Below the pieces are notes generated by a model that ran no database searches, was not told the DNA's origin, and saw only the letters and a program-made list of their open reading frames with translations. The translations under genes were made by a program, and so were the position numbers. This document shows positions 1 through 64,000 of a stretch of DNA of 64,000 bases, one piece after another; positions within the stretch are counted from its first letter, which is position 1; each line of letters starts with the position of its first letter. Origin of the DNA: Kribbella catacumbae DSM 19601 (GTDB taxonomy: Bacteria; Actinomycetota; Actinomycetes; Propionibacteriales; Kribbellaceae); assembly GCF_000372465.1 (NCBI RefSeq), contig NZ_AQUZ01000012.1, positions 355 to 64,354 on the forward strand. The letters are read 5' to 3'.

Positions 1-509
1 TCGGGGTCGGCTTGCTGGATGGCGGCTTTGACGATCTTGTCGAGCTGGATTGGGGTGACGGTGTCGATGATGCGGGCGACGCGGCGGTCGACGATCGCGG
101 CGGCCTCGACTGACAGGGCCAGGCAGGCGGTGGCGATGGTGCGGGCCTTCCAGGGCTCGCCGTGACCGGATCTGACCATGGCCAGGATCAGGGGGAGGCG
201 GTGGCGCAGGGCCAGGGATTGGCCGATGAAGGCGGCTGCTGATCCGGCGGAGCGGCCGATCGCGGCACCGAATTCGGCGGCGGCGAACTCGGCGAAGCCG
301 GGGCAGCCGGGGCCGCCGCAGACCCAGCCGCGTTCTCCGCCGGGGAGTGATACGTGGCCGGGGATGGTGGCGGGGTCGGGGTGGAGGTCGGCGAAGCGCA
401 GGGACAGTTCGAGCAGGTCGAGGTCGGCGCGGGTCAGGTCGGCCTGCGCGTCGGTGGCCGCGGCGAGGGTCTCGGCCGCGTCCAGCTCATCAGCATCACG
501 TTCGAACAT
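1..509 (-). CDS. DUF222 / HNH endonuclease-type protein (13E12 family), N-terminal part only
   Basis: The reverse strand encodes 169 residues from an ATG at 507-509 and stays open to the window edge, so the C-terminus is missing. The visible part is the helical, Ala/Leu/Asp-rich DUF222 N-terminal region (MFERDADELDAAETLAAATD at the start, VRSGHGEPWKARTIA further in). In actinobacteria this region usually precedes a C-terminal HNH nuclease domain, which lies outside the window. Such genes are multicopy in actinobacterial genomes and their cellular role is unclear. A GGAGG lies about 15 nt before the ATG, rather far, so a start slightly upstream is possible. The 269 bp to the next gene shows nothing recognisable. 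Confidence 0.75.
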   Translation of the reverse strand, partial: MFERDADELDAAETLAAATDAQADLTRADLDLLELSLRFADLHPDPATIPGHVSLPGGERGWVCGGPGCPGFAEFAAAEFGAAIGRSAGSAAAFIGQSLALRHRLPLILAMVRSGHGEPWKARTIATACLALSVEAAAIVDRRVARIIDTVTPIQLDKIVKAAIQQADP

Positions 510-778
510 GTCTTCGAATTTACGCCTCCAAGGGGCGGCAAGCAAATCGTGCGGTGGCTTGATTCGCCTTATCCACAAGGGGAAACGTCACAGTGGGCTC
601 GGTGCAGGAAACGGATATGCAGTAGCCGCATCCGAACCGTCACCAGCGCCGTCCGCTGGGAGAGGATTGCTGGCAGCAGGTCTGCCGCGTGGGGCCTCGG
701 CGAGTCCGGGGTTGGACGGAGTGGTCGCCGCGCTCCACCGGTGTGGTGAACCCGGACAAGCTCAGCCATCCGCAGCCG

Positions 779-1675
779 TCAGGGGACGCGGACCAGCAAG
801 GCTGACGGATCCACCTTCGCGCTGAGCGTGGTTCCCTCGGAGATCTCGTCGCCGTCCAGCTGACGGCGTACGGTCGCTGCCGCTGTCACCTGGATGGTGC
901 GGCCGGTGAAGCGTTCGATGTGGCGGCCTTCCTGCATCGACTTGATCACCAGGCTCAGCGCCAGCCGGGGCCAATGGCTGATCCGGCGCGGGGCGAGCAC
1001 GACCACATCGATCACGCCGTCGTCCGGCCGCGCGTCGGGCAGCAGCGGGATGTTCGCCTGCAAGGTGCCGACGTTGCCGATCACCACGGTCCGCGCGCGG
1101 CGGCGTACCGGCGGGCGGTCGTCGACGGTTAGCTCGACCCGGACGAACGGGTGGTTCAGGTTCTTCAGCGCCGAGATCACGTACGCCGCCCAGCCGACGC
1201 GCTTCTTCAGCCCGTCGCGCGCGTCCGCGATGATCGCGGCGTCCAGCCCGAGCCCGGCCATCACCACGAACCGGTCGGTCTCGAGCTGGTCACCCTCGAC
1301 CTGGACACTGTCGATCCGCTGCTCGTTGCCGGCCAGCAACTCGGTCAGGGCGATGTCGAGATCGAGGGAGATGCCGAGGTTGCGGGCGAGCAGGTTGCCG
1401 GTACCGGCCGGCAGTACGGCGACCGGGATGCCGGACCGGGCAAGCTCGGCGCACACCACCCGTACGGTCCCGTCGCCACCAGCCACCACGACCAGATCGA
1501 CCGTCTCGTCGATCGCCCGCTTGGCCATCTCCGACCCCGCGTCGTCCTCGGTCGTCTCCAGCCACAAGGGCTCGCCGAACCCGTGTTCGGTCAGGGCGTC
1601 GGCGACCTTGCCGCGGAACTCGTCGAGGTCGGGAACCTTGATCGGATTGAGGATCACGGCAGCGCGGAGAAACAC
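779..1675 (-). CDS. diacylglycerol/sphingosine kinase-family lipid kinase
   Basis: The 298-residue product matches the usual length of YegS/DgkB-like soluble lipid kinases, which phosphorylate diacylglycerol or related lipids at the membrane with ATP. The catalytic N-terminal domain carries the hallmark GGDGT at residues 66-70, followed by LPAGTGNLLARNLGI, the typical second nucleotide-binding segment. The C-terminal beta-rich domain contains GNVGTLQANIPLLPDA and ends with the family-typical QLDGDE motif. No signal peptide or membrane segment is seen. The start is a GTG; an internal GTG seven codons on (VILNP) would also fit. It is transcribed divergently from the serine hydrolase, with under 40 bp between them. 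The true lipid substrate cannot be read from the sequence. Confidence 0.85.
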   Translation of the reverse strand: MFLRAAVILNPIKVPDLDEFRGKVADALTEHGFGEPLWLETTEDDAGSEMAKRAIDETVDLVVVAGGDGTVRVVCAELARSGIPVAVLPAGTGNLLARNLGISLDLDIALTELLAGNEQRIDSVQVEGDQLETDRFVVMAGLGLDAAIIADARDGLKKRVGWAAYVISALKNLNHPFVRVELTVDDRPPVRRRARTVVIGNVGTLQANIPLLPDARPDDGVIDVVVLAPRRISHWPRLALSLVIKSMQEGRHIERFTGRTIQVTAAATVRRQLDGDEISEGTTLSAKVDPSALLVRVP

Positions 1676-1714
1676 GGTGTCTTTTTGTCCGTTCGACGAG
1701 TTAGCGTGCTCGGG

Positions 1715-3112
1715 GTGAGCAGCCTTCCACGGAGTACCCCAGAAGCCCAGGACCTATCCGCCGCCGCGCTGGACGCTTTCGTCGCCGCACTCGACGCCTC
1801 CGAACAAGAGATCCACACGCTGATGCTGGTGCGGCACGGCCAGGTCGTGCTCGAGGAGGAGTGGGCGCCGTACCGGATCCAGGACCCGCACCTGCTGTTC
1901 TCGATCTCGAAGAGCTTGACCTCGATGGCCATCGGCCTGCTGATCGAGGACGGCAAGCTGTCGCTCGACGACAAGGTCGTGGCCTTCTTCGGCGACGACG
2001 ACCTGCCGGACAAGCTCGGCGACAACCTGGCCGCGATGGAGGTCCGGCATCTGCTCACGATGACCACCGGCCATGCGAAGGACACCGTCGAGGCGCTCGG
2101 CCGGGACCGCCGGGCGATCCGGATCTTCCTCGGCCTCGAGGTGGAGCACGAGCCTGGCACAGAGTTCGTCTACAACACCGGCGCGACCTACATGCTGTCG
2201 GCGATCCTGCAGCGGATCACCGGCGAAACGCTGCTCGACTACCTGCGGCCGCGGCTGTTCGAGCCGCTCGGCGCCGATGAGGCGACTTGGCCGCTGTCGA
2301 AGGAAGGCGTCACTGTCGGCGGCTGGGGGCTGAGCATCAGTACGGAGTCGCTGGCGAAGTTCAGCAAGCTCCTGCTGCAGCGCGGTGAGTGGGACGGCAA
2401 GCAACTCGTGCCGGCCGCTTGGATCGACGAGGCGACGAAGAAGCAGGTGCCGAACGACAGCGAGGACAACCTCGACTGGAAGCAGGGTTACGGCTTCCAG
2501 TTCTGGCGCGGGCGGCACAACTCGTACCGGGGCGACGGTGCCTTCGGCCAGTTCTGCCTGGTCTTCCCCGACCACGACGCGACTCTCGTCGTCACCAGTG
2601 CCACGCCGGACATGCAAGCCGTCCTGGAAGTCGTCTGGGAGCACCTTCTCCCTGCCCTGCAAGGCGAATCAGGCAGCGGTACGCCGCGCCCGCCGAAGCT
2701 GGAGTTGCTGCCACTCACGGGTCCCGGGCCGCGGGGGAACGGACGGACGTACGAGTTCGAGCCCAACCACACCGGCATCACCGCGATCAAGCTGGCCGAG
2801 GACGGCGTGGTCACCCTGACCATGGTGGCCGGCGCAGAAGCGGAGTACCTGGGTGCCACGGCAGGAGCGACGATGGACATCGTCTGTACGCCCGGAGACT
2901 GGCACGAGCTCGCCGACGTCCTGCAGGATCCGCCGCAGCGGTTGGCGACCAGTGCGTACGGTGACGGCGACACCATCGTGGCGACGATCCGCTACCTCGA
3001 GACCCCGTTTGTCGTCACGCTGCGCTGCCGGCCTGAGGGTGACGGTCTCACCGTCGACATCGTTTTCAACGTCTCCTTCGGCCCGCTGCGGTCGACGCTG
3101 ACATCGAAGTGA
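1715..3112 (+). CDS. serine hydrolase, beta-lactamase class C / D-aminopeptidase-like
   Basis: The 465-residue product has a class C penicillin-binding fold: the nucleophile motif SISK at residues 63-66, a YNTG motif near 153 supplying the catalytic tyrosine, and a HNSYRGDGAFGQ segment in place of the third KTG-like motif. The first 360 residues form the hydrolase domain; the last 100 or so look like a beta-rich accessory domain. No signal peptide is visible, so it is probably cytosolic. I chose GTG 1715 because a TAGCGT minus-10 box (1702-1707) ends 7 nt before it, the spacing of a leaderless transcript, and no Shine-Dalgarno exists; GTG 1706 is the alternative. The open frame upstream is antisense to the lipid kinase. 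Substrate unknown: esterase, amidase or peptidase are all possible. Confidence 0.85.
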   Translation: MSSLPRSTPEAQDLSAAALDAFVAALDASEQEIHTLMLVRHGQVVLEEEWAPYRIQDPHLLFSISKSLTSMAIGLLIEDGKLSLDDKVVAFFGDDDLPDKLGDNLAAMEVRHLLTMTTGHAKDTVEALGRDRRAIRIFLGLEVEHEPGTEFVYNTGATYMLSAILQRITGETLLDYLRPRLFEPLGADEATWPLSKEGVTVGGWGLSISTESLAKFSKLLLQRGEWDGKQLVPAAWIDEATKKQVPNDSEDNLDWKQGYGFQFWRGRHNSYRGDGAFGQFCLVFPDHDATLVVTSATPDMQAVLEVVWEHLLPALQGESGSGTPRPPKLELLPLTGPGPRGNGRTYEFEPNHTGITAIKLAEDGVVTLTMVAGAEAEYLGATAGATMDIVCTPGDWHELADVLQDPPQRLATSAYGDGDTIVATIRYLETPFVVTLRCRPEGDGLTVDIVFNVSFGPLRSTLTSK

Positions 3113-3184
3113 CGCAGGTCACTGTCACGAATGCCGCCGGTCGAGGTGTCCCCCGGGATGAAGAACGAGACCACGGAGGATGAC

Positions 3185-4123
3185 ATGAAGGTATTGGTGG
3201 CAGGCGCGACCGGCGGGCTGGGACGTTCGCTGGTGCCGAAGCTGATCGCGGCCGGGCACGAGGTGACCGGGATGATCCGGTCCGAGTCGGGCGCGGCCGG
3301 AGTCCGGGCGCAGGGTGCCGGTGTGGTGTTCGCGGACGGACTGAACGCCGACGCGGTGAAGGCGGCCGTGGTCTCGGTGCAGCCCGAGGTGGTCGTGCAC
3401 CAGATGACGGCGCTGAAGGCCGGGATCAACTTCAAGAAGTTCGACGAGAGCTTCGCGGTGACCAACCGGCTGCGCACCGAGGGCACGCAGAACCTGCTGG
3501 CCGCCTCGCACGCGGCCGGCGTACGGCGGATCGTCGCGCAGAGCTATGCCGGCTGGAACCTGCAGCAGGGTGGCTCGGCGACCAAGACCGAGGACGACCC
3601 GCTGATCGAGAACCCGATCCCGGCGAGTCGCGAGACGCTGAGCGCCATCCAAAAGCTCGAAGCAGACGTCACCGGCGACAAGACGATCGAAGGCCTCGTA
3701 CTGCGGTATGCGAGCTTCTACGGCCCGACCGGCTCCATCGGCAAGGGCGGTGAGATGGTCGGGCTGGTCCAGAAGCGCAGGCTCCCCCTGGTCGGCGACG
3801 GAGCCGGTATCTGGTCGTTCATCCACTACGACGACGCGGCCGACGCGACGGTCCGGGCCATCACGACGGGCGACCCCGGGATCTACCAGATCGCCGACGA
3901 CGACCCGGCCTCGGTTGCGGTCTGGCTCCCCGAGTTCGCCCGCATCCTCGGCGCGAAACCCCCTCGCCACCTCCCCGCCTGGCTGGCGAAGCTGGCCATC
4001 GGCGAGCTGGGTGTCTCAGCCTTTACCCAACAGCGCGGCGCTGACAACGCCAAGGCGAAGGACACCTTCAGCTGGCAGCCCGGGTACGCGAGCTGGCGCC
4101 AGGGTTTCCGGCACGGACTGTAG
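3185..4123 (+). CDS. NAD(P)-dependent epimerase/dehydratase, extended SDR-like
   Basis: The 312-residue product begins with a Rossmann fold (MKVLVAGATGGLGRSL, glycine motif at residues 7-13), typical of extended or atypical short-chain dehydrogenases that act on nucleotide sugars or small carbonyls. The central part (VVVHQMTALKAG, then QSYAGW) follows the SDR order, although a clean YxxxK pair is not obvious, so it may belong to the atypical NmrA/epimerase-like branch. The ATG at 3185 has GGAGGA 5 nt upstream; the open frame extending to 3131 is rejected because it lacks a ribosome site. It follows the serine hydrolase on the same strand with a 72-bp gap and may be co-transcribed. Substrate unknown. 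Confidence 0.8.
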   Translation: MKVLVAGATGGLGRSLVPKLIAAGHEVTGMIRSESGAAGVRAQGAGVVFADGLNADAVKAAVVSVQPEVVVHQMTALKAGINFKKFDESFAVTNRLRTEGTQNLLAASHAAGVRRIVAQSYAGWNLQQGGSATKTEDDPLIENPIPASRETLSAIQKLEADVTGDKTIEGLVLRYASFYGPTGSIGKGGEMVGLVQKRRLPLVGDGAGIWSFIHYDDAADATVRAITTGDPGIYQIADDDPASVAVWLPEFARILGAKPPRHLPAWLAKLAIGELGVSAFTQQRGADNAKAKDTFSWQPGYASWRQGFRHGL

Positions 4124-4129
4124 GTCAGC

Positions 4130-4630
4130 TCAGTCCCGGCGGGCGAACGTGAGGGTTTCGTCGCGGGCGCCGCCCATCCAGACGTCCTGGCAGGCGGCAG
4201 CCATCGCGTCGAAGCCCTCCACGATCGTGCCGAAGACATTGCCGGGGACCCAGCCCTGGTCGCCGTTGATGAGCAGGTTGTTGCGGCCGTAGAAGAGAGC
4301 GAGGTCGACGATGGCGCCCGTCGTACCGGTGCCGGTGGCGTTCTCGTAGCCGTACGCCGGGTTGCCCAGGTCGTCGGAGTCGAAGGAGAACCAGCACAGG
4401 TCGCCCGGGATCGGCGTGATGGTGGTGTTTTCCTTGCCGGGGGCAACAGACGCGAAAGCCGGCAACAGGGTGTAGATCTCGTTACGCGCGTACTTGCCGT
4501 GGAAGACCGGCGCCGACAGCGGCAACGCGTCCCAGACCGCCGCACAGGTTCTTGGCGCTTCGTCGTCGAGCAGCCGGGCGACGCAGCTGACGCCGCGCTT
4601 GTCGAGAGTGACGGTGACAAACCTGCTCAT
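4130..4630 (-). CDS. DUF3830 family protein (cyclophilin-like fold)
   Basis: The 166-residue protein matches the DUF3830 pattern: a short N-terminal strand region (MSRFVTVTLDKRG), FHGKYARNEIYTLLP, then a PIPGDLCWFSFD segment and the ALFYGRNN...GNVFGTIVEG block. The fold is thought to be cyclophilin-like; no biochemical function is established. Its ATG overlaps the amidase stop as TAATG, with a GGAGG inside the amidase end, so translation is coupled. It is the last gene of a three-gene operon (hydroxyacid dehydrogenase, amidase, this gene) under the operator at 7029-7042. Position suggests an accessory enzyme for hydrolysis of an amide, lactam or cyclic intermediate, but that is inference only. 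Confidence 0.8.
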   Translation of the reverse strand: MSRFVTVTLDKRGVSCVARLLDDEAPRTCAAVWDALPLSAPVFHGKYARNEIYTLLPAFASVAPGKENTTITPIPGDLCWFSFDSDDLGNPAYGYENATGTGTTGAIVDLALFYGRNNLLINGDQGWVPGNVFGTIVEGFDAMAAACQDVWMGGARDETLTFARRD

Positions 4631-6021
4631 TAGACCTCCAGGGTCGGAGTATGAAGATGCCAGTCGGTCACGGATTGGTAGGCCTGGCCGACCCGCAGGA
4701 CAAGCGCGTCTGCATGCCGAGCGCCGACTACCTGTAGCCCAACCGGCAGACCGGCCGAGGTCAGGCCGCACGGCACACTCAACGCCGGCTGCTGCGTGAG
4801 ATTGAACGGGTACGTGTACGGCGTCCAGCTCGTCCACTCCGGCGACGGCCAGCCGTCCGGAACGTCCTGCCCGACCGGGAAGGCAGTCAGCGGCAATGTG
4901 GGCGTCACCAGTACGTCGTAGCGACGGTGGAACTCCCCCATCAACCGCCCCAGCTCCATCCGGACCGCGGTCGCGTCGAGATAGTCCGAGGCCGTGTACG
5001 CCGACCCGGCGGCCGCAGTACGCCGAAGCCCTGGATCAACCCGATCGTCGACAGCATCGCCATAAGCCGCGAGCACCTTGGCCGCACCCGAGAACCACAG
5101 CACGTTGAACGCCTCCAGCGGATCACTGAAGCCGGGATCCACCTCGGTCACCTCAGCGCCCGCGTCGGCCAACCTCTCGACAGCGGCGCGCACCAACGCA
5201 TCCACTTCCCCGTCGTTGGAGACAAACCCCAGATCGGGCGAGTAGGCGATCCGCAGGCCCGCGACCCCATCGTCCAGCCCTTCGAGGAAGGATCGCGCAG
5301 GCGTCGGCATCGCCGACCAGTCGCGCGCGTCGAAACCGCTGATCACATCGAGCAGCGCCGCGTTGTCCCGCACGGTCCGCGTCATCGGTCCAGCGTGCGA
5401 CAACGTCCCGAACGCACTCGCCGGGAACAGCGGAATCAGCCCGTACGTCGGCTTGAGCGCGACCGTCCCGGTGAAGGCCGCCGGGATCCGGACCGACCCG
5501 CCACCGTCGGTGCCGACAGACCACGCCCCCATCCCCAGGCCGACCGCCGTCGCCGAACCACCACTCGATCCACCCGACGTCTTCGACGCATCCCACGGAT
5601 TGCCGGTGGCGCCGAACTTCGACGAGTCGGTGACGCCCTTCCACGAGTACTCCGGCGTCGTCGTCTTCCCGAGGATCACCGCCCCCGTCTCCCGCAGCCG
5701 CGCCACTGCCGGAGCGTCTTCCTCCCACGGCTGCGACTCGTCGATCAAGGTGCTGCCCCGCAAGGTCGGCCAGCCCCGCGTCCACAGCGCATCCTTGATC
5801 GAGGTCGGTACGCCGTCGCCAGGGCCCAGTGGCTCCCCTGTATGCCATCGGGCCTCCGACTCCTTCGCGGCGGCGAGCGCCCCTTCGGCATCCACCAGCA
5901 CGAAGGCGTTCACCTTCTCGTCGTACCGCTCGATCGCGTCCAGCGCGGCCTGCGTCGCCTCGACCGGTGAGATCGCGCCGGTGCGGTAGCCCTCGACGAG
6001 TTCGACTGCCTGCGTGGTCAT
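4630..6021 (-). CDS. amidase, amidase-signature family
   Basis: At 463 residues this is a full-length amidase-signature enzyme, which hydrolyses carboxamides to acid and ammonia through a Ser-cisSer-Lys triad. The lysine lies in VPTSIKDALW (K76), the cis-serine in TSGGSSGGSATA (S152/S153) and the nucleophile in TDGGGSVRIP (S176), so the active site is intact. It is similar to GatA-type proteins but there is no GatB or GatC nearby, so a catabolic amidase is more likely. The start ATG overlaps the upstream dehydrogenase stop as ATGA. No signal peptide is seen. It is second gene of the operon controlled from 7001-7042. The substrate is unknown; an N-acyl or amide intermediate of the surrounding pathway is a guess. 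Confidence 0.9.
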   Translation of the reverse strand: MTTQAVELVEGYRTGAISPVEATQAALDAIERYDEKVNAFVLVDAEGALAAAKESEARWHTGEPLGPGDGVPTSIKDALWTRGWPTLRGSTLIDESQPWEEDAPAVARLRETGAVILGKTTTPEYSWKGVTDSSKFGATGNPWDASKTSGGSSGGSATAVGLGMGAWSVGTDGGGSVRIPAAFTGTVALKPTYGLIPLFPASAFGTLSHAGPMTRTVRDNAALLDVISGFDARDWSAMPTPARSFLEGLDDGVAGLRIAYSPDLGFVSNDGEVDALVRAAVERLADAGAEVTEVDPGFSDPLEAFNVLWFSGAAKVLAAYGDAVDDRVDPGLRRTAAAGSAYTASDYLDATAVRMELGRLMGEFHRRYDVLVTPTLPLTAFPVGQDVPDGWPSPEWTSWTPYTYPFNLTQQPALSVPCGLTSAGLPVGLQVVGARHADALVLRVGQAYQSVTDWHLHTPTLEV

Positions 6022-7001
6022 GCGTCTCCCCGGGGGACGTAGCCGAGCTTCTTGTCAACGACGTTCAGCAATGGCTCGCCCGTCAGCCAGAGCTGCACGT
6101 TGGTGGCGAACTGCCGAGCCAGCGTGTCGCGCCAGCCGACCACGTCGCCCGACATGTGCGCGGTGACCGTCACGCCCGGCGCGGTCCAGAGCGGATGGTC
6201 CGTCGGCAGTGGCTCGGTGGCGAAGACGTCCAGTGTGGCCGCGCCGATTCGTCTGTGCAGCAAGGCATCCAGCAATGCTGGCTCATCGACGATGGGGCCG
6301 CGGGCAACATTCACCAGGTGTGCATCCGACTTCATTGCCGACAGCACCCGTTCGTCCACCAGGCCACGCGTTGCCTCGGTCAACGGAGCGGCCAGCACGA
6401 GGTGATCCGCCCAGCCCACCTCCGACGCCAAATCCTTGCTAGCGGCAACAGCTCCGAAGTCCGGATCGTCCTCGCTGGCCACTCGACCGATACCACGCAC
6501 CTCGAGTCCCGCGGCCCGGAGCAGGCGGGCGATCTCCCGCCCGATTCCCCCAGTGCCGACGACCAGGGCGGTGGCGCCGAGGATGCTGCGCGTCTCGCGA
6601 TGCCGCCACTCGTGCTGACGCTGCAGGTCGAAGCTCACCTGCGAGTCCTTGGCGTGGGCGAGCACCGCACCGAGCACGTACTCAGCGATCGGCCGGTCGA
6701 ACACCCCGCGGGCATTCGTGACGACCACATCGGAGTCACGAAGCTCATCGAAGAGCAGCGTGTCAACGCCGGCCGCCGTCACGTGGATCCACTCCAGCGA
6801 TCCGGCTCGCGACCACACGTCCCGGACTGCCGTGGAGAAGAAGTCCCACAGCAGCAGCGCGCGGGCCCCGTCGACCGCGTCGGCCAGCCCGGTGGCATCG
6901 CAGTACCGGAACTCGACGTCCAGCCCGTCCAGTCCCGGCGGCCGATCGGTGGAACGCTCGCAGAGCACAGCGACCACTGGGCGTTCTCGGGGTTCCGGCA
7001 C
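6018..7001 (-). CDS. D-isomer-specific 2-hydroxyacid dehydrogenase
   Basis: This 327-residue protein has the two-domain architecture of NAD-dependent D-2-hydroxyacid dehydrogenases, which interconvert 2-keto and D-2-hydroxy acids. The inserted Rossmann domain carries LVVGTGGIGREIARLL; downstream are the NVARGPIVDE segment with the substrate-binding arginine, DVFATEPLP with the catalytic glutamate and VTAHMSGD with the histidine. The sequence resembles the glyoxylate/phosphoglycerate-like branch. The GTG start at 7001 lies 6 nt after a TAGCCT minus-10 box, so the mRNA is probably leaderless. It heads the amidase-DUF3830 operon and is divergent from the EutA-like gene at 7066. The exact hydroxy acid is unknown. 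Confidence 0.88.
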   Translation of the reverse strand: MPEPRERPVVAVLCERSTDRPPGLDGLDVEFRYCDATGLADAVDGARALLLWDFFSTAVRDVWSRAGSLEWIHVTAAGVDTLLFDELRDSDVVVTNARGVFDRPIAEYVLGAVLAHAKDSQVSFDLQRQHEWRHRETRSILGATALVVGTGGIGREIARLLRAAGLEVRGIGRVASEDDPDFGAVAASKDLASEVGWADHLVLAAPLTEATRGLVDERVLSAMKSDAHLVNVARGPIVDEPALLDALLHRRIGAATLDVFATEPLPTDHPLWTAPGVTVTAHMSGDVVGWRDTLARQFATNVQLWLTGEPLLNVVDKKLGYVPRGDA

Positions 7002-7007
7002 GTGTCG

Positions 7008-7037
7008 AGGCTAGGAACCGCTCAGTAGGATTGTCAA
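7008..7037 (-). promoter_or_regulatory. promoter of the dehydrogenase-amidase-DUF3830 operon
   Basis: On the reverse strand TTGACA (7032-7037) is separated by 18 bp from TAGCCT (7008-7013), which ends 6 nt before the GTG start at 7001. This is a near-consensus sigma-70-type promoter with leaderless spacing. The minus-35 box is embedded in the palindromic operator at 7029-7042, so a bound regulator would block polymerase. Confidence 0.65.
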
Positions 7038-7042
7038 CAATC
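7029..7042. promoter_or_regulatory. regulon operator copy A (GATTGTCAACAATC)
   Basis: This 14-bp imperfect palindrome differs from the perfect copy at 20751-20764 at one central base. It lies between the divergent dehydrogenase (start 7001) and EutA-like gene (start 7066), covering the minus-35 of the former and overlapping a TAGGAT minus-10 candidate (7026-7031) of the latter. The form is typical of FadR-subfamily GntR sites; the regulator encoded at 16226 is the likely ligand. Confidence 0.7.
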
Positions 7043-7065
7043 AGGCCGAACCGCACACTGATCGC

Positions 7066-7782
7066 ATGGCCAGTCCTCCGCTGCTGCAGACCGGTATCGG
7101 CATCGTCGCGCCCTACGACTTCGCCCTCGATCGCGAGCTGTGGCGCTGGACGCCCGACGACGTCAGCCTCTACCTCACCCGGATGCCCTACGTGCCGCTC
7201 GCGGCGACGATCGAGATGGCCATGCACATCTCGGAGCCTCCGCTGGTCGCCCGCAGCGCGATCGACGTGCTGGCCGTCTCTCCCTTGGTCACCGCCTACG
7301 CCTGTACGTCGGGCAGCTTCATCGGCGGACTCATCGGCGAGGCGGCTCTGGTCGCCGCGATGGAGGACGCCGGCGCGCCCGCGGCCGTGACGACCAGCGG
7401 GGCGCTGCTGATCGCACTCCGGGAACTCGGCATCACCCGGATCGCGGCCATAACGCCGTACACGGAGGATCTGACCAAAGGGCTCAGCTCCTTCCTCGGC
7501 GAGGCCGGCGTCGACGTAGTGGCGACGGCTGGGCTCGGGCTGACCTCGGAGATCTGGACGGTGCCGTACGAGACGACCGCCGACCTGGTCCGCGCCACCG
7601 ACTCCCCCGACGCCGAGGCGGTCTTCATCAGCTGCACCAATCTGCCGACGTACGACCTGATCGCCCCGCTCGAGCAGGAACTCGGCAAACCGGTGCTGAC
7701 CGCGAACCAGGTGACGATGTGGGCCGCGCTGACGATCGCGGGCCGGCCGACGGTGGGTCCAGGGCAACGGCTGCCGGCCTGA
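7066..7782 (+). CDS. maleate isomerase / Asp-Glu racemase-family protein, EutA-like (copy 1)
   Basis: The 238-residue protein belongs to the maleate cis-trans isomerase, arylmalonate decarboxylase and EutA superfamily, whose members do cofactor-free chemistry with two cysteines. Both are present: C80 in AYACTSGSFIGG and C190 in FISCTNLPTYD, followed by the conserved GKPVLTANQVTMWAAL. In Doe/Eut-type ectoine clusters a homologue (EutA) sits beside the ectoine hydrolase, as here. The ATG at 7066 has no clear Shine-Dalgarno. It begins a rightward series (hydrolase, aminotransferase, deacylase) and is divergent from the dehydrogenase operon, sharing operator A. A paralogue at 15504 lacks the second cysteine. 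Racemase, isomerase or decarboxylase roles are all possible. Confidence 0.85.
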   Translation: MASPPLLQTGIGIVAPYDFALDRELWRWTPDDVSLYLTRMPYVPLAATIEMAMHISEPPLVARSAIDVLAVSPLVTAYACTSGSFIGGLIGEAALVAAMEDAGAPAAVTTSGALLIALRELGITRIAAITPYTEDLTKGLSSFLGEAGVDVVATAGLGLTSEIWTVPYETTADLVRATDSPDAEAVFISCTNLPTYDLIAPLEQELGKPVLTANQVTMWAALTIAGRPTVGPGQRLPA

Positions 7783-7804
7783 GCGGCCCCATCGCGGCTT
7801 TCGC

Positions 7805-7852
7805 TTGTGCTCGGTGGGTGGTGACGCTTACGCTCGCGGCATTGTCGACAAT
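7805..7852 (+). promoter_or_regulatory. promoter plus regulon operator copy B
   Basis: TTGTGC (7805-7810), an 18-bp spacer and TACGCT (7829-7834) form a promoter candidate. The perfect palindrome ATTGTCGACAAT occupies 7841-7852, at and just after the predicted transcription start. The same arrangement, a TACGCT box followed at once by the palindrome, recurs at 20745-20764, which argues for real repressor control of the DoeA-like gene. Confidence 0.65.
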
Positions 7853-7857
7853 CTGCA

Positions 7858-9060
7858 ATGGCTTGTGATGGAGGCGCCTTGTCCGACGTACTGGTGCAGG
7901 CAGTCGAACCGGACGAGTACGCCGGCCGGTTGCGCCGGGTCCAGTCGTCGATGGCCGATCGCGGGCTCGGCGCCCTCGTGGTCACCGACCCGGCGAACCT
8001 CTTCTATCTGACCGGGTACGACGCCTGGTCGTTCTACATGCCGCAGTGCCTCGTCGTACCGGCCGATGGCGAGCCGCAGTTCTTCGCGCGGGCCATGGAT
8101 GCGGCCGGCGCCCAGTTCACCAGCAATCTGCCCGCCGAGCAGATCCACGGCTATCCCGAAGACCTCGTGCACCGCCCCGACGCGCATCCCTTCGACTGGA
8201 TCGCCGCGCAGGCCCGCCCGCTTATTCCCAGCGATGCCGACGTCGGGTTCGAGGGCGACTCGCACTTCTTCTCCGCGCGCTCCTACCTGGCGCTCGCCGC
8301 CGGTTTACCAACCAACCGGTTGGTCAACGCCGAGCTGGTCAACTGGGTCCGGCTGGTCAAGTCGCCGTACGAGCTCGGCCAGCTGAGGATCGCCGGGCGG
8401 ATCGCCGAGCAGACGATGCGGACCGCGCTCGACCAGCTCTGCCCGGGCCGGCGGCAATGCGATGTGGTCGCGGAGATCCTCGCGGCTCAGGCGATCGGTA
8501 CGCCCGAGCACGGCGGCACTTACCCGGCCGTCGTACCGATGTTGCCCAGCGGTGACGCGGCCGGGACCCCGCATCTCACCTGGAGCGACCGGCCGTTCCA
8601 GTCCGGCGAAGCGACCACGATCGAACTGGCCGGTGTCTTCGGCCGATATCACGCACCGCTGGCCCGCACCGTGATGCTCGGCGAACCACCCCGCCGCTTG
8701 GCCGAGACGGCAAAGATAGTTGCCGAGGGCATGCAAGCCACGCTGGCCGCGATCCGACCGGGCGTCAGCGGTCATGCGGTCCACGCGGCCTTCAACGCTG
8801 TGATCACGGCGTACGGGCTGACCAAGGAATCGCGCATCGGGTATTCGATCGGCATCGGCTACCCACCCGACTGGGGCGAGCGCACGGTCAGCCTGCGGCC
8901 GGGCGAGCAGACCGAGCTGGCCGCCGGGATGGCCTTCCACGTGATCCTCGGGATGTGGATGGACGGCTGGGGTTACGAGCTGTCCGAGTCCGTGGTGGTC
9001 ACCCCGACGGGCGCCGAACGCCTGACCGGACTGCCCCAGGAACTGACGATCAGGAGGTAA
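7858..9060 (+). CDS. M24-fold hydrolase of the ectoine hydrolase (DoeA/EutD) type
   Basis: The 400-residue protein has the creatinase N-domain followed by the M24 pita-bread domain. Segments such as TGYDAWSFY, PHLTWSDRPFQSGE, GYPPDWGERTVSLRPGE and MWMDGWGYELSES are, from memory, characteristic of ectoine hydrolases, which open ectoine to N-acetyl-diaminobutyrate. The metal ligands of true M24 aminopeptidases are mostly absent (IELAGVFGRYHAPLART in place of the Asp pair; no HGIG histidine), as in creatinase and DoeA. The frame opens at ATG 7858, but TTG 7879 has GGAGG 4 nt upstream and may be the real start. It is followed 4 bp later by an aminotransferase. It could act on another cyclic or N-acyl compound. 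Confidence 0.75.
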   Translation: MACDGGALSDVLVQAVEPDEYAGRLRRVQSSMADRGLGALVVTDPANLFYLTGYDAWSFYMPQCLVVPADGEPQFFARAMDAAGAQFTSNLPAEQIHGYPEDLVHRPDAHPFDWIAAQARPLIPSDADVGFEGDSHFFSARSYLALAAGLPTNRLVNAELVNWVRLVKSPYELGQLRIAGRIAEQTMRTALDQLCPGRRQCDVVAEILAAQAIGTPEHGGTYPAVVPMLPSGDAAGTPHLTWSDRPFQSGEATTIELAGVFGRYHAPLARTVMLGEPPRRLAETAKIVAEGMQATLAAIRPGVSGHAVHAAFNAVITAYGLTKESRIGYSIGIGYPPDWGERTVSLRPGEQTELAAGMAFHVILGMWMDGWGYELSESVVVTPTGAERLTGLPQELTIRR

Positions 9061-9064
9061 CAGG

Positions 9065-10255
9065 ATGCAGCTCCCGTACGCCGAACGCGCGGCCGGCCTG
9101 GTCGGCTCGGTGATCGACTCGAGCACCTCGCTGCTGCACAAGCAGACGCACGACATCGTCCGGTTCGCGATGGGCAGCCCCGCCGCCGAGGCCGTACCGG
9201 CCGCGATCCTGGCCGGCATCGCGGCGGTGGAACTCGGCCGGCCGGATGCCTACGACTACGCCGCGACCGAGGGTGATCCGCCGCTGCACGCCGCGCTGCT
9301 GGAGATGTTGCGGGGGACCAGTGACGAGACGACGGCCGACCGGCTGACGATTACGGCGGGCGGAATGCAGGGGCTCGACCTGTTCTGCAAGATCTTCGTG
9401 GACCCCGGCGATCTGGTCGTGGTCGAGTCGCCGACGTACACGAACGGCAGCGCGACCGCCCTCTCGTACGGCGCTCAGTTGCTGGAGGTTCCGGTCGACG
9501 CCGACGGGCTCGACACCGATGCGCTCGAAGAGCTGGTCGCCGCGACGGGCCGGACGCCGAAGGCGATCTACACGATCCCGACCTTCCAGAATCCTTCCGG
9601 TGCGACCTTGTCGCTGGCGCGGCGGCATCGGCTGCTCGAGCTGGCCAGGTCGTGGGGATCGATGGTGATCGACGACGATCCCTACGGGTTGCTTCGCTTC
9701 GCCGGCGATCCGCTGCCGACGCTGCGTGAGCTGGGTGCCGGCGATCCGTTGGTGTTTGCCGTCCGCACCTTTTCGAAGATCGTTGCCCCCGGCCTCCGGG
9801 TCGGCTGGGTCGACACCGCCCCGGAACTGCAGCCGTTGCTTATCAACGCCAAGCAGGCGATGGACACCTGCACGAATCTCCCGGCCCAGCGATTGCTGAC
9901 GGGCTTCCTCACCGGGGGGCATCTGGAGGACCACCTGGTCGTGCAGCGGGCGGAGTACCGGCGGCGTAAGGAGGCGATGCATGCTGCGCTCGCAGAACAC
10001 TTCGGGGACATCGCTCGCTGGACCGATCCCGAGGGCGGGTTCTTCCTTTGGATGACGCTGGAGAACGGGGTGAACACGGCGGACCTGTTCGAGGTGGCGC
10101 TGGCCGAGGGAGTTGCCTTCATCCCAGGGTCGGCCTTCTCGCCGTCCGGGCGCTTCACCGACGCGCTACGGCTGTGCTTCGCGTCGACCGCGCCGGACCG
10201 GATCCACGAAGGAATCGCCCGGCTGCGTCTGGCAGTTGCAAAACTGGGCTCATGA
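9065..10255 (+). CDS. class I/II PLP-dependent aminotransferase (2-aminoadipate/MocR-domain type)
   Basis: The 396-residue protein is a fold-type I aminotransferase of the LysN/ARO8/MocR-like group without an HTH. The PLP lysine is in the motif RTFSKIVAPGLRVGW; IPTFQNPSGATLSLARR and MVIDDDPYGLLRF are the matching cofactor-binding segments. Such enzymes transfer amino groups from 2-aminoadipate, aromatic or similar amino acids to 2-oxoglutarate. An AGGAGG sits 6 nt before the ATG, inside the end of the upstream hydrolase gene. The stop overlaps the next start as ATGA, so this is the middle gene of a translationally coupled operon. The specific amino donor is unknown. Confidence 0.88.
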   Translation: MQLPYAERAAGLVGSVIDSSTSLLHKQTHDIVRFAMGSPAAEAVPAAILAGIAAVELGRPDAYDYAATEGDPPLHAALLEMLRGTSDETTADRLTITAGGMQGLDLFCKIFVDPGDLVVVESPTYTNGSATALSYGAQLLEVPVDADGLDTDALEELVAATGRTPKAIYTIPTFQNPSGATLSLARRHRLLELARSWGSMVIDDDPYGLLRFAGDPLPTLRELGAGDPLVFAVRTFSKIVAPGLRVGWVDTAPELQPLLINAKQAMDTCTNLPAQRLLTGFLTGGHLEDHLVVQRAEYRRRKEAMHAALAEHFGDIARWTDPEGGFFLWMTLENGVNTADLFEVALAEGVAFIPGSAFSPSGRFTDALRLCFASTAPDRIHEGIARLRLAVAKLGS

Positions 10256-11427
10256 TCACTGCCGCCGAACAAGCCGTCCTCGATCGCGTCGACGAAGAAC
10301 TCCTCGTCCGGATCACCCAGAAATTGCTGCAGGCAACCGGCCAGAACCCGCCGGGTGAGGAAGCCGCTACGGTTGCCGCGTTGAGTGCCGCTGCGACGGA
10401 CCTCGACCTGGACGTCGTCGCCACCTGGGTCGAGCCAGGCCGGGACAACGTCAGCATCACCCTTGCCGGCGGCAACGGACCGGGACTGCTCCTGCTCGGC
10501 CACACCGACGTCGTACCGATCGGTGACGGGTGGACGAAAGATCCGTTCGGCGGCGAACTCGTCGACGGCCGCATCTACGGACGTGGCGCTTCGGACATGA
10601 AAGGCGGACTCGCCGCCGGACTGGCCGCCCTGGCCGCCTTGCGTGGCGTCGAGCTGAGCGGCCCGGTCGAACTGGCCGCCTTGATGGACGAGGAGGAAAC
10701 CGGCAAAGGCATCCGCGCGTACGTCGAAACGGCGGACAGCTCTTGGCTCGGCTGCATCACCGCCGAGCCGACGGATCTCCAGACCATCATCGGCGCGCGA
10801 GGCGACTCGTACCTCCGGGTCGCTGTGCACGGAAAGGCTTGCCACGCAGGCAACCCGGCCGATGGCGCGAACGCGATCTACGGCGCCGCCGCGGTAGTCG
10901 CCGAGATCGAGCGCCTTAACGCCGAGCTCGCCGCTGCCCCGCACCCGTTGCTGGGGGCGGCGACCTGGAGTGTCGGCCAGATCCAGGGCGGTACCGGCGG
11001 CTCGATCGTCCCGGCCGAGTGCGTCCTCGTCGCCGATCGTCGGCTGCTCCCGGGCGAGTCACCCGAAGGCGTGCTCGACGACCTCCGCGCTCGGGTCGCC
11101 GCGCTGAGGCTGGAGGATCGCGGACTCTCCGTCGAGCTGGAGATGCCGATGGAGATGCCCGCCTTCCTGACCTCCGCCGACACCGACCTGGTGACCGTGA
11201 CCGATGCGGCCCTGACCGATGCGGGTGGACCGGGTCTCCCGTTGGGTGGCTGGACAGCGGCGTGCGACGGCGGCTTCGTCGCGCGCGACCTCGGCGTACC
11301 GGTGGTGGTGCTTGGTCCTGGCTCGGTGACGAACCAAGCTCACCGGGCCGACGAGTCGGTCGGCGTCAATGAACTGGTGATCGCCGCGAAGGCTTACGCA
11401 CTGACCGCGTTGCGTCTGCTGGGATAG
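10252..11427 (+). CDS. M20-family deacylase/peptidase (ArgE/DapE type)
   Basis: The 391-residue enzyme is a two-domain zinc-dependent M20 hydrolase. The zinc site is visible: H and D in LLLGHTDVVPIGDGW, the bridging Asp in YGRGASDMKGGLAAG, and Glu pairs in ALMDEEETGKG; the dimerisation lid domain occupies roughly residues 175-290. Such enzymes remove acetyl or succinyl groups from amino acids (ArgE, DapE). Downstream of a DoeA-like hydrolase it could take the place of DoeB, deacetylating N-acetyl-diaminobutyrate; that is inference. The start ATG overlaps the aminotransferase stop (ATGA); the longer open frame from 10048 is an artefact inside the upstream gene. It ends this operon. Confidence 0.88.
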   Translation: MITAAEQAVLDRVDEELLVRITQKLLQATGQNPPGEEAATVAALSAAATDLDLDVVATWVEPGRDNVSITLAGGNGPGLLLLGHTDVVPIGDGWTKDPFGGELVDGRIYGRGASDMKGGLAAGLAALAALRGVELSGPVELAALMDEEETGKGIRAYVETADSSWLGCITAEPTDLQTIIGARGDSYLRVAVHGKACHAGNPADGANAIYGAAAVVAEIERLNAELAAAPHPLLGAATWSVGQIQGGTGGSIVPAECVLVADRRLLPGESPEGVLDDLRARVAALRLEDRGLSVELEMPMEMPAFLTSADTDLVTVTDAALTDAGGPGLPLGGWTAACDGGFVARDLGVPVVVLGPGSVTNQAHRADESVGVNELVIAAKAYALTALRLLG

Positions 11428-11620
11428 CGGCAAAGGCGACCAATCGGTGTGCTTCGCCCCTCCCCGCGGGCATCACCCACTGGTAGACCACTGGGCGAAC
11501 CCCACACCGAGGGGCGAACCCCTCCGGAGCACGGCTAACCCCACTCAGCCCACGCACCGCAGACCTAGGCCCATGGAAAGAGGGGGCGAATGAACAGGTG
11601 GTGGGGGAGGGCGAGCGGTC

Positions 11621-11712
11621 GCGGACCGCCAGCACTACCGAACCCGGCCCTACGCCTCAACACGCCGAGGGAAACCGTTTGCTCGCGAGGTTCGGTAGTG
11701 CTGGCCGTCCGC
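11621..11712. repeat. 24-bp near-perfect inverted repeat, possible long hairpin
   Basis: Arms at 11621-11644 and 11689-11712 are complementary over 24 bp with one mismatch and enclose 44 nt. They lie in the 297-bp non-coding gap between the M20 gene and the convergent VOC gene. The rest of the gap is C-rich and shows no gene. The structure is much longer than a normal terminator and no T-tract follows; a bidirectional terminator, a structured RNA or a small palindromic element are possible. Confidence 0.6.
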
Positions 11713-11724
11713 CCACCCCGGCGC

Positions 11725-12210
11725 CTAGCGGGTGGTGCCGAAGAAGTCGGCGCCTTGGACGTACTCCATCGCCTTGGTGAACTCGGGGTCGGTCCAACGC
11801 TCCGCCAGCTCCTCCTCCGTCAGGTCCTCGATCCTGGTCATGATCCAGAAGAGGTTGCCGAACGGGTCTCGGACGCGGCCGATCAGGTCACCGAAGGCGA
11901 GATGGGTCACCTCGGTGACCGAAGTGCCGCCCGCCTCGACCGCCTGACGGTGCACGGCGCGCGCGTCCTCGACGTACAGGCGCAGGAAGGCCGGCGTCGG
12001 CGGCCAGTCGGGGCGGGCGTCGAACATCATCACCTTCGCGTCGCCGATCTGCATCTCGGCGTGGCCGATGACGCCGTTCTCGTCCGTTACGCGGAAGAGT
12101 TCCTCGGCACCGAAAGCGCGGGTCAGGTAGTCCATCAGCGCGTCCGTGTCCTTCGAGATCATCCACGGCGTGATGGTCGTGTAGCCCTCGGGGATCGCCT
12201 TGACGGTCAT
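11725..12210 (-). CDS. VOC (glyoxalase/PhnB-like) family protein
   Basis: The 161-residue protein has the paired beta-alpha-beta-beta-beta modules of the vicinal oxygen chelate superfamily in the PhnB-like arrangement: TITPWMISKDTDALMDYLTRAF, GHAEMQIGDAKVMMFD, LRLYVEDARAVHRQAVEAG and GDLIGRVRDPFGNLFWI. Family members include metal-dependent lyases, dioxygenases and antibiotic-binding proteins, so the function is not settled. The final 30 residues, acidic and with EELAERW, form a helical tail. It is a single gene convergent with the M20 gene and carries none of the regulon palindromes. An AGGAGG lies just upstream of the ATG. Confidence 0.82.
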   Translation of the reverse strand: MTVKAIPEGYTTITPWMISKDTDALMDYLTRAFGAEELFRVTDENGVIGHAEMQIGDAKVMMFDARPDWPPTPAFLRLYVEDARAVHRQAVEAGGTSVTEVTHLAFGDLIGRVRDPFGNLFWIMTRIEDLTEEELAERWTDPEFTKAMEYVQGADFFGTTR

Positions 12211-12277
12211 GTCGTTCCTCCTGCGTCGTGGTCTGATGACTCAGACGCTACGCGGAGTACCGGCCAGGTTTTGTCCT

Positions 12278-15200
12278 CTACTTCTTGGATTGGAGGGCAG
12301 CGGCCAAGACCTGGGCCAGGTGGAGTGGGTGACGCGAGGTGCCGTGGGTGATCTGGGTCCGGCAACTGAAGCCGTCGGCGAGGATTGCGGTCTCCGGGTC
12401 TGCCTCGCGGACGGCAGGCAGGAGAACGCGCTCTCCGACAGCCTTGGAGACCTCGTAGTGGTCCTGCTCGAAGCCGAAGTTGCCGGCCAGGCCGCAGCAG
12501 CCTGCGTCGGGGACGACGGCCTTGATGCCGGCGGCTGCCATCAGCGCCTTGTCGGCGTCGAAGCCGAGCACGGCGTGCTGGTGACAATGCGGTTGGACCA
12601 GCGCCTCTCCCCCGACCTGCGGCGGTTCCCAGCCTTGCTGGGTGAGGAATTCGGCCAGCGTGTACGTCGATGCTGCCGCGGCCGCGGCGAGGTGGTTGCC
12701 CGCCAAGAGGTCAGTGGCGTCCTGCCGTAGAGCGGCAGTGCAACTCGGCTCGAGTCCGACGATCGGCGTACCGGCTGCTAGAGCTGGGGCGAGTACGTTG
12801 AGAGAGCGCTCTACGACGCGCTTGGCGATGCCCAGTTGCCCGGTCGAGATCCAGGTGAGGCCGCAGCAGACGGGCTTGTCCGGGAGCACGACCTCGAACC
12901 CGGCCGCCTCCAGGACCTCGACCGCGGCCTTGCCGATCTCCGGCGCCAGGAAGTTCGTCAGCGTGTCCGGCCACAGCAGAACCTTGCCTCGTTCCGCACT
13001 GGTTCTCTCGCGGGCGTGGAACCACGCCTCGAAGCTCTGCGCGGCGAACTCGGGGATCTCACGCTCGGTCGCGATCCCACCGAGCCGCTTCACCAGCTTG
13101 CCCTTGGCAACGGCGTTGACGAGCTTGGGAGCCTTCGACGCCAGCCGCGACCACAGCGGCAGCCACCCCATCGACCAGTGCGACAACGGCCGCGCCCACG
13201 GGCGCCGCGCATAGTGGTGATGGGTGAACTCGGCCTTGTACGTCGCCATGTCCACGTTCACCGGACAGTCGGACAGACATCCCTTGCAGGACAGGCAGAG
13301 ATCGAGCGCATCCCGCACTTCGGTCGAGCGCCAGCCCTCGGTGACGAGATCGCCTTCGAGCATCTCCCAGAGCAGATGGGCACGACCTCGGGTCGAGTGC
13401 AGTTCCTCGCGCGTCACCTGGTAGCTCGGGCACATCACGCCACCCGAGCTCTGCCGGCACTTGCCGATCCCGACGCACCGCCGCTGCGCCTGCGCGAAAC
13501 TGTCCTCGTCGTTGCCATAGGCAAACACCGTCAGCAGCTCACGATCCTTGGCCGGACCGCTGTGCCTGATCTGCTCGTCCAGCGGCGGCGGGTCGACGAT
13601 CATCCCCGGGTTCATCACCCGGGCCGGATCCCAGAGGTCCTTCAGCTCACCGAACAGCCGCACGCCATCGGCGCCGTACATGCGAGTCAGCAGTTCGGAG
13701 CGCGCGCGACCGTCGCCATGCTCACCGGAGACCGACCCGCCCAGCTCCACGACCAGGTCGGTGGCTTGCTCGACGAAAGCCCGGTACGTCGTGAGGCCGC
13801 TCGGGCTGAGCAGGTCGAAGTCGATCCGCATGTGCATGCAACCTTCACCGAAGTGGCCGTACGACGCTCCGGACAGTCCATGCCTGGCCAGGACCTCGTC
13901 GAGCCCGCGAAGGTAGGCGCCGAGTCGCTCGGGCGGGACGGCGGCGTCCTCCCAGCCACCCCAGGCTTCGGCGCCGTCGGCTCGACGGCTCGCGAGCCCG
14001 GCGGCGTCGGTACGGCAGCGCCAGAGGACGGCTTGAGCGCCGGGGTCGGTGACGAGCGAGGCGGTTGCCGGTGAACCCGAGTCGCGCAGTTCCTCGAGCA
14101 TCTTCTCCGCTGCTGTCGCGGCGGACTGCTTATCGGGGCCGCCCATCTCCACCAGCAACCACGCACGTCCGGCGGGCAGTCCCGCTTGTACTGCCGCATT
14201 CCGCACCTCAGCTGGAAGCCGCTCCACCAGGTCGACGTTGATCGACTCCATCGTCAACGGACCATGCCGCAACACCACCGGCACACAATCCGCCGACGTC
14301 ACCGAGTCCCCAAACCCCAACACACACAAAACCTTTGCCTTGGGCAACTTCGTCAGCGCAACGGTCGCCTGCAGAGTCGCCGCAAACCCACCCTCACTCC
14401 CACACAACAACCCCGCCACGTTGTACCCACGCTCAGGCAACAACTGCTGCAACGCATACCCAGAAATCTGCCTCCCGAACAACCCAAACCGCCGCCCGAT
14501 CACCAGCTCATTCCGATCAACAAACCCTTGCAACCCCCGATACAACTCGCCCTCCCTTCCGGGGCGCGCAGCGTAGTACTCCCGCCTAGCAGCAGCCGCC
14601 GACAGCACGGCGATACCCACGCCAGCGGAGTCCCCGCCACGAGCGGCTCCGCCGGCATGCGCGCCACCACCCGCAGCCCAAGCACCTCCTGCCGCCGCCG
14701 CGCGCGCAGCATGTGCATCGCCGCCTGCAGCCCAAGCGGTTCCGGCGGCGGCTGCCGCCGCGCGCGCTGCGTGGGCGTCGCCGCCTGCGGCGCGCACGGC
14801 GTTGGCTGCAGCTGCGGCTGCAATCTCCGCAGCGCTCGCTTTCCCTCCCGCCCCCGCCCCCGCCGCTGCCGCCGCGCTAGCGGCGGGCGCGTCTACTGTC
14901 AGGTGGGTGCCGTCGGGGAGGATTACGTTGAGGGCCAGTACGTTGTCGGCGGTGGTGCCCCAGGCGACTGAGTGGGCGCCGCAGGCGTTGTTGGCGATCA
15001 TGCCGCCGAGGGTGGCTCGGCTGGCTGAGGATGGGTCGGCGCCGAACGCCAGGCCGTGCGGCTTGGCGGCAGCTAGCAAGTCGGTCAGGACGACGCCGGG
15101 CTCGACGACCGCAGTACGGGCGTCCGGGTCGACGGACAGGATCCTGTTGACGTGCCGAGAGGCGTCAATGACCACCCCGCCGATCGCGTTGCCGGCCATC

Positions 15201-15457
15201 GACGTACCGCCGCCGCGCAGTACAACCGGCGCACCAGCCGCCGCAGTCAGGGCGACCGCAGCGGCCAGATCCTCCTGGTCCGCGGGCACCACCACGAGGT
15301 CCGGCACCGCGCGATAGTTGGAGCCGTCCGCCGCGTACAGCGCCCGGCTCCGCGCGTCGGCTCCGACCGTGCCGCGCAGCTGAGCACGCAACTCGGCCGC
15401 CAGCCGCGCCACGTCGTACCGGATCTGTCGCTCGCCGCTCTGGCCTGGGGTTAGCAT
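12278..15457 (-). CDS. FAD-linked oxidase fused to 4Fe-4S/CCG domains (D-2-hydroxyacid dehydrogenase type)
   Basis: This roughly 1059-residue fusion resembles Ydi/GlcD-GlcF-type oxidoreductases that oxidise D-2-hydroxy acids such as D-lactate or D-2-hydroxyglutarate. Residues 50-190 form the FAD_binding_4 PP-loop (VVLRGGGTSMAGNAIGG), residues 300-640 the FAD C-terminal domain (GSVSGEHGDGRARSELL). Then come two 4Fe-4S motifs (CVGIGKCRQ...MCPSY and CLSCKGCLSDCP) and two CCG segments (KPVCCGLTW, AGCCGLAGNFGFE). An odd Ala/Gly-rich insert spans residues 191-290. I chose ATG 15457 because TAGATT lies 7 nt upstream (leaderless) and the operator overlaps it; ATG 15475 and 15511 are alternatives. It is divergent from the second EutA-like gene. 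Confidence 0.88.
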   Translation of the reverse strand: MLTPGQSGERQIRYDVARLAAELRAQLRGTVGADARSRALYAADGSNYRAVPDLVVVPADQEDLAAAVALTAAAGAPVVLRGGGTSMAGNAIGGVVIDASRHVNRILSVDPDARTAVVEPGVVLTDLLAAAKPHGLAFGADPSSASRATLGGMIANNACGAHSVAWGTTADNVLALNVILPDGTHLTVDAPAASAAAAAGAGAGGKASAAEIAAAAAANAVRAAGGDAHAARAAAAAAGTAWAAGGDAHAARAAAAGGAWAAGGGAHAGGAARGGDSAGVGIAVLSAAAARREYYAARPGREGELYRGLQGFVDRNELVIGRRFGLFGRQISGYALQQLLPERGYNVAGLLCGSEGGFAATLQATVALTKLPKAKVLCVLGFGDSVTSADCVPVVLRHGPLTMESINVDLVERLPAEVRNAAVQAGLPAGRAWLLVEMGGPDKQSAATAAEKMLEELRDSGSPATASLVTDPGAQAVLWRCRTDAAGLASRRADGAEAWGGWEDAAVPPERLGAYLRGLDEVLARHGLSGASYGHFGEGCMHMRIDFDLLSPSGLTTYRAFVEQATDLVVELGGSVSGEHGDGRARSELLTRMYGADGVRLFGELKDLWDPARVMNPGMIVDPPPLDEQIRHSGPAKDRELLTVFAYGNDEDSFAQAQRRCVGIGKCRQSSGGVMCPSYQVTREELHSTRGRAHLLWEMLEGDLVTEGWRSTEVRDALDLCLSCKGCLSDCPVNVDMATYKAEFTHHHYARRPWARPLSHWSMGWLPLWSRLASKAPKLVNAVAKGKLVKRLGGIATEREIPEFAAQSFEAWFHARERTSAERGKVLLWPDTLTNFLAPEIGKAAVEVLEAAGFEVVLPDKPVCCGLTWISTGQLGIAKRVVERSLNVLAPALAAGTPIVGLEPSCTAALRQDATDLLAGNHLAAAAAASTYTLAEFLTQQGWEPPQVGGEALVQPHCHQHAVLGFDADKALMAAAGIKAVVPDAGCCGLAGNFGFEQDHYEVSKAVGERVLLPAVREADPETAILADGFSCRTQITHGTSRHPLHLAQVLAAALQSKK
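14588..14887 (-). repeat. Ala/Gly-rich degenerate tandem repeat inside the FAD/Fe-S oxidoreductase
   Basis: About 100 codons (residues 191-290) encode low-complexity sequence with three imperfect units built around WAAGGDAHAARAAAA, with a period of about 18-21 residues. The DNA is correspondingly repetitive (GCC/GCA/GCG-rich). It interrupts the FAD-binding domain between the PDGTHLTVDAP strand and the REYYAARPGREGELYRGL region, so it probably forms a surface loop. Frame is preserved throughout. Confidence 0.75.
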
Positions 15458-15470
15458 TGTCGACAATCTA
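15452..15470. promoter_or_regulatory. regulon operator copy C with divergent minus-10 boxes
   Basis: ATTGTCGACAAT (15456-15467) is a perfect palindrome between the oxidoreductase and the second EutA-like gene. It is overlapped by TAGCAT (15452-15457) facing right and by TAGATT (15465-15470 on the reverse strand) facing left; the latter ends 7 nt before ATG 15457. One bound dimer could shut both promoters, including that of the GntR regulator itself. Confidence 0.65.
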
Positions 15471-15503
15471 CCCATTCGCGGTGAGGTTGAGCCAGGAGGA
15501 TCG

Positions 15504-16229
15504 ATGGTCACGGTGGGGCTGCTCTACCCGGGTCACAGCGCCGAGGACGACTACCCCGCGCTCGAGGCGCGGCTCGACGGCGAGATCCGGCTGCCGGTGG
15601 TGATCACCTCGGTCGGCGAGGACGCCCACCGGGTCGACGCCCTGCTCGACCTCGGCCGGGCGGAACGGCTCGCCGACGGCGCCTCCGAACTCGCCGCCGC
15701 CAAGCCCGACGCGGTGATGTGGGCGTGCACCTCCGGGAGTTTCGTGTTCGGCCCCGAAGGCGCCCGCAACCAGGCCTCGGGCGTCGCGGCAGCGCTCGGC
15801 GTACCGGCGTCGTCCACCTCGCTCGCCTTCGTCGACGCACTGAAAGCTCTGGGCATACGCCGGGTCGCGGTCGCGGCGTCGTACCCCGAGGACGTGGCGG
15901 TGCACTTCGTCCGGTTCCTCACCGCCGGCGGCGCCGACGTGGTGGCGATGGGCAGCCACGGGATCATCACCGCCGCCGAGGTCGGCACCCTGGCCAAGGA
16001 CGAGGTGATCGCGATGGTCCGCGCCGCCGACCACCCCGACGCCGAGGCCGTGCTGGTGCCCGACACCGCGATGCACACGCTCGCGATCATCGACGACCTC
16101 GAGGCCGCGGTCGGCAAGCCCGTCCTCACCGCCAACCAGGTCACCGTCTGGAAAGGCCTGCAGCTGCTCGGCCCGGTCCCGGTTCTCGCCGGGCTCGGTT
16201 CACTTTTCGCAACCGGAGTAGGCAAGTGA
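15504..16229 (+). CDS. maleate isomerase / EutA-like family protein (copy 2, second catalytic Cys replaced)
   Basis: The 241-residue paralogue of the 7066 gene keeps C75 in MWACTSGSFVFG and the shared GKPVLTANQVTVWKGL, but the segment aligned to the second catalytic cysteine reads LVPDTAMHT, with aspartate at position 187. Maleate isomerases need both cysteines, so this protein should have a different reaction or a binding role. The ATG has GGAGGA 3-8 nt upstream. Its stop overlaps the GTG start of the GntR gene (GTGA), so the two are co-translated, and operator C lies just upstream. Regulator pairing suggests it handles the inducer or an early pathway compound. Confidence 0.83.
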   Translation: MVTVGLLYPGHSAEDDYPALEARLDGEIRLPVVITSVGEDAHRVDALLDLGRAERLADGASELAAAKPDAVMWACTSGSFVFGPEGARNQASGVAAALGVPASSTSLAFVDALKALGIRRVAVAASYPEDVAVHFVRFLTAGGADVVAMGSHGIITAAEVGTLAKDEVIAMVRAADHPDAEAVLVPDTAMHTLAIIDDLEAAVGKPVLTANQVTVWKGLQLLGPVPVLAGLGSLFATGVGK

Positions 16230-16870
16230 CGAACTACATCGAGCCGCTGGCCCAGGAGTCGACGCCGAGCATCATCGCCGACAAACTGCGCAAGGCCATC
16301 GGCCACGGGGAACTCAAGCCCGGCATGCAACTCGGCGAGGCCGACCTGGCCCGCAAGCTCGGCGTCAGCCGCGGTCCGCTGCGGGAAGGAATGCAGCGGC
16401 TGACCCAGGAAGGCCTGCTGATCGCGATCCGCAACCGCGGCCTGTTCGTGGTCGACATGACCCCCGACGACGTCCGCGACATGTACCTCGCCCGCGAGGC
16501 GATCGAGCGCGCGGCGGCCCGCAAGATCCTGGCCGGCGACCACGCGCCCGCGGGCGACGCCCTGCTCACGGTGGTCGCCCAGATGGCCAAGGCGACCGGC
16601 CCCGCCGAGGTGAGCGAGGCCGACATCGCCTTCCACGAACGCCTGGTGGAACTGGCCGCCAGCCCCCGCCTGTCCCGCATGCACCAGACGGTCATCACCG
16701 AAACCCGGATGTGCATCCACGCCCTGGAGGAGACCTACTCCGCTTCCGAAGTACGGGTCGAAGAGCACCGGGCCCTCGCCGAAGCGATCAAGTCCGGCGA
16801 TCCAACCCTGGTCGACCAGCTCCTCACCGCCCACATGGACGACGCCATCGCCCGCCTGACCACGCGCTGA
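16226..16870 (+). CDS. GntR-family transcriptional regulator, FadR subfamily (FCD domain)
   Basis: The 214-residue protein has an N-terminal winged helix (residues 14-80, with ADLARKLGVSRGPLREGMQRL as the HTH) and a C-terminal FCD domain. The FCD metal-site residues are visible: Asp and His in EADIAFHERLVE, His in RVEEHRALAEA and His in LLTAHMDDA, so a carboxylate effector coordinated to a metal is likely. FadR-type dimers bind short palindromes such as the five TTGTCGACAA-like sites in this window, one of which (15456) precedes its own operon. It is thus the best candidate repressor of the 4-24 kb regulon. The start is GTG overlapping the upstream stop; the much longer frame from 15719 is spurious. 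Confidence 0.9.
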   Translation: MTNYIEPLAQESTPSIIADKLRKAIGHGELKPGMQLGEADLARKLGVSRGPLREGMQRLTQEGLLIAIRNRGLFVVDMTPDDVRDMYLAREAIERAAARKILAGDHAPAGDALLTVVAQMAKATGPAEVSEADIAFHERLVELAASPRLSRMHQTVITETRMCIHALEETYSASEVRVEEHRALAEAIKSGDPTLVDQLLTAHMDDAIARLTTR

Positions 16871-16872
16871 CT

Positions 16873-16972
16873 GTCCCGACCGACAGGACATAGTCGCGCC
16901 CGCGTCGGAGGCTCACGCTCAGCGGCGGCCCGGAGTACGGGCGAAACCGCACTATGTCCTGTCGGTCGGGAC
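16873..16972. repeat. perfect 22-bp inverted repeat between convergent genes
   Basis: Arms 16873-16894 and 16951-16972 are exactly complementary over 22 bp and enclose 56 nt. The left arm follows the GntR stop directly; the right arm lies inside the 3' end of the convergent VOC gene and encodes its last residues (PVPTDRT). It may be a bidirectional terminator or a small palindromic repeat that has supplied a stop codon. Confidence 0.75.
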
Positions 16973-17401
16973 GGGGTTCGGCGCGAAGAGTTCCAGTTGG
17001 ATGTTGTCCTGGTCGCGGAAGACGAGGACCGAGGCGTACGGCTCGTCGGCGATGGGTGACTGAGTCAACGGCTTGTCGGCCTCGTCCGCGCGTACTACGC
17101 CGTGGGCCTCGAGGTGGTCCTGCCACTGCTCGAGGTCGGCGCGACTGCCGACGGTGAAGCCGGCGTGATCGAGTCCGGTCGTCGTCTCGGCGCTGAGCCG
17201 CCCGTCGTTGGTGTCATGCCGGTGCAGGGCGATCATCAGCCGATGATCCGCGTCAGCGAGGATCCGGCCGACGCCGCCCTTGTGCGGGATGTCCATCACC
17301 GGATGGACGTCGAAGACCTCCCCGTACCACGTGACGCTGGCCTCCAGATCGGTCACGGTGAGCGCCAGGTGGTGGAGCGTGGGCTGGGTGACTGTGGACA
17401 T
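16952..17401 (-). CDS. VOC (glyoxalase/bleomycin-resistance-like) family protein
   Basis: The 149-residue protein is a typical small VOC protein: HHLALTVTDLEASVTWYGEVF, then RLMIALHRHD, GLDHAGFTVGSRADLEQW and YASVLVFRDQDNIQLELF, with possible metal ligands H11, H62 and E135. Such proteins isomerise, cleave or bind small electrophiles or antibiotics. It lies 12 bp downstream of the TetR gene on the same strand, with GAAGGGGG before the ATG, so the pair is one operon and the VOC protein is probably the response gene. Its C-terminal tail is encoded by one arm of the 22-bp inverted repeat. Substrate unknown. Confidence 0.85.
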   Translation of the reverse strand: MSTVTQPTLHHLALTVTDLEASVTWYGEVFDVHPVMDIPHKGGVGRILADADHRLMIALHRHDTNDGRLSAETTTGLDHAGFTVGSRADLEQWQDHLEAHGVVRADEADKPLTQSPIADEPYASVLVFRDQDNIQLELFAPNPVPTDRT

Positions 17402-17413
17402 GATGTGCCCCCT

Positions 17414-18013
17414 TCAGGGACTGGTTTCCCCGCTCGCGTAGCGAGCGAGGAACATCTGCGTCACGTCGTCGACGAGCCGGGTCCACCGGTCGCCACCAGG
17501 CTCGTTGGAGACCTGCTGATCGACCAGACCGGTCGTGATGGCGGTCCAGATGTCGAGGTGCCGCTGATCGTGCACGCCGTTGCGTGCGAGGAGCTCGCGG
17601 GTAACCTCCAAGGCACCCACGGCGAGCTCATAGGACTCCGGCGACGGCGTGAAGCCGGGCACGGACCGCTGGAAGAGCAACTGGTAGCGCGGTACGTCAT
17701 CGACACAGAACCGCACGAAGGCCTCAGCCTCGGTCAGCAGGTCCTTGCCCGGATCGTCCGTCACCGGCAACCCGGCCTTCAGGTCCACAAAGGCTTGCGC
17801 GGCCTCGGCGAACATGGCATCGAAGATCGCGTTCTTCGACTCGAAGTACGCATAGACGGTCGGCGTCGTGATCCCAGCCCGGCGAGCAAGCTCCCGCAGC
17901 GACAACGCCGCCAGCCCATCCTCCCGAACCAACCCCCACGCAGCCGCCAGCACCGAAGCCCGAGCCCCCTCCCGCCGAGCTTCCCGCCACCCCCCAGCGC
18001 CCTTCTTTAACAT
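17414..18013 (-). CDS. TetR-family transcriptional regulator
   Basis: The 199-residue protein has a TetR HTH at about residues 15-60 (LSLRELARRAGITTPTVYAYFESKNAIFDAM) and a helical ligand-binding C-terminal domain with TetR_C_33-like features. The start at ATG 18013 is preferred over TTG 18040 because a TTGACA (18045-18050, reverse) and AATAAT box lie between them. It heads a two-gene operon with the VOC gene and probably represses it. The left inverted repeat of the toxin-antitoxin segment begins 45 bp upstream, close to its promoter. Effector unknown. Confidence 0.87.
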   Translation of the reverse strand: MLKKGAGGWREARREGARASVLAAAWGLVREDGLAALSLRELARRAGITTPTVYAYFESKNAIFDAMFAEAAQAFVDLKAGLPVTDDPGKDLLTEAEAFVRFCVDDVPRYQLLFQRSVPGFTPSPESYELAVGALEVTRELLARNGVHDQRHLDIWTAITTGLVDQQVSNEPGGDRWTRLVDDVTQMFLARYASGETSP

Positions 18014-18057
18014 AGTCAGTATTATTTGCACGCTGTACAAATCTTGTCAATAGATCA

Positions 18058-18110
18058 GTCCCCCCACCCGTACTCATCTCGCGGGCCGGCGTCTTGAGCC
18101 CACCCGAACC
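18058..18110 (-). repeat. left inverted repeat (L1) bounding the YefM-YoeB segment
   Basis: Read on the reverse strand, this segment matches 19159-19211 over about 50 bp with few mismatches; both contain GTTCGGGTGGGCTCAA at one end and ACGGGTGGGGGG at the other. The two copies are in opposite orientation and enclose a 1.15-kb stretch with the toxin-antitoxin genes. Confidence 0.65.
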
Positions 18111-18170
18111 ACTGAGCCTGCTGCGCGCCCGACCAAGCAACTCGCGACACCTGGTCCGGCGAAGGTGTTG

Positions 18171-18219
18171 CCCCACCCGTGCTCGCGTCCCGCGCCAACG
18201 CGTCGAGCCCACCCGAGCC
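18171..18219 (-). repeat. internal copy (L2) of the flanking repeat
   Basis: A second, diverged copy of the same unit lies about 60 bp inside L1 in the same orientation, sharing CTCGGGTGGGCTCGA and ACGGGTGGGG when read on the reverse strand. The rest of the 433-bp gap between the TetR and antitoxin genes shows no gene. Confidence 0.55.
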
Positions 18220-18400
18220 CCTGGCGACATACCGCTACCCGTGCCTGACCCGCAGCGGAAGGTATGGCTGGTGAGTTGCGCCGCGGCAAATCCCGGGGCC
18301 ACGCGGTTAGGACAAACGTGCTGGCCACGGTCATCAGTGGTTGCCGGGGCCTGTGGGCGCGCCGCCACCCCAGCTCGGGCGGTGAACCTCCTCCCATCTA

Positions 18401-18422
18401 GTGGTACCATTTTTGGTACCAC
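18401..18422. promoter_or_regulatory. palindromic operator of the toxin-antitoxin operon
   Basis: GTGGTACCA and TGGTACCAC form perfect 9-bp arms around TTTT, 25 bp before the antitoxin start. YefM/Phd antitoxins repress their own operons by binding such palindromes, so this is the expected autoregulatory site. Confidence 0.7.
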
Positions 18423-18446
18423 CACGCGGCAAGGGGAGCGAACTCC

Positions 18447-18689
18447 ATGGCGATCAATGCATCCACAGCACGGCGGGATCTGTTCCCGCTGATTGAGCAA
18501 GTCAACGACGACCACACACCGATTGAAATCACGTCGAAGGCAGGCAGTGCGGTGCTCGTATCGCTGGCCGACTACACCGCCTTGGAGGAGACGGCGTACC
18601 TTCTGCGGTCGCCCGCGAACGCGCGGCGGCTACTGGAAAGCCTGAACCAGGCCAAGGCGGGCGAACGAGACGAACACCCGCTGTCGTGA
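18447..18689 (+). CDS. yefM: YefM/Phd-family antitoxin
   Basis: The 80-residue protein begins MAINASTARRDLFPLIEQVN, the typical Phd/YefM DNA-binding N-terminus, followed by PIEITSKAGSAVLVSLADYTALEETAYLL; the charged tail (AKAGERDEHPLS) is the toxin-wrapping region. It neutralises the YoeB toxin encoded next and represses the operon through the palindrome at 18401-18422. A GGGGAG lies 8 nt before the ATG. The stop overlaps the toxin start (GTGA). The module lies between inverted repeats and within a gap of the catabolic regulon, which suggests acquisition by transfer. Confidence 0.92.
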   Translation: MAINASTARRDLFPLIEQVNDDHTPIEITSKAGSAVLVSLADYTALEETAYLLRSPANARRLLESLNQAKAGERDEHPLS

Positions 18690-18946
18690 GGCTCGTATTC
18701 ACCCCCAATGCGTGGGAGGACTACACCTACTGGCAAACCACCGACCGAGCACAGGTCAAGCGGATCAACCGCCTGATCGAAGACGCTCTGCGGGACCCAC
18801 AGAAGGGCATCGGGAAACCCGAACCGTTGAAGCACGTGCTTCAGGGTGCGTGGTCCCGGCGGATCGACCAGGAGCACCGGCTTGTGTACCTGGTCGACGG
18901 TGACGACCTGGTCGTGCTCCAGGCCCGATTCCACTACGGGAAGTAG
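18686..18946 (+). CDS. yoeB: YoeB-family mRNA interferase toxin
   Basis: The 86-residue protein is a full-length Txe/YoeB toxin: RLVFTPNAWEDYTYWQTTDRAQVKRINRLI, GIGKPEPLKHVLQGAWSRRID, then EHRLVYLV and the C-terminal ARFHYGK. The catalytic set of YoeB (a Glu, the Arg of EHRLVY and the terminal His-Tyr) is present, so the toxin should be active in ribosome-dependent mRNA cleavage. The GTG start overlaps the antitoxin stop, ensuring coupled synthesis. A strong terminator hairpin follows 19 bp after the stop. Confidence 0.93.
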   Translation: MRLVFTPNAWEDYTYWQTTDRAQVKRINRLIEDALRDPQKGIGKPEPLKHVLQGAWSRRIDQEHRLVYLVDGDDLVVLQARFHYGK

Positions 18947-18965
18947 ACCCAACCACCGCAGTACG

Positions 18966-18998
18966 GCGGCCCCCGATCCCTCGAAGAACGGGGGCCGC
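18966..18998 (+). terminator. terminator hairpin after the toxin-antitoxin operon
   Basis: GCGGCCCCCG (18966-18975) and CGGGGGCCGC (18989-18998) form a perfect 10-bp stem with a 13-nt loop. No T-tract follows, as is common in high-GC actinobacteria. Confidence 0.65.
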
Positions 18999-19014
18999 TG
19001 GCCACCCGTGCGAC

Positions 19015-19039
19015 GCATGTTCGAATCCTGCCAGGGGCA
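19015..19039 (+). other. tRNA 3'-end fragment (T-arm plus acceptor strand), possible attachment-site remnant
   Basis: GTTCGAATCC (19019-19028) is a canonical T-loop with C/G flanks, followed by TGCCAGGGGCA, which reads as the 3' acceptor strand and discriminator base. The T-stem has one mismatch, and no matching 5' acceptor, D-arm or anticodon arm occurs upstream, so this is not a full tRNA. Integrative elements leave such 3' fragments at their attachment sites. Confidence 0.5.
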
Positions 19040-19049
19040 GCTCAAAATA

Positions 19050-19109
19050 GGTCCGGGCGAGCTCAACGGCCGACACGGACCACGAGCACTGGTGGGCAAC
19101 ACGTCCGCC
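19050..19109 (+). repeat. internal copy (R1) of the flanking repeat
   Basis: This diverged copy shares GAGCTCAAC, CACGAGCAC and GGTGGGCAACACGTCCGCC with the other copies, in forward orientation. Together with R2 it mirrors the L1-L2 pair on the other side of the toxin-antitoxin genes. Confidence 0.5.
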
Positions 19110-19158
19110 CGTGCGGCGCGACGCGAATTGGCTATCGCATGCGCGTTACACCGGCAGA

Positions 19159-19211
19159 GGTTCGGGTGGGCTCAACGCGCCGGCCCGGAACACGAGCACG
19201 GGTGGGGGGAC
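19159..19211 (+). repeat. right inverted repeat (R2) bounding the YefM-YoeB segment
   Basis: This is the forward-orientation partner of 18058-18110. It ends 13 bp before the gabD stop codon, so the repeat-bounded segment sits exactly between the TetR promoter and the end of gabD. Confidence 0.65.
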
Positions 19212-19224
19212 ACGTCTGCGCGGA

Positions 19225-20706
19225 TCAGTTGCTTCCGAGGGCGATGCCGATGTACTTCGTTTCGAGAAACTCGTCGATGCCTACGGTGCCGCCTTCGCGG
19301 CCCAGGCCGGATTGTTTTACGCCGCCGAAGGGGGCGGCGGTATTGGAGACGATGCCCTGATTTAGGCCTACCATGCCGGTTTCGATGGACTCGGCGACGC
19401 GGAGGGCGCGGCGTAGGTCGTTGGTGTAGACGTAGGCGACCAGGCCGTACTCCGTGTCGTTGGCGGCGGCAACCACTTCGGACTCGGTACGGAACGGGGT
19501 CAACGGAGCGACCGGGCCGAAGATTTCCTGGTCGGCCATCTTTGCGTCGCGGGGGACGCCGGTGAGGACCGTCGGTGGGTAGAAGTAGCCGTTGCCCGCG
19601 GCAACCTCTCCCCCGGTGAGCACGGTGGCGCCGCGAGTCACCGCGTCGGCGACCAAGGACTGCACCTTCGACAGGCCGGCCTCGTCGATCAGTGGGCCGA
19701 CCTGTACGCCGGCGCGGGTGCCGCGGCCGACCGTGAGGGCGGACATCTTCGAAGCCAGCCGGTCGCCGAACTCGCCGATCACGGACTCGTGCACGAAGAG
19801 CCGGTTGGCCGCCGTACAGGCTTCGCCCATGTTGCGCATCTTCGCGGCGATCGCGCCGTCGACGGCCTCGTCGAGGTTCGCGTCCTCGAAGACGATGAAG
19901 GGGGCGTTGCCGCCGAGCTCGAGCGAAGTACGCAGTACCTTCTCGGCGCACTGCTCCAGCAGCACCTTGCCGACGCGGGTCGAGCCGGTGAAGGACAGTT
20001 TGCGCGCCAGGCCTGAGCGGATCAGCGGCTCCATCACGCCGCCCGCGTCCATCGCCGTGACGCAGTTGACCACGCCGTCCGGTACGCCGGCCTCGGCCAG
20101 GATCTCCATCAGGGCGAGCATCGACAGAGGTGTCTGGTGGGCGGGCTTGATCACACTCGTACACCCGGCCGCCAGCGCGGGACCGAGCTTGCGGGTCCCC
20201 ATCGCCATCGGGAAGTTCCAGGGCGTGATCAGCAGGCACGGCCCGACCGGCTGGCGGGTGATCAGGAAGCGCGCGTTCCCGGCGGGAGCGGTCTGGTAGC
20301 CGCCGTCGATCCGGACCGCCTCGGCCGCGAAGTGCCGGAAGAACTCAGCCGCATAAGCGATCTCACCCCGAGCCTCGGCCAGCGGTTTGCCCATCTCCAG
20401 CGTCATCAGGAGCGCCAGGTCGTCGACCCGCTCGTGCAGCAGTTCGAAAGCGCCCATCAGTACGTCGGCACGCTGCCGCGGCGCGGTCGCCGCCCAACCG
20501 GCCTGCGCGGAGACGGCCGCGTCGAGCGCGGCTCTGCCATCCGCGGGCGTGGCGTCCGCCACCGAGCACAACGCCTCCCCGGTCGAAGGGTCCACGACCT
20601 CGAACGTCCCGCCGCCCGTCGCCTCGACCCACTGGCCGCCGACGAACAGCCGCTTCTGGACGGCGGCCACCACCTTCGCCTCCGCCGACTTGTCGACCTC
20701 GGTCAT
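19225..20706 (-). CDS. gabD: NAD(P)-dependent succinate-semialdehyde-type aldehyde dehydrogenase
   Basis: The 493-residue protein is a standard aldehyde dehydrogenase of the GabD group. Visible are N164 (TPWNFP), the coenzyme loop FTGSTRVGKVL, E263 in SLELGG and the nucleophile C297 in GEACTAANR. Such enzymes oxidise succinate semialdehyde; in ectoine clusters a homologue (DoeC/Ssd) oxidises aspartate semialdehyde. The ATG has GGAGG 5-6 nt upstream. It is divergent from the class III aminotransferase and shares the operator at 20751-20764, so transaminase and dehydrogenase are co-regulated, as expected for an amine-to-semialdehyde-to-acid sequence. Confidence 0.9.
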   Translation of the reverse strand: MTEVDKSAEAKVVAAVQKRLFVGGQWVEATGGGTFEVVDPSTGEALCSVADATPADGRAALDAAVSAQAGWAATAPRQRADVLMGAFELLHERVDDLALLMTLEMGKPLAEARGEIAYAAEFFRHFAAEAVRIDGGYQTAPAGNARFLITRQPVGPCLLITPWNFPMAMGTRKLGPALAAGCTSVIKPAHQTPLSMLALMEILAEAGVPDGVVNCVTAMDAGGVMEPLIRSGLARKLSFTGSTRVGKVLLEQCAEKVLRTSLELGGNAPFIVFEDANLDEAVDGAIAAKMRNMGEACTAANRLFVHESVIGEFGDRLASKMSALTVGRGTRAGVQVGPLIDEAGLSKVQSLVADAVTRGATVLTGGEVAAGNGYFYPPTVLTGVPRDAKMADQEIFGPVAPLTPFRTESEVVAAANDTEYGLVAYVYTNDLRRALRVAESIETGMVGLNQGIVSNTAAPFGGVKQSGLGREGGTVGIDEFLETKYIGIALGSN

Positions 20707-20722
20707 CGCGTCCTCCAGCCCG

Positions 20723-20750
20723 TTGACAGTCCACTCACCTGAGATACGCT
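20723..20750 (+). promoter_or_regulatory. promoter of the class III aminotransferase gene
   Basis: A consensus TTGACA (20723-20728) is separated by 16 bp from TACGCT (20745-20750). The operator palindrome begins at the very next base, covering the expected transcription start. Confidence 0.75.
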
Positions 20751-20764
20751 GATTGTCGACAATC
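20751..20764. promoter_or_regulatory. regulon operator copy D (perfect GATTGTCGACAATC)
   Basis: This is the best copy: a perfect 14-bp palindrome immediately after the minus-10 box of the aminotransferase promoter and 45 bp upstream of the divergent gabD start. It defines the consensus for the other four sites. Confidence 0.78.
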
Positions 20765-20791
20765 TACCAGCATCGAGGCAAGGGGTGGCCC

Positions 20792-22045
20792 GTGGCCGAG
20801 CTCTCGCAGATCCTGAAGCAGGCGACCGGAGTGGTCGCCGCCCGTGGTGAAGGGGTGCTGCTGTTCGACGAGCAGGATCGCCGCTACCTCGACTTCACGG
20901 CGGGCATCGGCGTGACCAGTACCGGGCACTGTCACCCGCGAGTGGTCGAGGCGGCGCAACGCCAGGTCGGCACGCTCATCCACGCGCAGTACACGACAGT
21001 CATGCACCGACCGCTCCTGACGCTGGTGGACCGGCTCGGCGAGGTCCTCCCCCAAGGGCTCGACCGGATGTTCTTCGCGAACTCCGGCAGCGAGGCGATC
21101 GAGGCGGCACTCCGCCTCAGCCGGCAGGCGACCGGTCGGCCGAACGTGATCGTCTTCCACGGCGGGTTCCACGGGCGGACCGTGGCCGCGGGCTCGATGA
21201 CGACGTCCGGGACCAAGTTCCGCTCCGGCTTCAGCCCGCTGATGGCCGGCGTCTACGTCTCGCCGTTCCCGGACCCCGGGCACTTCGGCTGGCCGGTCGA
21301 GCAGGCGACCGACTTCGCTCTCGCCCAGCTCGACTACGTGCTCCAGACCCTCAGCGCTCCGGCCGACACCGCAGCCTTCTTCGTCGAGCCCGTGCTCGGC
21401 GAGGGTGGTTACGTCCCCGCCAACGAGCGCTTCCTCGCCGGACTGCGAGAGCGAGCCGACGCCCACGGGGTCCTGCTCGTGGTGGACGAAGTGCAGACCG
21501 GCTTCGGGCGGACCGGCAAGTTCTGGGGCGGCGACCACTTCAACGCCCGGCCCGACATCCTCGTCACCGCGAAGGGACTCGCCTCGGGCTTCCCGCTCTC
21601 GGGGATCGCCGCGTCGTCGGCCCTGATGGAGAAGGCCTGGCCGGGTTCGCAGGGCGGCACGTACGGCGCCAACGCAGTTGCTTGCGCGGCCGCGATTGCA
21701 ACGCTCGACGTGATCCAGGACGAGCACCTGGTGGAGAACTCCGCGGAGCGTGGCGACCAACTGAAGCAGGCGCTTCAACTGGTCGCCAACAAGCACGAGC
21801 AGATCACCGACGTACGCGGCCTGGGGCTGATGATCGGCAACGAGTTCCGCGACGCCGACGGCAAGCCGGATCCCGTCACCGCCGCCGCGGCACAGCAGGA
21901 GGCCGCCCGGCGCGGACTCCTCCTGCTCACCTGCGGCGCCTGGGGTCAGGTCGTCCGCTTCATCCCTGCCCTGGTGGTGAACTCCGACGAGATCGACGAG
22001 GCCGCCGGCCTCTGGTCGGACGCGGTCGCAGCCGTCACGGGTTGA
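20792..22045 (+). CDS. class III aminotransferase (4-aminobutyrate / diaminobutyrate type)
   Basis: The 417-residue protein is a fold-type I omega-transaminase: FFANSGSEAIEAALRLSR, VVDEVQTGFGRTGKFW (PLP-binding D232) and the Schiff-base lysine K261 in VTAKGLASGFPLSG. Such enzymes convert 4-aminobutyrate, ornithine or diaminobutyrate to semialdehydes. Pairing with the divergent aldehyde dehydrogenase fits GABA or, by analogy with DoeD/Atf of ectoine clusters, diaminobutyrate. I chose GTG 20792 (AAGGGG upstream) because the longer frame starts inside the operator. Its stop overlaps a TTG that could begin a small GyrI-like gene. Confidence 0.9.
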   Translation: MAELSQILKQATGVVAARGEGVLLFDEQDRRYLDFTAGIGVTSTGHCHPRVVEAAQRQVGTLIHAQYTTVMHRPLLTLVDRLGEVLPQGLDRMFFANSGSEAIEAALRLSRQATGRPNVIVFHGGFHGRTVAAGSMTTSGTKFRSGFSPLMAGVYVSPFPDPGHFGWPVEQATDFALAQLDYVLQTLSAPADTAAFFVEPVLGEGGYVPANERFLAGLRERADAHGVLLVVDEVQTGFGRTGKFWGGDHFNARPDILVTAKGLASGFPLSGIAASSALMEKAWPGSQGGTYGANAVACAAAIATLDVIQDEHLVENSAERGDQLKQALQLVANKHEQITDVRGLGLMIGNEFRDADGKPDPVTAAAAQQEAARRGLLLLTCGAWGQVVRFIPALVVNSDEIDEAAGLWSDAVAAVTG

Positions 22046-22251
22046 GCTTGCTGGATCTGCCGGCCACGCGGGCCGCGACCCTTGTCCACCGCGGACGGAT
22101 CGACGAAGTACTGCCCGCCTGGCAGGCCTTGGCCCGCTGGGTCGACGACAACGGTCATCGCTCCAGCGGGCCGGCTCGCGAGCTCTATCTGGACTGCCCA
22201 GACGATCCAGCTGCGTGGGTCACTGAGCTACAGGAACCCCTTAAGTCTTAG
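22042..22251 (+). CDS. short GyrI-like (effector-binding) domain fragment
   Basis: The frame downstream of the aminotransferase encodes about 69 residues ending ARELYLDCPDDPAAWVTELQEPL, which resembles the C-terminal end of GyrI-like/MerR effector-binding domains (normally about 150 residues). Only the last half of such a domain is present. A TTG at 22042 overlaps the aminotransferase stop (TTGA), allowing coupled translation; no Shine-Dalgarno of its own is clear. The 3' end overlaps the convergent transporter stop by 11 bp. It may be a remnant of a lost regulator or a small ligand-binding protein. Confidence 0.5.
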   Translation: MSLLDLPATRAATLVHRGRIDEVLPAWQALARWVDDNGHRSSGPARELYLDCPDDPAAWVTELQEPLKS

Positions 22252-23617
22252 CGGGTTCGAGGGCGACCGGGGGAAGAGCGTCGGCCGTGCCCGGCATAGC
22301 GGTGCCGTTCAGCGGGCAGCGGGTGGTCTCCGGCATCTTGAGCAATGCGATCGCGCCGATCACGCAGGCGGCCATCATGTAGAAGGCAGGAATCAGGGCG
22401 TTCCCGGTTCTCGCCGCCAGCCAGTCGTTGACCGCGGGCGCAGTACCACCGAAGAGCGAGGTCGAGACGTTGTACGCGATCGCGAATCCGGCGTACCGGA
22501 CGTGGGTGGGGAACATCGCTGGGAACGTGGCCGAGATCGTCGCCAACTGCGGGACGTAGAGCAGACCCAGTACCGCGAAGCCCACCACGGCGCCGAGCAT
22601 GTTCGAGCCCATCAGCATGAACATCGGCGTACCGGCGACGAACAGCCCGACCAGGGAGAACCACCACAACGGCTTGCGCCCGATCCGGTCGGACAAGCTC
22701 CCGGCGAATGGCAGGAAGATCATCATCGTCAGCATCCCGATGATCGGCACGATCAGTGACTCGTCCGACGACAGCCCGATCTCCTTCTCCAGATACGTGG
22801 GCATATAGGTCAGCAGCGTGTAGTTCACCACGTTCAGCGCGACGACCAGGCCACCGAGGCGAAGGATCGGCTGCCAGTAGCCGAGCAGCAGATCCTTGAA
22901 CTGGGTCGTGGTCTGCTCCTCCTTCTCGCCCTTGGCCTCCAACTCCCGGAACACCGGAGTGTCCTCGAGCCGCGAGCGCAGGTACATCCCGACCAGACCG
23001 AGCGGCGCCGCCACCAGGAACGGCAGTCGCCAGCCCCAGGAGTGCATCGCTTCGTCACCGAGCAGCAGGGAGAAGCCGAGCATCAGCAGGGCGCCGAGCG
23101 AGAAGCCGGCCAGCGTGCCGAACTCGAGGAAGCTGCCGAGGAATCCGCGTTTGCGGCTGGGCGCGTACTCCGCCATGAAGGTCGCGGCGCCGCCGTACTC
23201 GCCGCCGGTCGAGAAGCCCTGGACCATCCGGAGCAGGACGAGCAGGATCGGTGCCCACAGCCCGATCGTGTCGTAGCTCGGCACCAGTCCGACGCACAGG
23301 GTCGCGCCAGACATCATCAGGATCGTCAGGGCGAGGACGTACTTGCGGCCGAGCCGGTCGCCCAGTGGGCCCCAGACCAGACCGCCCAGCGGCCGGATCA
23401 GGAACGACACCGCGAACGTCATCAGCGCGAGCAGCGTCTGTTCCTCGGTGTCGCCGGGGAAGATGGCGGCGGAGATGTAGGTCACGCCGTAGGCGTAGAT
23501 GCCGTAGTCGAACCACTCAGTGGCATTGCCGATGGCGGACGCGCCTATCGCCCGTTTCAGCACCCCCGGGGGCGGATCGGTCTCGACCGTCGGGGGTTGC
23601 GGTTGTTCGGAGCCCAC
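22241..23617 (-). CDS. MFS transporter, ProP-like metabolite:H+ symporter family
   Basis: The 458-residue protein has about twelve hydrophobic segments and the signatures of the metabolite:proton symporter family (ProP, ShiA, KgtP): ATEWFDYGIYAYGVTYI, GGLVWGPLGDRLGRKYVL, RMVQGFSTGGEYGGAATFMAEYAP and GSLSDRIGRKPLW. ProP itself carries proline, betaine and ectoine, so uptake of the regulon substrate is plausible, but the family also carries dicarboxylates and aromatics. The GTG start has GGAGGA 4-9 nt upstream. Operator copy E lies about 90 bp upstream. No other transporter is found in the 4-24 kb regulon. Confidence 0.9.
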   Translation of the reverse strand: MGSEQPQPPTVETDPPPGVLKRAIGASAIGNATEWFDYGIYAYGVTYISAAIFPGDTEEQTLLALMTFAVSFLIRPLGGLVWGPLGDRLGRKYVLALTILMMSGATLCVGLVPSYDTIGLWAPILLVLLRMVQGFSTGGEYGGAATFMAEYAPSRKRGFLGSFLEFGTLAGFSLGALLMLGFSLLLGDEAMHSWGWRLPFLVAAPLGLVGMYLRSRLEDTPVFRELEAKGEKEEQTTTQFKDLLLGYWQPILRLGGLVVALNVVNYTLLTYMPTYLEKEIGLSSDESLIVPIIGMLTMMIFLPFAGSLSDRIGRKPLWWFSLVGLFVAGTPMFMLMGSNMLGAVVGFAVLGLLYVPQLATISATFPAMFPTHVRYAGFAIAYNVSTSLFGGTAPAVNDWLAARTGNALIPAFYMMAACVIGAIALLKMPETTRCPLNGTAMPGTADALPPVALEPAKT

Positions 23618-23702
23618 GGGTCCTCCTCGATGTCCAACGACCGGTCAACCCGGGAGTGCCCACCTCACGACTGCGGCACACCTCGATCGACAGTTCGTAG
23701 TT

Positions 23703-23723
23703 TTGTTGACAATCCGAAGATTA
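23703..23723 (-). promoter_or_regulatory. regulon operator copy E with minus-10 box, upstream of the transporter
   Basis: Read leftward, TAATCT (23718-23723) is followed after 3 nt by GATTGTCAACAA (23703-23714), the same core as copy A. The position just after a minus-10 box repeats the layout of copies B and D. It leaves a 5' leader of about 90 nt before the GTG at 23617. Confidence 0.6.
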
Positions 23724-23755
23724 ACCATGTGCATTCGTGAACGGCAAGCGATGAC

Positions 23756-24460
23756 TCACCTTTCGGCGAGACTCGCCAATCCGGCCACGATCACCTGGAT
23801 GCCGAACTCGAATCGCTCATCCCCCAGCGAGCCCGACGTGAGCGCCGTGGCGAGGGCGATGGTGATCGGAAACTTTTCCGGCGGCAGCCCCTCGAAGAAC
23901 CCGCGCAACTGGGTGACGAAACCCTCGATGTCCTCGGTGGTCCAGGCCCAGGCGCCCTGGACGCTCTCCTCGAACGCCGTCGCGGTGACGTAGAGCGGGA
24001 TCAGGTCGACTGCCCAGGCGGCAGCCTGGTCCGGGACCCCGCCGGCTTTGAGGATCGCGAGCATCTTCTCGGTGCTCTCCAGCGCCCGCTCACCGAGCGG
24101 TATCTGACCGATCGCCGCCCGCGCCACGCCCGGATAGGAGCGCATCACCTTGAGCATCGAGCGCATCGAGTCCTTGAGCTGCTCCTGCCAGTGCTCGGGA
24201 TCGGGCTCCGGGAACTCCATCTCCTGCGCGGCGCGATCGACCAGCAACTGGTCGAGCTCCTTCTTGTTCGCCACGTGCGCATACAACGAGGCCGGGCCGG
24301 TGTTCAGCGCCTGAGCGACCTTCCGCATCGAGACGGCCTCGTAGCCCTGCTCGACGAGTAGCGCCATCGCCGCGTCGACGATCCGCTCCCGGGTGAGCGG
24401 CTCACGGACCGGACGGGCCGGCTTCTCGGGGCTGATCGGCTGCCACGGCGACTGGTTCAT
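23756..24460 (-). CDS. TetR-family regulator (TetR_C tetracycline-repressor type)
   Basis: The 234-residue protein has a Pro-rich N-terminal extension, a TetR HTH (residues 25-70, with EAVSMRKVAQALNTGPASLYAHV) and a long C-terminal domain of the class that controls DHA2/Tet-type efflux pumps. The ATG at 24460 is chosen; the open frame continuing to 25033 is antisense to the efflux remnant. It is divergent from the decayed efflux gene at 24559, with GAAC...GTTC palindromes between. The regulator looks intact even though its target does not. Confidence 0.87.
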   Translation of the reverse strand: MNQSPWQPISPEKPARPVREPLTRERIVDAAMALLVEQGYEAVSMRKVAQALNTGPASLYAHVANKKELDQLLVDRAAQEMEFPEPDPEHWQEQLKDSMRSMLKVMRSYPGVARAAIGQIPLGERALESTEKMLAILKAGGVPDQAAAWAVDLIPLYVTATAFEESVQGAWAWTTEDIEGFVTQLRGFFEGLPPEKFPITIALATALTSGSLGDERFEFGIQVIVAGLASLAER

Positions 24461-24492
24461 GGGTCCACTGTAGCGAACGGCGTACTTGACGA

Positions 24493-24538
24493 GAACGGCG
24501 TTCGTCTGTAGAACAGTGTTCGTCAACGAACACCGTTC
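24493..24538. promoter_or_regulatory. TetR operator palindromes between regulator and efflux remnant
   Basis: GTGTTCGT and ACGAACAC are perfect 8-bp arms around CA (24516-24533), extended by outer GAAC/GTTC pairs to 24511-24538. A smaller GAACGGCGTTC palindrome lies at 24493-24503. They sit in the divergent promoter region, the usual place for TetR-type binding. Confidence 0.65.
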
Positions 24539-24558
24539 CATTCGAAAGGGCGCCAGCG

Positions 24559-24878
24559 ATGAGCACCTCAACCACCACCAGCGCGGAACAGGCCGGCAGC
24601 GCACCGGCGTACAGATGGTGTTCGCCCCGCTGTTCGACATCATCCTGGCCTCGATCGACGACCAGGCGGCGGGCTCGGCGTCCGGCGTACTGACCGCGAT
24701 GCAGCAGTTCGGCGGCGCGATCGGCGTTGCGGTGATCGGCACGATCTTCTTCCAACTGCTGCCGACGCAGCAGTTCCTGGGCGCGACCAAGTCAGCGACG
24801 CTGGTGGCGGTCGGCTTGTTCGTCGTCAGCCTGCTGGTCACCTTCGCCCTGCCGCAGCGGGCCCGCGCAGAGCACTGA
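24559..24878 (+). pseudogene. DHA2-type MFS efflux gene reduced to start codon region plus last membrane helices
   Basis: An ATG with AAAGGG upstream begins MSTSTTTSAEQAGSAPAY and then, within about 20 codons, the sequence jumps to a segment that in another frame encodes FAPLFDIILASIDDQAAGSASGVLTAMQQFGGAIGVAVIGTIFF and ends PQRARAEH. That is the C-terminal end of a 14-helix DHA2 transporter (normally about 500 residues). About 380 codons are missing and the join is out of frame: reading from the ATG meets a TGA after 44 codons. The gene therefore looks like an internal-deletion pseudogene. A shorter in-frame ORF from 24486 covers the tail but would start inside the operator. Confidence 0.75.
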
Positions 24879-24889
24879 ACGCACTTCAA

Positions 24890-24921
24890 AGCCCCGCTCA
24901 CCGATGAGGGTGAGCGGGGCT
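24890..24921. terminator. bidirectional terminator between efflux remnant and erpA
   Basis: AGCCCCGCTCACC and GGTGAGCGGGGCT form a perfect 13-bp stem with a 6-nt loop between two converging transcription units, ending 11 bp from the erpA stop. Confidence 0.85.
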
Positions 24922-24932
24922 TCGGAGGTGGA

Positions 24933-25310
24933 TCAGTTGAACGAGTCGCCGCAGGCGCAGGAGCCGGTCGCGTTCGGGTTGTCGATCGTGAAGCCCTGCT
25001 TCTCGATCGTGTCCACGAAGTCGATCGACGCACCCTTGAGGTACGGCGCGCTCATCCGGTCGGTGACCACGCTGACGCCACCGAAGTCGGTCACCACGTC
25101 ACCGTCGAGCTGACGCTCGTCGAAGAACAGCTGGTACCGCAGGCCGGAGCACCCGCCTGGCTGCACCGCGACCCGCAGGGCGAGGTCATCGCGACCTTCC
25201 TGGTCCAGCAGCGCCTTCACCTTGGCGGCGGCGCCATCGGTCAGCAGGAGGCCGCTGGCCGTCGTGGTGCCCTCCGCAGTCTGCACTGCCTCGGTCTGCG
25301 CTTCAGTCAT
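24933..25310 (-). CDS. erpA: iron-sulfur cluster insertion protein ErpA (HesB/IscA family)
   Basis: The 125-residue A-type carrier receives Fe-S clusters from the Suf machinery and passes them to apo-enzymes. The three cluster cysteines are in place: C54 in PGGCSGLRY and C118/C120 in GSCACGDSF. The core matches the family closely (MSAPYLKGASIDFVDT...GFTIDNPNA). The N-terminal 20 residues are a variable, Thr/Gln-rich extension. It is monocistronic, bounded by the strong terminator at 24890-24921. Clients nearby could include the Fe-S oxidoreductase, CoxS and NadA, though these are merely neighbours. Confidence 0.95.
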   Translation of the reverse strand: MTEAQTEAVQTAEGTTTASGLLLTDGAAAKVKALLDQEGRDDLALRVAVQPGGCSGLRYQLFFDERQLDGDVVTDFGGVSVVTDRMSAPYLKGASIDFVDTIEKQGFTIDNPNATGSCACGDSFN

Positions 25311-25494
25311 TCCTGACTCCAGTCATCTGATGAGCGCCCGGCCGCCTTGGGCATGCGGCCACGCGCGGAAAGTCCGCTGTCATTCGGGCCAACATCCGCC
25401 GGTCCCGAACCATTCCCATGGTCGCACACCAATTTCAGGGATCAACCACACGCCTCACCCGGTGGAACGGCCCGGTACGCCGTACCGGCCGGTT

Positions 25495-26589
25495 TCAGCG
25501 GGCCCAGGTCCTGGCGACCCGCTCGGCGACGGCGGCCAGCGAGCCGTGCGGGTCGGCGAAGGCCCGCTCCTCGCCCACGGCGTCGACCAGCGAGTACGCC
25601 GACTCGACCCCCATCGTGCGCATCTCGCGAGCGCCGATCTGGACCTTGCCGGCCAGTACGACGCAGGGCCGCATCGCGTCGTTCGCGACCTTCGCCACGC
25701 CGGAGATCACCTTGCCGTCGCGGGACTGGAAGTCGAACGCCCCCTCCCCCGTCAGCACCAGATCGACCTGCCCGGCCTTCGCCTCCAGCCCGGTCAGCGC
25801 CGCGACCAGGTCGATCCCGGAGACCCGCTCGGCACCGAGCAGCAGCAACGCGTACCCGAGCCCGCCGGCGGCACCCGCGCCCTTCTGGTCGGCCGTCTTC
25901 CGCCCGGCCAGCTCCGCGAACTTGGTCAGATAGCCGTCGACCGCGGGCTTCCGGTCGTCGGTGATGCCCTTCTGGCTTCCGAAGATGTTGGTAGCGCCGC
26001 GCAGCCCGAGCATCGGGTTCTCGACGTCACTCGCCGCGACGAACTCGACCCCGGCCAGCCGGGTCCGGGCAGGCTCCAGATCCACCTCGGTCAGCTCGGC
26101 CAGCCCTTTGGCGCCGGCGTCGAGGCTGCCGCCTTGTGAGGTCGCCCCGAGCGCGGCGAGGAGCCCGGCGCCCGCGTCGTTCGTCCCCGATCCGCCGAGG
26201 CCGAGGATGATCCGTTTCGCCCCGGCATCCACGGCCGCGGCGATCAACTGGCCAACGCCGTACGTCGTCGCGTCCTCCGGCCGCCGATCGGCCGGCTCGA
26301 CGAGATGGAGTCCACACGCCTGCGCGGTCTCGATGTACGCCGTCTCCCCCGCGACCAGCACGGCCGCCGGGGTCTCCGCACCGAGCGGCCCACGTACGGT
26401 CACCGCGAGCAACCGGCCGTCGACAACCGCCGACAACACGTCGATGAACCCGGGCCCGCCATCAGCCATCGGCGCCACCAGTACTACGGCCTCCGGGTCC
26501 CGTCGCCGCCAGCCTTCCTCAATGGCCGCCGCGGCCTCGACAGCGGTCAACGTCCCAGCAAACTTGTCCGGAGCAATTAGCACGCGCAT
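25495..26589 (-). CDS. glycerate kinase (GlxK/GckA family)
   Basis: The 364-residue protein starts MRVLIAPDKFAGTLTAVEAAAAIEEGW, the classic glycerate kinase N-terminus, and has MADGGPGFIDVL, LGLGGSGTNDAGAG and VLTGEGAFDFQSRDGKV. It phosphorylates D-glycerate with ATP, feeding it to glycolysis. I chose ATG 26589 (GGAGG upstream); the track frame up to 26637 adds a non-conserved extension. It lies downstream of coxG on the same strand with a 67-bp gap and may be read through from the cox operon, but no functional link is evident. Confidence 0.92.
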   Translation of the reverse strand: MRVLIAPDKFAGTLTAVEAAAAIEEGWRRRDPEAVVLVAPMADGGPGFIDVLSAVVDGRLLAVTVRGPLGAETPAAVLVAGETAYIETAQACGLHLVEPADRRPEDATTYGVGQLIAAAVDAGAKRIILGLGGSGTNDAGAGLLAALGATSQGGSLDAGAKGLAELTEVDLEPARTRLAGVEFVAASDVENPMLGLRGATNIFGSQKGITDDRKPAVDGYLTKFAELAGRKTADQKGAGAAGGLGYALLLLGAERVSGIDLVAALTGLEAKAGQVDLVLTGEGAFDFQSRDGKVISGVAKVANDAMRPCVVLAGKVQIGAREMRTMGVESAYSLVDAVGEERAFADPHGSLAAVAERVARTWAR

Positions 26590-26656
26590 GCGCACATCCT
26601 CCCCTACCCAGTTGCGCCCGTGCCGCACCGCGGCCATCCCCCGGACAGGTCGGCCT

Positions 26657-27313
26657 TCAGCGGCGGAGTAGGCGGCGGAGGACCAGCGCCAGCATGGCGC
26701 CGATGAGGTACGGTGCCAGGCGTCTCGCCAGCGCCGGCACCAAGGTCGAGCCGAGGTCGAGCGCCGCCTCTCCGGACGAAGCAGAACCAGACGACGTCGG
26801 CCCGGACGAAGTCGGGGCCCCAGCGGAGGCGGCGGACGGTTCGGCCGGGGTCTGCGTGGCCTCAGCGGGGGTGCCGAGTTCCTTGGTGAGGCAGGCGACG
26901 AACTGGTCGAGGAGTTTGTCGGAGACCTCCTGGATCAGGCCGCGGCCGAACTGTGCCGGTCTGCCCGTCACCGTGAGGTCGGTTTCCACCGTGACCGCGG
27001 TCGCGGAGTCGCCGGATGCGGTCAGTTGCGCCGTCACGTGTACCGTCGCCGTGCCGTTGCCGCGGCGATCCTTGCCCTTGGCCTCGACCACCGCGCGGTG
27101 GGTCGCCTCGTCGCGCTCGGTGAAAGTGCCGTTCCCGTTGTACTGCAGCGAGACCGGGCCCAGCTTCACCTTGCAGGACCCGACGAACTCGTCTCCGTCG
27201 TACGACGTCAGGGTGGCGCCGGGGAAACACGGCACCACCCGTTCGAGGTCGTTGAACGCGGCCCAGGCCTGCTCGACCGGAGCCGGTACGACGAACTGGT
27301 GCTCGAGCTTCAT
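26657..27313 (-). CDS. coxG: CoxG-like SRPBCC protein with C-terminal membrane anchor
   Basis: The 218-residue protein has an N-terminal SRPBCC/CoxG domain (MKLEHQFVVPAPVEQAWAAF, PCFPGATLTSYDGDEFVGSCKVKLGP, TGRPAQFGRGLIQEVSDKLLDQF), a Ser/Pro/Thr-rich linker at about residues 150-180, and a hydrophobic C-terminal segment (LIGAMLALVLRRLLRR). CoxG proteins bind the membrane and recruit the molybdenum hydroxylase to the respiratory chain, which fits the anchor. The start overlaps the CoxM stop (ATGA). It is the last gene of the cox operon. Confidence 0.9.
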   Translation of the reverse strand: MKLEHQFVVPAPVEQAWAAFNDLERVVPCFPGATLTSYDGDEFVGSCKVKLGPVSLQYNGNGTFTERDEATHRAVVEAKGKDRRGNGTATVHVTAQLTASGDSATAVTVETDLTVTGRPAQFGRGLIQEVSDKLLDQFVACLTKELGTPAEATQTPAEPSAASAGAPTSSGPTSSGSASSGEAALDLGSTLVPALARRLAPYLIGAMLALVLRRLLRR

Positions 27314-28164
27314 CCGGTACCCGCCGCGGCCAGCACCGCCCGCCGGGTGAGTACCGACGCGAGGTGTCTGCGGTAGTCGGCATCACCGTTGAGGTCGGTC
27401 GGCGGTGAGGTCCCGTCTGCAGCGTGAGCCGCGGCTGCCCGCACCGCTTCGGCTGTCGCCGGTTGACCAACCAGGGCCTGCTCGACCGCGGTTGCCCGGA
27501 TCGGAGTCGACCCCATGTTGGTCAGCCCCACCCGCGCTTCGGTGATGGTGCCACCGTCCAGGCGCACGGTCGCGGCGACCGCCACGATCGACCACTGCTG
27601 CGCGACCCGGTTGAACTTCTCGTAGTGCGCACCCCAGCCGGTGTACTTCGGTACCCGGATCTCGACCAGCAGTTCGTCCTCACCAATGGCGGTGCTGAAC
27701 ACGCCCTCGAAGAAGTCCGCCGCACCGACCGTACGCCGGCTGTTGGCGCCGGCGATCACGAAGAATGCGTCGAGGGCGACCGCCACGGCCGGTAAGTCAC
27801 CGGCCGGATCGGCATGGGCAAGCGAGCCCCCGAACGTACCCCGGTGACGCACCTGAGGATCGGCGATCGTCGCGGTCGCCAGCGAGATCAGACTCGCGTG
27901 CTCGGCGATCAACGGGTCGGCCTGGACCACGCTGTGCGGCGTCATCGCACCGATCACCAGCGCGTCGCCGTCCTCGCGGATCCCGTTCAGCTCCTCGATC
28001 CGGCCGAGGTCGACGATCACCTCGGGCGCTGCCAGGCGCAACCGCAGTACCGGCATCAGGCTCTGTCCGCCGGCCAGCACCTTGGCGTCATCGTGCTCGC
28101 GGAGCAGGGCCACCGCCTCGTCCACCGACGTGGGCGCGTAGTAGTCGAACGCCACCGGGATCAT
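27310..28164 (-). CDS. coxM: FAD-binding medium subunit of molybdenum hydroxylase (CoxM)
   Basis: The 284-residue protein is the FAD subunit of a xanthine dehydrogenase/CODH-family enzyme: [21 protein letters not shown], the FAD motif LAGGQSLMPVLRLR, and the second FAD segment ATIADPQVRHRGTFGGSLAHADPAGD. It passes electrons from the CoxS clusters to the acceptor. The ATG at 28164 overlaps the CoxL stop (ATGA); the longer frame to 28626 lies inside coxL. Subunit order S-L-M-G differs from the M-S-L order of the classical carboxydotroph operon. Confidence 0.93.
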   Translation of the reverse strand: MIPVAFDYYAPTSVDEAVALLREHDDAKVLAGGQSLMPVLRLRLAAPEVIVDLGRIEELNGIREDGDALVIGAMTPHSVVQADPLIAEHASLISLATATIADPQVRHRGTFGGSLAHADPAGDLPAVAVALDAFFVIAGANSRRTVGAADFFEGVFSTAIGEDELLVEIRVPKYTGWGAHYEKFNRVAQQWSIVAVAATVRLDGGTITEARVGLTNMGSTPIRATAVEQALVGQPATAEAVRAAAAHAADGTSPPTDLNGDADYRRHLASVLTRRAVLAAAGTG

Positions 28165-30572
28165 GACCTTCCCCCTTCCTGCTGTGCCCCTTCTTGCTGT
28201 GCCGACTTCAGGGCCTTCCAGACCCGGTACGGCGTACAGGGCATCGCGATGTCGGACACCCCGAGGTGGCGGACCGCATCGATCACCGCGTTGACCACAG
28301 CCGGTGTCGACGCGATCGTGCCGGCCTCGCCGACGCCTTTCACGCCGAGCTGGTTCGTGGTCGCCGGTGTCTCGGTGCGCGCGGTCACGAACGGCGGCAG
28401 GTCTGGCGGCGACGGCACCAGGTAGTCGACGAACGAGCCGGTCAGCAGGGTGCCCGATTCGTCGTGCACGGCTTCCTCGTAGAGCGCCTGCGCGATGCCC
28501 TGCGCCAGGCCGCCATGTACTTGCCCCTCGACGATCAGCGGATTGACCACGGTGCCGACGTCGTCGACGCTCACGTACGAACGGATCTTCGCGGCCCCGG
28601 TCTCGGTGTCGACCTCGACCGCGCACAGATGGGTGCCGTGCGGGAAGGAGAAGTCGTCTGGATCCAGCGTCGCGTCGGCGTCCAGCGACCGCTCCGCACC
28701 GGCATCCAGCTTGTGTCCCTGGAAGACCGCGAAGGCGAGGTCGCCGAGGCTCATTCCCGTCTCGGTGCCCCGGACGCCGAACCTGCCGCCGGAGAACTCG
28801 AGGTCGTCGACATTCGCCTCGAGCAGCTGCGCGGCGATCGGCTTGGCCTTCTCGATCACCTTGTCGGCCGCGGCCAGGACCGCCATCCCGCCAACCGCCA
28901 GCGATCTCGAGCCGTAGGTGTCCAGCCCTCTGGCGGCAACCTGGGTGTCGCCGTGCAGCACCTCGATGTCCTCGAAGGCCACCCCCAGCCGGTCCGCCAC
29001 GATCTGACTCCAGGCGGTCTCATGTCCCTGGCCGTGCGGACTGGTTCCGGTGATGACCTCCACCTTTCCGGTCGGCAGCATCCGGATCGACGCGTGCTCC
29101 CAGCCGCCGCCGACGTACCCCATCGACCCGAGCCACCGGGACGGCGCCAGCCCACACATCTCCGTGTACGTCGAGATGCCGATCCCGAGCTGGACCGGAT
29201 CCTCCGACTCACGGCGTTTCTGCTGCTCGGCCCGAAGGTCGTCGTAGCCGAACAGGTCCTTGGCCTTGGCCGTCGCGGCCTCGTAGTTGCCGGAGTCGTA
29301 CGTCAATCCCGACACGGTGGCGAAGGGGAACTCCTCGTGCTTGATCCAGTTCCGCTCGCGGATCTCGAGCGGGTCGACGCCGACCTCGACGGCCAGCTCG
29401 TCCATCAGCCGCTCGATCGCGAAGGTCGCCTCCGGCCGGCCTGCGCCGCGGTACGCATCGGTCCAGGTCTTGTTGGTGAAGACGTTGGTGCAGCTCAGGT
29501 GGTACGCCGGGAACTTGTAGATGCCGTTGTACATGAAGGCGCCCAGCAGTGGGATCGCCGACGTGACGAGACCGAGGTACGCACCCATGTCGGCCAGCAG
29601 CTCAACCTTGAGCCCGGTCACCGTGCCGTCCTTCGTAGCGGCGAGCGTGAGCTGCTGCCACTGGTCCCGGCCGTGATGAGCCGCCATCAGCGACTCCGAC
29701 CTGGTCTCGCTGTACTTGCACGGTTTGCCGGTGTGCCGGGCAGCGATGACGGTGAGCACCTCCTCCGGGGTGAACTGCAGCTTGCCGCCGAAGCCACCGC
29801 CGACGTCCGGCGCGATCACCCGGATCTTGTGCTCGGGGATACCCAGGACCAGCGCGATGAAGATTTTCACGAAGTGCGGGACCTGGGTCGACGACCAGAC
29901 CGTGAGCTGCTCGCCGGTCGGGTCGACGGCGATCGACCGCGGCTCCATGAACGCCGGGATCAGCCGCTGCTGGCGGATCTCCCGTTCGATCAGGATTCCG
30001 CCGTCGCGAGCGGCCGAGATCGCCGCCTCGACGTCTTGGCCGGTGCCGGCCTCGGCCGAGTCGAACGTCCAGACCGCTGAAACGTTGGTGCCGAGGTCCG
30101 GGTGCGCCAGCGCCTCGTCGGTAGCGGCCGTCTTCAGGTCAAGAACCGGCGGCAGTTCCTCGTAGTCGACGTCGACCAGGTCGGCGGCGTCGTTCGCCTC
30201 CGCGGCGGTCCGGGCCACGACCATGGCGACGATCTCGCCGGCGAAGGCCACGTGCTCGACCGCGATCGACGGGTGCACGGGCGCCTTCTGCTCAGGCGTG
30301 ATCGCCCAAGCGTTGGGCAGTGCTCCCTGCTCGTCGGCCAGGTCGGCTCCGGTCAGCACCGTCACGACGCCGGACGCGGCCTTCGCCGCCTCGGTGCCGA
30401 TCGCGGTGATCCGGGCGTGCGCGAACGGGCTGCGCACCATTGCCAGGTGCAACATGCCGGGCAGGGCGATGTTGTCGGTCCACCGGGTCCGGCCGGTGAT
30501 CAGGCGGGCGTCCTCCTTGCGGCGGCGCGGGCTGCCGACCTCGGTGGCCGGGCGGTCCTCGGTGGTAGTCAT
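28161..30572 (-). CDS. coxL: molybdopterin-binding large subunit, form II CoxL type
   Basis: The 803-residue protein is the catalytic subunit of a molybdenum hydroxylase. The active-site loop reads AYRGAGR (residues 373-379), the signature of form II CoxL-like enzymes, not the AYXCSFR of true CO dehydrogenase; the catalytic glutamate lies in GVGEAGTIA near the C-terminus. Form II enzymes hydroxylate unknown aldehydes or heterocycles, or oxidise CO only weakly. I chose ATG 30572 since the frame upstream overlaps coxS. It overlaps both neighbours by 4 bp, so synthesis of the S, L and M subunits is coupled. Confidence 0.93.
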
Positions 30573-31036
30573 CGCGCACCTCCCGCGGCGGCGGCGCGGA
30601 CGGCCTTGACGATGTTCTGGTACCCCGTGCAGCGGCAGAGGTTGCCCTCCAGACCGAGCCGGATCTCGTCGTCGGTCGGGTCGGCTTTGCCGGCCAGCAG
30701 ATCGATCGCCTGCATGATCATGCCGGGGGTGCAGAATCCGCACTGCAGAGCGTGGTTCTCGTGGAAGGCCTGCTGCATCGGGTGCAACTGGCCGTCAGTG
30801 GCGAGTCCCTCGATCGTGGTGACCTCGTGCCCGTCGGCCTGAACCGCCAGCAGCGAACACGACTTCACGCTCTGCCCGTCCAGGTGCACGGTGCAAGCGC
30901 CGCAGTTGCCGGTGTCACAGCCGACCACAGTGCCGGTCTTTCCCAACTGTTCGCGCAGGTAGTGCACGAGCAGCGTGCGGGGCTCCACGTCATCCGTGTA
31001 GCCGCTTCCGTCGACCTTCACCGTGATCCGGGTCAT
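30569..31036 (-). CDS. coxS: 2Fe-2S small subunit of molybdenum hydroxylase (CoxS)
   Basis: The 155-residue protein carries the plant-type ferredoxin cluster (C40, C45, C48, C60 in [13 protein letters not shown]...KSC) and the second cluster (C99, C102, C134, C136 in QCGFCTPGM...NLCRCTGYQ), all intact. It conducts electrons from the molybdenum site to FAD. The ATG at 31036 has GGAGG 5-10 nt upstream; the extension to 31099 lacks one. It follows the XdhC-like gene after 72 bp, where an internal promoter could lie. Confidence 0.95.
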
Positions 31037-31108
31037 CCCCGCCTCCAGAAGTGAGCAGTGCCGATGTTTCCGATCCTGCGCCGGTGTGATGCACACCACA
31101 AGGGACGA

Positions 31109-32242
31109 TCAATGATGACTGTGCTGATGGTGGATGGGGCCGGCCTGGTTCGAGAGGCGATCGCCGACGCCTCCCCAGCGCACCGCGATGATCTCGGCGG
31201 CGATGCTGACCGCGGTCTCCTCTGGTGTCCGGGCGCCCAGGTCCAGCCCGATCGGGCTGGCCAACCGGGCCAGCTCGGGCTCCGTCAGCCCTGCCTCGCG
31301 GAGCCGCTTCAGCCGGTCGTCGTGGGTCCGGCGCGAGCCCATCGCACCTACGTACGCGATCTCCGGTAGCCGCAACGCGACCTCGAGCAGCGGTACGTCG
31401 AACTTCGGGTCGTGCGTGAGCACACACAGGACGGTCCGCGCGTCGATCCGGCCGGCCTCCGCCTCTGCGGCCAGGTACCGATGCGGCCAGTCGACCACCA
31501 CCTCGGCCGACGGGAACCGCGACGCGGTCGCGAAGACTCCTCTCGCATCGCAGACCGTCACCCGGTAACCGAGGAACGAGCCAAGCTTCGCGACCGCGGC
31601 GGCGAAGTCGATGGCGCCGAAGACCAGCAGCCGCGGCACCGGCGCGTACGACGACACGAAGACCCGCATCCCCTCGCCTCGTCGCTGCCCGTCCCGGCCG
31701 TACTCCAGCGTCTCGGTCCGGCCGGCCGCGAGCAGCCCGCGGGCATCATCGGCCACAGCGTCATCCGCCCGCTCGGATCCAAGACTGCCGGCCGTCGGCT
31801 GATCCACCGGACGCACAACCAGCCGGCGGCCGATCCGGTCGGCGTCTGGATGGGCAACCACCGTCGCCACCGCCACCGGCCGGCCCTCGGCGACATCGGC
31901 TGCCACCTCTCCCAGTTCGGGGTACGACGCCTGGTCGACGCGCTCGACGAACACGTCCAGGATGCCGCCGCACGTGAGTCCCACTGCGAACGCGGATTCG
32001 TCGCTGACGCCGTACCGCTGGAGTACTGGTTCACCGGACTCGAGGATCTCTTCGCCGAGCTGGTAGACCGCGCCTTCGACGCAGCCGCCCGACACGCTGC
32101 CAACAGCCTCCCCTTCCGGGCCGACCAGCATCACCGCACCCGGTGGCCGCGGCGCCGACTCGAACGTCGCGACAACGGTGCCGACGGCAACCGACTGCCC
32201 CGCACTCCACCACCCCATCAGCCGCTCGAGCACGTCACGCAT
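31109..32242 (-). CDS. XdhC/CoxF-family molybdenum cofactor maturation protein
   Basis: The 377-residue protein has the XdhC N-terminal domain (VGTVVATFESAPRPPGAVMLVG, SVSGGCVEGAVY, LTCGGILDVFVE) and the Rossmann XdhC_C domain (YVGAMGSRRTHDDRLKRL, PIGLDLGARTPEETAVSIAAEI). These chaperones bind and sulfurate the molybdenum cofactor for insertion into the large subunit. The ATG at 32242 overlaps the end of the VWA gene by 8 bp. A His-rich C-terminus (GPIHHQHSHH) could bind metal. Confidence 0.9.
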   Translation of the reverse strand: MRDVLERLMGWWSAGQSVAVGTVVATFESAPRPPGAVMLVGPEGEAVGSVSGGCVEGAVYQLGEEILESGEPVLQRYGVSDESAFAVGLTCGGILDVFVERVDQASYPELGEVAADVAEGRPVAVATVVAHPDADRIGRRLVVRPVDQPTAGSLGSERADDAVADDARGLLAAGRTETLEYGRDGQRRGEGMRVFVSSYAPVPRLLVFGAIDFAAAVAKLGSFLGYRVTVCDARGVFATASRFPSAEVVVDWPHRYLAAEAEAGRIDARTVLCVLTHDPKFDVPLLEVALRLPEIAYVGAMGSRRTHDDRLKRLREAGLTEPELARLASPIGLDLGARTPEETAVSIAAEIIAVRWGGVGDRLSNQAGPIHHQHSHH

Positions 32243-33338
32243 CGGCCACCACCTCCAGAAGATCCGCAAAGCTGGCCAGGCTGTGCCCTGCGATCAGGTC
32301 GTCCAGGTAGGGCAACACGGCCACGATCCCCGCCTGGACGGGCAGATAGCCGGGCTTGCCGCGATGAGGGTTGAGCCAGACGACCCGATGGGCAAGTGCG
32401 GCCAGCCGGCGCAGCTGCGCCCCGAGCAGTGCGGTGTCGCCGCGTTCCCAGCCATCGCTGCACACCACCACGACCGCCCGGCGGGCCGTCCCCCGCTGGC
32501 CCCACCTGTCCAGGAACACCTTGAGTACCTCGCCCAGCCGAGTGCCGCCCGACCAGTCCGGTACGACGTCACCGGCCAGCCGCAGGGCGTACTCCGGGTC
32601 GCGGTGCCGCAGCGCCGGCGTCACTCGGGTCAACCGGGTCCCGATGGTGAAGACCTCCACCTGGCGTGGGGCCACCCGGACCAGGGTGTGGGCCAACCTC
32701 AACAGGCTGTCGGCGTAGGGTCTCATCGAACCGGACACATCGACGAGAAGCACGACCCGGCGAGGTCTGGTGCCACGGCGCCGATACAGCACGCGCGCCG
32801 GTTCGCCGACCTGGCGCAGCTGGGCCCGCATCGTCCTCCGCGGGTCGATCTCGCCCATGTGCGCGGGGCGCCGCCGTGTACCGCGGCGTACTGGTGCTCG
32901 AGGCTTGAGGCTCGCGAACATCCGGACCAGCTCGGCCCGGTCGGTAGCGGACAGCTCGGCGACATCCCGATGGCGAAGTACCTCGGTGTCGCTCGCGGAC
33001 ACGGTGAGCGACCGGTCGTCGTCGCCATCACCATTGCCCTCGGCATCGAGTCCGGCCTGGAGGATGGTCGGCGCCGATTGGGTACGCCGGAGCGACCCGC
33101 TCGGGAGATCGCCGGAAAACCAGGCGGCGAACACTTCGTCGTACCGGGCAGTGTCGTCCGGACCGCTACACAAAGCCGCCCGACCGGACCAGTAGACGTC
33201 AGCGGCAACGGCGGCATCGAGTGCGACAACGGCCTGCAGGAACACCTGCACCCGATCGGCGGTCACCGCCAGACCCGCGTGCCGCAGCGCGGAGGCGAAA
33301 CCAACCAAGGCAAAGTCGGGCGACTGATTCAGGGTCAT
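32235..33338 (-). CDS. VWA domain CoxE-like protein
   Basis: The 367-residue protein belongs to the CoxE/VWA-containing family. The MIDAS motif is complete: DVSGSM at residues 200-205, a Thr in SGGTRLGEVL and SDGWERG. An acidic stretch (EGNGDGDDD) and an Arg-rich region (RRGTRRRP) precede it. CoxE works with the AAA+ CoxD/MoxR ATPase to assemble the copper-free or copper-containing active site of the hydroxylase. The ATG at 33338 has GAGGT upstream and follows the MoxR stop by 7 bp. Confidence 0.9.
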   Translation of the reverse strand: MTLNQSPDFALVGFASALRHAGLAVTADRVQVFLQAVVALDAAVAADVYWSGRAALCSGPDDTARYDEVFAAWFSGDLPSGSLRRTQSAPTILQAGLDAEGNGDGDDDRSLTVSASDTEVLRHRDVAELSATDRAELVRMFASLKPRAPVRRGTRRRPAHMGEIDPRRTMRAQLRQVGEPARVLYRRRGTRPRRVVLLVDVSGSMRPYADSLLRLAHTLVRVAPRQVEVFTIGTRLTRVTPALRHRDPEYALRLAGDVVPDWSGGTRLGEVLKVFLDRWGQRGTARRAVVVVCSDGWERGDTALLGAQLRRLAALAHRVVWLNPHRGKPGYLPVQAGIVAVLPYLDDLIAGHSLASFADLLEVVADA

Positions 33339-33345
33339 CTGTACC

Positions 33346-34221
33346 TCAACTCGCCAGCAGCCGGTCCAGCGACTCACGGACCCGGTCGGTGTCCTCGCGG
33401 TACTTGAGCACCGCTCCCAGGGTGGCGGCCGCGGTCTGTACGTCGAGGACGGCTGCGCCGAGCGCGTCGATTGCCCGGGCCCAGTCGAGGGTTTCCGCCA
33501 CCCCCGGCGGCTTGAGCAGGTCGAGCTCGCGCATCCGCTGGACCGACCGCGTCACCTGCTCGGCCAGCCGCTCGGAGACCTCCGGCAGCCGGGTCCGGAC
33601 GATCTCGACCTCGCGCTCCAGTCCCGGATGGTCGATCCAGTGGTAGAGACAGCGCCGCTTCAGCGCGTCGTGTATCTCGCGGGTCCGGTTCGAGGTGAGG
33701 ACGACGATCGGCGGCACCTTCGCGGTGATCGTGCCCAGCTCGGGGATGGTCACCTCGTGGGTCGACAGCACCTCCAGCAGGAACGCCTCGAACTCGTCGT
33801 CGGAGCGGTCGATCTCGTCCACCAGCAAGACGGCCGGGCTCTCGCGCAGCGCCCGCAGTACGGGCCGGGCGAGCAGGAAACGCTCGTCGAACAAGGATTT
33901 CTCGACCTCCTCAGCCGCGATCCCACTGCTGGTCGCCTCGACCGTGCGCAGGTACAGGATCTGGCGGGGGAAGTCCCAGTCATAGAGCGCTTGCGTCGAG
34001 TCGATGCCCTCGTAGCACTGCAGCCGGATCAGTGGCAGGTCGAGCGCCTCGGCGATGGCTTCGGCGAGCGAGGTCTTGCCTGTGCCCGGCTCCCCCTCCA
34101 GCAACAGGGGCCGGCCAAGGGCGAGGGCAAGATAGCCGACCGTGGCCAGGCCGTCGTCGGCGAGGTAACCAGTCCCGCGCAGACGCTCGGCGAGCTCTGC
34201 GGCGGAGCCGACAACGTTCAT
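33346..34221 (-). CDS. MoxR-family AAA+ ATPase (CoxD-like)
   Basis: The 291-residue protein has Walker A GEPGTGKTS at residues 43-51, Walker B LLVDEIDRSDDEFEAFLLEVLS, sensor 1 VLTSNRTREI and arginine-rich C-terminal lid. MoxR ATPases act as chaperones with VWA partners; in cox operons CoxD has this role with CoxE. The ATG at 34221 is chosen as the beginning of conserved sequence. It lies 38 bp downstream of the MobA-like gene and 7 bp upstream of the VWA gene, all on one strand. Confidence 0.92.
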   Translation of the reverse strand: MNVVGSAAELAERLRGTGYLADDGLATVGYLALALGRPLLLEGEPGTGKTSLAEAIAEALDLPLIRLQCYEGIDSTQALYDWDFPRQILYLRTVEATSSGIAAEEVEKSLFDERFLLARPVLRALRESPAVLLVDEIDRSDDEFEAFLLEVLSTHEVTIPELGTITAKVPPIVVLTSNRTREIHDALKRRCLYHWIDHPGLEREVEIVRTRLPEVSERLAEQVTRSVQRMRELDLLKPPGVAETLDWARAIDALGAAVLDVQTAAATLGAVLKYREDTDRVRESLDRLLAS

Positions 34222-34259
34222 CTGTTCAGCATCGCCCCAGCCGACTGGGATGCCAAGGA

Positions 34260-34865
34260 TCAGCTTGGCCGATGACCGGCCGGCAGTTGGTCGGGGGTGT
34301 CCACATCCGCACCGTCGGCGAGGTCCGAGCACTCGATCTCGCGTGGCGGGTGCTGCCTGAGGTAGGACCGGGCGCCCTGGTCTCCGACCGCCGTCGCGAT
34401 AACCCCGGCCCAGTGGTCACGGCCGAGTAGTACCGGATGACCGGGGCTGCCACCGAAGACGGCTCGGGTCAGCGCGCCGGGATCCGCATCAGCCGCGATA
34501 CGGCGTACGACGTATGTCTCCAGGCTTGGTACATCGACCGGTACGACGAGGGCGGCGACCGGCTCGGCGTGGTTCGCCAGCGCGGCCAGTCCGGCTCGAA
34601 GGGTCGCGCCCATGCCTTCCTGCCAGTCGACCGCCTCGATCACCTCGACGGGCTCATCGACCAACTCGGTCATCACCTGCTTCGCGGCGGCTCCAACAAC
34701 GACCACAACCGGGACACACCCGGCCTCGGCGAGAACGCGAGCCGTCCGGACCACCCAGGCGATGCCTTCCGCGTCTCGTGCCAGTGCTTTCGGTCCACCC
34801 ATCCGGCGCCCCGCCCCCGCTGCCAGCACCAATCCCGCGATCTCCACACTTCGGAGGGTAGCCAC
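34260..34865 (-). CDS. MobA/MocA-like molybdenum cofactor nucleotidyltransferase
   Basis: The protein of about 200 residues begins with the MobA-type loop LVLAAGAGRRMGGPKAL and has VVPVDVPSLETYVV, WQEGMGATLRAGL and FGGSPGHPVLL, the pattern of MocA/CoxI-type CTP:molybdopterin cytidylyltransferases. These form the cytosine-dinucleotide cofactor used by the xanthine-oxidase/CODH family. The start is uncertain: GTG 34865 opens the frame, but GTG 34847 lies directly before the conserved VEIAGLVLAAG. It heads the cox operon and is divergent from nadA. Confidence 0.85.
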   Translation of the reverse strand: MATLRSVEIAGLVLAAGAGRRMGGPKALARDAEGIAWVVRTARVLAEAGCVPVVVVVGAAAKQVMTELVDEPVEVIEAVDWQEGMGATLRAGLAALANHAEPVAALVVPVDVPSLETYVVRRIAADADPGALTRAVFGGSPGHPVLLGRDHWAGVIATAVGDQGARSYLRQHPPREIECSDLADGADVDTPDQLPAGHRPS

Positions 34866-34951
34866 CGGTTCGCGGCGGCGAGAACCGGCGTTAATTTCGC
34901 ATCCTGAGCAGTGACGTGCACCACGCGGGTGGACACGTGCGGCGTGGCACG

Positions 34952-36142
34952 ATGGTTGCTGTGACGACCATTGCAGAGGGTTCGAAGTCTCTCCCGTTGC
35001 TCTTTCTGGGCCGGGACACCGACCCGCACTCGGAGCGTGGGGTGGAGTGCCCGGGCGCTCTTCCGCCGGCCTCCGACCCCAACCTGGTCGAGCGCGCGCT
35101 GAAGGCGAAGGCCGCGCTCGGTGACCAGGTGTTCGTGCTCGGCCACCACTACCAGCGCGACGAGGTGATCCAGTTCGCCGATGTCACGGGCGACTCGTTC
35201 AAGCTCGCGCGCGACGCGGCGGCCCGGCCGGACGCGCCGTACATCGTCTTCTGCGGTGTGCACTTCATGGCCGAGTCCGCCGACATCCTCACCAACGAGA
35301 ACCAGACGGTCATCCTGCCCGACCTCGCGGCCGGCTGCTCGATGGCCGACATGGCCCGGATCCAGCAGGTCGAGGCGGCCTGGGACGCGCTCGCCGACGC
35401 CGGCGTCGCGGACGTCACCGTGCCGGTCACCTACATGAACTCCAGCGCCGACATCAAGGCGTTCTGCGGCCGCAACGGCGGAGCAGTCTGTACTTCGAGC
35501 AACGCCGACGTCGCGCTCGACTGGGCATTTCAACAGGGCGAGAAGGTGCTGTTCCTTCCCGACCAGCACCTCGGCCGCAACACCGCCGTACTGAAGATGG
35601 GCATCAGCCTCGACGAGTGCGTCGTCTACGACCCGCACAAGCCGGGCGGCGGTCTCACCGCCGAGCAGCTCGCGAAGGCCAAGATGATCCTGTGGCGCGG
35701 GCACTGCTCGGTGCACGGCCGCTTCACCACCGCTTCCGTGGACGACGTCCGCAGCCGGGTCCCCGGCGTCAACGTGATCGTGCACCCCGAGTGCCAGCAC
35801 GAGGTCGTGCTCAAGGCAGACCTGGTCGGCTCGACGGAGTACATCATCGACACCATCGGCAAAGCCGAGCCCGGTACTTCGTGGGCCGTCGGCACCGAGC
35901 TCAACCTGGTGCAGCGACTGGCCAAGCAGCACACCGACAAGAACATCGTCTTCCTCGACAAGACGGTCTGCTACTGCGCCACGATGAACCGCATCGACCT
36001 CCCGCACTTCGTCTGGGCCCTGGAAAACCTCGTCGCCGGCCACGTCGTCAACCCGATCAAGGTCGACCCCGACACCGAGAAGTACGCCAAGATCGCCCTC
36101 GACCGCATGCTCGCCCTCCCCGGCAAAACCGCCCGCGACTAA
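34952..36142 (+). CDS. nadA: quinolinate synthase NadA
   Basis: The 396-residue protein makes quinolinate from iminoaspartate and dihydroxyacetone phosphate in NAD synthesis, using a 4Fe-4S cluster. The cluster cysteines are visible: C101 in IVFCGVHFMAE, C180 in GAVCTSSNADV, and a cysteine in DKTVCYCATMNR. The triplicated fold signatures GHHYQRDEVI, VTYMNSSADIKAFC and HPECQHEVVL are intact. ATG 34952 or GTG 34961 may be the start; neither has a Shine-Dalgarno. No nadB or nadC is nearby. Its stop overlaps the convergent glycosyltransferase stop. Confidence 0.95.
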   Translation: MVAVTTIAEGSKSLPLLFLGRDTDPHSERGVECPGALPPASDPNLVERALKAKAALGDQVFVLGHHYQRDEVIQFADVTGDSFKLARDAAARPDAPYIVFCGVHFMAESADILTNENQTVILPDLAAGCSMADMARIQQVEAAWDALADAGVADVTVPVTYMNSSADIKAFCGRNGGAVCTSSNADVALDWAFQQGEKVLFLPDQHLGRNTAVLKMGISLDECVVYDPHKPGGGLTAEQLAKAKMILWRGHCSVHGRFTTASVDDVRSRVPGVNVIVHPECQHEVVLKADLVGSTEYIIDTIGKAEPGTSWAVGTELNLVQRLAKQHTDKNIVFLDKTVCYCATMNRIDLPHFVWALENLVAGHVVNPIKVDPDTEKYAKIALDRMLALPGKTARD

Positions 36143-37341
36143 CCGCTCAGATGGCGGGCGTCGGCGGTGGCGTACCAGGTGGTGAGGATTTCGGGGAGGC
36201 GGTCGGGGGCCCAGCGGTTGACTGGGTCGATGCGGCCGCGGAGGGAGGCCAGGCCTTTGGCTAGTTCGCCTACTACGTCGCCTTGCCAGGGGACGACGGC
36301 GCCGTCTTCGGGGGCGACGATGACCGAGGGGCCGGCGCGGTCGATGCAGACGACTGGGCAGCCGCTGGCCAAGGCTTCTGCTACTGCCCAGCCGGCGGCT
36401 TCGCGCATGGCGGGGGCCAGCAGGGCATCGGCGCGGAGCAGGGCGGTCAGGACCTCTTCACGCGGAAGCTGGCCTACGAATTCAACCCGATCCCGTACGC
36501 CGAGCTGCTCGGCCAGTCGCTCGGCGCGGCGCCAGTCGGGGCCGTCGCCGATGACGCGGAGCTCCCAGTTCGCGGCCTCCGGGCGGGCCAGGGTGCTGAT
36601 TGCCATCAGCAACCCTTTCCACGGGATCAGGCGACCGACGAACAAGGCGGTCTTGATGCCGGGGGCACCGTACGGCTCCCGCGGACCGCAGGCGGTGGCG
36701 AAACGGCTGATCGCGACATTGGGCTGGACCACGACCTCGCGCGCGTACTTGCCGAAGTACTCGGCGACATCCTTGTTCTGGGCAACGACCAGATCGGCGC
36801 TCTGGGCAAGCTTCCGGCCGACCAGCCGGCGGACGATGCCGGTGTAGGCACGGCGGACCAGCTCGTTCAGCAGGCCTTTCGAGCCGAGCCAGTGCGCCAT
36901 CGACAGCGGCGCTGTCGTCGAGCCACCGACCGGACCCCAGATCACCTTGGCCGTCGACTCCTGGACGACGCCCGCGGGCATCCAGTCGGTCGCGAAAGTC
37001 AGATGGTGGATGACGTCGAAGGAGTGCTCGGCGTGCAGCCGCTGAGCGGTCCTACCGGCCAGCCGCTGCCAGAGCGGGTAGTACCAGTAGACGTCCGCGT
37101 GCCGGCGCCGGAGCTTGAGCAACCACTTCGGCAGCTCGAGCGGTACGACGGTCAGCGACGGAATCGGCCGGGCGGCCAGCTCCTCGGTGATCTCGTGCGC
37201 GAACTTGCCGCGGGTGAGCAGCCAGACGTCGTGGTCGCGCGCCGCAGCCTTCGCCCAGGCCCAGCCGGCACCCGGCTCGGACCCGCCCTTCGGCCGGCAC
37301 GCGTAGGCACTGAGCAGGATCTTCGGCCGGGTCGACATCAC
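36139..37341 (-). CDS. GT4-family glycosyltransferase
   Basis: The 400-residue protein is a GT-B enzyme: N-terminal acceptor domain (AYACRPKGGSEPGAGWAWAKAAA), then the nucleotide-sugar domain (ALFVGRLIPWKGLLMAI, RVIGDGPDWRRAERL, and the E-x7-E region REAAGWAVAEALASGCPVV). Family members add hexoses or hexosamines from nucleotide sugars to lipid-linked glycans. It is probably cytoplasmic and membrane-associated. The GTG start overlaps the nucleotidyltransferase stop (GTGA) with GGAGG 7 nt before it. It is last in a leftward run with two nucleotidyltransferases and a CDP-alcohol transferase. Confidence 0.9.
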   Translation of the reverse strand: MMSTRPKILLSAYACRPKGGSEPGAGWAWAKAAARDHDVWLLTRGKFAHEITEELAARPIPSLTVVPLELPKWLLKLRRRHADVYWYYPLWQRLAGRTAQRLHAEHSFDVIHHLTFATDWMPAGVVQESTAKVIWGPVGGSTTAPLSMAHWLGSKGLLNELVRRAYTGIVRRLVGRKLAQSADLVVAQNKDVAEYFGKYAREVVVQPNVAISRFATACGPREPYGAPGIKTALFVGRLIPWKGLLMAISTLARPEAANWELRVIGDGPDWRRAERLAEQLGVRDRVEFVGQLPREEVLTALLRADALLAPAMREAAGWAVAEALASGCPVVCIDRAGPSVIVAPEDGAVVPWQGDVVGELAKGLASLRGRIDPVNRWAPDRLPEILTTWYATADARHLSG

Positions 37342-37754
37342 AGCGTCCCCTCCAGGAGCCTCCGTAGATCCGTGCTCGAGGTGGAGGCCGTGTACGGGAA
37401 GTAGTGCACGCTCGCACCGACCTCGCCGAGCAGCTTCTCCAGCCGGGTCCCCTTCTCGGTGCCTTTCCAGTCGTCACCTTTGAAGAGCACGTCGTAGCGC
37501 AACTGCTTCCACATCTCGAACTTGTCGCTGGACCAGTCGCTGACCACCTCGTCGACCAGGCCGATGGCCCGGACGACCTCCATCCGCTCGTCGTGCGGAA
37601 CGACCGGCGGACGGCCCTTGATCTTGGTCACCACGTCGTCCTCGACGACGCCGGCGATCAGGTAGTCGCAGTGCTCGCCGGCCCGGCGCAGGATGTTCAG
37701 GTGACCGATGTGGAACATGTCGTAGACCCCGGGGGCATAGCCGATCACACCCAT
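37338..37754 (-). CDS. cytidylyltransferase-like nucleotidyltransferase (TagD type, copy 1)
   Basis: The 138-residue protein has the nucleotidyltransferase HxGH motif in GYAPGVYDMFHIGHLNILRRA and the ending YTASTSSTDLRRLL, equivalent to the ISTTxLR motif of TagD. TagD-type enzymes activate glycerol-3-phosphate or similar polyol phosphates as CDP derivatives. The ATG at 37754 overlaps the upstream CDP-alcohol transferase stop (TGATG), with GGAGG upstream. The larger open frame to 38585 is antisense or out-of-frame. Product and partner enzyme together suggest a CDP-polyol route. Confidence 0.88.
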   Translation of the reverse strand: MGVIGYAPGVYDMFHIGHLNILRRAGEHCDYLIAGVVEDDVVTKIKGRPPVVPHDERMEVVRAIGLVDEVVSDWSSDKFEMWKQLRYDVLFKGDDWKGTEKGTRLEKLLGEVGASVHYFPYTASTSSTDLRRLLEGTL

Positions 37755-38503
37755 CAGCTCTTCACCTCCGTACTCCGCGGCGCCGGCTGCAGGGCCGCCA
37801 TCTCCTTGTACCACTTGGCGATCGCGGCCAGCAGGAAGAGCAGGTTCGCCGCCAGCAGTACGCCGTACAGGCTGGTGAACAGCGCCGGCCAGCCGAAGGT
37901 GAGGAAGACCAGGCACAGCACGCCGTAGTCGGTCGGTGCTATCAGCAACGACTTCACGACCGAGTCGCCGCGCACGTTGGCCGTGCTGGCGCCATGCCGC
38001 CGGCGGAGCTGATCGATCAGGATCAGGCCGAAGAACAGCACGGCCGACACGCACAGATAGGCCAGCGGGATGAGCAGTACCAATTCGTTGCTGAAGGCAT
38101 CGAAGCGGTAGAGCGAGATCAGTACCGCGCTGTGCAGCAAGGCGATCTTGACGCAGTCGATCATGTGGTCGAGCCACTCGCCCAACGGCGAACCTCCTCC
38201 GCGCAGCCGGGCCAGCTGGCCGTCGGCGGAGTCGAAGGCGTAGCCGAGCACCAGCATCGCGGTGACCGCCAGCGCGAGCGGGAGGCTCGGCTCGACGGTG
38301 GCTATGAGAACGATGCCGACCAGCGAGCAGAAGCCACTGGTCAGGCTGATCTGGTTCGGCGTCCGGCCGGCCAGGAAGGCGCCGGCGGCCAGGTACCGGC
38401 CGATCCGCCGGTTGACGAACCGGGAGTACGCCGGTGTTCCGGCCGAAGGCTTCTGCGCGCGCGACAACTCGGCGACGATGTCGCCGAAGGAGCGCCCGCT
38501 CAT
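37754..38503 (-). CDS. CDP-alcohol phosphatidyltransferase family membrane protein
   Basis: The 249-residue protein has about six hydrophobic segments and the family motif in DSADGQLARLRGGGSPLGEWLD, followed by HMID, with the expected Asp and Gly residues. Family members transfer a phosphoalcohol from a CDP-alcohol to an acceptor alcohol in the membrane. It lies between two nucleotidyltransferases with overlapping stops and starts on both sides, so the three are one unit that may make and transfer a polyol phosphate, either to a lipid or to a glycan. Confidence 0.9.
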   Translation of the reverse strand: MSGRSFGDIVAELSRAQKPSAGTPAYSRFVNRRIGRYLAAGAFLAGRTPNQISLTSGFCSLVGIVLIATVEPSLPLALAVTAMLVLGYAFDSADGQLARLRGGGSPLGEWLDHMIDCVKIALLHSAVLISLYRFDAFSNELVLLIPLAYLCVSAVLFFGLILIDQLRRRHGASTANVRGDSVVKSLLIAPTDYGVLCLVFLTFGWPALFTSLYGVLLAANLLFLLAAIAKWYKEMAALQPAPRSTEVKS

Positions 38504-38928
38504 GCGACCGAGCTGCGCGACTGCCGCTGGTCGATAGCGGCGCGCAGGATCTGGCTGCGGGAACCGCGTCCGGATGCCAGGACACTGACCAGGCCGGCGG
38601 GCACCCCGTCCAGCTCGTCAGGACCCAGTACTCCGTCGGTACCGTCGGCGGCGAACACGGTTGCGGCCTTGAGCTGACCGGTCAGCCAGTCTGCCTCGAC
38701 GCCGTCGACCACGACGACCTCGTCGACACAGCGCAGCTGCTCGAGGATCTGCGTGCGTTCGACGATCGGGACGAACGGACGAGCACCCCAGGCGTCAGCG
38801 GCCCAGTCGTCGGTCAGCACGCCGACGACCAGCCGGTCGCACTGCTGTTTAGCTCGTTCCAGCACATCCAGATGACCGACGTGGAACAAGTCGAAGACCC
38901 CGGTCAGATAGCCGATGCGTTGCGGCAT
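38500..38928 (-). CDS. cytidylyltransferase-like nucleotidyltransferase (TagD type, copy 2)
   Basis: The 142-residue protein has GVFDLFHVGHLDVLERAKQQC with the HxGH motif, VVVGVLTDDWAAD and the ending GRGSRSQILRAAI. It is a second member of the CTP/ATP-dependent nucleotidyltransferase family, distinct from copy 1 in its more acidic second half, so it may activate a different substrate. The ATG at 38928 has GGGGGAG upstream; the frame to 39195 has no support. The stop overlaps the CDP-alcohol transferase start (ATGA). It is the first gene of the four-gene leftward unit. Confidence 0.86.
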   Translation of the reverse strand: MPQRIGYLTGVFDLFHVGHLDVLERAKQQCDRLVVGVLTDDWAADAWGARPFVPIVERTQILEQLRCVDEVVVVDGVEADWLTGQLKAATVFAADGTDGVLGPDELDGVPAGLVSVLASGRGSRSQILRAAIDQRQSRSSVA

Positions 38929-39088
38929 CTTGTACTCCCCCACTGAGCTCTCACGAGCCCTGCCCCGTCGCCCCCCGGGCGAGTTGAAAAACGAACTCTT
39001 GGCGAACATCCCGACAACCGGACCCCACCAAAGACCGACGTGACCCCCCACGTCTGCGCTGACCTTACACCGGGTAATCACGGCTCGC

Positions 39089-40312
39089 CTAGCTACTCGC
39101 GTCACCGCGTGCCTGGCCTTGCCGGCCGGTCCGGTGGTCGGCCGCGTGCCGGGCGATCGCATCGGCGTAGATCCTCTCCGTGGCCGCCAGATCACGCTCC
39201 GGGGTGAAGCGGTCGAGATATACCTGGCGTGCTCGTTGGCCGAAGGCTATCGAAGTCGCCTCGGCTGTGAGCAACCCCACTGCCTTTCGGAGTGCCTCCG
39301 TGTCGCCCGGAGTGACCAAGGCACCGGTTTCCCCGTCGTCGACCAGCTCCGCGAGCGCCCCGATCCTGGACGCCACCACCGGTACTCCGTGCGCGAACGC
39401 CTCGATCACCACGAGCCCGAACGTCTCATAGGACCGCGCCGGTACGACGAGGGCGCGCGCGGACCGCAGTACGTCCATGCACTCGGCCCAGGGCAGCGCT
39501 CCCAGCACCTTCACCGACGGATCCAGCCTGGCGCGCTCGTCGGCCTCGGCCCGCAACGGCCCGTCGCCGACCACGACGAGCTGACCGAGCGCCGCGTCCC
39601 AGGCTTTGAGGAGATCAGCGAAACCCTTCTCCTCAGTCAGCCGCCCGAGAAAGACAACGGGCTCCCCCGCGCCCTCGCGTACCGCGCCCGAGTGGGCGAC
39701 GGCGTGTGGCTTCACGACGATCTGGTCGGGGTCGAACCCGCCGGCGACGTACCGGGAGCGGACGAACTCCGACGGCGCGATCAGGGTCGTGACGTACCGC
39801 TGCCAGGTATGGAGTGCTTTGTGCACGGTGATGCCGGCGACCAGCGGGAGGCTCTGCACCTTGGAGTCGCGATAACAGCCATGCACCGCGCCACGCCACG
39901 GAATCCGCCCCACGCAGGATTCGCAGGGACCACCGTTTCGCTGCAGTACGCCGTTGGCACACATCAGCCGGAAATTGTGCAGAGTGGCGACGACCGGCAG
40001 GTCCTGGCGGGCCGCTGCACGCAGTACAGAAGGACTGAAGAGCGGGAAGGTGTTGTGCACATGCACGATGTCCGGACGCGCCGTCTGCAATCGGAATGTT
40101 AAATCGCGTTCGTCGGCGAATGACCATACGGAGCGGAACGGTAACAGCGCGCGATCTTTTCGGCTCATTTGCGCAATGTCGTCACTGTTCTGTGCGTAAA
40201 GGTCAACAACATGTCCTGATGTACGCAAAAGATCAGCCGTTTGATCGACGACGGTGTTTTCGCCACTGGGTTGACCCGAACGGTAACGGTTGTGCAACAT
40301 GGCGACCCGCAT
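39089..40312 (-). CDS. GT4-family glycosyltransferase with Cys-rich segment
   Basis: The 407-residue GT-B protein has MRVAMLHNRYRSGQPSGENTV, HNTFPLFSPSVL, a four-cysteine segment (LMCANGVLQRNGGPCESCVG...VHGCYRD) typical of one exopolysaccharide glycosyltransferase subgroup, and the donor-domain sequence VVFLGRLTEEKGFADLLKAW with ARSYETFGLVVIEAFAHGVPVVAS (E-x7-E). It likely extends a surface polysaccharide repeat unit. It is separated from the preceding unit by about 160 bp of non-coding sequence and is divergent from the first beta-helix gene. Confidence 0.9.
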   Translation of the reverse strand: MRVAMLHNRYRSGQPSGENTVVDQTADLLRTSGHVVDLYAQNSDDIAQMSRKDRALLPFRSVWSFADERDLTFRLQTARPDIVHVHNTFPLFSPSVLRAAARQDLPVVATLHNFRLMCANGVLQRNGGPCESCVGRIPWRGAVHGCYRDSKVQSLPLVAGITVHKALHTWQRYVTTLIAPSEFVRSRYVAGGFDPDQIVVKPHAVAHSGAVREGAGEPVVFLGRLTEEKGFADLLKAWDAALGQLVVVGDGPLRAEADERARLDPSVKVLGALPWAECMDVLRSARALVVPARSYETFGLVVIEAFAHGVPVVASRIGALAELVDDGETGALVTPGDTEALRKAVGLLTAEATSIAFGQRARQVYLDRFTPERDLAATERIYADAIARHAADHRTGRQGQARGDASS

Positions 40313-40406
40313 GACACCACCTTAAGTCTCGCGGTGGTGACAACTGGTACGTGACAGGCCGCACCTGGGGACGAACTACCGCGCGCCGAGACACCCGGAG
40401 GGTGCT

Positions 40407-42134
40407 TTGAGGAGTATTGGTTCGAGAAGGGTGTTGCTTGCAGCCCTTATCGCCATGGCGTTGGCTGTCGTTACAGCTTTCCCCGTCATCTCTCATTACA
40501 AGAACGCGGCTTCCGCGGAGAAGTCACGCGACACGGCCCAGAACGGCCCGTCCGGTCCAGCGGTGCTCCCCTCGAAACGCCCGGCCGCACAGCCGACGCA
40601 GCCGCCTGGCACCGTCTCGACCAAGCCCCCGACGGTCGCGCCGTCGAAGAAGCCGGTGGCCCCCACCAAGAAGCCCACCAGTACGGCGACCAAGTCCGAG
40701 CCCACCGCCACCACCCCGCCGGCCAAGACCGAGCCGGCCATCGGCGAGACCGACGCCGGCCCAGCGGTCGCGGGTCCCTGCAGTGGAGTGGTGATCAAGC
40801 CCGGCCAGAACGCCCAGGCCGTGGTCAACTCCCAGCCGGCCGGCTCGACCGTCTGCTTCGCCTCCGGTGTGCACCGGATCAGCCAGACCATCCGGCCGAA
40901 GGCGAACATGACGATCGCCAGCTCGGCTCGCGCAGTCCTGACCGGCTCGGTGCCCCTCACCAGCTGGGCCAAGTCGGGCACGCGCTGGGTCACCCGCGGC
41001 GCGCTGCCGTCGGCGTACGGGATGAGTGGGCAGTGCGAGGACAACAAGGCGAACATCTGCCACCTGCGCGAGCAGGTCTTCCTGGACAGCAGCCACCTGA
41101 CCCGGGTCGCGTCGCTCGCCGCGGTCAAGGCCGGCACCTTCTACGCCGACTACGCCGCTGACGCGATCTACCTGGGCAGCAACCCGGCCGGACACGCGGT
41201 CGAGATGTCGAAGACGCCGACCGCGATCGAGTCGAACCAGCCCGGCGTCACCGTCCGCGGCCTGACCATCGAGCACTTCGCCAGCCCGGCCCAGGCCGGC
41301 GCGCTGGTCTCCGGCCCCGGCTGGACCGTCAAGGCGAACGAGGTCCGCTGGAACAAGTCGGTCGGGCTGATGCTGGTGAAGGCGAACAACGCCCGGATCG
41401 AGCGCAACCTGGTGCACCACAACGGCCAGCTCGGCCTCGGCCAGTACAACTCGCTCAAGGCGAACGTCACCCGCAACGTCATCACCTACAACAACACCGA
41501 CGGCTTCTGGATCGCCGACTGGGAATCCGGCGGGATGAAGTCGACGCGTTCGTCGGGCACCGTCAGCAGCAACCTGATCCGGTCCAACAAGGGCGTCGGG
41601 CTGTGGGCCGACGTCGCCGACGACGGCCGGGTGATCAGCTCGAACAAGATCACCGGTAACGCCGCCGACGGGATCCGCTTCGAGATCAGCCGCAACGGCG
41701 TGATCGAGAACAACACGATCACCGGCAACGGATTCGGTACCGGCCGTGGCTCCGGTACGTCGCTGTGGGACGGCGGCGGTATCAACGTCAACACCTCGTC
41801 GAACGTGACGGTCCGGAACAACACCGTGTCCGGCAACGTCAACGGCATCTCGATCCAGTCCCGGACCCGGGGCGACGGACCGTGGGGCCGCTACCTGCTC
41901 CGCAACGTCCATGTCACCGGCAACACGATCGGGATGACGGGCGGCACCCAGGCGACCGGCATGGTGCAGAACTCCGGAGCCGAGGTGCCAGCCGGACAGC
42001 TGACCTTCAGCGGCAACCGGTACCTGCTGGACAAGCTGGCCGCGCAGCGGTTCGCCAAGTTCGGCACCAAGCTGACCGCCATTGGCTGGCGCAGTGCCGG
42101 CCTTGATACCGCTGGGAGCTTCCTGACCAGCTGA
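40407..42134 (+). CDS. secreted right-handed beta-helix protein, paralogue 1
   Basis: The 575-residue protein has an N-terminal signal/anchor (about residues 5-30), a Lys/Pro/Thr-rich linker (residues 45-115), a conserved head (CSGVVIKPGQNAQAVV...TVCFASGVHRISQTIRPKA...AVLTGSVPLTSW) and a parallel beta-helix of PbH1 repeats (residues 275-520). It shares NNTDGFWIADWESGG and SLWDGGGINVNTSSNVTVRNN with two paralogues. The fold occurs in polysaccharide lyases, epimerases and hydrolases. The TTG start is supported by GGAGG 5 nt upstream. Position in a polysaccharide locus suggests action on, or binding to, a glycan; no catalytic residues are assigned. Confidence 0.85.
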   Translation: MRSIGSRRVLLAALIAMALAVVTAFPVISHYKNAASAEKSRDTAQNGPSGPAVLPSKRPAAQPTQPPGTVSTKPPTVAPSKKPVAPTKKPTSTATKSEPTATTPPAKTEPAIGETDAGPAVAGPCSGVVIKPGQNAQAVVNSQPAGSTVCFASGVHRISQTIRPKANMTIASSARAVLTGSVPLTSWAKSGTRWVTRGALPSAYGMSGQCEDNKANICHLREQVFLDSSHLTRVASLAAVKAGTFYADYAADAIYLGSNPAGHAVEMSKTPTAIESNQPGVTVRGLTIEHFASPAQAGALVSGPGWTVKANEVRWNKSVGLMLVKANNARIERNLVHHNGQLGLGQYNSLKANVTRNVITYNNTDGFWIADWESGGMKSTRSSGTVSSNLIRSNKGVGLWADVADDGRVISSNKITGNAADGIRFEISRNGVIENNTITGNGFGTGRGSGTSLWDGGGINVNTSSNVTVRNNTVSGNVNGISIQSRTRGDGPWGRYLLRNVHVTGNTIGMTGGTQATGMVQNSGAEVPAGQLTFSGNRYLLDKLAAQRFAKFGTKLTAIGWRSAGLDTAGSFLTS

Positions 42135-42376
42135 GGAGCCGGCCTTCCCGAGCGAGCCCGATGCCGCGGGGCTTGCATCACGCAGCGCAACTTTGATGAC
42201 AGAGCGCAATTGATGCACCCGGCAACAACAAACATGCCTGGGGCAACCGACTCGGAAGAATTGTTGGCCGACGCAACGACAATGCGTATTGCCACGACTA
42301 CCTCAAGTAGTAGTCTTCTGGAGAAGGCCGCACCAGGGGGGTGCAGAAAGAAGTACCAATCCCCGGAGGGTCGTCA

Positions 42377-44086
42377 GTGAAGAAGTCAGTGACCATCATC
42401 TGTGTCGCGGCAGCCGGTGCGGTCGCCTTGACCGGGATCGTCGCCGGAACGCGAAGCAGCATCGCCTCCGCATTCGGTGAGGACAACAAGTCCGGCGGCA
42501 TCCTGCCGGGTGAGCATCCACGCAAGCCCTGGCCGCGCCCGACGCCGACTCCGACCGTCAGTGTGCCCAGCACGCCCGCCCCGACCCCTGCGCCGACGCC
42601 CACCCCGACCACCACCAAGCCGACCGCCACGCCAACTCCGACGCCAACGCCCTCCCCGACACCGGAGCCCACGCCGACGCTGCTCCCCCCGGGCACCTTC
42701 CCGGCCGGCCCTTCGCTGGCGCCGGCCTGCAACGGCACCACGATCAGGACCGACCAGAACGCGGCCGACCTGATCGACAAGTCCGCGACCGGTACGACGT
42801 TCTGCTTCGCCGCCGGCCTGCATCGGATCGACCGCCCGTTGCGCCCGAAGGCGAACTCGACCCTGGGCAGCGACGAGGGCGCGGTGCTGACCGGCTCGGT
42901 CCCGCTGACCGGCTGGGCGGCCGACAACGGCGACTGGGTGACTCGCGGCGCGCTGCCGGCGGCGTACGGGATGACCGGGCAGTGCGAGGACAACGTCGCC
43001 AACATCTGCTACCTGCGCGAGCAGGTCTTCCTGAACGGCAAGCACCTGTTGCGGGTGAAGACCCGGGACAAGGTTGCTCCCGGCACCTTCTACGCCGACT
43101 ACGCCGGCAACGCGGTGTACGTCGGTGACAACCCGCAGGGCCGGTCGGTGGAGATGTCCAAGACGAAGACCGCGATCGAGCCGGGCGGGACCAACGTCGC
43201 CATCCACGGGCTGACGGTCGAGCACTTCGCCAGCGCACCGCAGGCCGGTGCAGTGGTGCTCGGCGGCGGCTGGCGGGTGTTCGCCAACGACATCCGCTGG
43301 AACCACGCGGTCGGCGCGATGCTCGTCAACGCCGACGGCGCGACGCTGGACAAGAACCTGATCCAGTACAACGGGCAGCTCGGCGTCGGCCAGTACAGCA
43401 CCAGCAACGGCAAGATCGTCGGCAACCAGGTCAGCAACAACAACACCGACGGCTTCTGGATCGCCGACTGGGAGTCCGGCGGGATCAAGACCACCTGGTC
43501 CATCAACGGGTCCGTGGCCGGCAACCTGATCAAGGAGAACCTCGGCGTCGGGCTGTGGAGCGACGCGTACGACGACAGCCGGGTGTTCCGCGACAACCAG
43601 ATCGTCGACAACGCCGCTGACGGCATCCGCTACGAGATCGGCCGCAATGGCGTGATCGAGGACAACGTCATCACGGGCAACGGCCTGGGGACCGGTCGCG
43701 GGTCGGGCCGGTCGCTGTGGGACGGCGGCGGTATCAACGTGAACACGTCGACGAACGTGACGGTTCGCAACAACGTGCTGGCCGGCAACGTGAACGGCAT
43801 CTCGATCCAGTCCCGGACCAGGGGCAACGGCCCGTGGGGGCTGAACGTGCTGCGCGACGTGATCGTCACCGGCAACAAGGTGACGATGCGCGGCGGGACG
43901 ACGTCGACGGGCATGGTGCAGAACTCCGGCGCCGCGATCCCGACCGGCGAGGTCGTGCTGAAGGACAACAGCTACGTGCTCGACAGCCTGAGCGCGGACC
44001 GGTTCCAGAAGTTCGGCCAGTGGTTCAGCGCGGCCGAGTGGCAAGCCGCCGGCCTCGACACCGGCAGCCACTTCACCACCGGCTGA
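42377..44086 (+). CDS. secreted right-handed beta-helix protein, paralogue 2
   Basis: The 569-residue protein starts with a Sec signal (MKKSVTIICVAAAGAVALTG), then a Pro-Thr linker (about residues 55-110, with PTPTPTPTP runs), the shared head (CNGTTIRTDQNAADL...AVLTGSVPLTGW) and the beta-helix with NNTDGFWIADWESGG and TGMVQNSGAAIPTGEVV. It is close to paralogue 1, 240 bp upstream. The GTG at 42377 has GGAGGG 6 nt upstream and is preferred to the frame opening at 42341. The 242-bp gap before it holds no recognisable gene or riboswitch. A terminator follows. Surface glycan modification or adhesion is the likely role. Confidence 0.86.
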   Translation: MKKSVTIICVAAAGAVALTGIVAGTRSSIASAFGEDNKSGGILPGEHPRKPWPRPTPTPTVSVPSTPAPTPAPTPTPTTTKPTATPTPTPTPSPTPEPTPTLLPPGTFPAGPSLAPACNGTTIRTDQNAADLIDKSATGTTFCFAAGLHRIDRPLRPKANSTLGSDEGAVLTGSVPLTGWAADNGDWVTRGALPAAYGMTGQCEDNVANICYLREQVFLNGKHLLRVKTRDKVAPGTFYADYAGNAVYVGDNPQGRSVEMSKTKTAIEPGGTNVAIHGLTVEHFASAPQAGAVVLGGGWRVFANDIRWNHAVGAMLVNADGATLDKNLIQYNGQLGVGQYSTSNGKIVGNQVSNNNTDGFWIADWESGGIKTTWSINGSVAGNLIKENLGVGLWSDAYDDSRVFRDNQIVDNAADGIRYEIGRNGVIEDNVITGNGLGTGRGSGRSLWDGGGINVNTSTNVTVRNNVLAGNVNGISIQSRTRGNGPWGLNVLRDVIVTGNKVTMRGGTTSTGMVQNSGAAIPTGEVVLKDNSYVLDSLSADRFQKFGQWFSAAEWQAAGLDTGSHFTTG

Positions 44087-44135
44087 CCGAAACGTCCAGG
44101 TGAGCATCCCCAGAGCTCACCCGGACCCACAAGAG

Positions 44136-44169
44136 GCAGCCGCCGCGAGCAGCATCTCGCGGCGGCTGC
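44136..44169. terminator. terminator hairpin between the beta-helix gene and uxuB
   Basis: GCAGCCGCCGCGAG and CTCGCGGCGGCTGC form a perfect 14-bp stem with a 6-nt loop between two convergent genes, so it can serve both. Confidence 0.85.
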
Positions 44170-44232
44170 TGCCATTTCAGCCGGTCATGCCGCACGCGTG
44201 TCTTCCAGCCGGTCGATGCGCTGACGCGCCTT

Positions 44233-45666
44233 TCAGGCGGTCAGTGCGCTGACGTGGTCGATCAGCAGGTCTTTGAAGACTGTGTTTGCGGGGAGGTCGG
44301 TGCCGAAGACGGATTCGACGCCCAGGAGCGCGTCCACCGTCGCGGCCGGGCCGGGGGTCGTGGTTGCGAGTGCCTCCTGCAGTTTGCCGGCTTGGGGATC
44401 GTCGAGCGGCAGATCCTTGCCGTTGGCATCCACTCCGGTGGAGACGTAGACCATCCAGGCGGCGACGGCGAGGGAAGCCAGGCGCGGCTCGGTGTTGGCG
44501 GCCAGGCGGTCGCGGATGGTGCCGAGCAGGCGGACGGGCAGCTTCACCGAACCGTCCATCGCGACCTGCGCCGTCCGGTGCTTCAGCGCGGGGTTGGCGA
44601 ACCGTTCCAGCACACTCTGCCCGTACGCCGTCAGGTCGAGCCCGTCCGGCGGCGTCAGCGTGGGGATCACGTCGGCCGTCATCAGCTCGCTGGCGAAACC
44701 GGCCAGCTCTTCGTCGCGAACTGCCTCGGCAATCGTCTCGTAGCCGCGCAACGCACCCAGATACGCGAGCATCGAGTGCGTCGCGTTGAGCATCCGCAGT
44801 TTCGCCTGCTCCCACGGCGCAACGTCACCGGTGAAGATCGCGCCCGCCTTCTCCCAGTCCGGGCGCCCGCCGGCGAAGTCGTCCTCGATCACCCACTGCA
44901 GGAACGGCTCCGCAACCACAACAGCCTCATCCCGTACTCCGAGCAGCGCCGCGGCCCCAGCACGGTCGGCATCCGTGGTCGCCGGCACGATCCGGTCAAC
45001 CATGCTGGCCGGGAAGCGCGCGACCTCCAACTGCTGGATCAGCTGCTTGGCATCCGGTGAGGCGGCGGCGTAGTCCTCCATCAGGCGACGGAGAAAGGGG
45101 CCATTGGCCACCAAGTTGTCACAGGAGAGCACCGTCAGCGGACCGGCGCCGTTCTCAGCACGCCGAGCCAGTCCGGCGGCCAGTTGACCCGCCACGGTCC
45201 GGGGTGGGCGGCCAGCGAGGTCGGCCTGGATCTCCGGATCGGTCAGGTCGAGACCGCCTTCAGCGGCGGCTCGATATCCCTTCTCGGTCACGGTCAGCGT
45301 CACCACCGCCACCGCCGGATCCGCGATCCGGGCGACCACCGACTCCGGGTCCTCCGGCGCGGTCAGGACGTCGCGGATGCTGCCGATCACGCGGATGCTG
45401 GGGTCGCCCAGGCCACGGGTCAGTACGGAGTACAGGCCGTCCTGTGGTGCGAGCTGATCGCGAACGGTCGCTGAGCGCTGGCTGATGCCGCAGATCCCCC
45501 ACCGGGTGTCGCCGGTGAGGATCGCGGCCTGCTCGGTGAAGACGGCTTGATGCGCGCGGTGGAAGGCCCCGAGGCCGAGATGGACGATCCCGACAGTGAG
45601 CTCCCGCGGGTCCACGCCCGGCCTATGAACAGCCGGAATGCTGCTGAGGCTCAGTCGCTCGATCAT
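44233..45666 (-). CDS. uxuB: mannitol dehydrogenase-family oxidoreductase, probable fructuronate reductase
   Basis: The 477-residue protein belongs to the polyol/uronate long-chain dehydrogenases: GIVHLGLGAFHRAHQAVFTEQA (NAD-binding), VTLTVTEKGYR and the catalytic K-x5-N-x2-H motif in KLRMLNATHSMLAYLG. It overlaps the downstream-acting sugar kinase gene (ATGA), and the divergent gene is uronate isomerase, so reduction of D-fructuronate to mannonate is the best guess; mannitol or tagaturonate are alternatives. No mannonate dehydratase is in the window. Confidence 0.85.
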   Translation of the reverse strand: MIERLSLSSIPAVHRPGVDPRELTVGIVHLGLGAFHRAHQAVFTEQAAILTGDTRWGICGISQRSATVRDQLAPQDGLYSVLTRGLGDPSIRVIGSIRDVLTAPEDPESVVARIADPAVAVVTLTVTEKGYRAAAEGGLDLTDPEIQADLAGRPPRTVAGQLAAGLARRAENGAGPLTVLSCDNLVANGPFLRRLMEDYAAASPDAKQLIQQLEVARFPASMVDRIVPATTDADRAGAAALLGVRDEAVVVAEPFLQWVIEDDFAGGRPDWEKAGAIFTGDVAPWEQAKLRMLNATHSMLAYLGALRGYETIAEAVRDEELAGFASELMTADVIPTLTPPDGLDLTAYGQSVLERFANPALKHRTAQVAMDGSVKLPVRLLGTIRDRLAANTEPRLASLAVAAWMVYVSTGVDANGKDLPLDDPQAGKLQEALATTTPGPAATVDALLGVESVFGTDLPANTVFKDLLIDHVSALTA

Positions 45667-46604
45667 GCAGATACCTCCGCTGCTCCGTTGGCCGCGTGGG
45701 CCCGGGTTTCTTCGAGTGTGGCTACGTGGCCGGTGCCGCCGAGGCCTCCGACTGATAGCGAGGCGGCCGCCACGCCGAGTCGTACCGCCTCTTCCAGGCC
45801 ATCGCCGAGCGCGAGTCGCGCCGTCACCGTGCCGGCGAACGAGTCGCCCGCACCGGTCTGGTCGACAACCATCGGCGCCGGGATCACCGGGATCTCGACG
45901 ATCCGTCCGGCGTCGTCCAAGAGCACGCCTTCGGATCCGCGAGTCAGTGCGACGGCCTCGACGCCGAGCCCTCTGATCGCAGTACAGGCTGCGACTGGAT
46001 CGTCTCCTTCGCTGACCAGCTGTGCTTCGCGTGGCCAGGCTGGGGTGACGAGTCGCGTGTACTGCGCCAGCGTGCGGAGGTGATCCCCTGCTCCAGCGGC
46101 GCTCACCAACCGCGGTCGCCAGTTGGGGTCATAGACGAAGCAGCGAGCACTCGACGCGGCGACCCGCACCGCCTGGGCCGACAGCGGCGAGATGGCGCAG
46201 GCGATCCCGCTCGCCAGCACCGCACCGGTCCGCGCAACCAGATCGAGGGGTACGTCGCCCGGGCCGAGTCCTGAGCCTGCGCTCCCCCGGCGTACGTAGG
46301 TGAACTCCCGTGCGCCCGACGGGTCGGCGTGCTGAAGGTAGACGCCGTGCTGCCCGGGCACCCGGATCACCTGCGACGTGTCGATGCCCAGGGCAACCAC
46401 TCGGTCGAGCAGCCGGTCGCCGAGCTCATCGTCGGGCACCCTGGCGAGGAGAGCCGTGTGCGCACCCGCGGCGGCCGCCGCGGCCGCCGAGTTGAGCGCG
46501 TCGCCGGAGAAGTTGAGCGTGAGCGCAGTACCGGCGTCGAGCGGTTCCGTGGAGCTGAACTCCACCAGGATCTCGCCGATCACCAGTACGTCGGGGATCA
46601 CCAT
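45663..46604 (-). CDS. kdgK: PfkB-family sugar kinase, probable 2-keto-3-deoxygluconate kinase
   Basis: The 313-residue ribokinase-fold protein has LVIGEILVEFSS, the substrate-binding SGDALNSAAAAAAAGA and the ATP/catalytic motif DQTGAGDSFAGTVTARLALG. PfkB kinases of this length in uronate operons phosphorylate 2-keto-3-deoxygluconate. It precedes and overlaps the dehydrogenase by 4 bp. The ATG has no strong Shine-Dalgarno of its own; a short ORF with a strong site lies just upstream. LacI-type control from 47751 is likely. Confidence 0.85.
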   Translation of the reverse strand: MVIPDVLVIGEILVEFSSTEPLDAGTALTLNFSGDALNSAAAAAAAGAHTALLARVPDDELGDRLLDRVVALGIDTSQVIRVPGQHGVYLQHADPSGAREFTYVRRGSAGSGLGPGDVPLDLVARTGAVLASGIACAISPLSAQAVRVAASSARCFVYDPNWRPRLVSAAGAGDHLRTLAQYTRLVTPAWPREAQLVSEGDDPVAACTAIRGLGVEAVALTRGSEGVLLDDAGRIVEIPVIPAPMVVDQTGAGDSFAGTVTARLALGDGLEEAVRLGVAAASLSVGGLGGTGHVATLEETRAHAANGAAEVSA

Positions 46605-46632
46605 GCGTGCACCGTTCCATCCTCCAGGCGGT

Positions 46633-46686
46633 TCACCGGCAGGTACGCCGGGCGGTACGGATAGGCGTGGGGTTGACGAGGCGCAT
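46633..46686 (-). CDS. possible 17-residue leader ORF upstream of kdgK
   Basis: A short reading frame starts at ATG 46686, 8 nt after AGAGGAGAG, and encodes 17 residues ending before a TGA at 46633. The other reverse frame spells LPVNRLEDGTVHAW up to the kdgK start. Either a leader peptide or the debris of a longer gene may explain it; no function is claimed. Confidence 0.25.
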   Translation of the reverse strand: MRLVNPTPIRTARRTCR

Positions 46687-46704
46687 CGGGATCTCTCCTC
46701 TGGA

Positions 46705-47709
46705 TCAGGGGCGTGCCGGGTCAGGAGCCACGCCGGTGGAGTCCCGCACTATCAGCTCGCCGTGCAACTTGCCGCGGGTGGCGATGATGGTGTCTGGATC
46801 CGGGTCGTCGAGGACGGCCAGCAGCAACTCGACCGCGATCTCGCCGGCCTTCTGCTTGGGCAGCCGCACCGTCGTCAACGCGGGCCGGGACATCCTGGCC
46901 ATGGCGATTCCATCGATGCCGACCACACTCAGGTCGCCCGGCACTGAGATTCCCCGGGTGTGCAACCGGGCCAGCAGCCCGATCGCGATCAGGTCGTTGT
47001 AGGCCACCACGGCGGTCGCACCGGTGGCGACCACCTGGTCGGCGGCCGCCATGCCACCCTCGTAGGTCGGGGCGAAGTCGCCGACGTCGACCAGCTTCAC
47101 CCCGTGGTCGCGGGCCGCGGCGTACAGGCCGATGATGCGGTGCGCGCTGGACCACGAGGCCTTCGGTCCGCCGACCCAGGCGATCCGCCGATGCCCGAGG
47201 GCCACCAGGTGCGCGATCGCTTGCCGCATCCCGCCCTCGTTGTCGAAGGTGACGGCGGGAACGCCTTCGACCAGCCGGTTCACCAGCACGACGTTCGTCT
47301 CCCGCGCCACGGCGGCCAGCTCTTCTTCGGTGGCTCGAGGTGAGCACAGGATCAGCCCGTCGACCTGTTTGGCCAGCGCCCGCACCAGGCCGGCCTCGGC
47401 CGCGGCGTCCTCGTCGGTGTCCGCCAGGAACACGGCCACGTCGTGCAGCCGGGCGCGGGCCTGGACACCCTTCACGACGCTGGGGAAGAACGGGTTCGCC
47501 AGATCGGGGACGACCAGGCCGATGTTGCCGGTGCGGCCGGTGATCAGGCCGCGGGCGGCTCGGTTGGGCTCGTAACCCAGCTGCTCCGCCGCTGCCCGCA
47601 CGCGGGCCCGGGTGGCCGGGTTGACGACGTCGGGCAGCGAGAGCGCGCGGGAAACGGTCGACGGTGACACGCCCGCCAGCCGGGCGACGTCGCGAATAGT
47701 CGCTGGCAT
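46705..47709 (-). CDS. LacI-family transcriptional regulator
   Basis: The 334-residue protein has a LacI HTH and hinge (residues 4-60: IRDVARLAGVSPSTVSRALSLPDVVNPATRARVRAAAEQLGY) and a periplasmic-binding-protein-like effector domain (NIGLVVPDLANPFFPSVVKG, GHRRIAWVGGP, TAVVAYNDLIAIGLL). Full length for the family. It sits between the kdgK-uxuB pair and divergent uxaC, with the palindrome TGCAATCGGTTGCA between, so it probably represses the uronate genes until a uronate or KDG effector binds. Confidence 0.92.
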   Translation of the reverse strand: MPATIRDVARLAGVSPSTVSRALSLPDVVNPATRARVRAAAEQLGYEPNRAARGLITGRTGNIGLVVPDLANPFFPSVVKGVQARARLHDVAVFLADTDEDAAAEAGLVRALAKQVDGLILCSPRATEEELAAVARETNVVLVNRLVEGVPAVTFDNEGGMRQAIAHLVALGHRRIAWVGGPKASWSSAHRIIGLYAAARDHGVKLVDVGDFAPTYEGGMAAADQVVATGATAVVAYNDLIAIGLLARLHTRGISVPGDLSVVGIDGIAMARMSRPALTTVRLPKQKAGEIAVELLLAVLDDPDPDTIIATRGKLHGELIVRDSTGVAPDPARP

Positions 47710-47750
47710 CTCCCACCTCCGGGTCGTCTGGTCTGGCCGTTGGCTGAGTT

Positions 47751-47764
47751 TGCAATCGGTTGCA
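47751..47764. promoter_or_regulatory. LacI-type operator TGCAATCGGTTGCA
   Basis: TGCAA and TTGCA arms flank a CG-containing centre, the usual form of a LacI-family operator. It lies 42 bp upstream of the lacI-like start and 132 bp upstream of uxaC, in the divergent promoter region. Confidence 0.65.
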
Positions 47765-47847
47765 CTCTTGTGTCAAGTCCTCGTCGGCGAGCTGTGGACG
47801 ACACGCTGGATTTCCTTTATTTGCAGGGCTTGTGTGAGGCTGTGCTG

Positions 47848-47877
47848 GCTGCAATGCTTTCCGCAGCTGTTGCAGCC
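47848..47877. repeat. stem-loop in the uxaC leader
   Basis: GGCTGCAA (47848-47855) and TTGCAGCC (47870-47877) are perfect 8-bp arms around 14 nt, ending just before the GGAGGA site of uxaC. It may be a second operator or an RNA hairpin affecting translation. Confidence 0.45.
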
Positions 47878-47895
47878 GAACCCCACGGAGGACTT

Positions 47896-49302
47896 ATGCC
47901 GAAGGCCCTGCAGGCTCACCCGGACCGTGCGCTGCCCGCGGGCGAAGCGCGCGACGTGGCCCGCCGGATCCACGCGTCCACGAAGGATCTGCCGCTGCTC
48001 TGTTTCCACGGGCACGTCGACATCTCGCTCTTCGCGACCGACCAGGCCTTCGGCAACCCGGCCGACCTCCTGGTCGTGCCGGACCACTACGTGACCCGGA
48101 TGCTGGTCTCCCAGGGTGTCTCCCCCGACCTGCTCGGGCTGCCCCGCCTCGACGGCGTGAAGACCGCCGAGCCCCGCGACATCTGGCGTGAGTTCTGCTC
48201 GCGCTGGCACCTGTTCCTGGGCACGCCGAGCCGGTACTGGCTGGAGCACGAGTTCGCCGAGGTGCTCGGCCTCGACGTCGCGCCGTCAGCGGAGACCGCC
48301 GACGAGCTGTACGACGAGATCTCCGCGCGACTGGCCGAGCCCGAGTTCCGGCCGCGCGCGTTGCTCGACCGGTTCGGCATCGAGGTCATCTCCACCACCG
48401 ATGCCGCGACGGACGATCTGGCGCAACACGCGAAGGTCGCGGCCGATCTGCCCGGCCGGGTGATCCCCACCTTCCGCCCGGACGCGGTCGTCCACCTCGA
48501 CCGGCCGGGCTGGAGCGAACTGGCCGGCCAACTCGGCGTACGGGCTGACGTGGACACTTCGTCGTACGCGGGCTATCTGGAGGCTTTGCGGCAGCGACGG
48601 CAGGCGTTCCTGGCAGCCGGTGCGCTGGCGACCGACCACGGGCACCTGACCGCGGCGGCGATCCCGCTCGACGATGCGGCGGCCGAGCGGATCTATGGGA
48701 ACGCGTTGCGGGGTGAGGTCTCGGCCGAGGACGCGGCGGCGTTCGCGGGGCACATGCTTTTCCAGATGGCGTCGATGTCCGTCGAGGACGGGCTGGTGAT
48801 GCAGCTCCACCCGGGCGTACTGCGCGATCACCACCCGGAGATCCACGCCGTCTACGGGCCGGACCAAGGTCATGACATCCCGGTGGCGACGGAGTTCACC
48901 CGGTCGCTGCGGCCGGTGCTGGAGCGATTCGGCCATGCCGAGGGTTTCCGGATGGTGCTGTTCACCGTCGACGAGACCACCTACTCCCGTGAGCTCGCGC
49001 CGATCGCCGGCGTCTACCCGACAGTGCGGCTGGGCGCACCCTGGTGGTTCCTGGATAGCCCGGACGGCATGCGGCGATTCCGCGAACTGGTGACCGAGAC
49101 GGCCGGTTTCTACAACACCTCCGGCTTCGTCGACGACACCCGCGCCTTCCTCTCCATCCCCGCCCGCCACGACCTGGCCCGCCGAATCGACGCCGGCTAC
49201 CTCGCCAAACTCGTCGTCGAACACCGCCTGGACGAAGACGACGCGTTCCGAGTAGCCCAAGACCTCGCCTACAACCTCGCCCGCGACACCTACGTGCGCT
49301 GA
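47896..49302 (+). CDS. uxaC: uronate (glucuronate) isomerase
   Basis: The 468-residue protein is a full-length UxaC: LLCFHGHVDISLFATDQAFGNPADLLVVPDHYVTRML with metal-binding His residues, SRWHLFLGTPSRYWLEHEFAEVLG, and the C-terminal LGAPWWFLDSPDGMRRFREL. It converts D-glucuronate to D-fructuronate or galacturonate to tagaturonate. ATG 47896 with GGAGGA upstream is chosen; the frame from 47740 crosses the operator. With UxuB and KdgK it gives most of a uronate route to KDPG; mannonate dehydratase is absent here. Confidence 0.95.
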   Translation: MPKALQAHPDRALPAGEARDVARRIHASTKDLPLLCFHGHVDISLFATDQAFGNPADLLVVPDHYVTRMLVSQGVSPDLLGLPRLDGVKTAEPRDIWREFCSRWHLFLGTPSRYWLEHEFAEVLGLDVAPSAETADELYDEISARLAEPEFRPRALLDRFGIEVISTTDAATDDLAQHAKVAADLPGRVIPTFRPDAVVHLDRPGWSELAGQLGVRADVDTSSYAGYLEALRQRRQAFLAAGALATDHGHLTAAAIPLDDAAAERIYGNALRGEVSAEDAAAFAGHMLFQMASMSVEDGLVMQLHPGVLRDHHPEIHAVYGPDQGHDIPVATEFTRSLRPVLERFGHAEGFRMVLFTVDETTYSRELAPIAGVYPTVRLGAPWWFLDSPDGMRRFRELVTETAGFYNTSGFVDDTRAFLSIPARHDLARRIDAGYLAKLVVEHRLDEDDAFRVAQDLAYNLARDTYVR

Positions 49303-49423
49303 AACCGTTGGCCACTGACAGCCTGGCGCTCGACGGTACGAGGGTCCGCGGGGTGAGTGTCGTGGCGGAGGGCTGACCTATAGTTGGGCAACTTTCCGGG
49401 GTCGGCTTGGTGTGGGGGCATTG

Positions 49424-50965
49424 ATGGGACGCGGGTTCACGTCGGTTGGCGCTGGCTTGCTTGCCGTCTTCTTGCTGGGTGGATGCACCGACGATCAAGG
49501 CGCGCCGCTGCCGAGTGAGCCGACGTTGGGGTCGCCGACGTTGGGGGTGCCGACCGCTGCTCCGCCGGCGGCTAGCGTCAAGCTTGGGGCGACGGGGCCC
49601 GCTACTGCGGCCAAGTGTGTTGGGGTGGCGATTGCGGTTGGGGCCGATCCGCAGAAGGTGATCGACGCCAATCCGACCGCCAAGACGTTCTGCTTCGCCA
49701 AGGGACTGCATCGGATCAGCCACGCGATCCGGCCTGGGGCTGGCTCGACACTGGGGAGCAGCGAGGGCGCGGTACTGACCGGCTCGGTGCCGCTCAAGGG
49801 GTGGCGGGCTGAGGGCGGTCGTTGGGTGGTCCGCGACGTGCTGCCATCGGCGTACAAGCTGAAGGGGAAGTGCGAGGACGAGAAGACCAACCCGTGTCAG
49901 CTCGCCGAGCAGCTCTTCGTCGACGGCCTGCACCTCACGCGGGTGATGAGTCTCGATCAGCTGAAGCCCGGCACGTTCTTCGGTGACTACCAGGCCAACG
50001 CCGTCTACGTCGCCGACGATCCGGCCGGCAAGGTCGTCGAGATGTCGCGCACGCGGACGGCGATCGAGGCCTCGGCGCAGGACGTCACGATCTCCGGGCT
50101 GACCATCGAGCACTTCGCGAGCATTCCGCAGGGCGGCGCGTTGCAGGTCGGTACAGGTTGGAAGGTGCTGGCGAACGAGGTTCGCTGGAACCACGCGGTC
50201 GGCGTGATGGTGCTCCAAGGTGACCGGGCGACGGTCAGCGGGAACACGGTCGCCGACAACGGGCAGCTCGGCATCGGCCAGTACCGCTCCGCCGACGTGA
50301 AGCTCACCGGGAACCTGGTCACCCGCAACAACACCGACGGCTTCTGGATCGCCGACTGGGAGTCGGGCGGGATCAAGTCGACCCGCTCGTCCGGTGAGGT
50401 GTCGGGCAACGACATCGTCGCGAACCGCGGGATCGGGATGTGGAGCGACATCGCGGAGTACGACCGCAAGATCGTCGGGAACCGGATCCGGGACAACGCG
50501 GCCGACGGGATCCGGTACGAGATCAGCTACCAGGCGGTGATCGAGCAGAACGTTGTCGAGGGCAACGGGTTCGGCACCGGGCGCGGGTCGGGGCCGAGTC
50601 TGTGGGACGGCGGTGGGATCAATGTGAACACGTCGTCGGATGTGACCGTGGCGGGCAACCTGATCAAGGGCAACCGCAACGGCATCGCGATCCAGTCGCG
50701 GACCCGGGGTGACGGGCCGCGCGGGGTGTACGTGCTGAACGGCGTCGTGATCGAGGCGAACCAGGTCGTGATGGACGACAAGACCGCGAGCACCGGGGTG
50801 GTGGAGAACAAGGAGTCACCGGCCAAGGACGGGGCGATCCGCTTCAGCCGGAACAGCTACCGGATCGGCGACCGCGCGGCCGAACGCTTCGCCTACCGCG
50901 GCAAGACGATGACCTGGACCCAGTGGCAAGCCGCCGGCTTCGACAAGGACAGCATCAGCAACTGA
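49424..50965 (+). CDS. beta-helix lipoprotein, paralogue 3
   Basis: The 513-residue protein starts with a lipoprotein signal (MGRGFTSVGAGLLAVFLLGGC, lipobox LGGC at residues 18-21), so it is membrane-anchored where the other two paralogues are secreted or anchored. After a short Pro/Ala linker come the head (CVGVAIAVGADPQKVI...AVLTGSVPLKGW) and the beta-helix with NNTDGFWIADWESGG and SLWDGGGINVNTSSDVTV. The ATG at 49424 has GGGGG upstream; GTG 49412 is an alternative. TATAGT (49379-49384) is a likely minus-10 box. It follows uxaC and is convergent with the polymerase-like gene. Confidence 0.87.
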   Translation: MGRGFTSVGAGLLAVFLLGGCTDDQGAPLPSEPTLGSPTLGVPTAAPPAASVKLGATGPATAAKCVGVAIAVGADPQKVIDANPTAKTFCFAKGLHRISHAIRPGAGSTLGSSEGAVLTGSVPLKGWRAEGGRWVVRDVLPSAYKLKGKCEDEKTNPCQLAEQLFVDGLHLTRVMSLDQLKPGTFFGDYQANAVYVADDPAGKVVEMSRTRTAIEASAQDVTISGLTIEHFASIPQGGALQVGTGWKVLANEVRWNHAVGVMVLQGDRATVSGNTVADNGQLGIGQYRSADVKLTGNLVTRNNTDGFWIADWESGGIKSTRSSGEVSGNDIVANRGIGMWSDIAEYDRKIVGNRIRDNAADGIRYEISYQAVIEQNVVEGNGFGTGRGSGPSLWDGGGINVNTSSDVTVAGNLIKGNRNGIAIQSRTRGDGPRGVYVLNGVVIEANQVVMDDKTASTGVVENKESPAKDGAIRFSRNSYRIGDRAAERFAYRGKTMTWTQWQAAGFDKDSISN

Positions 50966-51004
50966 CGCTGCGGCGCAGCTAGCCCCCGCAGTACAGGCGA
51001 AGCG

Positions 51005-52300
51005 CTAGATGTACTTCTGGGGGCGGGGTTTGGGCGGAGGTGGATGAGCCTTGGCTCGGAGGCGGTCGGCGTCGCAGACTGCGGCCGCGACCAGCAGGTG
51101 GAGCGTCATCGAGCTCAGGTCTGACAGGCCGCTCTCGTTCAGCGAGGCGACCGAGACGTAGCCGAGCAGGAGTGCGCCGCTGGCCTTGACGAAGGGCGTG
51201 GGTGCGCGCAGTACCGAGATCCAGGCGACGATGAAGGCGATCCCGACGATGGTGACAGCCAGCAGACCCGTCTCCCAGTAGAGACTCAGCCAGCTGTTGT
51301 CGATGGCCATCACGTCGATATCGCCCTCGCCGCGGCGGAGCAGCACGCGTTTGTTGCCCAGCCCATGGCCGATGATCGCGGTCTGCAGCGAGACCTCCTC
51401 GTCCAGCACGTACTGCCAACTCGTGGTCCGGCCGCTCAGCGAGCTGATCTGCTTGGTGCCCTGGCCGCGCAGAAGCCAGGTTTGCAGCGAGGGGATGACG
51501 GTGAAGGCCAGCCCCATCAACGCCGGCACCGAGATCGACGCTATCCGGCCGAACCAGGTCTTCCGCGTCAGCAGCAGAGCAAGCACCAGACCGACGGCCA
51601 CAGCCGCGGCGGCCGTCCGGGTGCGGCTCAGCGCGACCAGCACCAGACCGAGGCCGACCAGAGCGCCGGCGGGCACGAACGCAAGCTTGCGGTAGACGAA
51701 CGCGATGATCGCCAACCCGAGCAGGATGGCCCCGACCTCGCCGACCCGCGGCGGCAGCATCGGGATGAGCACACCCTGCAGGCGATAGCCGGTGCCGAAC
51801 GTGCTCAGCGGCCGCCACGCCACCGTGGGACGCCAGATGACGCTGAGGACCACCGTGAGCGCCAGCAGAAGATGCGCGAGCAGATGCGCGCGGATCAACC
51901 GCTCCGGCACCCGGATCAGCGGCCGCCAAAGCATGAACAGGAGCAGCAGCCCGATCAACAGCCGCGCCAGCCGGAGCAACGGGCCACCCGGATCCGCGAG
52001 CAAGAACGCCGTGGCCGTAGCGAACATCGCGTAGACGACGTACAAGGTGGTGGCGGGGCTCGATCGCGTCCGGAACCCCGGCTTCGTCGCCGCCAGGCAG
52101 ATCAGGAAGATCGCCCCGAGCAGGACGCCCTTCATCAGGCTGTTGTTCGAGCCGGTCGATCCCTGCGGCGCGGCGGCCCGCGAAGACCAGGGCTGCACGC
52201 CCAGCACCAGCAGGCTCCACATCGCCAGCCAGAGCCAGCTCGCCTTGGTGCTGTTGGACGCGTCAGTGGTCCCCGGCACCGGCGGTGCCGTCAGCGTCAT
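51005..52300 (-). CDS. O-antigen ligase/polymerase-like membrane protein (Wzy_C family)
   Basis: The 431-residue protein has around 11-12 hydrophobic segments and the Wzy/WaaL-family features: an Arg-bearing segment ALSRTRTAAAAVAV and a periplasmic loop with GRTTSWQYVLDEE and IGHGLGN. Such proteins polymerise lipid-linked repeat units or ligate the chain to an acceptor at the outer face of the membrane. A Pro-rich C-terminal tail (PPPPKPRPQ) is probably cytosolic. It lies downstream of the Wzz-like gene, 38 bp away, in one leftward unit. Confidence 0.87.
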   Translation of the reverse strand: MTLTAPPVPGTTDASNSTKASWLWLAMWSLLVLGVQPWSSRAAAPQGSTGSNNSLMKGVLLGAIFLICLAATKPGFRTRSSPATTLYVVYAMFATATAFLLADPGGPLLRLARLLIGLLLLFMLWRPLIRVPERLIRAHLLAHLLLALTVVLSVIWRPTVAWRPLSTFGTGYRLQGVLIPMLPPRVGEVGAILLGLAIIAFVYRKLAFVPAGALVGLGLVLVALSRTRTAAAAVAVGLVLALLLTRKTWFGRIASISVPALMGLAFTVIPSLQTWLLRGQGTKQISSLSGRTTSWQYVLDEEVSLQTAIIGHGLGNKRVLLRRGEGDIDVMAIDNSWLSLYWETGLLAVTIVGIAFIVAWISVLRAPTPFVKASGALLLGYVSVASLNESGLSDLSSMTLHLLVAAAVCDADRLRAKAHPPPPKPRPQKYI

Positions 52301-52338
52301 CCCGTCCCCATCAACACAGCCTCATCGTCGCAGCCCTG

Positions 52339-53982
52339 TCAGCGCAGCGGCGGTGTGGTCTCGGCCGGGGTGAAGTTCAACGGAATGCCCAGCGTCTCAT
52401 CGTGCTTGGAAGCGCCGATCAGTACGACGCCCAGCACCGGCGCACCAGCAAACCTCAGCGCGGCCGTGAGCCGGGTGAGGTCGGTCTCCTTGTCCTGGCC
52501 GACCTGCACCACCAGCACCGACGCGTCGACCGCAGCGGCCAGCGGCGTGATCCCATGCCGGCCAACCGAAGCCGGTCCGTGGATGACGACCGAGTACCCC
52601 GGGGGCAGGTCGGCCACGATGCCCGGTACGAGTGACGGGCCGATGGCCAGCGCGCTCTCGTCGCTGCTCAGCCCAGGCGGCAGCACGTACAGATCAGCCA
52701 CCGTGCCAGGACGGAACAGCTTGCGAGCCCGTACTGCGCGGGTCGGGGCCGGCTCGTTGACGAGATCGGTGAGGCCTTCGTGGTCGGTCACGTGCGACAA
52801 CACCGGCGTACCGCGCAGGTCGGCGAGGACCAGCAACGTCTCGCGGCCATCGCGGGCACTCGCCTCGGCCATTGCCAGCGCGACACCTGCCGAGTTCCGG
52901 TTGGGTGAGGCGGAGACGACCAGCAGCGCGCCGGCACCGCTGGCTCCAATGCCTCTTGGGTTCAGCTCGCGCCGGGCGAGCGCACCGCTCGCTTCGGTGC
53001 CCAGCCCGGTGATCTCCGACGGCGGCAACTGCGGCGAGGCGCGAAGCCAGAAGCGCCAGCGGAAGCCGAGCCGGAAACGACGGTGGCCGATCGAGGCGGC
53101 GATCACCGGCGAAGCGGCCGCGCGGGCCGCCTGGTCGCGAGTCAGGATGAACGGGCTCAGATGGGTGCTGATCAGCGCCAGGCCGAAACCGAGCACCAGG
53201 CCGAGGATCGCGCCAACGGTGATGTCGCGTGACACCAGCGGCGACGAGGTCGCGGTGTCCTTCGTGGCCGGCGTGACCAACTGGCTGCTCGCGCCGACGC
53301 CCGAAAGGGCCTTGTTCATCGCGGCTGCCTGGTCGGCGGCCTGCCGGGCCTCTGTGGCCAGGCCGACTCGCTGGTCGCGCAGGGCGGCCGCGTACTGCGT
53401 GTCGTTGCGCTGGATCGCCTCGTTGATCAGGCTGACCAGGCTCTTCGACTGAGCGTTGGCGGTCTTGGCCCGGTCGGACGCCTGGCTGGCGAGCGTGACC
53501 AGCAGGGCTTTGGCCTCCCGGCTGCGCTGGGCCAGGTAGATCTGGGCGATCGCGTTGGCCCGGCGTACCGCTTCGTCGGCGGTCGGGCCGTCGATGGTGA
53601 TCAGGTAGGCGTTGTCGGTGACCGCCTTGACCCGGGTCACACCGGACAGCGACTGGACCGAGTCGTCCGTGGTCGGCATCTGCAGGAACTTGGCGACCTC
53701 ACGCAGGATCGCCGGGCTGGCCATCACCCGGGCCTGCGTCTCGGCCGGCAGGTCGAGCCCGAGCGGGCCGGTCTTGTCCGCGCCGGTGGGCAGGTCGCCG
53801 ACCAGGGCCGGCGGTACGGCCGGCCCGATCACGACCTGGCTGGACGCGGTCCAGCGCTCGGTCTGCGACAACGAGAAGACGGCGGCGCCGCCGATGCCCA
53901 GCAAGACGCAGCCGATGATCAGCCACCTGTGCCGCAGGAGTGACTGCGCAGTGTCCCGCCAGACCACAGTGCCCGGTTCCAT
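52339..53982 (-). CDS. Wzz-like chain-length protein with degenerate tyrosine-kinase domain
   Basis: The 547-residue protein has the Wzz layout: a first membrane helix (residues 19-40), an extracytoplasmic domain (40-255, with coiled-coil-prone LASQASDRAKTANAQSKSL) and a second helix (about 260-280). A cytosolic BY-kinase-like domain follows, but the P-loop position reads SASPNRNSAGVALAMAEAS with no GKS/T, and the Walker A' position reads LLVLADLRG. It is therefore unlikely to bind ATP in the normal way and may be a pseudokinase that regulates chain length by contact only. No Tyr-rich tail is present. It is upstream of the polymerase-like gene. Confidence 0.85.
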   Translation of the reverse strand: MEPGTVVWRDTAQSLLRHRWLIIGCVLLGIGGAAVFSLSQTERWTASSQVVIGPAVPPALVGDLPTGADKTGPLGLDLPAETQARVMASPAILREVAKFLQMPTTDDSVQSLSGVTRVKAVTDNAYLITIDGPTADEAVRRANAIAQIYLAQRSREAKALLVTLASQASDRAKTANAQSKSLVSLINEAIQRNDTQYAAALRDQRVGLATEARQAADQAAAMNKALSGVGASSQLVTPATKDTATSSPLVSRDITVGAILGLVLGFGLALISTHLSPFILTRDQAARAAASPVIAASIGHRRFRLGFRWRFWLRASPQLPPSEITGLGTEASGALARRELNPRGIGASGAGALLVVSASPNRNSAGVALAMAEASARDGRETLLVLADLRGTPVLSHVTDHEGLTDLVNEPAPTRAVRARKLFRPGTVADLYVLPPGLSSDESALAIGPSLVPGIVADLPPGYSVVIHGPASVGRHGITPLAAAVDASVLVVQVGQDKETDLTRLTAALRFAGAPVLGVVLIGASKHDETLGIPLNFTPAETTPPLR

Positions 53983-54359
53983 CCGTCCCCCAATTTCATC
54001 AGTCAGCGCTTTCCGTAAAGACCAGGATTGCGCCGCCCTCCGGGTGACCCCACCATGATCGGCTCCAGCCTTGCCGGGCCCCAGGATATAGGCATCGCGT
54101 GGCCTTCGAAACCGAACTCAGGTCACGGTCCGTACCGCTGCCGTCCCGCTCGCGGCAGGAAGTTGAAGCTGCAATCGCCTGTAACGTTCACGGGCTGTCA
54201 CCAACCCCTGCGGCTCGCCGATTCCAGCCGTTTGCAGACTGGTCAAAGCTCACTTTCTGTGGCCTACTCTGTCTCGGGGGAAAACGGGGAAAGCAAGAAA
54301 CACGGGAAGCACTTGTACGGCGCCTGGGTAGGCGCCTGTCCGAGGGGGGACACCGCAGG
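53983..54359. promoter_or_regulatory. 377-bp divergent intergenic region upstream of the propeller array
   Basis: No gene is supported here; the open frame continuing from 54099 has no start evidence. A TACTCT minus-10 candidate lies at about 54262. The mRNA leader would include the small hairpin GGCGCC...GGCGCC near 54320-54340 and an AGGGGGG site further down, giving an unusually long leader of about 90 nt. I could not match it to a known riboswitch. Confidence 0.35.
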
Positions 54360-56573
54360 ATGAAGAAGAGATGGCTATTCGCGCGCCTTGGCACGGTCGG
54401 CGCACTGGTAGCGGCAGCCGGAGTCATGGTGCTGGCACCGCCGGCCCAGAGCATCGAGGCCTCGCTCTCGGCGCAGAACAGCCCGGTCTGGCAGACCAAC
54501 GCGAGTGTGCAGGGAATCGCCGTAGCGGCCGGGAAGGCCTACGCCGGTGGGCGCTTCACCAGCGTCCGTCCGCCGGGTTCACCGCTCGGCACCAACGAGG
54601 TCGGCCAGGCGTACCTGGCGGCCTTCGACTCGACCACCGGCGAACTCGTGGCCGGCTTCAACCCGGTCCTCGACGGCCAGGTGTACGCCGTGGCCGCGTC
54701 ACCCGACGGCTCGCGGATCTTCATCGGCGGTGACTTCACCACCGTCAACGGCGTGACCCGCAACCGGATCGCCGCCTTCGACACCGCCACCGGCGCGCTG
54801 GTGACGAACTGGAAGCCCTCCGTCTCGTACCGGGTCAAGTCGATCGCCGTCTCCGGCGACGGCGACACCGTGTACTTCGGCGGCTCGTTCGGCCTCGTGA
54901 ACGGCGTCGACCGGCTCCGGCTCGCCGCGGTCACCGCCGACCTCGGCACCTTGTTGCCCTGGGCCCCTTCCGCCAACGGCGACGTGTACGCCGTGGACAT
55001 CGCCGACGACGGCTCCAAGGCCTACGCCGGTGGCCAGTTCAGCACCGTCAACGGCACCAACCAGAACACCGTCTCGAGCCTCGACCCGGTGACCGGTGCG
55101 GTACTGCCCTTCCCGGGCGCCACCGCGGTCCCGCCGCCGAACGGCTCCTGCACCACCCGGGTCAAGTCGATCGACGCCAGCGGCGACACCGTGTACTTCG
55201 GCAACGGTGGCGACGGCGGCGGCTGCTTCGACGGCACCTGGGCGGTCGACCTCGCGACCAACGCGCTGAAGTGGAAGAACCAGTGCCTCGGCGCGACCGA
55301 GACGGTCAAGGTGGTGAACGGCTGGCTCTACAAGGGTTCGCACGCTCACGACTGCGCCTACCAGGGCGCCGGTGCCTTCCCGCAGGGCTTCGGCTACCGC
55401 TTCCTGCTCACCCAGAGTCTGGCCGACGGCAAGATCGGCCCCTGGTTCCCGAACACTAACGCCGGTCCGCCCACCGAGGTCGGCCCGCTGGCGTTCGCCA
55501 CCGGCGGCTCAGATCTGTGGGTCGGTGGAGACTTCACCACGACCAACGGCGCCGGTCAGCAGGGTCTGACCCGCTTCACCAACGCGAGCCCGGGTGCTGC
55601 TCCGGCCAAGCCGGCCAAGCTGCTCCCGTACTCCGTCCAGCCGGGTGTCGTCCAGATCCACTTCCCCACGGTCGTGGACAACGACGACAGCACGTTGACC
55701 TACCGGCTGCTGAAGGGCTTCAGCAACACCACCATCGCGACCTGGACCGCCAAGTCGACTCCGTGGGACAAGCCGTGGCTGCACTACACGGACACCGACG
55801 TGACGCCGGGCGAGGTGACCAACTACCGCGTCGAGGTCACGGACGGCACTACGACGATCCGGGGCAACTACTCCGACCCGCTCACGGTGGCGAGCACCGC
55901 GAGTACGGCGTACGAGCAGATCATCGCCTCTGACGGCCCGCAGGCGTACTGGCGGCTTGGTGAGGCGTCCGGCTCGACCACGTCGGTGGACGCCTCCGGC
56001 CAGAGCAACAACGGCACGTTCACCGGTATGACGCTCGGCAGCGCCGGCAAGGTCAGCGGGAACACGGCGGCGACGGTCAGCTCGAGCAACGGCCGGATGG
56101 TCGGCGAGAAGGCCTACAGCATGCCGCAGCAGTTCACCGTGGAGGCCTGGTTCAAGCAGAGCATCTTCCGCGGCGGCCGGATCATCGGCTTCGGCAACTC
56201 GAAGACCGGCAGCAGCAGCGTGAGCGACCGGATGCTCTACCTGCGGTCCAACGGCCAGGTCACCTTCGGCATCAACGACGGCACCCAGCGGACCATCAAC
56301 AGCACGTCGAACAAGAACAACAGCGCCTGGCACCACGCGGTCGGCACCTACGACAACGGGACCATGAAGCTGTACGTCGACGGCGTGCTGGCCGGCAGCC
56401 AGACCGTCGGATCGGCGGCCTTGTACTACGGCTGGTGGCGGGTCGGCTACGACAACATCAACAGCTGGTCGGGTGGCGGCGCGACGCAGACGGGCATGGT
56501 GATCGATGAGCCGGCTGTCTACCCGTACGCGCTCACCGCGGACCAGGTCCAGGCGCACTTCAACGCTGGCTGA
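54360..56573 (+). CDS. secreted propeller-like/FN3-like/LamG protein, array copy 1
   Basis: The 737-residue protein has a Sec signal (about residues 1-31, MKKRWLFARLGTVGALVAAA), a repetitive beta-rich part (about 32-410) starting WQTNASVQGIAVAAGKAYAGG and containing several GGDFTTVNG-like blades, an FN3-like domain (about 415-515) and a LamG/concanavalin-like domain (about 517-737: YWRLGEASG, FTVEAWFKQ, WHHAVGTYDNGTMKLYVDG). The ATG at 54360 has AGGGGGG about 14 nt upstream. It is the first of four tandem paralogues, and LamG suggests carbohydrate or glycoprotein binding. No catalytic domain is seen. Confidence 0.82.
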   Translation: MKKRWLFARLGTVGALVAAAGVMVLAPPAQSIEASLSAQNSPVWQTNASVQGIAVAAGKAYAGGRFTSVRPPGSPLGTNEVGQAYLAAFDSTTGELVAGFNPVLDGQVYAVAASPDGSRIFIGGDFTTVNGVTRNRIAAFDTATGALVTNWKPSVSYRVKSIAVSGDGDTVYFGGSFGLVNGVDRLRLAAVTADLGTLLPWAPSANGDVYAVDIADDGSKAYAGGQFSTVNGTNQNTVSSLDPVTGAVLPFPGATAVPPPNGSCTTRVKSIDASGDTVYFGNGGDGGGCFDGTWAVDLATNALKWKNQCLGATETVKVVNGWLYKGSHAHDCAYQGAGAFPQGFGYRFLLTQSLADGKIGPWFPNTNAGPPTEVGPLAFATGGSDLWVGGDFTTTNGAGQQGLTRFTNASPGAAPAKPAKLLPYSVQPGVVQIHFPTVVDNDDSTLTYRLLKGFSNTTIATWTAKSTPWDKPWLHYTDTDVTPGEVTNYRVEVTDGTTTIRGNYSDPLTVASTASTAYEQIIASDGPQAYWRLGEASGSTTSVDASGQSNNGTFTGMTLGSAGKVSGNTAATVSSSNGRMVGEKAYSMPQQFTVEAWFKQSIFRGGRIIGFGNSKTGSSSVSDRMLYLRSNGQVTFGINDGTQRTINSTSNKNNSAWHHAVGTYDNGTMKLYVDGVLAGSQTVGSAALYYGWWRVGYDNINSWSGGGATQTGMVIDEPAVYPYALTADQVQAHFNAG

Positions 56574-56640
56574 CCAGCACTCACGCAAAGCTGCACGCTG
56601 AGCGGACGGTCTCAGTGCCATAGCACAAAGTCATAACGCC

Positions 56641-56673
56641 GGTGGGAGCCCACCTTCCTGTTGGTCTCCCACC
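56641..56673 (+). terminator. terminator-like hairpin after array copy 1
   Basis: GGTGGGAG (56641-56648) pairs with CTCCCACC (56666-56673), with outer bases partly pairing. It lies 68 bp after the copy-1 stop, with a T-rich stretch nearby. Confidence 0.55.
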
Positions 56674-56727
56674 AGCGTTAGATTTCGCCTGCTAACGGCA
56701 CCGCCCTCGCCCAGCTTAAGGAAGTTG

Positions 56728-58251
56728 ATGAAGAAGCTAGTTCTGGCAGTTGTGACCGCTGCCGCCGTGCTTGCCGCGGCACTGATCCCCTCCGGCCCGC
56801 CGGTGGAGGCTGCCACGGCCGGATTCGCCTCCGCCGTGTCAGCGATCAAGCAGCCTTCGTGGCAGACCAACTCCAGCGTGAACGCTCTCGCAGTCACCGG
56901 AAACATCGTGTACGCCGGTGGCCTGTTCACCCGGATCCGGCAGCCTGGCAAGCCGGCCGGCCAGGGTGAGACCGCCCGGACCTATATCGCCGCCTTCAAC
57001 CGCACCACCGGCGCGCCGCTCGCGTTCGCGCCGAAACTCAACGGCGCGGTCTGGGCCATCGCGACCAGCCCGGACGGCAAGTGGGTCGTGATCGGTGGCG
57101 ACTTCTCCACCGTGAACGGCATCCGGCGCAACCGCATCGCGATGTTCAGCGTCGCGACCGGCAAGCTGGTCCAGGCCTGGGACCCGTCGGTGGCCACCCG
57201 GGTCAAGGCGATCGCCATCTTCGGCAACAGCGTCTTCTTCGGTGGCTCGTTCGGCCGGGTCGACAACACGGTCCGCAACCGGCTCGCCGCGGTCCGGTTG
57301 ATCCAGGGTGACCTGCTGCCGTGGAACCCGAACGCCGACGACGAGGTCTACGCGATCGACCTGTCCGACAACGGCACCCGGGTGTTCGTCGGTGGTCCGT
57401 TCAAGAAGATCAACGGCAAGGACCACTACTCGCTGGCGATGACCAACAACACCACCGGGGCGGCGTTCTCGATGCCCGCCGCGGCGGCGATCCCGAAGCC
57501 GACGATCAGCTGCACGACGCGGGTCAAGACCATCGACACGCTCGGCAACAAGGTCTTCGTCGGCAACGGCGGCGACGGCAGCGGCTGCTACGACGGCGTA
57601 CTGGCCGCTGACGCCACCACCGGTCAGCTGCTCTGGCAGAACAAGTGCCTGGGCGCCACCGAGGCGGTCAAGGCGATCGGCAACTGGGTCTACAAGGGCT
57701 CGCACGCGCACAACTGCAGCTCGAGCGGCGCCTTCCCCGACGGCACCGGCACGCACTACCTGCTGGTGGAGAGCGGTATCGACGGCAAGATCGGGCCGTG
57801 GTTCCCGAACACCGACGCCAATCCGAACAGCAGCACGCAGGTCGGCCCGCTGGCGTTCGCGTCCGGAGGCAACGATCTGTGGGTGGGCGGCGACTTCCTG
57901 CACGTCAACGGCAAGGTCCAGCAGGGTCTGACCAGGTTCACCAATGCCGCGGGGGGCGCGGCGCCGGCGGCACCGAAGGCACCGACCCTGTCCAGCACGG
58001 TGGCCAACCAGGTGTCTGTCAGCTTCAAGGACAGCTACGACCTGGACAACCTGTCGCTGACCTACAACGTGTTCCGCGGCGCGACCAACATCAGCTCGCA
58101 GAAGCTCACCACGTACTACTGGCAGGCGCGCAAGACGGTGACGTTCGTTGACAAGGGCGTCAAGAGCGGCCAGACGGTCAGCTATCACATCGAGATCCAC
58201 GACGGGCGCAACATCATGAAGGGCCCGGCGCTCTCGGTGAAGGTCCGGTGA
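56728..58251 (+). CDS. secreted propeller-like/FN3-like protein without LamG, array copy 2
   Basis: The 507-residue protein has a signal peptide (MKKLVLAVVTAAAVLAAAL), the conserved start PSWQTNSSVNALAVTGNIVYAGG, the repeated region with VFVGNGGDGSGCYDGVLA and YKGSHAHNCS, and a final FN3-like domain (about residues 411-507). It lacks the LamG domain of copies 1 and 3. The ATG has AAGGA 6 nt upstream; TTG 56725 is adjacent. Cysteines in GDGSGC and NKC, and HNCS, are shared with the paralogues and could form disulfides outside the cell. Confidence 0.82.
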   Translation: MKKLVLAVVTAAAVLAAALIPSGPPVEAATAGFASAVSAIKQPSWQTNSSVNALAVTGNIVYAGGLFTRIRQPGKPAGQGETARTYIAAFNRTTGAPLAFAPKLNGAVWAIATSPDGKWVVIGGDFSTVNGIRRNRIAMFSVATGKLVQAWDPSVATRVKAIAIFGNSVFFGGSFGRVDNTVRNRLAAVRLIQGDLLPWNPNADDEVYAIDLSDNGTRVFVGGPFKKINGKDHYSLAMTNNTTGAAFSMPAAAAIPKPTISCTTRVKTIDTLGNKVFVGNGGDGSGCYDGVLAADATTGQLLWQNKCLGATEAVKAIGNWVYKGSHAHNCSSSGAFPDGTGTHYLLVESGIDGKIGPWFPNTDANPNSSTQVGPLAFASGGNDLWVGGDFLHVNGKVQQGLTRFTNAAGGAAPAAPKAPTLSSTVANQVSVSFKDSYDLDNLSLTYNVFRGATNISSQKLTTYYWQARKTVTFVDKGVKSGQTVSYHIEIHDGRNIMKGPALSVKVR

Positions 58252-58315
58252 GCCGGGCTATCTGACTTCGCGCCGCACCAGGCGGCGCTGGAGTACATCC
58301 TTGAGGGGGGATGTC

Positions 58316-60505
58316 GTGAAGAAGGTGGGGATATTCGCGCTGGGCGGTCTGCTGGTGGCAGCTTTGCTGTCACCAGCACCCGCACAGGGCATCGGTGCTT
58401 CGCTGTCGGCTCTGACGAGCCCGGTCTGGCAGACCAACGCCAGCGTGCAAGGACTCGCGGTGGCGAACGGGAAGGCGTACGTCGGGGGGCGTTTCACCAA
58501 GGTCCGGCCACCGGGGGCGGCTGCAGGCACGAGTGAGACCACGCGGACCTATCTGGCCGCGTTCGACCAGAGCACCGGGGCACTGGACGCCGGGTTCAAC
58601 CACACCCTGAACGGAATGGTCTGGGCCGTAGCGGCCTCGGCCGACGGCTCCCGGGTCTTCGTCGGGGGCGACTTCACCAACGTCGACGGCCAGACCCGCA
58701 ACCGGGTGGCCGCGTTCGACACCGCCACCGGCGCACTCGTCTCCAACTGGAAGCCGTCCGTGTCGTACCGGGTCAAGGCACTCGCCGTCTCCGGCGACGC
58801 GGTCTACCTGGGTGGCTCGTTCGGGCTGGTCAACAACGTTGCCCGGCCGCGGCTGGCTGCGGTCACGACAGGCACGGCCGCACTACTCCCCTGGGCTCCG
58901 CAGGCGGACAACGACGTCTACGCGATCGATGCGGCCGACGACGGCAGCAGGGTGTACGTCGGCGGCAACTTCTCGACGATGAACGGTACGGCGCGGTGGT
59001 CCGTGGCAAGCCTCGACCCGACCGACGGGTCGCTGCAGGCGTTCCCGGCGGCCAGTGCGGTCCCGAACCCGGCCCCGGGCTGCACGTCACGGGTCAAGGA
59101 CATCGACACCAGCGGCGACCGCGTGTACTTCGCCAACGCCGGTGACGGCGGTGGCTGCTTCGACGGCACCTGGGCAGCAGACGTTGCCTCTGGCGACTTG
59201 CTGTGGAAGAACAACTGCCTCGGCGCGACCGAGTCGGTCACTGTCGTGAACGGCTGGCTCTACAAGGGTTCGCACGCTCACGACTGCAGCTACTTGGGCG
59301 GCAACGGCTTCCCGCAGGGACCGGGCCGGTTCCTGCTGACCCAGAACCTCGACACCGGTGAGCTCGGGCCGTGGTTCCCCAACACCAACACCGGCTCCCC
59401 CACTGCGGTAGGTCCCTTGGCATCCGCGACAGGCGGCACGGACCTCTGGGTGGGCGGCGACTTCACCACGGTGAACGGCGCCGGGCAACAGGGCCTCGCC
59501 CGCTTCACCAACACCGGACCGGGCGCGGCACCGGCCAAACCCGCCAAGGTGACTCCGGTCAGCTACAAGGCCGGCCAGGTCAAGGTGAACTTCCAGACCG
59601 TCGTGGACAACGACGACATCACGCTGACCTACCGGGTACTGCGCAGCTTCAGCAACACCGTCGTCGCGACGTACACGGCAGACTCGCGGTTCTGGAACCG
59701 GCCGTGGCTGTCCTTCACCGACACCGGGCTGACTCCCGGCTCGTCGCAGGTCTACCGGGTCGAGGTGACTGACGGGAACAGCACACTGCGCGGTGACTAC
59801 TCCGTTGCGGTGACCGTGGCCAGTGTGGACGCGCCGTACGACCAGCAGGTGCTGGCAGACGGCCCCACGGCGTACTGGCGGTTGGGGGAGGCCACTGGGA
59901 CGGGCACTGCTACCGACTCGTCCAGCCAGAACAACACCGGCCCGTACTCCGGTGTCACGCTGGGCGTGCCCGGCGTACTGACCACTGGGGGCAACACCGC
60001 CGGTGACTTCGACGGTGCGAGCAGGATGATCGGGCAGACCTCGACCAGCCAGCCGCAGAACTTCAGCGTCGAGGCCTGGTACAAGACCACCTCGGGCGGC
60101 GGCGGCAAGATCGTTGGCTTCGGCAACAGCTCGAACGGGACGAGCAGCCAGTACGACCGGCACATCTACCTGCAGAACGACGGCACCGTGACGTTCGGCC
60201 TGTGGGACGGATCGGCCCGGACCATCAGCTCGGCACCGGGGACCAACGACGGCCAGTGGCACCACGTGGTCGGCACGTTCTCGCCGGGGTCGCAGAAGTT
60301 CTATCTGGACGGCGTCCTGCTGGGCACCCAGAACGTGACGGCCGCCGAGCCGTACACGGGCTACTGGCGGATCGGCGCCGACAACCTGGGCGGCTGGCCG
60401 AACGGGCCGTCCAACGCCGGGATCGACGGCACCCTCGACGAGGTCGCCGTTTACCCGGTCGCACTGGATGCAGGCCAGGTGCAGACGCATTTCGGCGCCA
60501 GATAA
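58316..60505 (+). CDS. secreted propeller-like/FN3-like/LamG protein, array copy 3
   Basis: The 729-residue protein is the closest to copy 1: signal peptide (about 1-26), WQTNASVQGLAVANGKAYVGGRF, NAGDGGGCFDGTWA, WLYKGSHAHDCS, the FN3-like part (about 405-500) and a LamG domain (about 505-729: YWRLGEATG, FSVEAWYKT, WHHVVGTFSPGSQKFYLDG). GTG 58316 with GAGGGGGG upstream is preferred to the TTG 58301 opening. The gap after copy 2 is only 64 bp, so copies 2-3 may be co-transcribed. Confidence 0.82.
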   Translation: MKKVGIFALGGLLVAALLSPAPAQGIGASLSALTSPVWQTNASVQGLAVANGKAYVGGRFTKVRPPGAAAGTSETTRTYLAAFDQSTGALDAGFNHTLNGMVWAVAASADGSRVFVGGDFTNVDGQTRNRVAAFDTATGALVSNWKPSVSYRVKALAVSGDAVYLGGSFGLVNNVARPRLAAVTTGTAALLPWAPQADNDVYAIDAADDGSRVYVGGNFSTMNGTARWSVASLDPTDGSLQAFPAASAVPNPAPGCTSRVKDIDTSGDRVYFANAGDGGGCFDGTWAADVASGDLLWKNNCLGATESVTVVNGWLYKGSHAHDCSYLGGNGFPQGPGRFLLTQNLDTGELGPWFPNTNTGSPTAVGPLASATGGTDLWVGGDFTTVNGAGQQGLARFTNTGPGAAPAKPAKVTPVSYKAGQVKVNFQTVVDNDDITLTYRVLRSFSNTVVATYTADSRFWNRPWLSFTDTGLTPGSSQVYRVEVTDGNSTLRGDYSVAVTVASVDAPYDQQVLADGPTAYWRLGEATGTGTATDSSSQNNTGPYSGVTLGVPGVLTTGGNTAGDFDGASRMIGQTSTSQPQNFSVEAWYKTTSGGGGKIVGFGNSSNGTSSQYDRHIYLQNDGTVTFGLWDGSARTISSAPGTNDGQWHHVVGTFSPGSQKFYLDGVLLGTQNVTAAEPYTGYWRIGADNLGGWPNGPSNAGIDGTLDEVAVYPVALDAGQVQTHFGAR

Positions 60506-60551
60506 CGGAAACAGGGCTATAACTGAAAACAGCGTTCCTAGGGGGGAACAA

Positions 60552-62054
60552 ATGAGAATACGAAGGATGACAGCTGCACTAGGGGTGGCCGGTCTCGCGC
60601 TTGCCGTCGTGCCCGCGCTCCCGGCGCCCGGCACGGGGGCCTCGCTGACGGCCGTGGCGAACTCGGCCTGGCAGACCGACGCGAGTGTGCTCGGTCTGGC
60701 GGTGACCAAGGGCAAAGCATTCGTCGGCGGCCGATTCACCAGGGTTCGCCCGCCGGGTGCCGCGCCCGGGACCAGCCTGACCGTCCGGACCTACCTGGCG
60801 GCCTTCAACCAGAGCACCGGCGCCCTCGACACCGGCTTCAACCACACGCTGAACAACGTGGTCTGGTCGATCGTCGCCTCGCCCGACGGCTCCAAGATCT
60901 ACATCGGTGGCGACTTCACCCGCGTCGACGGCCAGGTTCGCAACCGGATCGCCGCCTTCGACGCGACCACCGGAGCACTGCTGCCGAACATCAAGCCGAG
61001 CGTCTCCTACCGGGTCAAGACGCTCGCAGTCGGCGGCAACAGCCTGTACTTCGGCGGCTCGTTCGGCCTGGTCAACAACGTCGCCCGCAACCGCGCGGCG
61101 GCGATCAGTACGGTCGACGGCAGCCTGCTGCCATGGAACCCGAACGCCGATGCGGATGTCTACGCGATCGACGCGGCCGACGACAACTCCAAGGTCTACC
61201 TGGGCGGCACCTTCGCCAAGATCGGCGGCACCAGCCGCTGGGCCGTGGCGAGCGTGAACAACTCCACCGGCGCGTTGCTGCCGTTCGCGGCCGCATCCGC
61301 GGTCCCACTGCCGAACAGCCGGTGCACCTCACGGGTCAAGGACATCGAGACCAGCGGCGGCGTCGTGTACTTCGCCAACGCCGGCGACGGTGGCGGCTGC
61401 TTCGACGGCACCTGGGCGGCGAACATTGCCACCGGCAACCTGGTCTGGAAGAACAACTGCCTGGGCGCCACCGAGACGGTCACCATGGTGAACGGCTGGC
61501 TCTTCAAGGGTTCACACGCCCACAGCTGCCCGGGCGCCTTCCCTGACGGCACCGGAGCCCACTTCCTGCTGCTGCAGAACCCGGCCAACGGCAACCTCGG
61601 TCCCTGGTTCCCGAACACCAACGCAGGTCCGCCGACCGAGGTGGGCCCGCTCGTCTCAGCAACCGGCGGTGCCGACCTGTGGGTTGGTGGCGACTTCACC
61701 AAGGTCAGCGGTGCCAACCAGCAGGGCCTGACCCGCTTCACGAACCTGGGTGCTGGCGCTAAGCCGCTGGGGCCGGCGCTGCCGACACTGTCCAGTACTA
61801 CGACCGGCCAGGTGCGGGCGACCGTGCAGACCTCGCTGGACAACGACGACATCACCCTGACCTACCGGCTGCTCCGCGGCGGAACCAACACGGTAGTGGC
61901 CACCACTACGGCGAACTCGACCTTCTGGAGCCGCCCGACGGTGACACTGACCGACACCACTGCCCCGTCGGGGACATCGCAGCAGTACCGGATCGAGGTC
62001 TACGACGGGAACAACACAGTGCGAGGTGGATTCGCCACCGTCACTGTGCGCTGA
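60552..62054 (+). CDS. secreted propeller-like/FN3-like protein without LamG, array copy 4
   Basis: The 500-residue protein has a signal peptide (MRIRRMTAALGVAGLALAVV), SAWQTDASVLGLAVTKGKAFVGGRF, NAGDGGGCFDGTWA, LFKGSHAHSC and a terminal FN3-like domain (about 406-500); no LamG. The ATG at 60552 has AGGGGGG 7 nt upstream, replacing the frame opened at 60468. Copy 4 follows copy 3 after 46 bp. The stop overlaps the convergent flippase stop by 14 bp. The array thus alternates LamG-bearing and LamG-less copies. Confidence 0.82.
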   Translation: MRIRRMTAALGVAGLALAVVPALPAPGTGASLTAVANSAWQTDASVLGLAVTKGKAFVGGRFTRVRPPGAAPGTSLTVRTYLAAFNQSTGALDTGFNHTLNNVVWSIVASPDGSKIYIGGDFTRVDGQVRNRIAAFDATTGALLPNIKPSVSYRVKTLAVGGNSLYFGGSFGLVNNVARNRAAAISTVDGSLLPWNPNADADVYAIDAADDNSKVYLGGTFAKIGGTSRWAVASVNNSTGALLPFAAASAVPLPNSRCTSRVKDIETSGGVVYFANAGDGGGCFDGTWAANIATGNLVWKNNCLGATETVTMVNGWLFKGSHAHSCPGAFPDGTGAHFLLLQNPANGNLGPWFPNTNAGPPTEVGPLVSATGGADLWVGGDFTKVSGANQQGLTRFTNLGAGAKPLGPALPTLSSTTTGQVRATVQTSLDNDDITLTYRLLRGGTNTVVATTTANSTFWSRPTVTLTDTTAPSGTSQQYRIEVYDGNNTVRGGFATVTVR

Positions 62055-63291
62055 GTCGGTGGGCTGCGATGGCGCGATGGGCTTCGTGCCACCACAGCAG
62101 CAGAGTGCAGAACGAAGCGATGGCCAGGCCCCAAGCAGCACCCTTGGGGCCGGCCAGGAAGGCTCCTCCGACACCCGTGACGATCAGGATGATCGAGGAG
62201 ATCAAGCGGACCCGCAGTCCTCTGGTAGCGGCTGTGAGTGCGCGCAGGATGGCGAAGGCGCCCGCATTGGACGCTCCTAGCGCCTGCAGCAGGATGACGG
62301 GCACCAGCACGGTCCTGGCTTGAGCCCACACGCCAGGACCGAGCAGCTGCTCCCCCACGACCTCAGGGAGCAGTAGGAAGACAGCACCCCACGCGAGAGC
62401 GCCTGTGCCCACTCCTAGCGAGATCGCCAGGCCTACTAGCCACAAGCGCCGGTAGGAGTGCTTCAGGGCCCGCGCAGCCTCCGGTACTGCGATCATGCGA
62501 ATCCCCTGGTTCAGCACGTTCACAGGACCCAGCAGGACCTGCGCACCGCGGATACCGGCCGTGGCGGCCAACCCGGCGGCCACAGTGATCCCCACCATGT
62601 AGACCTGGATGGTGCCGCTCACGGCCAGCATCTCCCCGACGTACTTCGGAGTGAGGTCCCGGTGGCTGATCAGCCACTCCCGGATCAGCTGGCGACGCGG
62701 CATGACGCCTGCCTGGAACCGCCCCGCTACAGCGGCTATCACCGCACCTAGACCCCAGCCCAGCGTCAGCGAGAAGGCTGTGGCCGAGCCGGTCAGGTAG
62801 AGCCCGGCGAAGATCGCCCCCATCGCGATCAGCCAGATCAGATCGTTGAGGAAGGCTTTCTGCCCCTCGCCCACGACGAAGAAGGCCCAGCGCCAGGCGT
62901 CCTGCAGCAACAACCCCGGCAGGGTGACCGCGAAGGCGATCAGTACGCCCTTGGACGGTACGCCGGGGAACAACGCGATCGCGAGACCGACCACCATCCC
63001 CATCAGGCCTGCGAACAGCGCGGTCGCAGTACTGGCCCGGACGGCTCGCTCCCAGGCTGGGCTGCGGTCGCCGGAATGCCTTACGGACAAGGGTTCTGTG
63101 GCGACGGCCCGGGAGACGTTCAGGGCGATCGTGTAACCGCCGAAGGCGAGTGCGTAGATGCCGAAGTCCGCCACGCTGCTGCTGCGCGCGACGAACACGC
63201 CGACCGCCAGATTGCTCAGGCTGGACAGCGCTTGGTCGGCAAGCCCCCAGCCCGCCCGGCCGGCCGGACCTGCCAGCCTCGACAATTTCAA
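62041..63291 (-). CDS. Wzx-like flippase / polysaccharide biosynthesis membrane protein
   Basis: The product of about 416 residues has some 12 hydrophobic segments in the MOP (MATE/Wzx) arrangement: SNLAVGVFVARSSSVADFGIYALAFG, ATEPLSVRHSG, VGGAFLAGPKGAAWGLAIASFCTLLLWW. Wzx proteins move lipid-linked glycan units across the membrane. The start is uncertain: TTG 63291 or TTG 63285, just after the WecG-like stop, with weak ribosome sites; the frame to 63366 overlaps the upstream gene. It is downstream of the WecG/TagA-like gene in one leftward unit. Confidence 0.83.
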   Translation of the reverse strand: MKLSRLAGPAGRAGWGLADQALSSLSNLAVGVFVARSSSVADFGIYALAFGGYTIALNVSRAVATEPLSVRHSGDRSPAWERAVRASTATALFAGLMGMVVGLAIALFPGVPSKGVLIAFAVTLPGLLLQDAWRWAFFVVGEGQKAFLNDLIWLIAMGAIFAGLYLTGSATAFSLTLGWGLGAVIAAVAGRFQAGVMPRRQLIREWLISHRDLTPKYVGEMLAVSGTIQVYMVGITVAAGLAATAGIRGAQVLLGPVNVLNQGIRMIAVPEAARALKHSYRRLWLVGLAISLGVGTGALAWGAVFLLLPEVVGEQLLGPGVWAQARTVLVPVILLQALGASNAGAFAILRALTAATRGLRVRLISSIILIVTGVGGAFLAGPKGAAWGLAIASFCTLLLWWHEAHRAIAAHRLSAQ

Positions 63292-63301
63292 GACAGGATC
63301 T

Positions 63302-64000
63302 TCAAGCGACCGGCCTCGGCGGCTGACGAAGAATTCCCACCGCGAACCGCGGGATCCCCAGCACATAGCGACGCCAGAGCCGACGCGGTTCCTTGTAGAT
63401 CCGGTAGCTCCACTCGAGGCCGGACCGCTGCATCCACTTCGGCGCGCGGTCGACCCGGCCGGTGTGGAAGTCGAACGCCGCGCCGACGCCGATCAGGATC
63501 GCGGCATCGAGCCGGTCGCGGTGCCCGGCCATCCAGCGCTCCTGCTTCGGCGCGCCGAGGCCGACCCAGATGATGTCCGGGTTCGCCTCGTTCAGCCGGT
63601 CCACGATCTCGGCGTCCTCTGCCTCGGTCAGCGCCCGGTACGGCGGCGAGTAGACCCCCGCCACCTTCAGCCCCGGGTGCCTCGCGGTGAAGGTGTCGCG
63701 CAGCTTCTCGGCAACACCGTCGGCCCCGCCGTAGAAGTACTGCGTCCAGCCGCGCTCCTCGGCCTCCGCCATCACCCGCTCGACCAGGTCCGGGCCGCAG
63801 ACGCGGTCCATCTGCTCGAAGCCGGCCCTCTTACCCGCCCAGACCAGCGGCATCCCGTCCGGCAGCGTCATGCCGGACGTGTTGTACACCTCGGTGAGCT
63901 GGTCGTCGGCGCGAGCGTGCAGCAGTGCGTTCATGTCCGAGACGCAGACCAGGTGCCGCTCGCCGTCCTCGATCCAGCGGGCGAACGTGTCGACGGTGTG
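63302..64000 (-). CDS. WecG/TagA/CpsF-family glycosyltransferase, N-terminus beyond the window
   Basis: The reverse strand is open to the window edge, so the gene begins outside; about 232 residues are seen. The family signature GMPLVWAGKRAGFEQMDRVCGPDL, FYGGADGVAEKLRDTF, GVYSPPYRALTEAED, IIWVGLGAPKQERWM and GVGAAFDFHTGRVDRAPKWMQRSGLEW is complete. Such enzymes add N-acetylmannosamine(uronate) or similar to a lipid-linked sugar in teichoic-acid or capsule synthesis. The internal ATG 63934 is not the start, since conserved residues (TFARWIEDGERHLVCVSDMNALL) precede it. Confidence 0.92.
   Translation of the reverse strand, partial: HTVDTFARWIEDGERHLVCVSDMNALLHARADDQLTEVYNTSGMTLPDGMPLVWAGKRAGFEQMDRVCGPDLVERVMAEAEERGWTQYFYGGADGVAEKLRDTFTARHPGLKVAGVYSPPYRALTEAEDAEIVDRLNEANPDIIWVGLGAPKQERWMAGHRDRLDAAILIGVGAAFDFHTGRVDRAPKWMQRSGLEWSYRIYKEPRRLWRRYVLGIPRFAVGILRQPPRPVA

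Follow-up and report, generated by a model that had tools for sequence, protein, structure and literature searches.

A tandem gene set within a polysaccharide locus

The window, by which we mean the whole 64-kb stretch of DNA that was analysed from a Kribbella, a soil bacterium, contains four consecutive related genes lying among genes for the synthesis and export of a polysaccharide. The features considered below are as follows:

36139..44086, no strand assigned: two GT4 glycosyltransferases, a cytidylyltransferase/CDP-alcohol phosphotransferase pair and two beta-helix proteins (Pfam)
49412..50965, forward: secreted-type right-handed beta-helix protein (PF13229, 104.7 bits)
51005..52300, reverse: Wzy/O-antigen-ligase-type polymerase (PF04932, Wzy_C, 34 bits, cut-off 31.7)
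52339..53982, reverse: Wzz-type chain-length determinant with a kinase-like C terminus (PF02706, 35.9 bits), divergent from copy 1
54360..56573, forward: copy 1, 737 aa, ATG start; signal-peptide-like N terminus, seven-bladed propeller, FN3-like sandwich, LamG
about 56124-56552, forward: LamG of copy 1 (PF13385, 75.3 bits)
56622..56699, forward: conserved RNA hairpin (flank GCACAAAGTCATAACGC) between copy 1 and copy 2
56728..58251, forward: copy 2, 507 aa, ATG start; propeller and FN3-like sandwich, without LamG
58316..60505, forward: copy 3, 729 aa, GTG start; propeller, FN3-like sandwich, LamG
about 60050-60484, forward: LamG of copy 3 (PF13385, 80.2 bits)
60552..62054, forward: copy 4, 500 aa, ATG start; propeller and FN3-like sandwich, without LamG
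62041..63366, reverse: probable Wzx flippase, 441 aa, convergent with copy 4
63302..64000, reverse: WecG/TagA/CpsF glycosyltransferase (PF03808), reaching the window end

An earlier note, made from the sequence alone, had described four secreted paralogues of exactly these lengths that share an opening motif, a KGSHAHDC motif and blade-like repeats. The alignment bears this description out: the blade repeats are common to all four copies, as are the opening WQT[ND][AS]SV and the second motif in the form KGSHAH[DNS]C. Chance resemblance is ruled out by the intact reading frames, by pairwise identities of 50-69% over the shared 460-474 columns, and by dN/dS values of 0.10-0.36 for all four copies against three relatives with LSLS arrays (L marking a member with LamG), which show that the copies are under purifying selection. 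Signal peptides were assigned from hydropathy only: in each copy the first 45 residues combine a basic start with a hydrophobic stretch, scoring 1.87-2.42 against 0.98-1.12 for the best later segment, and judged from these leaders a cytosolic location is unlikely. Each copy has four cysteines, and no LPxTG-like motif was found near the C terminus of any of them. The restriction of LamG to copies 1 and 3, also noted previously, is confirmed by Pfam, both scores lying well above the cut-off of 27.6 bits.

The same note placed the set between polymerase/Wzz genes and a flippase gene. The first flank stands on Pfam matches (the Wzz gene also matches the autokinase model TIGR01007 weakly, far below its cut-off), whereas the flippase assignment rests on protein length, on some 12 hydrophobic segments counted by a rough hydropathy scan, and on a position conserved within the genus; no Pfam family matched this protein. 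Beyond the window end (L155) lie genes for GMD, an epimerase that we read as GDP-fucose-synthase-like, and a sugar-phosphate transferase (PF16363, PF01370 and PF02397, respectively), so that the locus brings together PGT, Wzx, Wzy and Wzz functions (PF02397, PF04932 and PF02706, with Wzx recognised from segments and position). The exported polymer is probably fucose-containing. Between the polymerase and the glycosyltransferases lie genes for UxaC, a mannitol-dehydrogenase-type reductase, a PfkB kinase and a LacI regulator.

Conservation and history of the array

Across the genus, the array is present in 35 of 38 Kribbella genomes, full-length members being missing from the other three, and it takes the forms LS (14), LSS (16), LSL (1) and LSLS (4). 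The alternation of LamG reported for the present genome thus holds here and fails in most Kribbella relatives, LSLS being a minority form. The proposed tie between the secreted-type paralogues and a Wzx/Wzy-type locus is upheld throughout: all 35 arrays adjoin Wzz (within 0.33 kb) and Wzy (within 2.1 kb), and on the opposite flank the Wzx-like gene is no more than 1.7 kb away in 34, with one extra gene intervening in five of those 34; the exception, G030, has about 16.5 kb inserted at this point. Because nearly every sampled Kribbella relative keeps some form of the set among polymer genes, the proteins probably bind or rework the polymer. Five solo-copy loci (L129-L133) have no recognised genes of the polysaccharide cluster nearby, and the propeller family can thus act elsewhere. 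Relatives of the beta-helix protein at 49412..50965 also adjoin arrays in Kribbella loci.

The extra gene between array and Wzx-like gene, seen in five LS arrays, encodes about 320-400 aa. As a separate matter, decayed remnants of copy 4 were sought in LS species by tblastn with the four copies; the search, which also included the frame-broken LSS array L096, gave zero extra matches in the 14 LS arrays.

The gap between copies 1 and 2 is itself conserved. The region 56580-56727 folds with a z score of -4.87 relative to shuffled sequences, and the TAACGC core of the hairpin occurs in 32 of the 35 corresponding gaps (it is absent from two, and one frame-broken array was skipped and counted as a miss). 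Covariation is apparent at 7 of 11 predicted pairs, which changed on both sides (24 of 29 distinct sequences). Even with two mismatches tolerated, a 17-mer from the hairpin has a single occurrence in this genome, and no Rfam match was found within the window.

The family recurs in other actinomycetes, where it tends to lie near polysaccharide genes. We considered 36 outside genomes, hand-picked among those with near-full-length matches (at least five eligible genomes, G407, G189, G368, G141 and G338, were left out). With 20 kb as the limit, a member has a PF02397 sugar-phosphate transferase nearby in 24 of the 36 (0.92 expected), a CDP-alcohol phosphotransferase in 27 (0.31 expected) and a Wzy_C gene in 14 (1.00 expected), the expectations being calculated as if genes were placed at random along the genome. 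In 35 of 36, one or more of these three genes lies within this distance, with PGT, CDP-alcohol phosphotransferase and Wzy_C individually lacking there in 12, 9 and 22, respectively. Three Streptomyces-like loci (L139, L140 and L144) repeat the PGT-GMD-FCL set. An Actinomyces oris record aligns end to end with copy 1 at 30% identity, and copy 3 has counterparts in Arthrobacter sp. ok362 (54% identity) and Actinotalea soli (52%), although these two proteins are longer than the Kribbella copies and carry PKD domains after LamG. Actinobacterial relatives are annotated as 'LamG domain-containing protein' or 'hypothetical protein'. Copy 2 also matches PHROG 5490, of unknown function. A phage origin was considered and rejected, since of three phage records only one is near-full; this one is a contig of faecal origin (71% GC), unverified and bacterial in appearance, and a search of IMG/VR gave one weak locus.

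These distributions bear on whether the proteins serve instead to capture foreign plant or microbial polysaccharide for uronate catabolism, their adjacency to exopolysaccharide genes being an accident of cluster growth. The UxaC, reductase, kinase and regulator genes of the locus are found again in many of the Kribbella loci retrieved, as such a role would have it; however, in genomes of other families the propeller stays close to genes for polysaccharide synthesis, no relatives of the catabolic genes were seen in 20 outside loci of 15-20 kb (L135-L154), and G017 keeps the catabolic genes while missing the array. We consider this explanation very improbable.

Duplication of a two-gene unit had been suggested, with phylogeny as the check. 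In trees built from chosen subsets of 59 and 82 rows, copies 1 and 3 do group (support 94/99, not starred), whereas the branch joining copies 2 and 4 reaches only 40/90. When copies 1, 3 and 4 are forced together, the likelihood stays the same or improves slightly (p-AU 0.555), and forcing 3 with 4 is not rejected (p-AU 0.303). Duplication of a pair and separate losses of LamG in the short copies are both compatible with these trees. When propeller and FN3 parts are analysed apart, p-AU is 0.26-0.38 for the five groupings tested, copies 1 and 3 already forming a branch in the FN3 part alone (76/67). Raw identity does not support pairing copy 4 with copy 2: copy 4 is 67.5% identical to copy 3, 59.7% to copy 1 and 51.8% to copy 2, but the last, the most diverged member, sits on a long branch. 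Since most relatives outside Kribbella carry LamG, the short copies are more likely to have lost the domain than the long ones to have gained it.

A predicted propeller with an invariant HxHxC motif

Structure prediction, one of the checks that the earlier note proposed, gives the blade-like region with high confidence as a seven-bladed beta-propeller made of seven repeats in copies 2 and 3 (AlphaFold2 models with mean pLDDT 91.8 and 85.6, respectively). The FN3-like domain stands as a predicted beta-sandwich, but Pfam gave no fn3 match. The best structural matches of the propeller models are seven-bladed, WD40-type binding propellers; by itself, such a fold match shows no function. At the sequence level, Rax2 (PF12768, cut-off 28.8) is reached in copies 1, 3 and 4 (34.5, 33.7 and 30.9 bits) and falls short in copy 2 (26.5 bits), the matches taking in part of the model only and every single stretch lying below the cut-off in all four copies; DUF5122 (PF17164) exceeds its cut-off in copies 2, 3 and 4. 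Both models cover part of the propeller, with their best stretches outside the blade that carries HxHxC. PDB sequence searches with the propeller gave only short weak stretches; among PDB entries, a pentraxin and an S-layer-domain protein match the LamG segment of the family's profile. We assign the propeller to an unnamed actinobacterial family.

Blade 6 carries a C...HxHxC motif (C276, H295, H297 and C299 in mature copy 3 numbering) that every sequence compared shares, all 27 from outside Kribbella and all 100 from within the genus, and HxHxC is absent from all seven distant propeller proteins scoring below 151 bits. Fourteen polar propeller positions are at least 90% conserved in both sets, 11 of them in blades 1, 6 and 7 by blade boundaries that we drew ourselves. 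The HxH element may resemble the metal site of oligogalacturonate lyase (PL22); a literature search on this likeness returned nothing among the best 6 of 20 matches.

Such invariance, confined to the closer relatives, exceeds what a scaffold needs, and it invites the reading of the propeller as a secreted carbohydrate-active enzyme, be it a lyase, a hydrolase or a transferase, by which the polymer is trimmed, cleaved or modified, with LamG as a substrate-targeting module and Cys...HxHxC as the catalytic residues, possibly with a metal or a disulphide. A place in a polysaccharide cluster fits an enzyme equally, and the beta-helix proteins and hexuronate catabolism genes of the locus add to the case. 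The plan of propeller then lectin-type sandwich is also that of trans-sialidases, which are glycan-active surface proteins and appear among the multi-domain Foldseek matches; however, whole-model superposition is poor (TM 0.20-0.27), and the Kribbella copies have seven blades, whereas sialidase propellers are six-bladed. Set against an enzymatic role are the binding character of the best-matching folds, the lack of any enzyme family above cut-off for the four copies in Pfam or NCBIfam, and the fact that none is proposed for the family either; the cysteines are perhaps only structural. We regard catalysis as possible though doubtful. The broader form of the idea, in which propellers with the invariant site on their top face are an undescribed family of secreted enzymes, widespread among actinobacteria, that remodel the cell's own fucose-type exopolysaccharide and have expanded into a tandem set in Kribbella, we judge unlikely; if true, the LamG-bearing and LamG-free forms would act at different places on the polymer, and the conserved hairpin would set the ratio of first to second gene.

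Matrix proteins as the favoured reading, and known systems

We tentatively favour, at a little short of an even chance, a reading of the four gene products as secreted matrix proteins, binding the exopolysaccharide made by the Wzx/Wzy system. Each protein would be exported via its signal peptide and would grip the polymer built and exported by the neighbouring genes through the top face of the propeller, where blades 6, 7 and 1 surround the invariant HxHxC and an invariant Arg. The FN3-like domain could act as a stiff spacer and the LamG of copies 1 and 3 as a second, lectin-type site, able to link the polymer with a further strand, with the wall or with an external surface. The short copies, 2 and 4, would hold the polymer only, and the degree of cross-linking would then depend on how many two-site proteins there are for each one-site protein.

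In a rival view, the product of the locus is a sheath around spores or aerial hyphae, and the propellers belong to the structure of this coat. Kribbella is a sporulating filamentous actinomycete, and the recurrence of the family in other actinomycetes is in keeping with such a role. The relatives, however, include genomes of 2.7-4.4 Mb from what are probably non-sporulating actinobacteria. In Actinoplanes missouriensis, Wzx/Wzy-type and related EPS clusters are reported to be required for normal sporangia (PMC13390465, PMC12691653), but the words propeller, LamG, laminin and fibronectin are absent from the main text of the former. Overall, a developmental coat appears distinctly unlikely.

Binding by matrix proteins, the reading that we prefer, would touch on a subject of which, to our knowledge, little is known in filamentous actinobacteria. 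The family is tied to polysaccharide loci in several actinobacterial families, and its propeller has no specific Pfam or NCBIfam model. In Kribbella, two to four paralogues beside the polymerase in nearly every sampled species form a natural series through which to examine what effect binders with one site or with two have on the form of a bacterial coat, and the invariant HxHxC makes enzyme versus scaffold a direct question.

The earlier note knew of no described system with this layout, and we likewise found no account among the first 8-20 matches listed for each search of open-licence papers, the closest in design being Bap1 and RbmC of Vibrio cholerae. These are described as secreted modular adhesins whose shared beta-propeller binds the organism's own exopolysaccharide, paralogues that differ in added domains, lectin-type among them (PMC10102183). 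RbmA, a further V. cholerae matrix protein, binds exopolysaccharide and has fibronectin type III domains; the portion available of that source mentions neither propeller nor LamG, and the Kribbella FN3-like call comes from predicted strands, not a family match (PMC5605196). The details of Bap1 and RbmC differ from ours: they have eight blades and beta-prism lectins, whereas the Kribbella copies have seven repeats, an FN3-like sandwich and, by Pfam, a LamG domain in the two longer copies and no lectin family in the two shorter ones. Polymer binding has been shown for the Vibrio proteins; for the Kribbella copies, gene position makes it likely. The likeness, rather than one of membership or demonstrated common ancestry, is one of design and proposed role: in both, propeller paralogues differ in an added lectin-type domain.

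The array and its polysaccharide locus

The four-gene set is real and conserved: the lengths of the products, together with their Pfam matches, agree with the earlier note, which had described four paralogues with LamG in copies 1 and 3. Our search of the open-licence literature found no published description of such a gene set.

Features of the array and its surroundings (window positions)
40407-44086 and 49412-50965: three right-handed beta-helix proteins
44233-49302: set for hexuronate catabolism (a mannitol-dehydrogenase-type gene, a PfkB kinase, a LacI regulator and UxaC)
54360-56573, same strand as copies 2-4: copy 1, 737 residues, LamG (PF13385)
56622-56699, between copies 1 and 2: hairpin, z -4.87, flank GCACAAAGTCATAACGC
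56728-58251, same strand as copies 1, 3 and 4: copy 2, 507 residues, without LamG
58316-60505, same strand as copies 1, 2 and 4: copy 3, 729 residues, LamG (PF13385)
60552-62054, same strand as copies 1-3: copy 4, 500 residues, without LamG

Judged by hydropathy, all four products begin with a basic, hydrophobic leader and show no second membrane-like segment; no sortase-like motif was seen in them, and each contains four cysteines. Among the four, the PF13385 match is limited to copies 1 and 3. Identity over the shared part is 68.8% for copies 1-3, 67.5% for 3-4 and 59.7% for 1-4, followed by 51.8% for 2-4, 50.4% for 2-3 and 50.1% for 1-2.

The array lies, as had been proposed, between polymerase/Wzz and flippase genes, with a divergent Wzz-type gene and a Wzy_C gene on one side and a probable, convergent Wzx gene and WecG on the other. 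Just past the window end are a GMD gene (PF16363) and an epimerase that we read as a GDP-fucose synthase, together with a PF02397 sugar-phosphate transferase; given these genes, the exported polymer probably holds fucose. The opposite direction carries a pair of GT4 genes, a cytidylyltransferase gene paired with one for a CDP-alcohol phosphotransferase, the three beta-helix proteins and the hexuronate catabolism set. The hexuronate genes, found inside the polysaccharide locus here and again in many Kribbella loci, possibly recycle a uronate polymer. The right-handed beta-helix fold is common in lyases and epimerases, and in some other families relatives of these proteins occur close to the propeller gene (loci L145, L146, L151 and L153).

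The hairpin has no Rfam match. Its TAACGC core recurs in 32 of 35 arrays, and 7 of 11 predicted pairs are changed on both sides among 24 aligned sequences. It is a candidate terminator, processing site or attenuator; it may terminate the transcript or lead to its processing, and in this way fix the proportion of copy 1 relative to the other three copies.

Distribution and duplication history

Full-length arrays occur in 35 of 38 genus genomes, the other three (G013, G017, G037) giving distant partial matches only. In all 35 arrays compared (the window plus loci L095-L128), Wzz is at most 0.33 kb and Wzy at most 2.1 kb away; a Wzx-like gene lies within 1.7 kb in 34, with one intervening gene in five of those, all LS arrays (L106, L110, L118, L124, L126) in which that gene encodes about 320-400 aa. 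The G030 genome has an insertion of about 16.5 kb separating copy 4 from the Wzx-like gene (L122 1-6000, L158); its DAHP synthase, isochorismatase, chorismate-binding and FAD enzymes form a phenazine-like set.

Writing L for an array gene with LamG and S for a short one without, we read 14 LS, 16 LSS, 1 LSL and 4 LSLS arrays, so that the alternating pattern described earlier holds for the window genome (LSLS) and fails as a general form (4/35). The LSS count includes L096 (G002), where the propeller and the part after it lie in different frames in two copies, reflecting either real decay or an assembly error. Many genus genomes also carry a solo short copy elsewhere; at five solo loci, the window genome's own included, no genes of the polysaccharide cluster were seen. 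In some Kribbella genomes, another set of longer propeller proteins lacking the HxHxC motif of blade 6 occurs at L162 (G008), where two have PKD domains (Pfam), and at L134 in G017, a genome without the array.

The 23 named loci comprise 19 titled Kribbella, two 'Streptomyces sp. SID13031', one Arthrobacter and one Actinotalea. The SID13031 record (L009, L029), with an LSLS array and one copy 94% identical to copy 3, is probably a mislabelled Kribbella.

Beyond the genus, 97 of 394 genomes spanning the class (the window's own among them) match at E <= 1e-20, many partially. We counted neighbours within 20 kb in 36 genomes picked from those with near-full-length members. A PF02397 transferase was present in 24 (0.92 expected; no more than 7 across 200,000 random draws), a CDP-alcohol phosphotransferase in 27 (0.31 expected, at most 5) and a Wzy_C gene in 14 (1.00 expected, at most 7). 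The respective misses number 12, 9 and 22, and a single genome, G350, lacks all three. PF02397 transferase, GDP-fucose-synthase-type and GMD genes together adjoin the propeller gene in three Streptomyces-like loci (L139, L140, L144). One record filed as an unverified bacteriophage (L168, MT835675) encodes a large HxHxC propeller protein and looks like a piece of actinobacterial chromosome (71% GC).

In a maximum-likelihood tree of 59 rows, outside families included, all 45 Kribbella rows form one group (support 100/99). Duplication of a two-gene unit had been suggested, with copy 1 expected to pair with 3 and copy 2 with 4. The first pairing is recovered (94/99); the second is weak, copy 2 and copy 4 rows sharing a branch at only 40/90, and a 1+3+4 constraint gives a slightly better likelihood (p-AU 0.555), while a 3+4 constraint does not reach rejection (p-AU 0.303). 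The tree includes four solos: three fall with copy 2 rows, and the fourth, L132 from G031, clusters with that genome's copy 1. LamG changed at least twice among Kribbella rows and five times overall, leaving out one frame-broken row (G002). LamG is probably ancestral, because 22 of 27 outside sequences carry it by our model, as do Arthrobacter and Actinotalea relatives by Pfam. One pair duplication followed by losses is possible, as are separate duplications with two LamG losses.

Predicted fold, conserved site and proposed function

AlphaFold2 models of mature copy 3 (mean pLDDT 85.6; 62 aligned sequences) and copy 2 (91.8; 32 sequences) predict a propeller followed by a beta-sandwich. Seven-bladed propellers are the closest structural matches to copy 3 residues 1 to ~375, the top four having Z 30.8-31.3 and rmsd 2.1-2.4 over 272-279 residues, and Foldseek likewise returns a seven-bladed propeller for copy 2. 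We call the sandwich FN3-like as a description of its predicted strands, since Pfam gave no fn3 match there in copies 1-4. In the family profile, the LamG portion matches a pentraxin (3flp) and 4qvs.

Four residues, C276, H295, H297 and C299 in the numbering of mature copy 3, do not vary across an alignment of 100 Kribbella and 27 outside sequences. HxHxC is present in all propeller-type proteins scoring >220 bits and missing from seven distant ones scoring <151 bits. Further polar positions at least 90% conserved in both sets, with blade limits drawn by us, are Q14, R39 and T62 (blade 1), S83 and D85 (blade 2), W272 (blade 5), T280 and W328 (blade 6), and N362 and Q366 (blade 7); the FN3-like part has four more. 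From the predicted strand order, HxH, R39 and Q366 would lie in the B-C loops of blades 6, 1 and 7, on the same face. The main rival reading makes the propeller an enzyme, because a spacer would not require an HxHxC site that never varies.

The best-supported reading, we infer, is that the four proteins form a secreted matrix set holding the exported polymer: copies 1-4 would be secreted and grip the polymer exported by the locus, and in copies 1 and 3 LamG would provide a second site. In the Vibrio cholerae matrix adhesins Bap1 and RbmC, as described in PMC10102183, a shared propeller binds the exopolysaccharide and added domains face outward. The Kribbella set resembles Bap1/RbmC in design and is not a member, because its blade number and lectin type differ from those described there.
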